A stretch of DNA of 23,559 bases from the IMG/VR virus record IMGVR_UViG_3300035698_010216, positions 1 through 23,559 of that record, one strand, 5' to 3'. The position numbers and the translations under genes were made by a program. The notes beneath the pieces are model-generated. The model saw only the letters and a program-made list of their open reading frames with translations, ran no database searches and had not been told where the DNA came from. This document shows positions 1 to 23,559 of the stretch, one piece after another. Source of the stretch: a virus. Each line of letters starts with the position of its first letter. Positions within the stretch are counted from its first letter, which is position 1.

Positions 1-407
1 GTATCGCCACGACCAAAGGCTTTTTGTCCGGCAGTACCAATAAAATAATAACTATCTCGCTTAGGAAAACGCATCTCTTGTTTACTATCAATAGACAGGG
101 CAGGCTTCACTTCCATATTGTCTATGTAGTATTTTACAGCAGCAAATAAACGCTTGGTGCTTTCTCGTTCATGGGAAATAACCACAGCGTTTGTAGATTT
201 TTTAATACAGTCAATTAGCTGATCAGCATCAATTACTTTACTAAGGCCCTTTTGCCTGGCTTTTACAATTAGGTTTCTACGGGTCTTTCGTTTCCAATAG
301 TATAGCTGGGCAACGTTTAATTTAAACGGTACCTTTACGCCCCGCTTATCCCTAATCTTTAATAGGCTCTGTATTAGGCTTTTGTTGTCCAGTGCTATCT
401 TTTTCAT
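1..407 (-). CDS. terL: Terminase large subunit, N-terminal part (runs off left edge)
   Basis: This is the ATPase/nuclease motor that packages phage DNA into proheads; only the first 135 codons are inside the window. The start chosen is the ATG at 407-405, inside the end of the small terminase gene (overlap 56 bp, different frame). The reading frame has no stop to the window edge. Seen features include a Walker-A-like stretch KARQKGLS after an aromatic segment (VAQLYYWKRK), followed by VVISHERESTKRLF and a segment ending YYFIGTAGQKAFGRGD, which is the usual N-terminal order of Terminase_6-type large subunits. Its position directly behind a small terminase gene supports the call. The nuclease domain is outside the window. 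Confidence 0.85.
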   Translation of the reverse strand, partial: MKKIALDNKSLIQSLLKIRDKRGVKVPFKLNVAQLYYWKRKTRRNLIVKARQKGLSKVIDADQLIDCIKKSTNAVVISHERESTKRLFAAVKYYIDNMEVKPALSIDSKQEMRFPKRDSYYFIGTAGQKAFGRGD

Positions 408-858
408 TTTCTTTTTTGTCTAGTTTTTCGTTTTCCCTTTCGGCTTCATCAATTAAATCTTCTAGGGTTCTATCGCCAGACACAACCTCGTTAAGTATTT
501 TTTGTCTATATTTACTATGCACCCGTTCAAGATAAAAGCGAATACAGGCACCGTCGCCTGTTCTTATTTTTTGAAATAGTCTGTCTTCTACTTCGCCGTC
601 CCGTTGCTTAGCTATGCGTTCTACCTCTACTGCAAATTTAGGGTCTGTCTTTACCCATAAATAATAAGTACGCCTGGCTATACCAACGTTCTCGCAGGCC
701 GAAGTTATAATGCCCATGCTACTCTCAAAGAATTCAAGGAAAGCTATTTTATTGTTTATAGTCCTGACCTGTTCCTGTGAAACTACACAGTACCCAGCGT
801 TCAAAGTCAGTAATGTGTGCATTTCTGTGCATTGGTCTTGACTAATATCTTTATTCAT
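352..858 (-). CDS. terS: Terminase small subunit
   Basis: The 168-aa product is expected to recognise the packaging site on phage DNA and load the large subunit. It has a helix-turn-helix-like segment at about residues 48-72 (GIITSACENVGIARRTYYLW followed by VKTDPKF), typical of small terminases, then a middle region (about residues 85-125) that probably oligomerises and a highly charged, flexible C-terminus rich in E, K and D. The gene directly precedes and overlaps terL. The ATG at 858 lies exactly six bases after a TATAAT box with a good -35 (TCGACA, 17-bp spacer), so the mRNA probably begins at or next to the start codon. The non-coding stretch just upstream is a natural place for a cos or pac site. 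Confidence 0.8.
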   Translation of the reverse strand: MNKDISQDQCTEMHTLLTLNAGYCVVSQEQVRTINNKIAFLEFFESSMGIITSACENVGIARRTYYLWVKTDPKFAVEVERIAKQRDGEVEDRLFQKIRTGDGACIRFYLERVHSKYRQKILNEVVSGDRTLEDLIDEAERENEKLDKKENEKDSTGQQKPNTEPIKD

Positions 859-1070
859 ATTCTAATTATATACTTTTTGTCCCCCCCTGTCGATGTTTTT
901 CCTGGGCGAGTGGGGTTTTTAGTCTTTGGCTAGTCTTAGCCTATCTACTCCACTCCCCTATCGCATATAGTAAAATTGGGGTTCCCTCTCGAGGGGGGAG
1001 AGGTAGAGAATACGCAAGACATAGGGCTTTAATTCATTTTGATTTTTCGTCGCTAATTTCTCAAAAATTT
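859..1070 (-). other. Structured non-coding region upstream of terS; candidate packaging (cos/pac) region
   Basis: No gene is visible between the tRNA-like element and terS. The stretch holds several inverted repeats. Plus-strand 904-913 pairs with 950-958 (stem of nine pairs with one bulged C) and encloses a perfect hairpin GGCTA-GTCT-TAGCC at 928-941. CCTCTC and GAGAGG around 985-1002 flank a G/C-rich loop, and a run of seven C lies at 881-887. Packaging sites of tailed phages usually lie next to or inside terS, so a cos or pac role is a reasonable inference, but nothing in the sequence proves it. Confidence 0.3.
865..893 (-). promoter_or_regulatory. Sigma-70-like promoter of the terminase genes (leaderless architecture)
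   Basis: On the minus strand TCGACA (893-888, five of six matches to the -35 consensus) is followed by a 17-bp spacer and a perfect TATAAT (870-865). Six bases (TAGAAT) separate the -10 from the ATG of terS at 858, so the predicted transcription start coincides with the A of the start codon. A run of seven G lies in the spacer next to the -35. Confidence 0.65.
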
Positions 1071-1147
1071 TGGAGCCTCGGGGTCAGTTTCGCACTGCCG
1101 TCTGCTGGCTGGATTGCCAGTCGCTTTGCTAATTAAGCTACCGAGGC
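1071..1147 (-). tRNA. tRNA-like element with encoded CCA and aberrant anticodon loop
   Basis: Read on the minus strand, 77 bases fold as a cloverleaf. The acceptor stem GCCTCGG/CCGAGGC is perfect and followed by T and an encoded CCA. U8 and A9 are present. The D stem is GCTT/AAGC with loop AATTAGCA. An anticodon-type stem CTGGC/GCCAG follows, and a T arm with loop TGCGAAA between GGCAG and CTGACC (one A bulged). The anticodon loop has only six bases (AATCCA) and no U33, so no anticodon can be assigned. G18 and U55, which normally pair, are both altered, while G19 and C56 are kept. The first 15 bases overlap the end of the Mom-like gene. It may be a decayed tRNA, a non-decoding tRNA mimic, or a decoy. 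Confidence 0.55.
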
Positions 1148-1798
1148 ATGGTTTGTTTTCTTGCCTTTGTACATTCCTGCTCCTAATTCAGCTATTTTGC
1201 TAAACGGTATTTCCTGTACTGTTAGCTTTCCCCTACTGTCTTGATCAATAAAATATATATAGCGAAGCTGGAAGCCTGGCAGTTTTTTCATTTTTCTAAA
1301 CAAGTGCATTTCATTTGGGCGGTGGGCTGAAAAGGTAATCTGATTATACACATTCCCCTGCTCGTCCTGGCGTAGACCATTGTTCTTTTTTATGGCAGTA
1401 AGTATAAAACCACTAGCCCTATAAATAGTTCCGTCGCCGCATTGTGTCCCGTCAGCATAAGAAATAATCCACTTAACCTGTGGGGCGTTTTTTCTGAATA
1501 GCTTTATAGCTATGGCTATGGCACGGCTTTCGGAGTTCCTGGGTAGGTAGTCGTCAAAGGCTAGGCGGTTTAATTCTATAAATTCATTCCATTGGGTACC
1601 CTCTACTAAGCCAATAAGTTTGCTTTTGTCAGTGCTGGGGCCAAAACTCATAACCCCGTGTAGATCCCCCTCTAGGAAAGCACCAAAATGTACCTGGCTA
1701 TTAGGTACTACTTTGCCGCTATAATGAACCCGTTTAATAAATTCATTGGCCACTTTGGCAGGAATTACGGCTACTCTGATTTTCTTTGCTTTTCCCAT
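1133..1798 (-). CDS. mom: Mom-like DNA adenine modification protein (GNAT fold)
   Basis: This 221-aa protein resembles Mom of phage Mu, a GNAT-like enzyme that converts adenines in phage DNA to a carbamoylmethyl-type form and so blocks host restriction enzymes. Family-like features visible are an N-terminal YSGKVVPNSQVHFGAFLEG strand region (compare Mom-like proteins that open with a GNAT beta strand), FIELNRLAFDDYLPRNSESR in the middle, and KWIISYADGTQCGDGTIYRA followed by SGFI, which matches the SYAD...G.IYQA signature of the family. It overlaps the upstream ParB-like gene by 28 bp, suggesting translational coupling. No Com-like regulator (zinc finger just upstream) is encoded next to it. 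The modification chemistry in this phage is inferred from the family only. Confidence 0.7.
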   Translation of the reverse strand: MGKAKKIRVAVIPAKVANEFIKRVHYSGKVVPNSQVHFGAFLEGDLHGVMSFGPSTDKSKLIGLVEGTQWNEFIELNRLAFDDYLPRNSESRAIAIAIKLFRKNAPQVKWIISYADGTQCGDGTIYRASGFILTAIKKNNGLRQDEQGNVYNQITFSAHRPNEMHLFRKMKKLPGFQLRYIYFIDQDSRGKLTVQEIPFSKIAELGAGMYKGKKTNHASVA

Positions 1799-2379
1799 TG
1801 GTCTACTATTGTATAAATTGCATTGCCGTTTTTGTTTTTGTTTCCTAATATTTCAGCTTCTTTGTTATCAACCTTGGCCATGGCTGCCTGTATTGCAATG
1901 GCCTGTTCATTTGACAAAATAAAGGTAATCTGTTGGAACTTGCCTTTTTCGGCAGTTGGTAAATTAAAGGTCTGTTCGTCCTGGGCATGGTAGAAAAGCA
2001 GGTCATCATCTTCAAAGCCAACGTCTTTTAAAAAGTCTTCGTCAAAACTTAGCAGCTTTTCATTATCCCAACCCCCTACGTTTTTATTTAATCTTATGTT
2101 TAGTTCCTTTTCCTCTGCGAGTGTAAGCTCTTTATTTGGCACTCTAACGTCAATTTCTGTGAAGCCTAGGTCAGCGTACACCTTGACCCTTTGGTGGCCA
2201 CCTATCAGCACGTTGGCCCTTGTACCGGTATTTATAACAACAGGCTCAACAGCATCAAATTTCTCAATGCTTTTGATTAAATTAGCCCGTTGGTTCACTG
2301 TCAGCTTCCTAGGGTTATAATCGGCTGGCAATAAATCTTTGACGGGGCGTTTTTCATTTGTCCAAATAAACTTTCCCAT
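1771..2379 (-). CDS. ParB-like N-terminal domain protein
   Basis: The 202-aa protein carries a ParB/sulfiredoxin-type domain: LLPADYNPRKLT near the N-terminus, an IEKFDAVEPVVIN strand, and the box GGHQRVKVYADLGF at about residues 60-73, equivalent to the GEHRR box of ParB. ParB uses this fold to bind and hydrolyse CTP, while phage and mobile-element relatives are often nucleases or partners of DNA modification enzymes. Here no ParA is present and the gene overlaps mom, so a role with DNA modification or protection is more likely than plasmid-type partition. The C-terminal 60 residues do not resemble anything I know. The ATG at 2379 sits six bases after TATAAT. Confidence 0.7.
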   Translation of the reverse strand: MGKFIWTNEKRPVKDLLPADYNPRKLTVNQRANLIKSIEKFDAVEPVVINTGTRANVLIGGHQRVKVYADLGFTEIDVRVPNKELTLAEEKELNIRLNKNVGGWDNEKLLSFDEDFLKDVGFEDDDLLFYHAQDEQTFNLPTAEKGKFQQITFILSNEQAIAIQAAMAKVDNKEAEILGNKNKNGNAIYTIVDQWEKQRKSE

Positions 2380-2385
2380 AGTCTT

Positions 2386-2394
2386 ATTATATCA
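2386..2394 (-). promoter_or_regulatory. Extended -10 promoter of the ParB-Mom unit (leaderless architecture)
   Basis: The minus strand reads TGATATAAT, an extended -10 (TGnTATAAT), followed by six bases (AAGACT) and the ATG of the ParB-like gene. The -35 at 17 bp upstream (TTTATT) is poor, as is common with extended -10 promoters. The spacing is the same as at terS and at two early genes. Confidence 0.55.
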
Positions 2395-2417
2395 TTTTTT
2401 GCCCATAAAATAAAGGT

Positions 2418-3320
2418 CTACATCAATGGCACCATGTCGTCGGTAGGCCTCTTTGTAGTTATAATATCGCCGGCGTTATAGCTTCGACCGTCATAACACA
2501 TTGTCCTTTTTGTATAATATTTATGCTTAGCCAGTTTTACCTCTTTCCTAAAATTTGACTTCACACCCCTAAAGCCTATTGAGTAATCTACTTTGTGTTT
2601 ATCAAAAAAGCGGGCTTGGTCAGTCTTCCGGTGGCGGTAGTATTTATAATCATTTTCATTTTTAATTACTATATGGTCAGGCTTATGAATTACTATTGCA
2701 TCAGGTGTATAGGCCACGCTTCGTTTGGCTTTCATCATGCTAATAAACCAATCGGAGTGTTCATAGGCTACCTTGATTTTTTCGTCCCATGGAATACCTA
2801 TAATACTTTCACGCCTAGCTACAAAAAAATTAAAGGTAATATCGCATTTTTGGTAAACAAGCCTGCTAGGTATGTCGTATAAATTATGCTCGGGGTTCAT
2901 TTTCTTATATTCAAAGTGATCGGGGTATATATTTATAAAACCCTGGTAGTCTAAAATCTTGCCACGTTCACGGATACGCCCACCAATTAAATCAAAGTCT
3001 TTGTTTCCTCGTAGAAACTTTAACATTTCTCTAACCTTAGCTTCTTTATTGTAGTAGAAGTCGTCGTCGCCAACTAAGATATACTCAGTGTCAGCTAACT
3101 CTACTAATCTATTTCGTGCATAGCAAACGCCGCTATCAAACGGCATTAAAAAATAACGACCACCTCTAGCATGTATATATTCGTGTAGCTCTTTATTGTA
3201 CTGGCCGTTTTCTGCTACTAATATTTTTATGTCTTTGTATTCTTTATGTAATGTTCTTATGCACTCGAATGTGTACTCGGGGCGTAAGAAACTAATTAAT
3301 ACTGCGGTTAGATTTTTCAT
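2418..3320 (-). CDS. GT-A family glycosyltransferase (family 2-like)
   Basis: The 300-aa protein begins with a typical GT-A nucleotide-sugar domain: TAVLISFLRPEYTFECIRTL, ILVAENG at about 33-39, GVCYARNRLVE at about 64-74, and the metal-binding acidic motif VGDDDFYY with D85-D87. A later YEHSDWF segment is in the place of the catalytic-base region. The sugar and acceptor cannot be read from the sequence. The C-terminal 50 residues are basic and end in a short beta-like tail (YNAGDIITTKRP). It is the last gene of a five-gene overlapping operon and shares an ATGA junction with the TagD-like gene, so it probably builds the glycan that the LicD-type enzyme decorates, or extends it. Confidence 0.75.
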   Translation of the reverse strand: MKNLTAVLISFLRPEYTFECIRTLHKEYKDIKILVAENGQYNKELHEYIHARGGRYFLMPFDSGVCYARNRLVELADTEYILVGDDDFYYNKEAKVREMLKFLRGNKDFDLIGGRIRERGKILDYQGFINIYPDHFEYKKMNPEHNLYDIPSRLVYQKCDITFNFFVARRESIIGIPWDEKIKVAYEHSDWFISMMKAKRSVAYTPDAIVIHKPDHIVIKNENDYKYYRHRKTDQARFFDKHKVDYSIGFRGVKSNFRKEVKLAKHKYYTKRTMCYDGRSYNAGDIITTKRPTDDMVPLM

Positions 3321-3724
3321 TTATCTGTTCTTAATTTTGTTGAAGATATGTCCTTAGTTCTTGGTAGGTAAACTACTGGTACGCCTAGGCCCTCGCCACC
3401 AAAAGTCTTGGGTGTCCAGTCGTCGCCTACAAAAATAAAGTCAGGTTTAAACTTTTCTACTGCTTGTTTTTTTGTAAAAAATATTGCCTGGATATCTACC
3501 TCATCAACAAATTTCATTGACTTAACTATTTGCTGGCGTAGCTTTGTATTTATAGCTGGTCTATGCCCTTTGTTTTTTTCAATATACTTATCACTAGAAA
3601 CGCAAACAATAAGGTGGTTGCATTTAGCTTTAGCATTTTTAAGTAAATTGTAGTGGCCTTGGTGGAATATCTCGAAAGCCCCAAAGGTTAAACCAATTAT
3701 AGGCCTAGTGTTTTGGTTAGTCAT
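3317..3724 (-). CDS. TagD-like cytidylyltransferase (probable CDP-glycerol or CDP-polyol synthesis)
   Basis: At 135 aa this is the size of glycerol-3-phosphate cytidylyltransferase (TagD). The HxGH nucleotide-binding motif is present as HQGH (residues 21-24) after GLTFGAFEIF. VDEV, then FVGDDW and VVYLPRTKDISSTKLR at the C-terminus (ISSTKLR, 126-132) match TagD closely. The family transfers CMP from CTP to a phosphorylated alcohol, giving CDP-glycerol, CDP-ribitol-like or CDP-choline-like donors; FAD and heptose enzymes share the fold, but the GDDW and RT..IS.TK pattern favours the TagD branch. It overlaps the LicD-type gene by 8 bp, which is the enzyme that would spend such a CDP donor. Confidence 0.78.
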   Translation of the reverse strand: MTNQNTRPIIGLTFGAFEIFHQGHYNLLKNAKAKCNHLIVCVSSDKYIEKNKGHRPAINTKLRQQIVKSMKFVDEVDIQAIFFTKKQAVEKFKPDFIFVGDDWTPKTFGGEGLGVPVVYLPRTKDISSTKLRTDK

Positions 3725-4310
3725 TTTTAATTTCTTTAAATTTATTCATGCCTAATATAGCCTTGTCGCTTGTATAACAGGAAAAGTCCTTGCGGTGTAC
3801 TGGAGTTTTCCAGTCGCCATAGCGGTAGGTTAGATAATCCTCAACTTCGTATGGTATTAAAAATTCAAAACCTTTAAACTCAAATCGCTTTTGTTCTTTG
3901 TAAAATTTAGCTGGTACTTTTTTATAAACTAATTTTTTGCCCTGGCGTATAGTCCACCAACCATTATCTTCCCTAACTTCTTTGAACATTAGGTCTAGCT
4001 TTAAATTATGTTCATCGACTAAAGAAATTTGGGCTGTTCCTTGGTCGCCTTTTTTCCAATAGTGATAAAGTGCTAGGCCGTGCTTTCCCATGGCTTCTAT
4101 AATATTTAAAACCATGTAGTCATTCACTGGGTCAATAGTGGTTAGGTCTATGTCGTCATGATCATCGTCGCAAAAGTCGCCGTCCCGATAAGCACCCAGT
4201 AGCGTGCCACCGTCCAACATGAAGTCAATTTTAAAAAAGTCTAATACCTCTTTCAATTTTAAGAGGTTGTCAAAGGCTTTAGTTTTTTGCTGTTGTTTTG
4301 ATAATTCCAT
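3717..4310 (-). CDS. LicD/fukutin-type phosphotransferase
   Basis: This 197-aa protein has the hallmarks of the LicD/FKTN/FKRP family: MLDGGTLLGAYRDGDF (31-46) followed by the acidic cluster DDDHDDID (48-55), and near the C-terminus YLTYRYGDWKTPVHRKDF. Members transfer phosphocholine, or ribitol- or glycerol-phosphate, from a CDP donor to a sugar. With a TagD-like CDP-donor synthase immediately downstream and glycosyltransferases on both sides, the most economical reading is addition of glycerol-phosphate (or a similar polyol phosphate) to a glycan. No signal peptide or membrane segment is seen, so the reaction should occur in the cytoplasm. The exact alcohol and acceptor are unknown. Confidence 0.8.
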   Translation of the reverse strand: MELSKQQQKTKAFDNLLKLKEVLDFFKIDFMLDGGTLLGAYRDGDFCDDDHDDIDLTTIDPVNDYMVLNIIEAMGKHGLALYHYWKKGDQGTAQISLVDEHNLKLDLMFKEVREDNGWWTIRQGKKLVYKKVPAKFYKEQKRFEFKGFEFLIPYEVEDYLTYRYGDWKTPVHRKDFSCYTSDKAILGMNKFKEIKND

Positions 4311-4974
4311 ATTGTTTTAATAAGTTTTTCTTAGATTGCTCGAACTTTGGCCACTCTACCCTGTCAATTTTTTCATGCACACGTTTGCCATGTACGTTAT
4401 ACCAACGTGTACCATACCAGTGATGAAAGGCTAAAGTTTCGTCGCCTAGTTTATAATTATTTCCTATAACATCAGTGTAGATTGACTTTTGATATTTTAG
4501 ATATTCTACTTTGCCACCGGCACTAAGTACCTGGAAAAAGAAAAGTATGCCTACGTCGAACTTGGCACCGTCCACATTCTTTGGGGCAAAACTCATTTTG
4601 TTTTTTAAGAAATAATCTTTTTCAAAAAAAGCAACGCATGGCCTTATTGGTTTTAGTTGGCCACCCTCACCGGCTAATAATTTTACACCGGACTTTTCAT
4701 AGTATTTAACTATTTTTAAGTCCCAGTCTTTCAATAAAATATGGCTATCAATATCTAGGGCCATAATATATTTACCCTGGGCATCAGCTACTAACTTATC
4801 TAAACCACCAGCGTGGCCTATGTTAGCTGGGCTGCTATTGTCGTGTATAAGAATTTCTATACTTTCAAAATCGTTAGTGTTTGCTTCTAAGGAGTTTAGT
4901 AATAACTCTTTAAAATCGTCGCCGTAATAGTTAACTGCTACTACTGAAATTAAAGGTGTTTTTTTATTTTCCAT
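4279..4974 (-). CDS. GT-A family glycosyltransferase
   Basis: The 231-aa protein starts with a family 2-like GT-A fold: PLISVVAVNYYGDDF, then IEILIHDNSSP (D45, N46, S47), then GKYIMALDIDSHIL with the DxD-type motif D74-I-D76. A cysteine/phenylalanine-rich middle and HHWYGTRWYNV near residue 190 may form the acceptor site. It is shorter than many family 2 enzymes, as is usual in phages. It overlaps both neighbours (methyltransferase by 11 bp, LicD-type gene by 32 bp), so the set is probably translated together. Sugar specificity cannot be predicted. Confidence 0.72.
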   Translation of the reverse strand: MENKKTPLISVVAVNYYGDDFKELLLNSLEANTNDFESIEILIHDNSSPANIGHAGGLDKLVADAQGKYIMALDIDSHILLKDWDLKIVKYYEKSGVKLLAGEGGQLKPIRPCVAFFEKDYFLKNKMSFAPKNVDGAKFDVGILFFFQVLSAGGKVEYLKYQKSIYTDVIGNNYKLGDETLAFHHWYGTRWYNVHGKRVHEKIDRVEWPKFEQSKKNLLKQYGIIKTTAKN

Positions 4975-5494
4975 TTGGTTTTTTTAAGATTAAATTATAA
5001 GCGTAATATTTTGTTAAAATTTCTTTGCCAGGGTGTTCTTTACCATTGCTAGCAACAAATTCAAATAGTGGTACTTCCGGGGTGGAGTGTCTTTTAGCGA
5101 AGCCCTCACCAAACTTATTGCCTTTAATAAAATAATAAAAACTTTCTTTGTTCCAAAAACTAATATGTGTTGGGTCTTGTACGCTAGCCGGGCAAGGAAA
5201 ACATGGCACCTCTATTTTTATAAATCCACCTGGCTTTAGTAGATCATAGAAAAACCGCATTACTTTTACTTTATTGGCCGGCTGTATGTGTTCTAAAATA
5301 TGGCAGGCCCTTATTTCGTCAACGCTATTTGCTGTTATATCTATATCTTTTTCTACATTATAAAAATGTTTAAAAAGTGCAAAGTCAAAATTTTCTATGT
5401 CAAGACAAAAGTCAGCCCCTACTTTAGGGTCACTGTCTACTGTTAAATAATCTTCAAAGTGTCTGCGGCCACTACCCATGTCTAGCTTTATCAT
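4964..5494 (-). CDS. Class I SAM-dependent methyltransferase
   Basis: The 176-aa product has the glycine-rich SAM-binding loop LDMGSGRR at residues 4-11, an acidic strand end (VDSDP), and post-motif features ACHILEHI and FFYDLLKPGGFIKIEVP. DPTHISFWNKESFYYF in the second half is typical of small methyltransferases found in polysaccharide and O-antigen clusters. Being first in the glycosyltransferase/LicD/TagD operon, it most likely methylates a sugar or a related small acceptor rather than DNA; no DNA methyltransferase motif (DPPY or PC) is present. It shares an ATGA junction with the 55-aa gene upstream. Confidence 0.75.
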   Translation of the reverse strand: MIKLDMGSGRRHFEDYLTVDSDPKVGADFCLDIENFDFALFKHFYNVEKDIDITANSVDEIRACHILEHIQPANKVKVMRFFYDLLKPGGFIKIEVPCFPCPASVQDPTHISFWNKESFYYFIKGNKFGEGFAKRHSTPEVPLFEFVASNGKEHPGKEILTKYYAYNLILKKPNGK

Positions 5495-5658
5495 TTTGTT
5501 TTTATTACTAATTTAACTAACCATAACCATATACGCCAAGGTATATATTTAGGCTTAGGCTTCATGGCGTTGCCAATCATTTTGCCCATTTCCTCGGCTC
5601 GGTCTTTAACAGTACGGCGAAACATTTGCCTTATTTTTTTGCTTTGTTTTCCACTCAT
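5491..5658 (-). CDS. Small basic protein, 55 aa, unknown function
   Basis: A short open frame fits snugly between its neighbours: its ATG overlaps the stop of the replication-type gene as TAATG, and its TGA overlaps the start of the methyltransferase as ATGA. The product begins MSGKQSKKIRQMFRRTV and is strongly basic, with a C-terminal tryptophan-rich, hydrophobic stretch (YIPWRIWLWLVKLVI) that could lie on a membrane. The packed overlaps on both sides are the main evidence that it is translated. I do not recognise the family. Confidence 0.6.
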   Translation of the reverse strand: MSGKQSKKIRQMFRRTVKDRAEEMGKMIGNAMKPKPKYIPWRIWLWLVKLVIKTK

Positions 5659-6389
5659 TACATTGATAGTTTAACTTTTAAATTCTTCTTTAAATCTGCT
5701 AAGCGTTTATTTACCCTGGCCTGTTCGGCTGGGGTTCTAATATCTTTTTTATCTTGTATGGCTTGCAGTTCCTCTTGCTGTTTATTTTTTTGTGCCTGCC
5801 GCATGGCTATTACTGACTGCGGGTTTTTTTCAATATGTGTTTTTATAAAATTCCGTAGGGCAGCTTTGTAGTTGCTATAACTTTTTCCTTTAGCTTCGCA
5901 GTAGTCAATAACATCTTCGGCTCTATCCTTTACGAACTTAAAATCTACAAAAAACTTTTCGGCCAACTCTTTTATATCTGCTTCTGGTAATGCCCTTAGA
6001 TATGAAATTGAACCAGTGTGTTTTTTTGGTTCTTTGAATAGCGGGGCTTGGCCACTGTTCTGTTTTTCTAAAAATATTTCTATAATTTTTATAGCTTGCT
6101 CTATGTTTACTTTAAAATTTAATGTAGCTGGGCAACCGGCTAGCTTTTCTTCGAGTACTCCCAGCTTCCTGCCTATCTTCCGGGCAGTATCTTGTTCACG
6201 CCTGGACAAACCAGTTTCTTTATAAATATCTTTATGGGTTTTATAGATCCACCCGTCTTTTGTTTTATCAGTCCAGTAGTATAGCTGGCTCCAAAGTATG
6301 CCTAGGTTGACTGACTCAAACGCCTTGCCGAGTAATGGCTGGTAGGCTATTGGTCTTTTAAAAAATTCCATTATAGTTGTGTTGGTCAT
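5658..6389 (-). CDS. Replication initiator-like protein (winged helix plus phage replication C-terminal segment)
   Basis: The 243-aa protein has an N-terminal winged-helix-like region (about residues 8-90: KAFESVNLGILWSQLYYW, then KTHKDIYKETGLSRREQDTA) seen in phage replication proteins of the DnaD/O type, and a segment FVKDRAEDVIDYCEAKGKSY followed by NYKAALRNFIK that recurs near the C-terminus of phage replication initiators. The C-terminus is a charged coiled coil. I place the start at 6389, not at the ATG further upstream at 6407, because the stretch 6396-6401 is a perfect TATAAT and the ATG at 6389 follows it by six bases. No phage helicase or polymerase is in the window, so host enzymes are probably recruited. 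Confidence 0.6.
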   Translation of the reverse strand: MTNTTIMEFFKRPIAYQPLLGKAFESVNLGILWSQLYYWTDKTKDGWIYKTHKDIYKETGLSRREQDTARKIGRKLGVLEEKLAGCPATLNFKVNIEQAIKIIEIFLEKQNSGQAPLFKEPKKHTGSISYLRALPEADIKELAEKFFVDFKFVKDRAEDVIDYCEAKGKSYSNYKAALRNFIKTHIEKNPQSVIAMRQAQKNKQQEELQAIQDKKDIRTPAEQARVNKRLADLKKNLKVKLSM

Positions 6390-6395
6390 GGGTGT

Positions 6396-6424
6396 ATTAT
6401 ACATCATTTCTAATTATTTAGCAA
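6396..6424 (-). promoter_or_regulatory. Early promoter, copy 1 (24-bp conserved core, leaderless)
   Basis: The minus strand has TTGCTA (6424-6419), a 17-bp spacer and TATAAT (6401-6396), then six bases (ACACCC) and the ATG of the replication-type gene. The 24 bp at 6404-6427 are identical to those of the promoters at 11318-11346 and 15904-15932. An imperfect dyad CTAA-N4-TTAG (6410-6421) overlaps the -35 and looks like an operator. A TTTTACACA, matching the loose DnaA-box consensus, lies at 6442-6450 on the plus strand. Confidence 0.75.
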
Positions 6425-6427
6425 TAC
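6404..6427 (-). repeat. 24-bp promoter-core repeat, copy 1 of 3
   Basis: Exact 24-bp identity with 11326-11349 and 15912-15935, all in the same orientation. It covers the -35 hexamer and most of the -10 spacer but stops before the -10, so it is conserved beyond what RNA polymerase needs and probably binds a regulator. Confidence 0.85.
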
Positions 6428-6450
6428 TTTTTCTGCACAGTTTTTACACA

Positions 6451-6918
6451 TTACCAGTCTTGATAGTCCACTTCGTTAGGGTATGGAATTACAAGAGCTA
6501 AGCCACTATTAATGCTTAGACCCTGGGGCAAGGTAGGCAGTGCTGCCCACTTTATACACGTTTCCCAATAATCTCTATAAGCACCACTGGAAAGTTCCGT
6601 AGTGCTTAAAACTCTATGGTAGCGTACACCGGTAGAGGTTATTGCTTCTAAGCGTAGGAAAGAGTTTTTTAAAAATTCGTGGGCTTCTTGATCTAGTATG
6701 TCCATAGCTTCTGCCACCATGCGAACTACTACGGCGTGGTAAAACTTTTCTTCTTGCCTAGACCTCATTTTTGTGTGTGGCTTTATAGTTATATCTAACT
6801 CCTTGTCGTCCATAACTAATAAATGTTTTTGTACTGCTTCGGGGTCATTGAAAACAAGAGTGCCTGCTTTAGCTTTGCCGTGCCACTTTGGCCAAATTTT
6901 ACGTTCTTTTAATGCCAT
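6451..6918 (-). CDS. NinB-like phage recombination-associated protein
   Basis: The 155-aa protein shows the layout of phage proteins usually annotated NinB or YbcN-like: a short beta-rich start, MRSRQEEKFYHAVVVRMVAE at about residues 51-70, HEFLKNSFL at about 82-90, then STTELSSGAYRDYWETCIKW and a proline-rich end (IPYPNEVDYQDW). Members bind single-stranded DNA and act in phage recombination. It is in the early region with RecT/Bet-like, SSB and nuclease genes, which suits that role. The similarity is judged by eye and moderate. A TATAAA box lies six bases before its ATG but without a -35. Confidence 0.45.
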   Translation of the reverse strand: MALKERKIWPKWHGKAKAGTLVFNDPEAVQKHLLVMDDKELDITIKPHTKMRSRQEEKFYHAVVVRMVAEAMDILDQEAHEFLKNSFLRLEAITSTGVRYHRVLSTTELSSGAYRDYWETCIKWAALPTLPQGLSINSGLALVIPYPNEVDYQDW

Positions 6919-6925
6919 AATTATT

Positions 6926-7129
6926 TTATAGTTTTTTTATTACATCAAATATAATACTACTCATACTGTCTAGTCTTCGCTGGCAATACATTTTTAAAAT
7001 ACAGTCAGGGCAGACTTCGTACTTAAAAATAAACAGCCGGTCAAAAACAGAGTAATAATCTTCATGGCACTTATCACAATTCAAGTGCTTGTCTTTGTCT
7101 AAAATTTTCTGTGCTTTGGCGACTGTCAT
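6926..7129 (-). CDS. Mini zinc-ribbon protein, 67 aa
   Basis: Two CxxC knuckles are present, CDKC (18-21) and CPDC (40-43), separated by an 18-residue beta-like loop, the pattern of a treble-clef or zinc-ribbon domain. The C-terminal half is a hydrophobic helix with a basic end. The start overlaps the stop of the next upstream gene as ATGA, and the gene is one of at least five small zinc-binding proteins in this early region. Function is unknown; DNA, RNA or host-protein binding is possible. Confidence 0.6.
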   Translation of the reverse strand: MTVAKAQKILDKDKHLNCDKCHEDYYSVFDRLFIFKYEVCPDCILKMYCQRRLDSMSSIIFDVIKKL

Positions 7130-7296
7130 TTTTTAAATCTTTTAGCCCAGCTTATTAATTTTTCTATTACCTTGGGCGTACTCATAAAAATAGTAGCCTT
7201 ACAGTGTGGACACTCTACATAGTGCAATGGGTCGCTTACCGTATGCCAGGTGGCATGATAGACTTTGCCTTTTTTTATTGTTTTATCTTCTGCCAT
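7126..7296 (-). CDS. Mini zinc-finger protein, 56 aa
   Basis: The open frame begins MAEDKTIKKGKVYHATWHTV, has CPHC at residues 29-32, and ends in a basic helix (KLISWAKRFKK). Histidines ahead of the CPHC (HATWH) could complete a metal site. It lies one base from its upstream neighbour and overlaps the downstream zinc-ribbon gene by ATGA, giving good positional support. I do not know the family. Confidence 0.55.
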   Translation of the reverse strand: MAEDKTIKKGKVYHATWHTVSDPLHYVECPHCKATIFMSTPKVIEKLISWAKRFKK

Positions 7297-7297
7297 A

Positions 7298-7759
7298 TTA
7301 CTCGTTATTACAAATTACATTGTGCTTTTCTGATCTAAACTCTATTAGCTTATAGCCTATTTCCGGCGATATAAAATCCCCGGTGGTAGCTTCCACCCAG
7401 GGCATAAGGAAAGCATGCTCCCTACCCTCTACAACGGCTATGGTACTTTCTATTCCCATTTCCCGTAGCTTGGCTTGTAGGGCCTGGCTTTGGTCATAGC
7501 AATTATTTGTTTCCCGGTTATAGTCTATAATATCAATATCTTTTAAAGCGTTGCGGAAAGTATGAAATTGTGCCAGGTGGTTAGCTTCATTGGTCAAATA
7601 AATTTCATTGAAGCCGGCAGCTTCTAAGTCTGTACGTAGCTGTTTGTTCTCAGTTTTTACCCAGCCACTAGCGTAAGTTTCCAGGCGTAGAAGTAAGCCC
7701 AGCAATAATATAACAAATATCGCTGCCAGCCATAAAACTATGTTTGTACTTTTTTTCAT
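7298..7759 (-). CDS. Membrane-anchored transglutaminase/cysteine-protease-like protein
   Basis: The 153-aa product has one N-terminal membrane segment (about residues 8-27, LWLAAIFVILLLGLLLRL), so the rest probably faces outwards. The outer part resembles a small transglutaminase-like domain: NNCYDQSQALQAKLREMGI around the candidate nucleophile Cys, then VVEGREHAFLMPWVEA with the candidate His, and a GDFISPE turn. The pattern C...HAx...WVE is typical of the fold; the third acidic residue is not clear. Such proteins cross-link or cleave peptides and may modify the host envelope. The assignment is by pattern only. Confidence 0.4.
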   Translation of the reverse strand: MKKSTNIVLWLAAIFVILLLGLLLRLETYASGWVKTENKQLRTDLEAAGFNEIYLTNEANHLAQFHTFRNALKDIDIIDYNRETNNCYDQSQALQAKLREMGIESTIAVVEGREHAFLMPWVEATTGDFISPEIGYKLIEFRSEKHNVICNNE

Positions 7760-7766
7760 TTTTGTT

Positions 7767-7907
7767 TTAATTTAATTTTTCTGCCTGGGCATCAAAGCCG
7801 TCAGCTTCCTTGTCTAGCTGGTCAGCCTCGTACCTTTTGCGTTTAGCTTTTTGTCGGCGTTTATAGGCTTCGTCTTTTAAAAGCTGTTTTGATTTATTGA
7901 AAGACAT
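7767..7907 (-). CDS. Small charged helical protein, 46 aa
   Basis: A short frame starting MSFNKSKQLLKDEAYKRRQK fills the space between the AP2/HNH gene (1 bp away) and the membrane protein gene (7 bp away). It is almost entirely charged and likely a single long helix, basic in the first half and acidic in the second. Only its fit in the packed gene order supports it. No family recognised. Confidence 0.45.
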   Translation of the reverse strand: MSFNKSKQLLKDEAYKRRQKAKRKRYEADQLDKEADGFDAQAEKLN

Positions 7908-7908
7908 T

Positions 7909-8394
7909 TTAATTTATTTTATTTTGATAAGCTAATTCGCCGTAAAACTCTTTTGCTTTTTTATTATAGACCATTGCTGCTTCTTTTTCTGATCTAAAAC
8001 TACCCAACCATATCCTCTTATAACGATATGTAATGTATGCTCTCCATCGGTTAAATTTATAATCACAATAAACACCTTTATATATAGAAGTCTTATTGTC
8101 TGATTTTTTATTATTATGTGCTTTATCGCCAACTCGCCAATACTCTAAATTAGATTTTCTATAATCAAGGTTATTTCCATTTAGGTGTACTAATCTAAAA
8201 TCTTTTGATTTAAGTTTTGGTAATAATAAATATTCCATACCCATGCTTCTCGATATTTTATCTTCTTTTCCTTGGTAGCAATGATATATATTTTTTGACT
8301 TTGGGTCAGAGTGCCAACTTAACCTTGACAAAACGGGATAATCTTCATCATCTACAATAGCATATTTATTTTGTGCTAATTTTATTTTTTTCAT
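7909..8394 (-). CDS. AP2/HNH homing endonuclease-like protein
   Basis: The 161-aa protein has the typical layout of phage HNH-AP2 homing enzymes: an N-terminal KYAIVDDEDYPVLSRLSWHS region, the HNH core VHLNGNNLDYRKSNLEY at about residues 69-85, and an AP2 DNA-binding domain near the C-terminus (SIYKGVYCDYKFNRWRAYI, then WLGSFRSEKEAAMVYNKKA). The usual histidine ahead of the core (in a MHR-type motif) appears replaced by SMGMEYLLLP, so nuclease activity may be reduced. It overlaps another HNH-type gene by 29 bp, suggesting an invasion next to or into that gene. It appears more AT- and lysine-rich than its neighbours. Confidence 0.75.
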   Translation of the reverse strand: MKKIKLAQNKYAIVDDEDYPVLSRLSWHSDPKSKNIYHCYQGKEDKISRSMGMEYLLLPKLKSKDFRLVHLNGNNLDYRKSNLEYWRVGDKAHNNKKSDNKTSIYKGVYCDYKFNRWRAYITYRYKRIWLGSFRSEKEAAMVYNKKAKEFYGELAYQNKIN

Positions 8395-8737
8395 AAAGAC
8401 TACTTAAATATTTAAACTCTTGATCCCAGTCGTGCCGAGGGTACTTTGTTTTTACTTCGTCCCACAGGCCTAGTTCTTTGGCTCGTACCAGGGCAATGTA
8501 GCGGTTATAACTTTTAACCATAGCATTACCCCTATTGTGAGCTGTACAGCACCCTACAATAGCCCACACTTCGTTTATCTGTTGTTTGTAGACAAAGGCG
8601 TGCTCCCACTCTATACGTCCACGACAAGCGTTATTTGGGGCTCCTGGCAGGGTGTAAATACACCGCTTCATAAACGGGTCTGCTTCCAGTTGCTCTCTTA
8701 GTTCACTTGGTATTGGTCGCATTGTATTTTTCGTCAA
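8366..8737 (-). CDS. HNH-type (treble-clef) nuclease-like protein
   Basis: The 123-aa protein contains RCIYTLPGAPNNACRGRIEWEH at its centre (written here only in part: CIYT...CRGRIEWEHAF), followed by VGCCTAHNRGNAM. Paired cysteines before a WEH and a later CC..HNRG are the layout of zinc-stabilised HNH nucleases, with the H of WEH and the HNR as candidate active-site residues. In phages such proteins process recombination intermediates or act near packaging; the setting among recombination genes favours the first. The 3' end overlaps the AP2/HNH gene by 29 bp and its 5' end overlaps the TM2 gene by 35 bp. Confidence 0.55.
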   Translation of the reverse strand: MTKNTMRPIPSELREQLEADPFMKRCIYTLPGAPNNACRGRIEWEHAFVYKQQINEVWAIVGCCTAHNRGNAMVKSYNRYIALVRAKELGLWDEVKTKYPRHDWDQEFKYLSSLYEKNKISTK

Positions 8738-8918
8738 ACTTTTCCTGGCTAGTGCCTAATAAAATAACCATGTCAATTAGGGCAACTAAAGCTGGTATGA
8801 AAGTCCAACAGAATATAAAATACAAAATTGCTTTTCCCGGTTGGTTTAAATAGGCTTTGTGTAAGCCTAGCCCACCAAAGAAAAATGCAAGCAATACTGC
8901 TACTGTTCTGTTTTTCAT
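8703..8918 (-). CDS. TM2-domain membrane protein, 71 aa
   Basis: The protein is a clear TM2 domain: VAVLLAFFFGGLGLHKAYLN gives the first membrane helix with the FGGLGLHKxY signature, then a short loop and a second helix (WTFIPALVALIDMVILLG), ending in a charged tail. TM2 proteins sit in the cytoplasmic membrane of many bacteria; their job is unclear. It may have been taken from a host and could alter the membrane during infection. It overlaps the HNH-like gene by 35 bp. Confidence 0.75.
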   Translation of the reverse strand: MKNRTVAVLLAFFFGGLGLHKAYLNQPGKAILYFIFCWTFIPALVALIDMVILLGTSQEKFDEKYNATNTK

Positions 8919-8928
8919 TTCTTTATAA

Positions 8929-9084
8929 TTACTTTTTTAAAAACTTCTTATAATTTTTTGGTCGTTTGCATAGATCCCACCTTGAACAATTATCTACAGT
9001 ACAAACCCAACCGCTACCGTCATAATAAGGCATGTGTTTACTTTGCAGATGACCACACTGTTTACATTTTTCCGGCTTAGGCAT
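8929..9084 (-). CDS. Mini zinc-ribbon protein, 51 aa
   Basis: The open frame starts MPKPEKCKQCGHLQSKHM and carries CKQC (7-10) and later cysteines in VCTVDNCSRWDLC, enough for one metal site. The C-terminus is basic (KRPKNYKKFLKK). It lies 1 bp from the next small zinc-ribbon gene and 10 bp from the TM2 gene. Function unknown; it is one of the cluster of very small metal-binding proteins typical of early phage regions. Confidence 0.55.
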   Translation of the reverse strand: MPKPEKCKQCGHLQSKHMPYYDGSGWVCTVDNCSRWDLCKRPKNYKKFLKK

Positions 9085-9085
9085 G

Positions 9086-9244
9086 CTATCTTAGTTTAGC
9101 TTTTAGTGCATCTAGCTTTTTATTAGCTATTTTAAAATCGCACTGACCGTTAGAGCAAATAGTAAGGTTCTCGTCTTCGCCGTTAGGCATTAGCTTATGT
9201 TTGCACTTTGGGCATTGGTCTTTTTTTAAGTTTGTCCAATTCAT
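9086..9244 (-). CDS. Mini zinc-ribbon protein, 52 aa
   Basis: The 52-aa product has CPKC (11-14) and C30/C35 in ICSNGQCDF, a simple four-cysteine ribbon like those at the ends of RNA polymerase-binding or ribosomal proteins, then a basic helix (KIANKKLDALKAKLR). Its start overlaps the stop of the upstream gene as ATGA, which supports translation. Function unknown. Confidence 0.6.
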   Translation of the reverse strand: MNWTNLKKDQCPKCKHKLMPNGEDENLTICSNGQCDFKIANKKLDALKAKLR

Positions 9245-9549
9245 AATAGTGTTGATTGTTGGCTTATGCTTACGCCATTTTGTTTAAATATATTTTGCAT
9301 TGAAGTTGGTATTGTTTCAAACCAGTTAGTAATATCTTCGTAGCGTATGCGACGTTTTAAATACTTGCCTGCCCTTTGACTTTCTATCATTTCCGGGTAC
9401 TGGCTAGCTAATTCTGAAAGCCTAGCTGATGCCTCATAGCCAACGTATAACTCGCCCAGTGTTCCCCGCATGAAATCTTGGGGTAAAAACCATTTGCGAC
9501 CACGTTCTTTTGCCATGGTAGCTATTATTTTTTCGTGTTGTGTTTTCAT
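9241..9549 (-). CDS. Winged-helix-like protein, 102 aa, unknown
   Basis: The segment PQDFMRGTLGELYVGYEASA then RLSELASQYPEMIESQRAGK and RRIRY reads like a winged helix: helices followed by a beta wing in which the residues set the DNA-reading helix. It may be a small DNA-binding protein acting in early gene control or recombination. It has one of the very few good Shine-Dalgarno sequences in the window (AAGGAG nine bases before ATG), which also codes for the end of the upstream nuclease. It overlaps that gene by 4 bp. Confidence 0.4.
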   Translation of the reverse strand: MKTQHEKIIATMAKERGRKWFLPQDFMRGTLGELYVGYEASARLSELASQYPEMIESQRAGKYLKRRIRYEDITNWFETIPTSMQNIFKQNGVSISQQSTLL

Positions 9550-10148
9550 AAACCTATCTCCTTTTCAACTAATTTATTTATACCTTGCCAGGCATTTCTC
9601 ATTCTGATTTTCATTTTCAAAATGTCTGCCAGGCTTCGGTTTGTTTTAAAAACTCTTACTTCGCCAGTTAGGTGTGGCACGCCAAACTCGTCGGCTTCGC
9701 TAACTGCCCAGGCTAACTCTATATCTTCCGGTATTTTTCCGGTTAAGGCATAAAGCACCACTGCGTAAAATGTTATTTGACCATGCAAATTTACTTTGTC
9801 CGGGTTCCATTTAGTAATGCCTGTTTTGTATTCTTTAAACTTCCTGCCGTCTTTGGAAGCTGTATCTATTCGAGAGAACAGGGGAATTTCTAATTTATCA
9901 ACAGTAATAGTTGCTTTATAGTCCCAGTCCATTTGGTCTAGTTTTTCAAACTTGGCTATAACGACATCTTTCATAAGGTCGCCTGTGGCTTCGCCGGTTT
10001 CTAGTGCATCAGCAATTTCCTTGCCCAGGGCCATACCACGATTTATTGGTATAGCCTCGCCCTCTAGGTAGGTTTTTTTATAGCGTTCCGGCGACTTCTC
10101 AAATAAGTCAAGCTGTGTCCAGCTAAGATATGGTCTAGGTGTTAGCAT
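9546..10148 (-). CDS. PD-(D/E)XK nuclease, RecB/Cas4-like exonuclease
   Basis: The 200-aa protein has the motif order of RecB-family exonucleases: SWTQLDLFEKSPERYKKTYL at the N-terminus, a GMALGKEIADAL helix (the usual histidine is absent), then FSRID with D95, FKEYKTG with E106 and K108, and HGQITFYAVVL with Q124. These are the metal-binding D/E-x-K residues and the QxxxY helix. It directly follows and overlaps the RecT/Bet-like gene, so the pair forms a phage recombination system in which the nuclease makes single-stranded tails and the partner anneals them. Confidence 0.75.
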   Translation of the reverse strand: MLTPRPYLSWTQLDLFEKSPERYKKTYLEGEAIPINRGMALGKEIADALETGEATGDLMKDVVIAKFEKLDQMDWDYKATITVDKLEIPLFSRIDTASKDGRKFKEYKTGITKWNPDKVNLHGQITFYAVVLYALTGKIPEDIELAWAVSEADEFGVPHLTGEVRVFKTNRSLADILKMKIRMRNAWQGINKLVEKEIGL

Positions 10149-11010
10149 TTAACCTTTCGTCAATTTGTTTAAGTAATTTGTCTTTGTCGTCCTGGCTATA
10201 CTTTTTAGAACCCTCTATTTTTTCTTTTAGCTCGGGTAGTTTTTCAGCAGGTAATTTGCCTATGGCATTGGTAGCTTTATCAAGCATAGTTTCGGCTGGC
10301 TTATCGTCAACCTTTTCTAATTCCTCGGGTGCATATAAACCGCTTAGCAATTTAGGGAAGCCCTTGCGTAATGCCAGTGCTTCGGCACACTTACCAATTT
10401 GCCCCTTAGGCATTTTTTTCCACATAAAAGCCATTTTATCTGCTGGGCAATATTCAACCCAGTGGGCTGTCGCTGTGAAAGGGTAGCGTTCCCCGTTTTC
10501 CATTAGTTTGTAAACAGTGACGGTAGCTTTTATTGGCAGCTTAGTGTTCTCGTCCATTTCAATTATTGGATCATCACTACCAGCATATTGACCGCCACCC
10601 TCAGCAATAGCCCGGAAGCCGTCAATGCCTACCTGTATTTGCCCAACTTCCTTGCCCTGTTTGCTGTCCCAACGCTTTACAAAATGAACCTGGCGTAAAA
10701 ACGGATTGAGTCTAGCACCAACGCAAACATTTAAAAAGAGCTTCAATTCATCATCGGTAGCACCTTTGGCTAGCGTTGACTTTATAAGCTCTATTTGTGG
10801 CTTGGTCATTTTCTTGAAAGCGTCCTCAGCATCATTGCTAGTTAGGTGTTTCTCGACTATTTGTATAGCCTGCTTTTTCTCTTTAACTTCTTTTGCTGGC
10901 TTCTCTTCTTTGACCTTGCCTGGTTTCTCTTTTTTTTTAGCGACTGGTTTTTCCCCGTCTTTTTTCTTTGGTGCGGAACCAATCATTGTGTTTTTTGTGT
11001 TGTCTTGCAT
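10135..11010 (-). CDS. RecT/Bet-type single-strand annealing protein
   Basis: The 291-aa product has a lysine/proline-rich flexible N-terminus (about 1-48), then a Bet/RecT core: LNPFLRQVHFVKRWD, GKEVGQIQVGIDGFRAIAEG, and KKMPKGQIGKCAEALALRKG then FPKLLSGLYAPEEL. This order is diagnostic for the Bet/RecT family, which coats single strands and anneals complementary ends. It is paired with the PD-(D/E)XK exonuclease downstream (overlap 14 bp) and an SSB upstream. The extra basic N-terminus, not usual in short family members, may bind DNA or a partner. Confidence 0.85.
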   Translation of the reverse strand: MQDNTKNTMIGSAPKKKDGEKPVAKKKEKPGKVKEEKPAKEVKEKKQAIQIVEKHLTSNDAEDAFKKMTKPQIELIKSTLAKGATDDELKLFLNVCVGARLNPFLRQVHFVKRWDSKQGKEVGQIQVGIDGFRAIAEGGGQYAGSDDPIIEMDENTKLPIKATVTVYKLMENGERYPFTATAHWVEYCPADKMAFMWKKMPKGQIGKCAEALALRKGFPKLLSGLYAPEELEKVDDKPAETMLDKATNAIGKLPAEKLPELKEKIEGSKKYSQDDKDKLLKQIDERLNANT

Positions 11011-11035
11011 AAGATTTTTTATTTAAACTAATAAA

Positions 11036-11311
11036 CTATTTTTTACCAAAAACGGCATAGGGCGACGTGTGTTCCGCCAAACCTGCTTTTGGTTTTACAA
11101 AATATACTACTTCGCTTTTCTTTACTAGGGCATAAACATCGACCTTACTTGGCAGTACACTTGGTTTTTCACTGCCTATTTTTACCCTGTGTTTGTTGTC
11201 AACCAAAATGTCGTATGGCACATCAATGTCTGACACGTCCCTTACGCTATAACCAAACTTCCAAAGTTTGTTTTTAACGACTTGTATTAAGTTTTTGTCT
11301 GCTTTTTCCAT
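11036..11311 (-). CDS. Unknown protein, 91 aa; possible PD-(D/E)XK-like fold
   Basis: The start is set at 11311 (MEKADKNL), six bases after a TATAAT; an ATG 18 bp further upstream lies in the promoter itself. The protein reads as a helix, then PYDILVDNKHRVKIG (D34 and K44 could be the remains of a D...xxK site) and a later YALVKKSEVVYFVKPK strand pair. This resembles very small restriction-endonuclease-like folds, but key residues are incomplete, so activity is uncertain. It is the first gene after early promoter copy 2 and lies just before the recombination genes. Confidence 0.4.
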   Translation of the reverse strand: MEKADKNLIQVVKNKLWKFGYSVRDVSDIDVPYDILVDNKHRVKIGSEKPSVLPSKVDVYALVKKSEVVYFVKPKAGLAEHTSPYAVFGKK

Positions 11312-11317
11312 GGTTGT

Positions 11318-11346
11318 ATTATATATCATTTCTAATTATTTAGCAA
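11318..11346 (-). promoter_or_regulatory. Early promoter, copy 2 (24-bp conserved core, leaderless)
   Basis: TTGCTA (11346-11341), 17-bp spacer, TATAAT (11323-11318), then six bases (ACAACC) and the ATG of the 91-aa gene. The core 11326-11349 is identical to the other two copies. TTGTCCACA, one mismatch from a DnaA box, lies 8 bp upstream of the -35 at 11363-11355, inside the end of the preceding gene. Confidence 0.75.
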
Positions 11347-11349
11347 TAC
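11326..11349 (-). repeat. 24-bp promoter-core repeat, copy 2 of 3
   Basis: Identical over 24 bp to 6404-6427 and 15912-15935, same orientation; contains the dyad CTAA-N4-TTAG at 11332-11343. Confidence 0.85.
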
Positions 11350-11350
11350 C

Positions 11351-11629
11351 CTACTGTGGACAATATGCCCCTGGGTACCCGCCGGCTTTTGCCTTGGCTA
11401 AAACTGCTTTTAAAAATTCGTGGGCTTCTGCAAAGGTTTTAAATTCGCCGTAATCAACGGGCATGTCTTGCCAGGTATAAACCTGCACGTCAATATAGTC
11501 CATTTCTGTGGTTTTTTCTTTAAAGGTTGCTTCTACTTCATGCAACCATTTGTGTGCATGGTACCACCAAAAATTTATGCGGTGCCTGGGTGCCTTGCCG
11601 TCTGCTCTGTAAACAACTAGGTCTATCAT
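11351..11629 (-). CDS. Unknown protein, 92 aa
   Basis: A compact alpha/beta protein rich in aromatic residues (INFWWYHAHKWLHEVEATF near residues 18-36, then YIDVQVYTWQDMPVDYGEF). It ends with an alanine/lysine helix (FAEAHEFLKAVLAKAKAGG). The stop codon lies 5 bp from the conserved promoter core of the next unit. It overlaps the upstream gene by 4 bp. No family recognised; no catalytic motif seen. Confidence 0.45.
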   Translation of the reverse strand: MIDLVVYRADGKAPRHRINFWWYHAHKWLHEVEATFKEKTTEMDYIDVQVYTWQDMPVDYGEFKTFAEAHEFLKAVLAKAKAGGYPGAYCPQ

Positions 11630-11919
11630 AACCGGTCTTCCAGCTTCTTTAAAATACTGTCCTGTATTTGCTTTTTAATAATAACTTTATCGTCCCTGGT
11701 TAGCCTATATTTTTTATAGTCCTTTAGTGGGAGTGGAAAAAGAATATTAAGTTTACCAAACCTAGTTTTTACCCAGCTAATTAAATAAGCTAGGTTAACT
11801 TTTTCTTTGCTAGTACCAAAACGTTTAGCCATTTGGTCGGGGCTTAGCCTTTCCTCGGCTAACACCTTGTAGTCAAAAACATTCTTGGGGTATTTATTTA
11901 TTCTTTGTTTTCTAAACAT
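11626..11919 (-). CDS. Helix-turn-helix-like protein, 97 aa
   Basis: The segment YKVLAEERLSPDQMAKRFGT then SKEKVNLAYLISWVKTRFGK has the spacing of a helix-turn-helix domain, with basic flanks, so a small DNA-binding regulator is possible. The C-terminal half (LTRDDKVIIKKQIQDSILKK) is likely a long helix. It overlaps both neighbours (8 bp upstream, 4 bp downstream). It could be an early regulator acting on the repeated promoter dyad, but nothing shows this directly. Confidence 0.35.
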   Translation of the reverse strand: MFRKQRINKYPKNVFDYKVLAEERLSPDQMAKRFGTSKEKVNLAYLISWVKTRFGKLNILFPLPLKDYKKYRLTRDDKVIIKKQIQDSILKKLEDRL

Positions 11920-12214
11920 CTTTTTTTTCGTTAAGGGCTTTGCCGTCTGCTATACCCATTTTATAAACTTCGTCCAGCTTCCCGCTATATAGTTCAAAAA
12001 CCTTAGCCAGCATTTTAGCTAGATCACCCCGGCGTTCTTTTATCTCGGGGCAAAACTCATGCACAATTTCTGCTAGCCTGTCTTCTAACAATATGCCTGT
12101 GCCGTTGCATTTATCGCATAGCTCTAGGTCTTCACGCTTCACGTTGTCCTGTTTAATTTTACCTAGTCCGCCACACTCACCACACTGCCTAATTTGGTTT
12201 AACATTGTTTGCAT
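11912..12214 (-). CDS. DnaJ-type zinc-finger protein, 100 aa
   Basis: Two CxxCxGxG-like repeats are present: CGECGGLG (11-18) and CDKCNGTG (33-40), the same pair of knuckles as in the DnaJ cysteine-rich domain, here as one zinc site. The C-terminal 60 residues are helical (EDRLAEIVHEFCPEIKER, LAKMLAKVFELYSGKLDEVY). No J domain is present. Stand-alone proteins of this kind are common in phages; they may bind proteins or nucleic acids. It overlaps the helix-turn-helix-like gene by 8 bp. Confidence 0.55.
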   Translation of the reverse strand: MQTMLNQIRQCGECGGLGKIKQDNVKREDLELCDKCNGTGILLEDRLAEIVHEFCPEIKERRGDLAKMLAKVFELYSGKLDEVYKMGIADGKALNEKKDV

Positions 12215-12224
12215 AAAATTTATA

Positions 12225-12302
12225 TTAAAGTTTTAAATCTTCTATTGCCTGTTCCTGCTCTTCATCGCTACCAAAATCAGTTATAGGTTCTTTGTCTGAC
12301 AT
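12225..12302 (-). CDS. 25-aa acidic peptide in frame behind the SSB stop codon
   Basis: After the TAA of the ssb gene (12320-12318) the same frame continues through ACA GAC CCC GAA CCA to an ATG at 12302 and 24 more codons (MSDKEPITDFGSDEEQEQAI, then EDLKL) to a TAA. The peptide is strongly acidic with a hydrophobic end, which is the character of an SSB C-terminal tail. It may be a separate peptide, a tail added by read-through, or the remains of a longer SSB. Confidence 0.4.
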   Translation of the reverse strand: MSDKEPITDFGSDEEQEQAIEDLKL

Positions 12303-12317
12303 TGGTTCGGGGTCTGT

Positions 12318-12665
12318 TTACTGCCCTTGGTTAGCCCTGGCCTTACGCCCAAACTCAAATTTTTCAGCAACCACCTCTGTGCTATAACGTTTACTGCCGT
12401 CAGGTGCGTCCCAACTTCTATTATTTATGCGACCCTGTATATAAACCTCGTCGCCTTTGTTCATGTATTTAACCATAACTTCTGCCATTGAGCCAAACGC
12501 TACTACCTTATGAAACGTTGACGGCTTTTCTACTTCGCCACTAGGGGTTTTATAGCTTCGGTTCGTGACTAAAGTTATATTAGTTAAAACATTCCCACTT
12601 GGTAAACTTACCAGTTCCGGCTTGGCTGTTAGCCTGCCACAAATTTGTACTAAATTTAAATCCAT
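12318..12665 (-). CDS. ssb: Single-stranded DNA-binding protein (OB fold)
   Basis: The 115-aa protein is a clear bacterial-type SSB: LVQICGRLTAKPELVSLPSG, a strand LTNITLVTNRSYK, FHKVVAFGSMAEVMVKYMNK and GDEVYIQGRINNRSW, then YSTEVVAEKFEFGRK. It protects single-stranded DNA during replication and recombination. It is shorter than the usual 140-180 aa, ending right after the OB fold with no acidic tip; an acidic stretch of the expected type lies in frame after its stop (12225-12317). It is placed with the RecT/Bet and exonuclease genes. Confidence 0.88.
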   Translation of the reverse strand: MDLNLVQICGRLTAKPELVSLPSGNVLTNITLVTNRSYKTPSGEVEKPSTFHKVVAFGSMAEVMVKYMNKGDEVYIQGRINNRSWDAPDGSKRYSTEVVAEKFEFGRKARANQGQ

Positions 12666-12676
12666 TTTATTTGTTT

Positions 12677-13834
12677 TTAATTTTTTATATATTTTAAAAT
12701 GTGTTTTATTACTTCGACTGTCCAGCCATTGCCAAGTGCTTTATATCTTTGGGGGTTTGATATTCCCTCAGTATAATTGTCCGGCAATGTTTGTAGTCGT
12801 TCACATTCAATAGGTGTTAGCTTTCTAATATAGCCCTCAACTAATATGCCATGCTTATCTTGCCCGGTTAAAGTATAAAATTTATTTCCCTCTGAAAATC
12901 TTTGACCTCTTTGTCTTTGGTCAACCCTGTCGGGAGTTAAACAGCCAAATAATAAATGGTTATTTTGCTCCCATGAATTAGCAGATATAGTTGGCGACTT
13001 CTTACCATTATTTCTTAGCCCACCTTTATTATTTCCTCTTTTCTTATTGACTACCCCTAACAAATATTGTCCCATTTTGGCAGCACCACCGCCAGCCTCA
13101 CCGGTTAATGTAATAGCTTTGTCATGAATATAATAAACCCTATTTGCCTGGCTATCTTTTCTGAAATAACCAACCTTTCCCCTCTGCACTTCTTTATCTA
13201 AAATTTTTAGTGTTTTGTCAAAAGGCACAACATAGTCTTCTAAATCTTTCATTCCCATGTTGTCAAGGTTTTCGTGAATAATATCTTTTAACATTATCCC
13301 CCTGTCTTTTGGCAAATCTATAACTGGTATGTTAGTCCAATAAAGCCGTTTTCTATTTTGAGCCGAAACAATATTGCTGTTTAGAATTATTGGTTTAACG
13401 CCCAGGTGTTCGCTTATTATATCTTGAAACTCTTGCTTCATTTTTACATTTTCCAATAAAAAGTATTTTGGTTTTACTTCTTTTAATACCCGTACAAACT
13501 CAAAGAATAATGCTGATCGTGGGTCATTAAAGTTTAACTGCTTACCAGCAAAGCTAAAGCCCTGGCATGGGCTACCGCCTATAAGCAAGTCAATATCTTT
13601 AACTTCAAAAACTGGTTTATGCCCACTACCATAAAATAGGTATGGTTCTTTGTAGCTAATATTTTTAACGTCGCCAAGTTGCTTGGTGCCTGGGTAATTT
13701 CTATTTGTAATTTCAATAGCATGTTTATCTATTTCGCTGGCGTAATATTCTACGTCATAACCCAAACTATTTAGGGCTACCTGCCCGCAACTTATTCCGT
13801 CAAATAAACTCAATACTTTTATTTTCTTTTCCAT
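12677..13834 (-). CDS. DNA (cytosine-5) methyltransferase
   Basis: All key motifs of the Dcm/HaeIII-type family can be read in the 385 residues: FDGISCGQ (11-18, SAM binding), GGSPCQGFS (86-94, catalytic Cys90), LLENVKM with E128-N-V, QNRKRLYWTNI, and near the end LTPIECERLQTLPDNYT and ALGNGWTVEVI. It methylates cytosine in a short target set by the variable region (about 190-300). No restriction enzyme partner is encoded beside it, so it is probably an orphan that protects phage DNA, complementing the Mom-like protein. It is complete, and lies 11 bp upstream of ssb. Confidence 0.9.
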   Translation of the reverse strand: MEKKIKVLSLFDGISCGQVALNSLGYDVEYYASEIDKHAIEITNRNYPGTKQLGDVKNISYKEPYLFYGSGHKPVFEVKDIDLLIGGSPCQGFSFAGKQLNFNDPRSALFFEFVRVLKEVKPKYFLLENVKMKQEFQDIISEHLGVKPIILNSNIVSAQNRKRLYWTNIPVIDLPKDRGIMLKDIIHENLDNMGMKDLEDYVVPFDKTLKILDKEVQRGKVGYFRKDSQANRVYYIHDKAITLTGEAGGGAAKMGQYLLGVVNKKRGNNKGGLRNNGKKSPTISANSWEQNNHLLFGCLTPDRVDQRQRGQRFSEGNKFYTLTGQDKHGILVEGYIRKLTPIECERLQTLPDNYTEGISNPQRYKALGNGWTVEVIKHILKYIKN

Positions 13835-13840
13835 AATTAT

Positions 13841-14398
13841 TTATTCTAAAAATTCTACTTTAACCCTTATAAGCCCTAGGCTTGGTTCAGCCAGCATGCC
13901 AAAAGCATAACTGCTTAAATCTATAATTCTGCTTTTATCGGCAGGGCCATAGTCATTGACTAGGCAGGTTATAGCTTTATAAAAATATGGGTGGAATAGC
14001 CCGTCAGCTTCTAGTGGTTGCGGGTAGCTTACTTTTAATACTGACCCCCTGGGATAGTCCCTGGAAGCACACGTAGTTGCCACCTGGCTATGGCACGGCT
14101 CGTTTTCCTCTAAACAGCGTTGGTCGCTAGTTCTAAGGTCATAGTCGTACCAGCTAGCTAAACCCTCACCTGGCTCATTTTTGGGCTCCTGGGGGGCTGG
14201 TTTAGGCAATACGTCAATGCCCCAGTGGTCGCATTGTTGCTTTTGCCATTCTAGCAGGTAGAAGCTAGGGTAAATTTGAGCCTGGTTCTGCCAGTTATAA
14301 CATTCTTTTTTTTCTTGCCGGTTAGCTGAATAGCTAATAGCATGAATAAATAATGCCACAGCACCAACTATCAATACAATTTTTAAAAATGTTTTCAT
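13841..14398 (-). CDS. RlpA-like double-psi beta-barrel protein with N-terminal membrane anchor
   Basis: The 185-aa protein begins with a membrane or signal segment (about residues 5-24, LKIVLIVGAVALFIHAISYS), has a proline-rich linker (PKPAPQEPKNEPGEG), then a barrel like that of RlpA: GLASWYDYD, TCASRDYPRGSVLKV, and AITCLVNDYGPADKSRIIDL then SSYAFGML. RlpA family proteins bind or cut denuded peptidoglycan glycan strands. The NDxGP and RIIDLS motifs, including the conserved Asp pair, are kept. Extra cysteines suggest disulfides outside the cell. It lies in the early operon, away from the lysis genes. Confidence 0.72.
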   Translation of the reverse strand: MKTFLKIVLIVGAVALFIHAISYSANRQEKKECYNWQNQAQIYPSFYLLEWQKQQCDHWGIDVLPKPAPQEPKNEPGEGLASWYDYDLRTSDQRCLEENEPCHSQVATTCASRDYPRGSVLKVSYPQPLEADGLFHPYFYKAITCLVNDYGPADKSRIIDLSSYAFGMLAEPSLGLIRVKVEFLE

Positions 14399-14643
14399 TT
14401 TTGTTTTAGTAATTTTATTAAATTGAATACGCCACGTCCTTTTTGACCAGTCTTTTGGTTATAAAACTTTCCGGTGCTTGGCCAAAAATCAAACGTACCT
14501 ACTCTATAATGCCGTGAACCGGCATTTAAAACTTTTACTTCTATGCCCTTGGCTTTCAGTATGGCTAGCGAGTTCTTTTCATTGCTAGCTTTTTTTGCCT
14601 GGCTTTCCTCGTGCATTGTTTCCCACATGTCAGCATCAGACAT
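14395..14643 (-). CDS. Unknown conserved-looking phage protein, 82 aa
   Basis: A charged N-terminal half with a helix (residues about 5-34) is followed by a compact beta region: VKVLNAGSRHYRVGTFDFWP, then STGKFYNQKTGQKGRGVFNL and IKLLKQK. The pattern YRVG.FDFWP.TGKFYN...G.KGRGVFNLI resembles small proteins seen in many phages, but I cannot attach a function. It overlaps the RlpA-like gene by 4 bp (ATGA) and its start is preceded by an AT-rich AAATAT-ATG. Confidence 0.55.
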   Translation of the reverse strand: MSDADMWETMHEESQAKKASNEKNSLAILKAKGIEVKVLNAGSRHYRVGTFDFWPSTGKFYNQKTGQKGRGVFNLIKLLKQK

Positions 14644-14647
14644 ATAT

Positions 14648-14734
14648 TTATTTCGCTATTACTTGAATTATATAACCAATAATTGCTATGGCTAATAAAT
14701 CTAAATAAGAAAATCTTTTGTCTGTTATTAGCAT
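14648..14734 (-). CDS. 28-aa single-span membrane peptide
   Basis: A short frame between two longer genes codes MLITDKRFSYLDLLAIAIIG followed by YIIQVIAK: a charged start and one membrane-spanning helix. It fits with 4 bp of space on each side, which is the main support. Function unknown; tiny membrane peptides of early phage regions may alter the host membrane. Confidence 0.4.
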   Translation of the reverse strand: MLITDKRFSYLDLLAIAIIGYIIQVIAK

Positions 14735-14738
14735 ATAA

Positions 14739-15335
14739 TTATTTTACAGCTATTGTGGTTTCCTCTTTGACTACCACACCTGGAATTTCCACGCCGGCTA
14801 GGGCAACCTTTCTAACTTTTACTTCGTCGACCACCCAATACTCGTGTGGTATTTTTTCACGATCAACAATTTCCACCTTTTTAATTTTCTTTTGTTGCAC
14901 CTGGCTAGTGCCGGTGTCAACAGTTTTTTTGGTGTCGCCTAGGTCGTCTAATTTCTTTACGGCTGTTTCCTCTTTTATGGTTCCCTTTTCAGCACGCTTG
15001 GCAATTTTATCTTCTTTTTCTTGGCGTACTCTTTCAACCTCAGTCATGTAGATATTTACTTTTGACTTTAGACTTGCTTCTGCTTCATTGCAGGCTTTCT
15101 TAAACGGTAGAAATTTTGCCCTGGCATTGTTTATAATTTCCTGGGCAGGTTTGGTAAACTTTTCTTTTTCTGCTTTCACAAATTTGCCTAGCACCTTAAT
15201 ATTTTTTATAGTGTCGGCTACCTTGCTTAGGTCTTTCTCACTTTCTATTTTGGTATTTTCGACGGTTTCGTTCATACCAAAAACTTTTTTTTCGACTACG
15301 GAAATATCCATAGTAGTGTTTTCTACTTCACCCAT
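14739..15335 (-). CDS. Coiled-coil phage protein, 198 aa, unknown function
   Basis: The middle (about 30-125) is a long, lysine/glutamate-rich coiled coil, including FVKAEKEKFTKPAQEIINNA and a heptad-like MTEVERVRQEKEDKIAKR. The end is compact: IPHEYWVVDEVKVRKVALAG then VEIPGVVVKEE. This coil plus the IPxEYxxxDExKVRK..LAGxEIPG ending is a layout I associate with early phage genes near recombination functions; the role is unknown. An alternative start is the ATG eight codons downstream (MDISVVEKK). No promoter or ribosome site is clear. Confidence 0.55.
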   Translation of the reverse strand: MGEVENTTMDISVVEKKVFGMNETVENTKIESEKDLSKVADTIKNIKVLGKFVKAEKEKFTKPAQEIINNARAKFLPFKKACNEAEASLKSKVNIYMTEVERVRQEKEDKIAKRAEKGTIKEETAVKKLDDLGDTKKTVDTGTSQVQQKKIKKVEIVDREKIPHEYWVVDEVKVRKVALAGVEIPGVVVKEETTIAVK

Positions 15336-15366
15336 AATTGTGTTGGTTAAAAAAACTAATTAAATA

Positions 15367-15654
15367 CTAATTTATTTCTGTGGCTTCACTTTCAGCCATT
15401 TCATTTTTGCATATATGGTTAACTACTTCTGTGCCACTGTCGATTGACAGGTACACTAGCCAGTTTTTATTTTCGTAGAGCTTGCGGGCTTCGGTGTCGC
15501 CTATGTTGCCGTGTTCTAAAATTGCTTTTTCTAATTCCTTTGTTTCTAGCTTGGTGTCAATTTTTGCACCAATTTGCCAGTTGTGGTAGTTAGCTAATAG
15601 TTCAAGGTTTTTTCTTGACCAATCACCTGTGAAATAATTTTTTGTAGCACACAT
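15367..15654 (-). CDS. Unknown protein, 95 aa
   Basis: Second gene of the first early unit. It begins MCATKNYFTGDWSRKNLELL and is mildly acidic, with alpha/beta character and no clear motif; the C-terminus (EMAESEATEIN) is acidic and probably disordered. Two cysteines are present but no zinc pattern. The start is preceded by ATAAATTT-ATG without a Shine-Dalgarno sequence. Confidence 0.4.
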   Translation of the reverse strand: MCATKNYFTGDWSRKNLELLANYHNWQIGAKIDTKLETKELEKAILEHGNIGDTEARKLYENKNWLVYLSIDSGTEVVNHICKNEMAESEATEIN

Positions 15655-15677
15655 AAATTTATTGTTATATTACTTAA

Positions 15678-15863
15678 TTAAAACTCTATTACTTGTATTC
15701 TTTTTGTTCTTGCAAATTTTTTTACTGCGTTTAGCCTAGCCCACACACCATTTTTTAATACTGACTTACCGGTATCACTCCAAGTTAATTTGCCAACCGG
15801 CACGCCGTTTTCGTCCTCACCCTCGTGTTTGAAATTGAAACAAACTTTTTTTCTTTTACACAT
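15678..15863 (-). CDS. Unknown small basic protein, 61 aa; first gene of the early unit
   Basis: The product starts MCKRKKVCFNFKHEGEDENG and ends FARTKRIQVIEF. It is basic, probably a small beta-rich domain (VPVGKLTWSDTGKSVL). It is the first gene after early promoter copy 3; the predicted transcript start is about 34 bases ahead, so unlike the other two copies this mRNA should have a short leader, with no Shine-Dalgarno sequence. As the first early product it may act on the host, but no function can be read. Confidence 0.45.
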   Translation of the reverse strand: MCKRKKVCFNFKHEGEDENGVPVGKLTWSDTGKSVLKNGVWARLNAVKKFARTKRIQVIEF

Positions 15864-15903
15864 AAATTTTATCTTTAATTGTTAGCTAATAAGTTATACA
15901 TAT

Positions 15904-15932
15904 ATTATAATTCATTTCTAATTATTTAGCAA
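15904..15932 (-). promoter_or_regulatory. Early promoter, copy 3 (24-bp conserved core)
   Basis: TTGCTA (15932-15927), 17-bp spacer and TATAAT (15909-15904). The predicted start is near 15897, giving a leader of about 34 bases before the ATG at 15863. A perfect DnaA box TTATCCACA lies 9 bp upstream of the -35 (15950-15942). It probably drives the whole early operon. Confidence 0.78.
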
Positions 15933-15935
15933 TAC
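15912..15935 (-). repeat. 24-bp promoter-core repeat, copy 3 of 3
   Basis: Identical to 6404-6427 and 11326-11349; dyad CTAA-N4-TTAG at 15918-15929. Confidence 0.85.
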
Positions 15936-16110
15936 TCTAATTGTGGATAACTATTTATAAAAAAAACATATATTAGTAGTCTATGTCGTAATCTCTGATA
16001 ATGATAGACTGCACATTACCGCCAATCCAGTTGGGCGGATATGTGCAACTGGTTGCACTATTCAGCCAATCTAAAGCTATTTATACACTACTTATAAACA
16101 GAATTGCCAC
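15936..16110. other. Intergenic region with inverted repeats and a DnaA box; candidate origin/control region
   Basis: Within the 340 bp between the early and lysis genes no gene is credible. The part 15936-16110 has a perfect DnaA box (TGTGGATAA, 15942-15950), an AT-rich tract (about 15951-15976), and three inverted repeats: AGTCTAT/ATAGACT (15978-15984 and 16004-16010), CCGCCAA/TTGGGCGG (16020-16038), and GTGCAAC-TG-GTTGCAC (16043-16058). A DnaA box next to an AT-rich tract and dyads is the usual make-up of a replication origin, and the last dyad has the form of a repressor operator. Both roles are inferred. Confidence 0.35.
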
Positions 16111-16138
16111 AATAAAAAGAAGCGGTTTTACCCGCTTC
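16111..16138 (-). terminator. Rho-independent terminator after the lysis genes
   Basis: On the minus strand GAAGCGG (16138-16132) pairs with CCGCTTC (16125-16119) around a six-base loop, followed by TTTTTATT (16118-16111). It ends late transcription coming from the tail and lysis genes before the early promoter region. Confidence 0.8.
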
Positions 16139-16187
16139 CTTTCAACTCCTCACGAAGTAAGTAGTCAACTCCAACACACAGCCGACT
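16111..16187 (-). ncRNA. Candidate short RNA of about 77 bases
   Basis: An extended -10 (TGCTATAAT, minus strand 16202-16194) just after the holin stop predicts transcription from about 16187 to the terminator at 16111. The predicted RNA has two GGAGTTGA repeats and a small stem (CTTAC/GTGAG) before the terminator hairpin. It could instead be only the 3' end of the late mRNA. Confidence 0.3.
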
Positions 16188-16193
16188 TATTTT

Positions 16194-16202
16194 ATTATAG
16201 CA
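16194..16202 (-). promoter_or_regulatory. Extended -10 element after the holin gene
   Basis: TGCTATAAT on the minus strand matches the extended -10 consensus TGnTATAAT; the -35 position (TACCAT) is poor. The same bases form one arm of an inverted repeat TAGCAG/CTGCTA spanning the holin stop, so part of the match may have another cause. Confidence 0.35.
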
Positions 16203-16203
16203 G

Positions 16204-16476
16204 TTATTTGCCTGCTATGGTAGTCTTGCCGAATTCCCAAAGACCAACTCCGCCAAGTCCTAAAATTACGCCTACTATGCCACCAAGCACAGATAGCTGT
16301 ATGACTATTAGGCCAACCGCCAACCCGATAAGTACAGAGGTTAAAGGTAGAAATCTTGCAGGAACTCTAACAGCCTGCTTTAGCACTTCGACTAAACCAA
16401 TTACTAGGGGCAATAGCCATGCAGATTTTATCAATACTTCTTGCAGTGTAATGATGTCGATAATTTCTTTTTCCAT
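16204..16476 (-). CDS. Holin
   Basis: The 90-aa protein has three likely membrane helices: about residues 12-32 (VLIKSAWLLPLVIGLVEVL), 42-62 (FLPLTSVLIGLAVGLIVIQL) and 66-84 (GIVGVILGLGGVGLWEF). The start is charged (MEKEIID) and the end is basic and short. Size and topology fit a class I-type holin, which opens the cytoplasmic membrane at a set time so that the lytic enzyme can reach the wall. It is the last gene before the late terminator and follows the cysteine peptidase gene and a 33-aa membrane peptide. Confidence 0.65.
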   Translation of the reverse strand: MEKEIIDIITLQEVLIKSAWLLPLVIGLVEVLKQAVRVPARFLPLTSVLIGLAVGLIVIQLSVLGGIVGVILGLGGVGLWEFGKTTIAGK

Positions 16477-16488
16477 TTCTTTTTATGG

Positions 16489-16590
16489 TTAATAATTTTT
16501 TATGTTATCTCTAAGTATTAGAGCTATATAATATATTACGTAGCCGGGCATCAATAAAATAGTAATTATTTTTTGCTGCCGACTATACAT
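16489..16590 (-). CDS. 33-aa membrane peptide of the lysis module
   Basis: The start overlaps the stop of the peptidase gene as TAATG. The product MYSRQQKIITILLMPGYVIY then YIALILRDNIKNY has a basic start, one membrane helix and a charged end. It sits between the probable lysin and holin, so an accessory holin or antiholin role is possible, but this is positional inference only. Confidence 0.5.
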   Translation of the reverse strand: MYSRQQKIITILLMPGYVIYYIALILRDNIKNY

Positions 16591-17816
16591 TATTTTATTT
16601 CAGCGTATTTAATTTTTTCCCAAAGGCTCTCGGGTATAGGTACTAGGTATTCGTTCTCTACGAAATAGCCGAATAGATCACACGGTCTACCATGCAAATA
16701 TTTAAAGCCTATAATTTTGCCGGTCTTATCTCTTATAATAAGATAGGCCTGACCCTTAGCACCTTTGTTTTTTTCTACTCGAATAAACATAACCGCAGTG
16801 TTGCCAACGTCTTTTGTTTTTCGACCATTCATAAATAGCAACTGTTTCAGTGCGACTTCTTTTTTAAACTCGTCCACTACGCCAATATTTTTAGCATCAA
16901 TAATTGTGTACCAATTAAAGTACATGCCACCTTTCAAGGTTTCCTCTTGGTGACCTAGCCAGCCGTTTGTTTTGTCCCGATCATTATAACCGTCGTAGCT
17001 ATCTTTAGACCATATAGTTAACCTGCCCTGTTCTAGAGTAATTTTGCCACCAAAGTAATTACAGTGGCCACCACTCTTAGGGCTATTAGTTAACCGGAAT
17101 ATATTTTTTAAAACATTTTTAAAGGACATGCCGTTTACATAGTAGCCACCTAAACAACCAAAATTTAAAATACTAATCTGTGCAATACGTTCTAGGTTCC
17201 TGCTAGTAATTTTAGCGTAGCCTTTAGCCTGGTACTCTTTAGCTTTTTTATAAACAGTTTCGTTTTCATGCTTCCTGTTTCGAGCAAAAGCACTGTCCAT
17301 ATCCGGGTGTTGTCTACCGTCGTCTGTTTTAAAATATCTATAGCTAGGCACGTCTTCCTCTAAAGCAAACCCGTCCTTAACTGCACTGATGCAGGCCCGT
17401 ACTATGTAGGTACCATAAGCCAAGGCATACTGCCAAAATTTAAAAATAGATGAAAGATCAACCCACTTGCCGGTTTCAATAAAGTTTAGCACCTGGCCAT
17501 AAAAAGCCTTAGCCTGCCAAACGCAGTTGTCCATGCCTATCTGATTTTTACTCGGGGTTATAAAACGGCCATTCTCGGTGGCCATAATTTCCTGGGCGTA
17601 GGCAATAGACCAAGTACGTGATCTAAACTTCTTTACACCAACACGCTGTATATAAGCCATAATTACCTCTATATCGAATACAACGCCGCCCCTGACCTTA
17701 GAATAGTCTATTTGCTGTTCAGCTAGCACAGAGCCCATTATAGCCTCTGCATCGTAGTTTCTAGGGTCTTGTACGCTTTCTAGTTCCGGCACGCAGCCGT
17801 GGTTTCTATTTTTCAT
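16590..17816 (-). CDS. Papain-like (C1 family) cysteine peptidase, probable lysis or entry enzyme
   Basis: The 408-aa protein has the layout of C1A peptidases: GMDNCVWQAKAFYGQVL with candidate nucleophile Cys98 (compare QG.CVxQA), a long helical section, SGGHCNYFGG with candidate His251, and IWSKDSYDGY at 268-277 where papains have NSWG. The catalytic Asn is therefore replaced by Lys or Asp. The C-terminal 110 residues are a separate beta-rich domain (GKIIGFKYLHGRPCDLFGYF) that may bind the cell surface. It precedes the membrane peptide and holin and is the only candidate for an endolysin in the window, so it may cut wall peptides or S-layer protein. A tail-associated entry role is the alternative. 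Confidence 0.65.
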   Translation of the reverse strand: MKNRNHGCVPELESVQDPRNYDAEAIMGSVLAEQQIDYSKVRGGVVFDIEVIMAYIQRVGVKKFRSRTWSIAYAQEIMATENGRFITPSKNQIGMDNCVWQAKAFYGQVLNFIETGKWVDLSSIFKFWQYALAYGTYIVRACISAVKDGFALEEDVPSYRYFKTDDGRQHPDMDSAFARNRKHENETVYKKAKEYQAKGYAKITSRNLERIAQISILNFGCLGGYYVNGMSFKNVLKNIFRLTNSPKSGGHCNYFGGKITLEQGRLTIWSKDSYDGYNDRDKTNGWLGHQEETLKGGMYFNWYTIIDAKNIGVVDEFKKEVALKQLLFMNGRKTKDVGNTAVMFIRVEKNKGAKGQAYLIIRDKTGKIIGFKYLHGRPCDLFGYFVENEYLVPIPESLWEKIKYAEIK

Positions 17817-17918
17817 ATATGTGTTGTTAATTTTAGTAAGTAGAGGGGGGAGTGTTTATAGCACACTGTTTTGTATATGCTCTCCCCCTTTTCCCCAGCA
17901 ACGGGGGCAACTAAAGAA
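17817..17918 (-). other. Intergenic region with a long G/C-rich inverted repeat
   Basis: GGGGGAG and CTCCCCC (plus-strand arms near 17845-17852 and 17880-17887) enclose about 28 bases that include AGCA/TGCT. A second stem, CCCC/GGGG, follows at about 17892-17907. No U-tract follows on the coding strand, so this is more likely a processing or attenuation element ahead of the peptidase gene than a strong terminator. Confidence 0.35.
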
Positions 17919-18227
17919 CTATGTTTTTTTCGGTATTCGTTCGTCAATTATTGTTTCTAATTTTCCTATATGAACTGTCAAATTATTTATAGCCTGCATA
18001 TTAGATTTTATACTTTCGTCCTGGGTGTGCATGTGGTTGGTTGCCTGTTGGATAAGTTCTAAATTTTGTTTAGTAGCTGCGTCTAGTTGGCTTTTTAATA
18101 AATCCATTGCACCCTTTTGTTTTTGGTCGGCCAATTCTGATTTTGCACCCTGTTTAAAAAAGACCTTATATGCTGTCAGTAGCATAGCAGCTAGAGTGAA
18201 TACTTGTAATGCTACTGATAAGTCCAT
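17919..18227 (-). CDS. Single-span membrane protein with coiled coil, 102 aa
   Basis: An N-terminal membrane helix (about residues 5-24, VALQVFTLAAMLLTAYKVFF) is followed by a lysine-rich turn and a long amphipathic coiled coil (about 35-95, LLKSQLDAATKQNLELIQQA then KSNMQAINNLTVHIGKLETI). Similar layouts occur in small phage holin-accessory or XhlA-like lysis proteins and in envelope-spanning proteins. It lies between the fibre genes and the peptidase gene, so a lysis role is possible. No family motif was found. Confidence 0.5.
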   Translation of the reverse strand: MDLSVALQVFTLAAMLLTAYKVFFKQGAKSELADQKQKGAMDLLKSQLDAATKQNLELIQQATNHMHTQDESIKSNMQAINNLTVHIGKLETIIDERIPKKT

Positions 18228-18231
18228 GGTT

Positions 18232-18924
18232 TTATCTATAAAAATTAGCTGTACCGGCTACGCTAGTCGTACCATCGCCGGAGTGGGATAGTGTTATTGT
18301 ATTGCCACTCCAAGAAGCACTAAGCTGAGTGTGTTGTAATGACCAAGCGTTAAAATAAAGGGTCACACTTGTTGCTCCAATTTTAGCTAGCGTGACTTGG
18401 CCACCAAGACTGTAGCCACCCATACCACCACCAGTTAATTGAATTATAGCAAATCTTGCTCCGGCTGGTGCTGTGATAGCATCGGCGGTGTCTGAAACAC
18501 TGCCCATATATTCCCACTTACCTTTTTGTATTAAAATTTGTGTAGCAGAAACAGCATAGCCTACTAAAACTTCGTAGGTACCCATTGAGTGGCCTATTGT
18601 TCCGTCATCTTGTACGTAGCAAGGGTCGCCAATAGTAAGCCCTGTGAAGCCACCAACCACGCCAGTTTTTTGTACTTGTATAGGATTGCCATTTGTACTA
18701 CTACTTATAGCAAAGCCAAGAAATTCTAGCTTTGTTAGAACGTTGGCATCACACGCCATCCATTCATTCTCAGTCGCATCTATATAAACAGGTACCGGCA
18801 AAGTGGCTCCGGCTATTGTTTCGCCGGCATTTAGATCAACTATAAAACCTAAATTACGTAGCAGGTTCATTTCTGTATAACCTACTTCCTCGTCGTCTAC
18901 TTTATTTTCTGGTATTATTCCCAT
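18232..18924 (-). CDS. Probable tail-tip or fibre protein, 230 aa
   Basis: The protein is glycine/serine/threonine-rich and almost all beta. The N-terminal part (1-130: GETIAGATLPVPVYIDATEN, GGFTGLTIGDPCYVQDDGTI, YEVLVGYAVSATQILIQKG) resembles the surface repeats of tail fibres, in which GLT.G..YYv.dDG.. is common. The C-terminal 80 residues are a beta domain (ITAPAGARFAIIQLTGGGMG, LQHTQLSASWSGNTITLSHS) that may bind a receptor. It lies last in the tail module, a usual place for receptor-binding proteins. A TATAAA six bases before the ATG may be chance. Confidence 0.6.
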   Translation of the reverse strand: MGIIPENKVDDEEVGYTEMNLLRNLGFIVDLNAGETIAGATLPVPVYIDATENEWMACDANVLTKLEFLGFAISSSTNGNPIQVQKTGVVGGFTGLTIGDPCYVQDDGTIGHSMGTYEVLVGYAVSATQILIQKGKWEYMGSVSDTADAITAPAGARFAIIQLTGGGMGGYSLGGQVTLAKIGATSVTLYFNAWSLQHTQLSASWSGNTITLSHSGDGTTSVAGTANFYR

Positions 18925-18931
18925 ATATTTT

Positions 18932-19438
18932 TTATACTGGTGTGAACGTTATTACAAAGTCTAGTGTTAATTTTTGTACGGCAGTTTTTGTAATATCAAT
19001 ATTTACATGGCTAACTAAAATGCCGGTGTCTGCTCCTGCGGATCCGTCGCTAACTATGCCAGCTTCCTTGTAGGTGCCGTCTGTTTCTGTTTGAGAAAAG
19101 AAGCCAGTACCATAAAGAATATTAGCCGCACTGGTTTTAGATTGTATAGTATTTCTATAAACCTCGGTGCCTAGCGTAGTGTCGTTTTCGGTCACGACCG
19201 TAGCATTACTGCCAAGTAAGCAGTGAGTTAAAAGCATAGCGTTGTCCGGGGTGGGGTCAGCAAAGTTATTACAAACCATGCCTAAGCCAGTCAAAGGCAC
19301 CACATTATAGAAATATTTTATCTCTTTTTTTCCGGTGTTCACGTCTTCCAACGTAGCACGCCAAACACCATAAGCCCCAACCTTGTCTTTATTGACTGCA
19401 CAGTGATGCTTTAATTTGTCTAATAAGTCTTTGTCCAT
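18932..19438 (-). CDS. Probable tail fibre or baseplate protein, 168 aa
   Basis: A beta-rich protein: DKVGAYGVWRATLEDVNTGK, then KEIKYFYNVVPLTGLGMVCN near residues 37-56 and MLLTHCLLGSNATVVTENDT later. The pattern of a lead strand, NVVVPLTGL..., a gapped LLGS segment and TL.T....R..I strands is often seen in phage baseplate or tail-tip proteins that carry receptor-binding parts. It sits between the tail hub gene and the 230-aa fibre gene. The start follows an extended -10 (TGTTATAAT) by six bases, so it may also be made from its own leaderless transcript. Confidence 0.6.
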   Translation of the reverse strand: MDKDLLDKLKHHCAVNKDKVGAYGVWRATLEDVNTGKKEIKYFYNVVPLTGLGMVCNNFADPTPDNAMLLTHCLLGSNATVVTENDTTLGTEVYRNTIQSKTSAANILYGTGFFSQTETDGTYKEAGIVSDGSAGADTGILVSHVNIDITKTAVQKLTLDFVITFTPV

Positions 19439-19444
19439 ATATTT

Positions 19445-19453
19445 ATTATAACA
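19445..19453 (-). promoter_or_regulatory. Extended -10 promoter within the tail module (leaderless architecture)
   Basis: The minus strand reads TGTTATAAT, then six bases (AAATAT) and the ATG at 19438. No -35 is recognisable at 17 bp. The identical spacing to four other genes argues for a real internal promoter for the fibre genes. Confidence 0.5.
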
Positions 19454-19459
19454 TTTATT

Positions 19460-20977
19460 TTAAAAGTTTGATAGCTTGCCTCTGCCGGTACGGAAAACAC
19501 GACGTAAGTCAACACCAACGTCAGGTATCTTAGGGCCTAAAACATAAACAATATCGCCTGACGGAAAGGTAGTTGTTAATGCATCGCCTACCTCTACTTC
19601 GTCTTCCTGCAAATAATCGTCAGTGTTTATATTTACTACATCGCCTACGTTCACTTTGTCCCTAGGGTAAACTACGTGATGCAGTTGGGTGTCGGTGTCT
19701 TCTTGTATAAGTCTATCGCCCTCTCGCAGTGCTGCTATTAAAAAGTCAACAATGCCTATTGTCCGCAGGGTGGCTAATTTTACTTTCCACATATAGCGGG
19801 TAGGGCTAACCATTGTGTAGGTAGCTGACTGTATTATAAAATTTTCGTTAACATCAAGTAGTGTAGAATTTATATTGATTATTTGACCTGACCTTAGCCC
19901 AGGAGTGTAGGTTGTAAATTCGCCCTCTATAACGCCGTCCTCGTATGCTTCTAATTGGGCCTGGGCAAAATCAATGGCTTGATCACGGCTAACTAGCTTT
20001 TTGTCTATCTTGGCAAACTCGAACAAACCATATTGGGCAATAGAAGTTTCCTCAGATATTCTAACTTCCAGGGTAAAAAGTGGTATTGCTTCTACGGTTA
20101 TATTATTAGCCCCGCTTTGGTCTGACGGTACGGTGGTTGTTTTAAAACGTAATGACTGTGCTTGAAAATTCCAGAAGCAGTCGTAGTCTTCCTCTTTGCT
20201 TAAAAAATCAACGCCAACGTCTTGGGCTACGCTATCAACTATAACAGTCGGTAGGTTTGCAAATTTATTAGACAGTGGAAATTGCAAACGTTCCCCGTCG
20301 CCAGCTAGGTACTCTAGCCTTTCGTCGTCACCCTCAATTTCGCCACCGGTAATATAAACCCGGTTTCTTATTTGTGATAAATCATTTTCAATTTCTAGGG
20401 TGTCGAAAATAAAGTTATCGCTAGTATCGGTTAAATTAAAAGGTGCTAATTCTGTATTTTTTTCAAAGAAATGTACGTCCTTATTATAGTCAACGTACCA
20501 AACAAAATTGGTTAAATCAGATAATCTTTGTATTGCTTCTACTAGAGGCACACGTTTAAAAACAATTTTGCTAACCGGTATTATACATACAACATTAGTG
20601 CCTGTGAAACTTCCGTCGGTAAAATTAGTAAGTAGATCTGCAATAATTGCCCCAACAGTCATGTCTTCGTATTGTGCCTGGACTAATTGCCTGTTTAGAT
20701 CATAGGAATAATCCCTACACTTCACTGTATATAAAACCGAACTATTGCCGGTAGCTTCTTTACTAACAGAATAAATTTTGCCGCCAAATTCTCTTGTTCC
20801 GTCAATAGTTAAAATAACCTCGCTGTTTGACTCCGGCCTAAATGTTTGGCCTGCATGGTATATAATCTGGAACCGTAGGTCGTCTGCGAGGTAGTTTGCT
20901 TCGTCCTTTTTTTTAAGGCTTCTGCTTTTTATAATGCTGGTTTTATCAGCACCACCTATTGTTAAAACTACACTCAT
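19460..20977 (-). CDS. Tail hub/baseplate protein (Tal or gp27-like)
   Basis: The 505-aa protein follows the tape measure gene with an ATGA overlap, the usual place for a tail hub. It begins VVLTIGGADKTSIIKSRSLK and has a beta-barrel-type start, then CRDYSYDLNRQLVQAQYEDM and TVGAIIADLLTNFTDG, which is typical of the phage late-control (gpD/gp27-like) hub domain, and DLTNFVWYVDYNKDVHFFEK. The C-terminal part is acidic beta (DKVNVGDVVNINTDDYLQED). It probably caps the tail tube and carries the fibres. No peptidase motif is clear. No separate distal tail gene lies between this gene and the tape measure gene. Confidence 0.75.
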   Translation of the reverse strand: MSVVLTIGGADKTSIIKSRSLKKKDEANYLADDLRFQIIYHAGQTFRPESNSEVILTIDGTREFGGKIYSVSKEATGNSSVLYTVKCRDYSYDLNRQLVQAQYEDMTVGAIIADLLTNFTDGSFTGTNVVCIIPVSKIVFKRVPLVEAIQRLSDLTNFVWYVDYNKDVHFFEKNTELAPFNLTDTSDNFIFDTLEIENDLSQIRNRVYITGGEIEGDDERLEYLAGDGERLQFPLSNKFANLPTVIVDSVAQDVGVDFLSKEEDYDCFWNFQAQSLRFKTTTVPSDQSGANNITVEAIPLFTLEVRISEETSIAQYGLFEFAKIDKKLVSRDQAIDFAQAQLEAYEDGVIEGEFTTYTPGLRSGQIININSTLLDVNENFIIQSATYTMVSPTRYMWKVKLATLRTIGIVDFLIAALREGDRLIQEDTDTQLHHVVYPRDKVNVGDVVNINTDDYLQEDEVEVGDALTTTFPSGDIVYVLGPKIPDVGVDLRRVFRTGRGKLSNF

Positions 20978-22671
20978 AATCTTATATTTGATTTTACTAC
21001 TTTCATAATGTCGTTGCCTATTTGTTCAGCTATTCCCTCTTCGCCAACAAAGTTATTACCGGTAATAGTAATATTTAAACTAGCCCCGCCACCTAGCCCC
21101 GCCATTACTCGACCATGACTAGCTGGTGTAAATAATTCAGGGCCATGTTCGCCAACAAGCATTGTTCTGCCTGCCTGGACTGCACCACCGGCAGCACGTC
21201 CAAACCAGCCCCCTACGGTGCCTGCTACGCTACTGATAGCGTTTCTAGCACCCTGTACAACGTTTAGTCTTTTTATAGCATCAATTAAGGCTTGTATTTT
21301 TTCAACTACCCAGTTAACAATGTCGCCAAACTTTTGAAATGAACTAACCCAAAAGTCAGTGACGGCAGAGGAAAGGGCAGCACCGGCAGTAATTACCAGT
21401 GAAAGTAAGCTAGCTATTATTCTTATAGCTGTTATAGCTGCATATATAGCCCCCAGCAAAACAACACCAATAGCTTTAGCTAAAAATTCTAGCACCGGCA
21501 ATAGTGGTGTCATGCTATCCCACAAATCTTTTAAGGCTGGTAATACCTGACTTACCCATAGGTCGTTTAAATCTTCCCACAGTTCAGTTAGCATAGATAT
21601 AAGCCCTGTTTTTTCCTCGATGCTTTGCATGAAATTGCCCCAGTCTATTTGTGCCTTACTTAATATAATGCCCAGGGCGACTATGGCGGCGGCAACAATG
21701 CCAAAAGGGCCTGCCAATAAAGACACGCCTGTTATGATCGCCGGAAGTACCATACCTAATAAACCTATGCCAGCTATTAGTCCGGTTAGTGCGGCGGCGA
21801 CAAGAATTATATTTTTAGTAAGCTCGGGGTGTTTTTCAATCCAAGCTGCTATTTTTTCTATTATTGGTAGTAATTTTTTTAACAACTGGTCAAACATAGG
21901 AAGCAACAACGTACCTATTCGTTCTTTGGTTTCCAGTATGGTAGCGTTTAGCTCTTGCTGCCTACGAATAAAAGAGTCGTTATTTTCCTCAAAGCCCTCT
22001 ATTGCATCAGAGGAATTGTCAATTATTTGTGCTAGTAATGCCTGGGCTCTTATTTGCGTTTTTACTTCGGGGTCTAAATCTTTAAAGGCCTGGCCAGTTT
22101 CTAGTAGCCCCTCTTTCAATGCCCTGGCTTCTAGTGAAGTTTCCAGTGCATTTACACCATAACGCCGTAGTGGCTCGCTAGAGCCTGACAAGCCCGATTT
22201 TATAGCTTCTAGCACCTGTGTAGGGTCAACGTCGTTAAAGGCTGCGATTTTGTTTGAAACGTCCAGGAAGCCCTTAGACATATCTGCGGCCAGTTCACGT
22301 GATAAGCCAAGCGGTACCATTAAGTCTTGTAGGTCGGCAGCCATGCGTACAATTTCAGAAGTGGCAGTCGGCATTTCTTTTCTAATATCATTTACGAAAT
22401 TTAACATGTCGTCAGAGTGTTCCCCGAATACAGTATTAAATTTGTTATAAGCACCCTCGGCAATAGCTACCTGGCTTATTGCCCCTTTTACACCAACGGC
22501 TATGCCGGCAAAAGCAGCACCACCAAATAGTGCCATTTTTTGAAAAGCAGGCTGCATTTTTTGCAGCTTGGTTTTCATAGTGTCAAGGTTTTGTCGAACA
22601 CCATTAAAAGCGGCATTTGCTCTATTTTCCGCTTCTATAACAACTTGTAATTTGTGCGTAGTCTGTGGCAT
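20974..22671 (-). CDS. Tape measure protein
   Basis: The 565-aa protein has the make-up of a tail length ruler: a helical N-terminal half (MPQTTHKLQVVIEAENRANA, then LSRELAADMSKGFLDVSNKI), several hydrophobic segments in the middle (ILVAAALTGLIAGIGLLGMV; LLGAIYAAITAIRIIASLLS), and an end typical of the family, VGEHGPELFTPASHGRVMAG followed by LNITITGNNFVG. At roughly 0.15 nm per residue it predicts a tail of about 85 nm. It follows the tail chaperone frameshift gene by 1 bp and precedes the hub gene. The membrane segments may form a channel on DNA injection. Confidence 0.9.
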   Translation of the reverse strand: MPQTTHKLQVVIEAENRANAAFNGVRQNLDTMKTKLQKMQPAFQKMALFGGAAFAGIAVGVKGAISQVAIAEGAYNKFNTVFGEHSDDMLNFVNDIRKEMPTATSEIVRMAADLQDLMVPLGLSRELAADMSKGFLDVSNKIAAFNDVDPTQVLEAIKSGLSGSSEPLRRYGVNALETSLEARALKEGLLETGQAFKDLDPEVKTQIRAQALLAQIIDNSSDAIEGFEENNDSFIRRQQELNATILETKERIGTLLLPMFDQLLKKLLPIIEKIAAWIEKHPELTKNIILVAAALTGLIAGIGLLGMVLPAIITGVSLLAGPFGIVAAAIVALGIILSKAQIDWGNFMQSIEEKTGLISMLTELWEDLNDLWVSQVLPALKDLWDSMTPLLPVLEFLAKAIGVVLLGAIYAAITAIRIIASLLSLVITAGAALSSAVTDFWVSSFQKFGDIVNWVVEKIQALIDAIKRLNVVQGARNAISSVAGTVGGWFGRAAGGAVQAGRTMLVGEHGPELFTPASHGRVMAGLGGGASLNITITGNNFVGEEGIAEQIGNDIMKVVKSNIRL

Positions 22672-22672
22672 G

Positions 22673-23145
22673 TTATTTTTTTTGTTTACTTAAATCGTCA
22701 ATGACCTGTACGGTTTGTTTGACGAACCACTCAGGCTGAGCCATGAAAGTGTGGTAATCCCAGCCCATAGACATGCAAACTAAGACTACGGTTTGACCGG
22801 AGTATCCCCGGCACCTAGAACTTTTTTTTTACGAAGTTTTTTAATTTCGTCTTGTATAAATTGATAGTCTTCCTCAGGCAAGCCTAAAATATCTTTTAAT
22901 ACATTATCAGTTTTTTCATTCATAGAAACAATAAACTTTTCTATTTCTCTGTGGGCCTGCTCTGTTATAGCACTTGCTACATTCATTTTGCCAAAGTTTG
23001 CACTGCCTCGTTGGTCAGGTTTTACGTCAACTGCACTCATAAGTGCATCGTCAATGTATTCGGCATCTTCGCCAGTGATCCAGTCTTTAATTTCCACTAC
23101 TGCCTTGGCAGCCGGGGTTGTGATTTTTTTTGTTGGAGCTTTCAT
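22673..23145 (-). CDS. Tail assembly chaperone GT fusion made by -1 ribosomal frameshift
   Basis: The 119-aa chaperone frame contains an A9 run (22830-22822, reading CGT AAA AAA AAA GTT). Slipping back one base on it continues as AGT TCT AGG... for 49 codons to a TAA at 22675-22673, two bases before the tape measure ATG. The new part contains MGWDYHTFMAQPEWFVKQTV, the type of segment found in the GT extension of tail chaperones. The fusion would be 157 aa. G and GT proteins coat the tape measure protein during tail assembly and their ratio is set by the frameshift, as in lambda. No separate ATG-started gene explains this open frame. Confidence 0.8.
22786..23145 (-). CDS. Tail assembly chaperone (G-type, unshifted product)
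   Basis: The 119-aa unshifted product lies between the tail tube and tape measure genes, exactly where lambda G-type chaperones are found. It begins MKAPTKKITTPAAKAVVEIK and has an acidic, helical middle (NEKTDNVLKDILGLPEEDYQ) and a lysine-rich slippery region (KKLRKKKVL) at residues 101-110. The short tail after the slip site (GAGDTPVKP) ends with TAG. It is made in excess over the frameshifted form in related phages. Confidence 0.78.
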   Translation of the reverse strand: MKAPTKKITTPAAKAVVEIKDWITGEDAEYIDDALMSAVDVKPDQRGSANFGKMNVASAITEQAHREIEKFIVSMNEKTDNVLKDILGLPEEDYQFIQDEIKKLRKKKVLGAGDTPVKP

Positions 23146-23163
23146 TTTTTTTTATTAAATTTA

Positions 23164-23559
23164 TTATGATTGTACGTCGTAGTCGTAATCTTCAACAGTG
23201 TTAACTACGGTAATATTTATAGCTTCGCTATCTGTATCTGAATAGTGGGCTAATATAGTAAAACCGTCTTTTACAATATCGTCAATAGGCCTGTCCGGGT
23301 TAGAAGTTTCAAAACTTACTCTAGCAAGCTGAATAGTAATTGTTGGATTACTACCGCCGCCTATATCAATATCAGAACGGGTTAATGTAATTTGCATTGC
23401 TCTATAAGTACCTGCCATATAAAGGTCGTGGTAGGTATCGTCTTCATAGTCTAAAACAATATTACCGCCAATTTCTAACAAGCCTGCTAAAGTATCAGTT
23501 GGAGTTATAGAACCTATTGGCTGATTTTCTTTTCCGTTATTGGCAATGTTTAAACTAAA
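23164..23559 (-). CDS. Major tail (tube) protein, 5' end beyond the window
   Basis: The frame is open to the right edge of the window, giving 131 residues of the C-terminal part; the TTG at 23481 is not a real start. The sequence reads SLNIANNGKENQPIGSITPT, LEIGGNIVLDYEDDTYHDLY, YRAMQITLTRSDIDIG, ITIQLARVSFETSNPDRPID and DIVKDGFTILAHYSDTDSEA, a strand order typical of siphovirus tail tube proteins, which stack as rings around the tape measure protein. It is followed by the chaperone and tape measure genes, the normal order. Capsid and neck genes should lie upstream, outside the window. Confidence 0.7.
   Translation of the reverse strand, partial: FSLNIANNGKENQPIGSITPTDTLAGLLEIGGNIVLDYEDDTYHDLYMAGTYRAMQITLTRSDIDIGGGSNPTITIQLARVSFETSNPDRPIDDIVKDGFTILAHYSDTDSEAINITVVNTVEDYDYDVQS

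Follow-up and report, generated by a model that had tools for sequence, protein, structure and literature searches.

The stretch of viral DNA analysed here (the window; 23,559 nucleotides) carries, between positions 2418 and 5494, five overlapping minus-strand genes for a methyltransferase (MT), a GT-A glycosyltransferase (GT1), a LicD/FKRP-type phosphotransferase, a TagD-like cytidylyltransferase, and a second GT-A glycosyltransferase (GT2), with intact active-site residues and with homologues that occur together in distantly related phages. The set is tentatively read, at a little short of an even chance, as a mobile, late-expressed module that would assemble, with a virion protein as the most likely carrier, an anionic glycan of glycerol-phosphate type, its chemistry being well supported and its acceptor more conjectural. 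It probably represents a widespread, so far undescribed form of decoration that phages apply to the host surface or to the particles they build.

The Operon and Its Enzymes

All five reading frames start with ATG, and neighbouring genes overlap by 11, 32, 8, and 4 bases. Searches of open reading frames and families confirmed that the genes proposed in the first-pass annotation are real and correctly placed, and bore out the five families to which it had assigned them, by profile or, for LicD and GT1, by structure. None of the five proteins contains a membrane segment, and a promoter scan returned fewer sites than in shuffled sequence. The window is a fragment of the 36,904-bp contig IMGVR_UViG_3300031227_000178, to which it is 100% identical with 14 bases missing at the junction; because the two ends of this contig adjoin within the window, it looks circularly permuted and complete.

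MT (4964..5494, 176 aa), encoded by the first gene of the operon, is a SAM-dependent class I methyltransferase that matches Methyltransf_23 (PF13489) at 1.9e-6, above the cut-off, with homologues 51-66% identical in other module phages. GT2 (2418..3320, 300 aa) likewise exceeds the cut-off of Glycos_transf_2 (3.5e-12), carries the DxD-type motif DDD within GDDDF, and is also matched by the profiles of B4GALNT1 (1.5e-12) and SunS (0.0033). The profile assignments of GT1 and LicD were weak and were therefore settled through predicted structure. GT1 (4279..4974, 231 aa), from a family that is not in PHROGs, matches Glycos_transf_2 at 0.0062, below the cut-off; its model (pLDDT 71.6) adopts the fold of GT-A enzymes, the best match being RmlT (1.2e-7) with TarP also found, and its DxD-type motif, LDID at residues 73-76, agrees with membership of that group.

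LicD (3717..4310, 197 aa) matches Pfam LicD (PF04991) at 9.9e-4 with 19.7 bits, below the gathering cut-off of 22.6, which a homologue in the contig G002 does pass once its two stretches are joined; the nearest NCBIfam model, a glycolipid cholinephosphotransferase, also scores below its cut-off. The predicted structure (pLDDT 89.7) is of the NTase fold, and FKRP accounts for every one of the first 13 PDB matches, with E down to 8.5e-7 and query TM scores of at most 0.60; the profile comparison with FKRP gives 4.4e-6. The first-pass annotation had staked its reading on complete LicD- and TagD-like active sites and on recurrence of the genes in related phages, and the FKRP-type Asp set is indeed complete in the window: the hG[GS] motif (as LDGG), D50, D53-I-D55, and K-L-D106-L are all present, and D50, D53, D55, and D106 are kept across the LicD proteins of the module. 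D50/D53/D55 align with D360/D362/D364 of FKRP (residues from PMC6965139), and D106, to judge by its position in the fold, would be the counterpart of D416. The protein would act as an FKRP-fold, metal-dependent transferase with a CDP-linked donor.

The TagD-like protein (3317..3724, 135 aa) matches CTP_transf_like at 2.1e-15 and retains HxGH (as HQGH), ISSTK (within RTKDISSTK), and GDDW, so that its catalytic motifs are also intact; its best PDB match is PCYT2 (9e-19), followed by B. subtilis GCT, 1coz (8.5e-17). The best NCBIfam model is glycerol-3-phosphate cytidylyltransferase (TIGR01518), which scores 84.1 bits where its equivalog cut-off is 165.4. Being far below this cut-off, the window protein is classed as TagD-like only, with CDP-glycerol as a putative product; the corresponding protein of locus L040 reaches 156.2 against the same 165.4.

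Co-occurrence and Genomic Setting

Both LicD and GT2 are present in 20 non-redundant viral contigs, of which 15 also have TagD and 8 have the full five-gene set, so the recurrence in other phages on which the first-pass annotation had relied was found. Probing with single genes gave the same picture, LicD being present in 10/10 other non-redundant contigs for GT2, in 9/9 close (45% or more) independent homologues for MT, and in 4/4 others for GT1. The first of these relatives, G002, came from a search for GGTLLGA[YF]R back-translated into degenerate DNA. Selection is purifying on both GT2 (dN 0.09/dS 2.24) and LicD (dN 0.28/dS 2.17), with dS near saturation in each case; together with the joint occurrence of homologues of all five genes in phages that are only distantly related, this constraint shows that the set is not a chance assembly. 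Own synthesis of the CDP-linked donor is not universal, because TagD is absent from the stretch examined in 5/20 module contigs and its HxGH motif is lost in L017 and L033.

The statement of the first-pass annotation that no described phage system has exactly this set is borne out by PHROGs and, at the sensitivity of tblastn, by 50,697 phage records, where only isolated TagD-like, LicD, and MT homologues occur. Single-protein searches of the same 50,697 records returned no close relatives of LicD, GT1, or GT2, and plasmids and GTDB contigs held none of LicD.

Related sets lie beside packaging or capsid genes in at least 19 other uncultured phages. In the terminase lineage of the window, the module fills a single slot before ParB-TerS-TerL; some glycan set occupies this slot in 12/13 informative contigs, of LicD type in six and of Stealth type in five, the contents in relatives being a Stealth-type phosphotransferase with or without a pyruvyltransferase, or a glycosyltransferase with a dehydrogenase. 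The module stands upstream of TerS-TerL in two HK97-portal lineages, and in SU10-like phages it is found between an SU10-type major capsid gene (PF17236, 5.5e-47) and an SU10 adaptor gene (7.6e-8), the start of which in L036 overlaps the last glycosyltransferase gene. Gene order and content of the module vary between phages, and a conserved protein of 150 aa comes after GT2. This variability, the interchangeable slot, and the adjoining Mom and ParB genes are features beyond those in the first-pass annotation.

In the window, the downstream border of the slot is a minus-strand gene for a ParB-like protein (1771..2379; phrog_620, 2.6e-25), followed on the same strand by a Mom-family adenine modification enzyme (1133..1798; PF25680, 3.8e-51, 174.1 bits against a cut-off of 27.1), TerS (352..858), and TerL (3..407), which is cut by the window end and complete in locus L002 at 9089-10567. 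Mom and ParB are nearest to those of Psychrobacter phage Y8A (55%), and the portal is nearest to those of Bacillus and Geobacillus phages, so that the nearest relatives do not agree on a host. The binning of one module contig with a Ca. Fermentibacteria MAG does not count as host evidence.

A small domain ends GT2 (residues 265-298; 2427..2528, minus strand), with the pattern YxxR..YDGxxYNxGDII, and recurs at the C-terminus of the Stealth-type enzyme occupying the same slot in a relative, whose tail is matched at 1.2e-8 by an HMM built from GT2 tails only. The presence of this domain on two different enzymes suggests a common partner or acceptor; among the loci examined, no virion protein carried it. 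Pfam DUF7210 was rejected as its identity, the match being below the cut-off, and homology of the GT2 tail with the N-terminal domains of LicD in L031, L043, and L045 was unsupported (hhalign, 56%).

Proposed Pathway and Alternative Readings

In the pathway proposed, the TagD-like enzyme would activate a polyol with CDP, the likeliest product being CDP-glycerol formed from glycerol-3-phosphate of the host; GT2, as a B4GALNT-like GT-A enzyme, and GT1 would build or extend a short glycan, onto which LicD would move the polyol phosphate as a phosphodiester, and MT would presumably cap the product. Donor synthesis, phosphotransfer, and glycosyl transfer had been taken as one function in the first-pass annotation, a view that the intact active sites and the co-occurrence support. 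The acceptor would most likely be a glycan on a virion protein, and the particles would therefore carry anionic, teichoic-acid-like groups. Expression is presumably late, gene order beside late genes being no proof of this.

The first-pass annotation had left three roles open, of which coating of the virion is here favoured, masking of the host surface is the main rival, and decoration of DNA is disfavoured. The main rival, which is judged less likely than not, holds that during infection the module alters a glycan of the host envelope, such as LPS core, O-antigen, capsule, or teichoic acid, and in this way stops released progeny or sister phages from binding the cell or its debris. LicD, TagD, Stealth, pyruvyltransferase, and sulfotransferase enzymes are typical of bacterial surface polysaccharides; RmlT and TarP, the best folds for GT1, act on ribitol-phosphate teichoic acid; the cholinephosphotransferase model nearest LicD concerns a glycolipid; and the exchange of sets in one slot would also fit an arms race over receptors. 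However, neither the module genes nor those neighbour families that were examined include a lipid-carrier enzyme, a flippase, or a membrane-bound glycosyltransferase, and in SU10-like phages the module is enclosed by the capsid and adaptor genes. Nor was a tyrosine (PF00589) or large serine (PF07508) integrase found in 19 module records, many of them fragments, with controls positive, which also makes lysogenic conversion of the Gtr serotype-converting type unlikely.

Decoration of phage DNA, by way of a base handle to which sugar and polyol phosphate would be added alongside Mom and ParB-linked DNA methyltransferases, is improbable. ParB and Mom do lie directly downstream in the window, ParB or ParB-methyltransferase genes lie near the module in many contigs, and phage DNA can carry phosphodiester-linked sugars, as in SP-15. 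Against this, Mom occurs in only 1/19 module records (a Mom-like gene is found in one further phage, L092/L100), the ParB-Mom pair is present without the module in Psychrobacter phage Y8A, and Mom is probably a separate function. A thymidylate-synthase-type base hydroxymethylase is absent from the 19 records (control positive), and no base-modifying handle enzyme common to the module phages was found. The C5 methyltransferase of the window has ordinary PCQ and GN motifs (GSPCQ, ALGNGW) rather than the signature of the cytosine carboxymethyltransferase CmoX, namely SPPC and an Arg at the position of HhaI Asn304 (PMC12783734). DNA decoration was thus rejected as the leading reading on the thymidylate synthase, Mom, CmoX, and Tet_JBP signatures, the last without a working control. 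The view that a bacterial capsule locus supplied the genes as unrelated cargo, with no joint phage function, would agree with the slightly lower G+C of the block (about 0.36 versus 0.40-0.42 downstream) and the varying gene content, but is very improbable: it is contradicted by the co-occurrence of the same genes, with low dN/dS and catalytic residues kept, across three or more morphogenesis types of phage.

A broader extension of the virion reading is held as possible, though less likely than not: phage-encoded soluble enzymes may, in many uncultured tailed phages, cover a capsid, neck, or tail protein with a teichoic-acid-like glycan containing polyol phosphate, and these phages may swap whole anionic-glycan modules (LicD/TagD, Stealth/pyruvyltransferase, sulfotransferase, and dehydrogenase types) at one slot through enzymes with a common small targeting domain.

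Phosphodiester-linked polyols are known from bacterial walls, capsules, and one mammalian glycoprotein. In the open-licence literature, no described phage pathway was found in which genes for donor synthesis, for transfer, and for assembly of the glycan are combined. That exchangeable modules for anionic glycans recur next to packaging or capsid genes leads to a testable prediction on the chemistry of phage particles, which bears on adsorption, on passage through charged surface layers, and on the annotation of glycan genes in metagenomic phages.

Comparison with Known Systems

Among phages, Vibrio phages 150E35-1 and 1.031.O carry isolated LicD family genes (a match of 25% coverage); in 150E35-1, the annotation within 8 kb of LicD shows neither a cytidylyltransferase nor a glycosyltransferase. 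The glycan clusters of cyanophages, such as that of S-CAM3, resemble the module in having phage-borne sugar genes adjoining virion genes and a TagD-like protein, but comprise another enzyme set without a LicD or GT2 match; in S-CAM3, a TagD-like coding stretch, a carbamoyltransferase, heptose genes, and an epimerase precede the tail fibre. The bacterial LicD/Mf1 phosphotransferases of surface glycans are connected to the window LicD by weak Pfam LicD and NCBIfam Mf1 matches and by a CDP-linked donor; the phage protein, however, falls below all cut-offs, its operon includes two GT-A enzymes and MT, and it possesses the hGG motif, which LicD proteins related to Mf1 are said to lack (PMC11982090). 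With glycerol-3-phosphate cytidylyltransferase TagD, the window protein has HxGH, ISSTK, and GDDW in common.

The closest parallel in logic would be the mammalian FKTN/FKRP system of the dystroglycan core M3 glycan, in which, with PCYT2 (or ISPD), glycerol or ribitol phosphate is placed on a protein-linked glycan. FKTN/FKRP transfer glycerol phosphate from CDP-glycerol, which is made by PCYT2 (PMC8587909). The phage LicD differs from FKRP in length (197 aa against over 400) and in having one additional residue to separate D50 from the DID motif, and the fold of ISPD differs from that of TagD. Common to both systems are the LicD-type NTase fold with the hGG motif and the same Asp set and, on the pathway proposed for the phage, a cytidylyltransferase that makes a CDP-polyol and a GalNAc transferase-type enzyme that builds the acceptor; in mammals the outcome is a protein-linked glycan bearing polyol phosphate (PMC4873967, PMC6965139, PMC8587909), to which the presumed phage product would correspond.

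Organisation of the module

The five overlapping genes placed by the first-pass annotation at 2418-5494 are borne out on the minus strand, all with ATG starts and with overlaps of 11, 32, 8 and 4 bases, as are the identities ascribed to them: in order of transcription, a SAM methyltransferase (MT), a GT-A glycosyltransferase (GT1), a LicD-type transferase, a TagD-like cytidylyltransferase and a second GT-A enzyme (GT2). In the window, a replication-initiation gene and a NinB-like gene lie 5' of the module, and a ParB-like gene, a Mom-family gene and both terminase genes (TerS and TerL, the small and large subunits) lie 3' of it. The window belongs to the contig IMGVR_UViG_3300031227_000178 (36,904 bp), to which it is 100% identical, and bridges both of its ends with 14 extra bases; the contig thus appears to be a complete genome in circularly permuted form. 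Neither tRNA genes nor Rfam families were found in the window, and its sole sizeable plus-strand ORF not opposite a larger gene (16001-16492) has no PHROG or Pfam match. The Mom-family gene (1133-1798, minus strand; PF25680, 3.8e-51), here in a non-Mu phage, shares 55% identity with a Psychrobacter phage Y8A gene, and the ParB-Mom-TerS-TerL order is common to both.

Active sites and folds of the enzymes

Falling under the Pfam cut-off, the LicD protein was examined by structure. All top 13 PDB matches to its AlphaFold2 model (mean pLDDT 89.7) were FKRP, with E down to 8.5e-7, and a profile built from ten phage LicD proteins matches FKRP at 4.4e-6. The first-pass annotation had made its proposal depend on complete active sites, and in the profile alignment D50, D53 and D55 coincide with the three aspartates of the FKRP 'WDYDVDL' stretch, namely Asp360, Asp362 and Asp364, which together with Asp416 were demonstrated by mutation to be essential or critical for activity (PMC6965139). 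The counterpart of Asp416, judging by position in the fold, is probably D106 in the K-L-D-L strand. Every full-length LicD aligned from the 20 contigs that carry both LicD and GT2 retains all four residues (the L029 copy is truncated, and those of L067 and L100, found later, lie outside the alignment); LicD proteins lacking one or more of them come from contigs without GT2 (L022, L025). The hGG motif, conserved in FKRP and said to be absent from Mf1-related LicD proteins, is present in the phage LicD as it is in FKRP (PMC11982090).

The TagD active site is likewise intact in the window protein, with HQGH, GDDW and RTKDISSTK all present. Its nearest relative by sequence is PCYT2 (9e-19), followed by the glycerol-3-phosphate cytidylyltransferases 1coz (8.5e-17) and 2b7l (1.3e-14). 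The glycerol-3-phosphate cytidylyltransferase model is also its top NCBIfam match, though with a score of 84 bits, the cut-off being 165.4, and the protein is therefore named TagD-like only; the L040 homologue reaches 156.2. From these relationships CDP-glycerol is the most likely, though not a proven, product. In L017 (3635-4024) and L033 (4407-4805) the HxGH motif has become TSAH or TEAH beside an intact LicD, and the activity of these two copies has possibly been changed or lost. The L015 TagD (3912-4742) has an N-terminal extension resembling an HNH-type homing endonuclease, a candidate case of fusion between a homing gene and the module.

The GT1 model, of moderate confidence (pLDDT 71.6), adopts a GT-A fold; the folds nearest to it are RmlT and TarP, at TM-scores of only about 0.5, and both of these enzymes glycosylate ribitol-phosphate wall teichoic acid. 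The GT2 profile matches B4GALNT1 (1.5e-12) and SunS (0.0033). The final 34 residues of GT2 form a small motif, YxxR..YDGxxYNxGDII, present in the window, L015, L016, L029, L041 and L092/L100 and more weakly in L067. An HMM built from GT2 tails only retrieved the same motif, among 9,903 ORFs, at the C-terminus of the L083/L084 Stealth-type phosphotransferase (1.2e-8), with weaker support in that of L074 (2.5e-3). Similar stretches without statistical support lie at the C-termini of two further Stealth-type enzymes, in L086 and L079, and at the N-terminus of the L073 glycosyltransferase, and no other protein of the loci examined was found to carry the domain. It may be read either as a tag bringing different enzymes to one partner or as a recombination boundary where the last gene ends; the N-terminal position in L073, if genuine, speaks for the tag.

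Co-occurrence and evolution

Single-protein searches of phage isolates, plasmids and GTDB contigs returned no LicD relatives. A second contig, G002, was recovered with a degenerate DNA pattern and carries homologues of all five genes (45, 49, 41, 25 and 47% identity) in a different order; alignments then widened the family. G002 (L012/L013, IMGVR_UViG_3300013101_000041) also occurs as contig QNDS01000005.1 in a Ca. Fermentibacteria MAG, so that a bacterial genome bin includes a viral contig.

The expectation that the gene set would recur in other phages was upheld. With near-identical contigs removed, 20 contigs combine LicD with GT2 (the window's virus, L015, L016, L017, G002, L029, L031-L036, L040-L043, L045, L046, L067 and L100); 15 of these also have TagD, and eight have all five genes (the window, L015, L016, G002, L040, L042, L045 and L046). 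L015, L016 and L045 share the window's gene order. A sulfotransferase gene (PF03567, 5.5e-10) is interposed between TagD and GT2 in L015, and L031, L032 and L035 include an epimerase. The co-occurrence is not circular: with GT2 alone as probe, LicD was present in 10/10 contigs besides the window (L028 being a truncated copy of L029), and with the MT probe it accompanied 9/9 independent homologues at 45% identity or above. The module genes are under purifying selection (e.g. GT2 dN 0.09, dS 2.24; LicD dN 0.28, dS 2.17; dS near saturation). Single-gene best matches cross phage lineages, the LicD of SU10-like L031 being closest to that of L016 (58%) and the MT of L015 to that of G002 (68%); the module and its parts therefore move horizontally.

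An interchangeable slot

In two lineages with different large terminases and related portals, the module lies 5' of ParB or methyltransferase genes, TerS, TerL and portal. In phages with SU10-type major capsid proteins it separates the capsid gene from the structural genes that come next; in L036 it is followed by an SU10 adaptor gene (7.6e-8) that overlaps, at its start, the last glycosyltransferase gene.

Among 80 relatives of the window's own large terminase, 13 distinct contigs had enough upstream sequence for a survey of the place before ParB-TerS-TerL. This slot holds the LicD module in six and a Stealth_CR2-type phosphotransferase in five (over the Pfam cut-off in L084 and L094, just short in L072), joined in three of those five by a polysaccharide pyruvyltransferase and in most by further glycosyltransferases or methyltransferases. 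In L073 (3961-7470) it is filled by a 573-aa glycosyltransferase, a methyltransferase, a hexapeptide acyltransferase-like gene and a UDP-glucose/GDP-mannose dehydrogenase, and only L085 lacks glycan genes there. To judge by the enzyme families, each of these sets adds an anionic group, be it a phosphodiester, pyruvate, sulfate or uronate. Phage Y8A has no insert at this position. Directly or soon 3' of GT2, two phage lineages encode a conserved protein of 130-170 aa without Pfam or PHROG match (L017, 6574-7026; homologues in L018, L032-L035, L039, L040, L042 and L046), a candidate partner or acceptor.

Acceptor of the modification

That the product sits on a virion protein is rated at close to an even chance, because of the position among packaging or capsid genes in three lineages, the solubility of the module proteins, the shared tail domain, and the lack of an integrase match in 19 records. 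The enzyme families themselves point instead to a host envelope glycan, an acceptor given a distinctly lower probability. Decoration of DNA is improbable: a thymidylate-synthase-type enzyme is absent from 19 records, Mom occurs in just one of the 19 (with a Mom-like gene besides in L092/L100), and the window's C5 methyltransferase is ordinary. The Tet_JBP search carries no weight here, its controls having been silent. L015 (6209-6853) and L031 (3851-4465) each encode a short protein resembling C5 methyltransferases that has an SSPPC motif and, by inspection, an unusual C-terminus.

Proposed pathway and comparison with known systems

In the proposed pathway, GT2 and GT1 would make or extend a glycan, TagD would supply the activated donor, LicD would add polyol phosphate to the glycan and MT would cap the product. 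The LicD, TagD, GT-A and Stealth families are already known, and single LicD and TagD-like genes are present in phage isolates; GT1 and GT2 have no significant PHROG match, and LicD only a marginal one, to an unnamed PHROG. No phage system of this kind was found in the open-licence literature, and the module is put forward as a phage-encoded glycan modification with new chemistry and a new modular slot. In mammals, PCYT2 makes CDP-glycerol, from which FKTN and FKRP place glycerol phosphate on GalNAc or ribitol phosphate of a peptide-linked glycan (PMC8587909), and ISPD supplies CDP-ribitol to the same enzymes (PMC4873967). Like that system, the phage set combines three roles, here in short soluble proteins free of membrane segments: an activated polyol, an FKRP-fold transferase and a GalNAc-transferase-like enzyme.

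Follow-up and report, generated by a model that had tools for sequence, protein, structure and literature searches.

The domains with which endolysins attack the sugars, amide links or peptides of the wall form a small repertoire, and the cellular C1A enzymes so far known are proteases. Among the lysins with Cys-His catalysis, the CHAP, NlpC/P60 and Amidase_5 endolysins are holin-dependent wall enzymes with a papain-like topology (PMC10318531, PMC8586454), but they belong to other families of the same superfamily than the protein described here. Comparable by role is PeiR of the Methanobrevibacter prophage phi-mru, a peptide-cutting endoisopeptidase of a prophage lysis module that has been shown to be lytic to cells (PMC2812497); its host is an archaeon with pseudomurein, and the comparison is one of role and implies no sequence relation. 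C1A-like genes have also been deposited from phages. Tsac_2838 of Thermoanaerobacterium phage THSA-485A (PHROG 16701) lies in the stretch following the tail genes, as here, but it has kept the catalytic Asn and adjoins a GH25 muramidase, so that the C1A protein is not the sole lysin of that phage; PHROGs files family 16701 under 'peptidase, other' and not under lysis. UOF78884.1 of Caudoviricetes sp. ctPCi537 (MW202577), deposited as 'hypothetical protein', is C1-like with Gln-Cys-His-Asp and is followed by a 67-aa product and the lyZ1 gene; unlike our protein, it carries a PG_binding_1 tail. In the freely accessible journal literature, we found no earlier description of a C1A/papain endolysin or of a Patescibacteria/Saccharibacteria phage lysin of that type. 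A holin-exported cysteine endolysin is already known as a kind, and it is the catalytic family that appears to be new for that role.

The locus under study lies in a 23,559-bp IMG/VR record, the whole of which we refer to as the window. An earlier note had proposed a lysis module here, comprising a papain-like peptidase, a 33-aa membrane peptide and a holin; the three ORFs are indeed present at 16204-17816 (minus strand), with the holin matching phrog_1299. The features that matter for the argument are as follows.

13841..14398, minus strand: membrane-anchored DPBB_1 (lytic-transglycosylase fold) protein (PF03330 'Lytic transglycolase', 34.6 bits vs. a cutoff of 28.8)
16204..16476, minus strand: holin, 90 aa (phrog_1299 holin, E 2e-10; Pfam Phage_holin_5_1 under cutoff)
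16489..16590, minus strand: 33-aa peptide with one hydrophobic segment (by hydropathy)
16590..17816, minus strand: papain-like (C1A) protein of 408 aa, proposed endolysin (profile of relatives; slot exchange with amidases)
17001..17003, minus strand: codon of Asp272, which takes the position of the catalytic Asn (Asn in most relatives)
17064..17066, minus strand: codon of His251 (His in 26 of 27 aligned rows)
17523..17525, minus strand: codon of Cys98, the nucleophile (Cys in 26 of 27 aligned rows)
17541..17543, minus strand: codon of Gln92, the papain oxyanion-hole Gln (Gln in 26 of 27 aligned rows)
17919..18227, minus strand: 102-aa membrane and coiled-coil protein (consistently next to the slot; relatives at the same place)
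18232..18924, minus strand: 230-aa probable tail protein (by position; relatives have a counterpart between hub and slot)
18932..19438, minus strand: 168-aa conserved tail-region protein (phrog_18500, E 8e-9, function unknown; homologues after the hub)
19460..20977, minus strand: tail hub protein, the marker for the slot in relatives (YQBQ-like Pfam match above cutoff; phrog_400 tail protein)

The window is part of a larger genome that can be read throughout. A second record (IMGVR_UViG_3300031227_000178), 36,904 bp long and circularly permuted, is identical to the window over the common parts; window positions 1-9495 are its first 9,495 bases, reversed, positions 9510-23559 are its opposite end and 14 window bases join both ends, which puts the genome size at ~36.9 kb. 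Outside the window, this genome (gene models being simple ORF calls) encodes a terminase, a portal-MuF fusion, an S78 prohead protease, an HK97-type capsid protein, connectors and a tail tube. Between its capsid and connector genes we also noticed a 933-aa protein with DITKxLxYxV repeats (L005:17584-18500, continued in L006; G001:17584-20385), for which a weak CwsA match was the sole family match.

Taken alone, the 408-aa protein has no convincing match in Pfam, PHROG or PDB, and single-sequence searches (Pfam, PHROGs, PDB, named phages and IMG/VR) returned only its own phage. The Pfam model PF00112 (Peptidase_C1) fails to match it while matching 10 of 27 aligned relatives, so the C1A assignment depends on the relatives. 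A profile built from 16 of them, with the window protein excluded, scored this protein at 113 bits vs. 5.7 bits for the best of 1000 shuffles; compared with the PDB, the family profile hit a bacterial cysteine protease (3ois) best, at E 9.5e-24, as well as cathepsin K at ~1e-19 and many cathepsins and papain. Additional C1 relatives were gathered by a C1 alignment scan. The likeness to C1A (papain, cathepsins; PF00112; nearest PDB chain 3OIS) thus consists of the profile match and of Gln, Cys and His in register, with differences in the Asp for Asn, the setting in a phage lysis module and the fusion of relatives to peptidoglycan-binding domains. We also considered a CHAP or NlpC identity and dropped it for lack of a profile match, as the protein matched none of the CHAP, NlpC-P60 and Amidase_5 models (PF05257, PF00877, PF05382) in Pfam up to E = 1.

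The active site had been read from the sequence as Cys98 and His251 without the usual Asn, with 'KD' in its place. This is right, and the alignment places the change more exactly as Asn to Asp272, with Gln92, Cys98 and His251 in register with the catalytic residues of papain. One could take Asp272 as a sign that the protein is degenerate and inactive, being kept for wall binding while the DPBB_1 protein serves as the working lysin; a truly degenerate paralogue does exist, in that a second C1-like gene right after an intact one (L196:5793-6824) has lost all of its catalytic residues (Asn, Ala, Ala and Gln instead) and is perhaps a binding-only paralogue. We regard such decay of the window protein as highly improbable, given that 1) Gln92, Cys98 and His251 are retained at 20-30% identity; 2) seven other relatives with intact Gln-Cys-His have Asp (L074, L154, L146, L180), Glu (L142, L148) or Ser (L092) at the Asn position, and the metagenomic GenBank phage MW202577 likewise has Asp; and 3) a survey of papain-like triads lists Asn, Gln, Asp or Glu as the third residue (PMC10318531). 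With these relatives and this survey in hand, loss of the Asn by itself is no argument for inactivity.

A search with the portal protein yielded 35 related loci, and in six of the nine genomes examined (G004, G006, G007, G008, G010, G012) a papain-like protein is encoded between the tail genes and the gene of a small membrane protein, so that the order proposed for the window does recur in other phages; the same slot holds a CHAP/NlpC-like protein in G013 and a C39-like protein in G003. A tblastn-type search of 19 portal-matched relatives with the peptidase found nothing, and the kinship is therefore visible by position and profile only. Profiles of the tail hub added 103 viral loci (some contigs repeated) and 31 loci in bacterial genomes. 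By labels from phmmer and profiles, and in counts that are not dereplicated, the slot holds a C1 protein at 29 loci (a few of these labels, L114 and L123 among them, being weak) and a standard type at 35 (Amidase_2 13, M23 12, C39-like 5, CHAP 3, M15 2); its content is unrecognised at 70 loci, many of them cut by contig ends. Pfam confirmed Amidase_2 in L063, L065, L179 and L172 (E 1e-18 to 1e-22) and M23 in L178. One locus (L166) was dropped from the C1 set and relabelled, its protein comprising M23 and PG_binding.

Close pairs of genomes show the exchange directly. Between L070 and L065, identity is 95% for the protein that precedes the slot and 70% for the small holin-like one that follows, with the slot itself encoding a 319-aa C1 protein in L070 and a 160-aa Amidase_2 in L065. 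The C1/Amidase_2 exchange is seen again between L070 and L063, and once more between two Nomurabacteria prophages (L180 vs. L179), where the flanking proteins are 81% and 89% identical. Both the C1 protein of L070 and the amidase of L063 are stand-alone, and an early DPBB/3D-type gene is kept in both genomes; as this gene stays, the C1 protein seems to assume the job of the amidase itself. On a tree of the tail hub, the slot type was altered at least 16 times (by a quick method and with some weak labels), 10 switches to or from C1 being forced on the starred branches, and the window falls within a supported set of 12 comprising 7 C1 and 5 amidase loci. Judging from these gene contents, the turnover and the swaps match what an endolysin locus would do.

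The same comparisons bear on whether the C1 protein might instead be a virion or tail protein, acting in entry or in maturation of the tail fibre and lying beside the holin by chance. Phages can have wall enzymes in the tail, and the C1 gene does come after tail-fibre-like genes. We nonetheless find this very unlikely, because the slot is swapped with Amidase_2, M23, C39-like and CHAP genes, C1 domains are fused to cell-wall domains, and the order of membrane coiled-coil protein, enzyme and holin stays constant alongside differing tail fibres.

The fusions are found among 25 aligned slot proteins, of which 11 match PG_binding_1, 8 Peptidase_C1 and 3 M23 (one of the last, L166, being without a C1 domain), with single proteins matching M15 families, VanY or DUF5675. 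The window protein has no recognised wall-binding domain. In L189, C1 (E 7.5e-10) and M23 (E 2.6e-16) are on one polypeptide, and in both L189 and L219 a CHAP-like protein is encoded separately beside the C1 protein. A 608-aa protein in L046 (G006:26376-28202; also at L105:11024-12850) joins C1, PG_binding and an M15/VanY domain to a hydrophobic holin-like tail, and is possibly an endolysin and a holin in a single chain.

Together, the exchange of the slot with standard hydrolases, the fusions to peptidoglycan-binding and hydrolase domains and the place of the gene, with tail genes on one side and the holin on the other, make an endolysin the most likely role for the C1 protein, and the proposal of a lysis module centred on a papain-like cysteine peptidase gains support from these relatives. 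On this comparative evidence we consider it likely, with fairly high confidence, that the 408-aa C1A protein is the endolysin of this phage, exported by the holin and cutting a peptide bond in the host wall. Export by the holin would follow from the protein having no strong membrane or signal segment (maximal 19-residue hydropathy of 1.24 in a simple hydropathy count). We surmise that the protein would build up in the cytoplasm and would cross the membrane once the holin opens it, whereupon the Cys98-His251-Asp272 triad would hydrolyse a cell-wall peptide bond, most likely in the stem or cross-link peptide of peptidoglycan, and the cell would burst. The holin is probably tuned or assisted by two small products, the 33-aa peptide and the 102-aa membrane protein. 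The start of the former overlaps the stop of the peptidase gene, and membrane peptides of 47 aa (L070) and 51 aa (L065) are found at its place in relatives; it is perhaps a holin helper. The 102-aa protein (17919..18227) gave a weak match to Rz-like spanins (E 0.05).

We then have to account for any other wall enzymes of the genome. In a Pfam scan covering every predicted protein of at least 100 aa in the whole ~36.9-kb genome, no standard endolysin was found and DPBB_1 was the only peptidoglycan-hydrolase family. The earlier note had held that the window contains no muramidase, amidase or glycosidase and that a standard endolysin elsewhere in the genome would speak against a peptidase lysin; it had missed the DPBB_1 protein at 13841-14398, was right in that Pfam detects no other peptidoglycan-hydrolase family, and the rest of the genome has now been checked with none found. 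The DPBB_1 gene (13841..14398) is situated in the early region, and its product is a possible second wall enzyme as predicted from its Pfam match. That it is the sole true endolysin is unlikely because of this early position and because a related gene occurs in a genome that carries a normal amidase too. A Pfam search for DPBB_1 in 19 portal-matched relatives found none, and direct comparison with relatives showed that they share the N-terminal membrane part of the protein. In the window phage, the DPBB domain (13841-14398) is joined to a short membrane module (ECxxW...WQxxQC) that, in relatives, is free-standing near lysozyme/SLT-like genes (L059:1638-1865, L052:4522-4755 and L049:3769-4011, the last on the minus strand).

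The C1A enzymes being proteases, a surface protein could be the true target, with the C1 protein cutting outer-surface proteins (S-layer or wall-anchored) and another enzyme, e.g. the DPBB_1 protein at 13841-14398, cutting peptidoglycan. The presence of that DPBB_1 gene in the window, the GH25 muramidase beside the THSA-485A gene and the separate CHAP-like neighbours in L189 and L219 would all fit such a division of labor. Even so, the replacement of an amidase by a C1 protein between L070 and L063, with the DPBB/3D-type gene in both, and the peptidoglycan-binding domain on many C1 proteins lead us to view a surface-protein target as unlikely, although less remote than a role in the virion. 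That a stand-alone C1 protein replaces an amidase while the DPBB/3D-type gene stays favours peptidoglycan as the target, and a peptidoglycan peptide would be the likelier substrate of the C1 endolysin than a surface protein.

With respect to the host, the hub matches in bacterial genomes were mostly to MAGs of Patescibacteria (MAG labels as given), a large bacterial group whose members are very small and difficult to culture; related hubs were found too in one gammaproteobacterium, one alphaproteobacterium and Bacillota. C1 cassettes adjoining bacterial or integrase genes are located on contigs of Nomurabacteria, Taylorbacteria and other Patescibacteria, in regions that resemble prophages (L167, L180, L185, L189), and the C1 profile gave no further match at E 1e-5 in the genomes of these four. 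A draw of 380 Patescibacteria genomes contained 4 C1 matches, namely the L180 and L167 genomes and two others in phage-like cassettes, and a search of 199 Bacillota genomes, run with no positive control, contained none. Shine-Dalgarno-like motifs precede 1 of 42 gene starts in the window phage (background 7.6%); they are nearly absent from the Patescibacteria prophages L167, L179, L180 and L185 and are used in the Bacillota phage regions L191 and L221. The gammaproteobacterial prophage L165 is without them too, so the scarcity of the motif is a hint only. From the relatives, we lean towards a Patescibacterium as the host, with some reserve. As an observation on gene starts, TATAAT stands exactly 6 bases before the ATG of five window genes (starts 858, 2379, 6389, 11311 and 19438, minus strand), whose transcripts would then be leaderless.

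In a wider sense, C1A-like enzymes may represent a widespread and unnamed catalytic class of endolysins in many Patescibacteria phages, freely exchanged with amidases and metallopeptidases, the first of their family known to act on peptidoglycan and with recurrent change of Asn to Asp or Glu; for this broader proposition we find the balance to be even. If these are true lysins, they would form a new catalytic class that is now annotated as 'hypothetical' or 'peptidase' and would be candidate tools for Patescibacteria, and the C1-for-amidase swap pairs of close genomes put the question within reach of a direct test.

Several other parts of the window deserve mention. A gene cluster of the modification type at 1133-5494 (minus strand) encodes a Mom DNA-modification protein (PF25680, E 4e-51) together with a ParB-like protein (recognized by eye), a glycosyltransferase, a cytidylyltransferase, a weak LicD match and a methyltransferase, and is possibly a DNA- or surface-modification cluster. 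A 153-aa membrane-anchored protein at 7298-7759 (minus strand), with no Pfam match, combines a Cys (NNCYDQSQAL) with a His (HAFLMPW) in a pattern that, by eye, recalls transglutaminase-like or papain-like enzymes. Lastly, a 41-base repeat occurs three times (6387-6427, 11309-11349 and 15895-15935) and reads, on the minus strand, TTGCTA, 17 bases and TATAAT; in the first two copies the ATG 6 bases past TATAAT is codon 7 of the called ORFs, and the repeat is apparently a common early promoter or operator.
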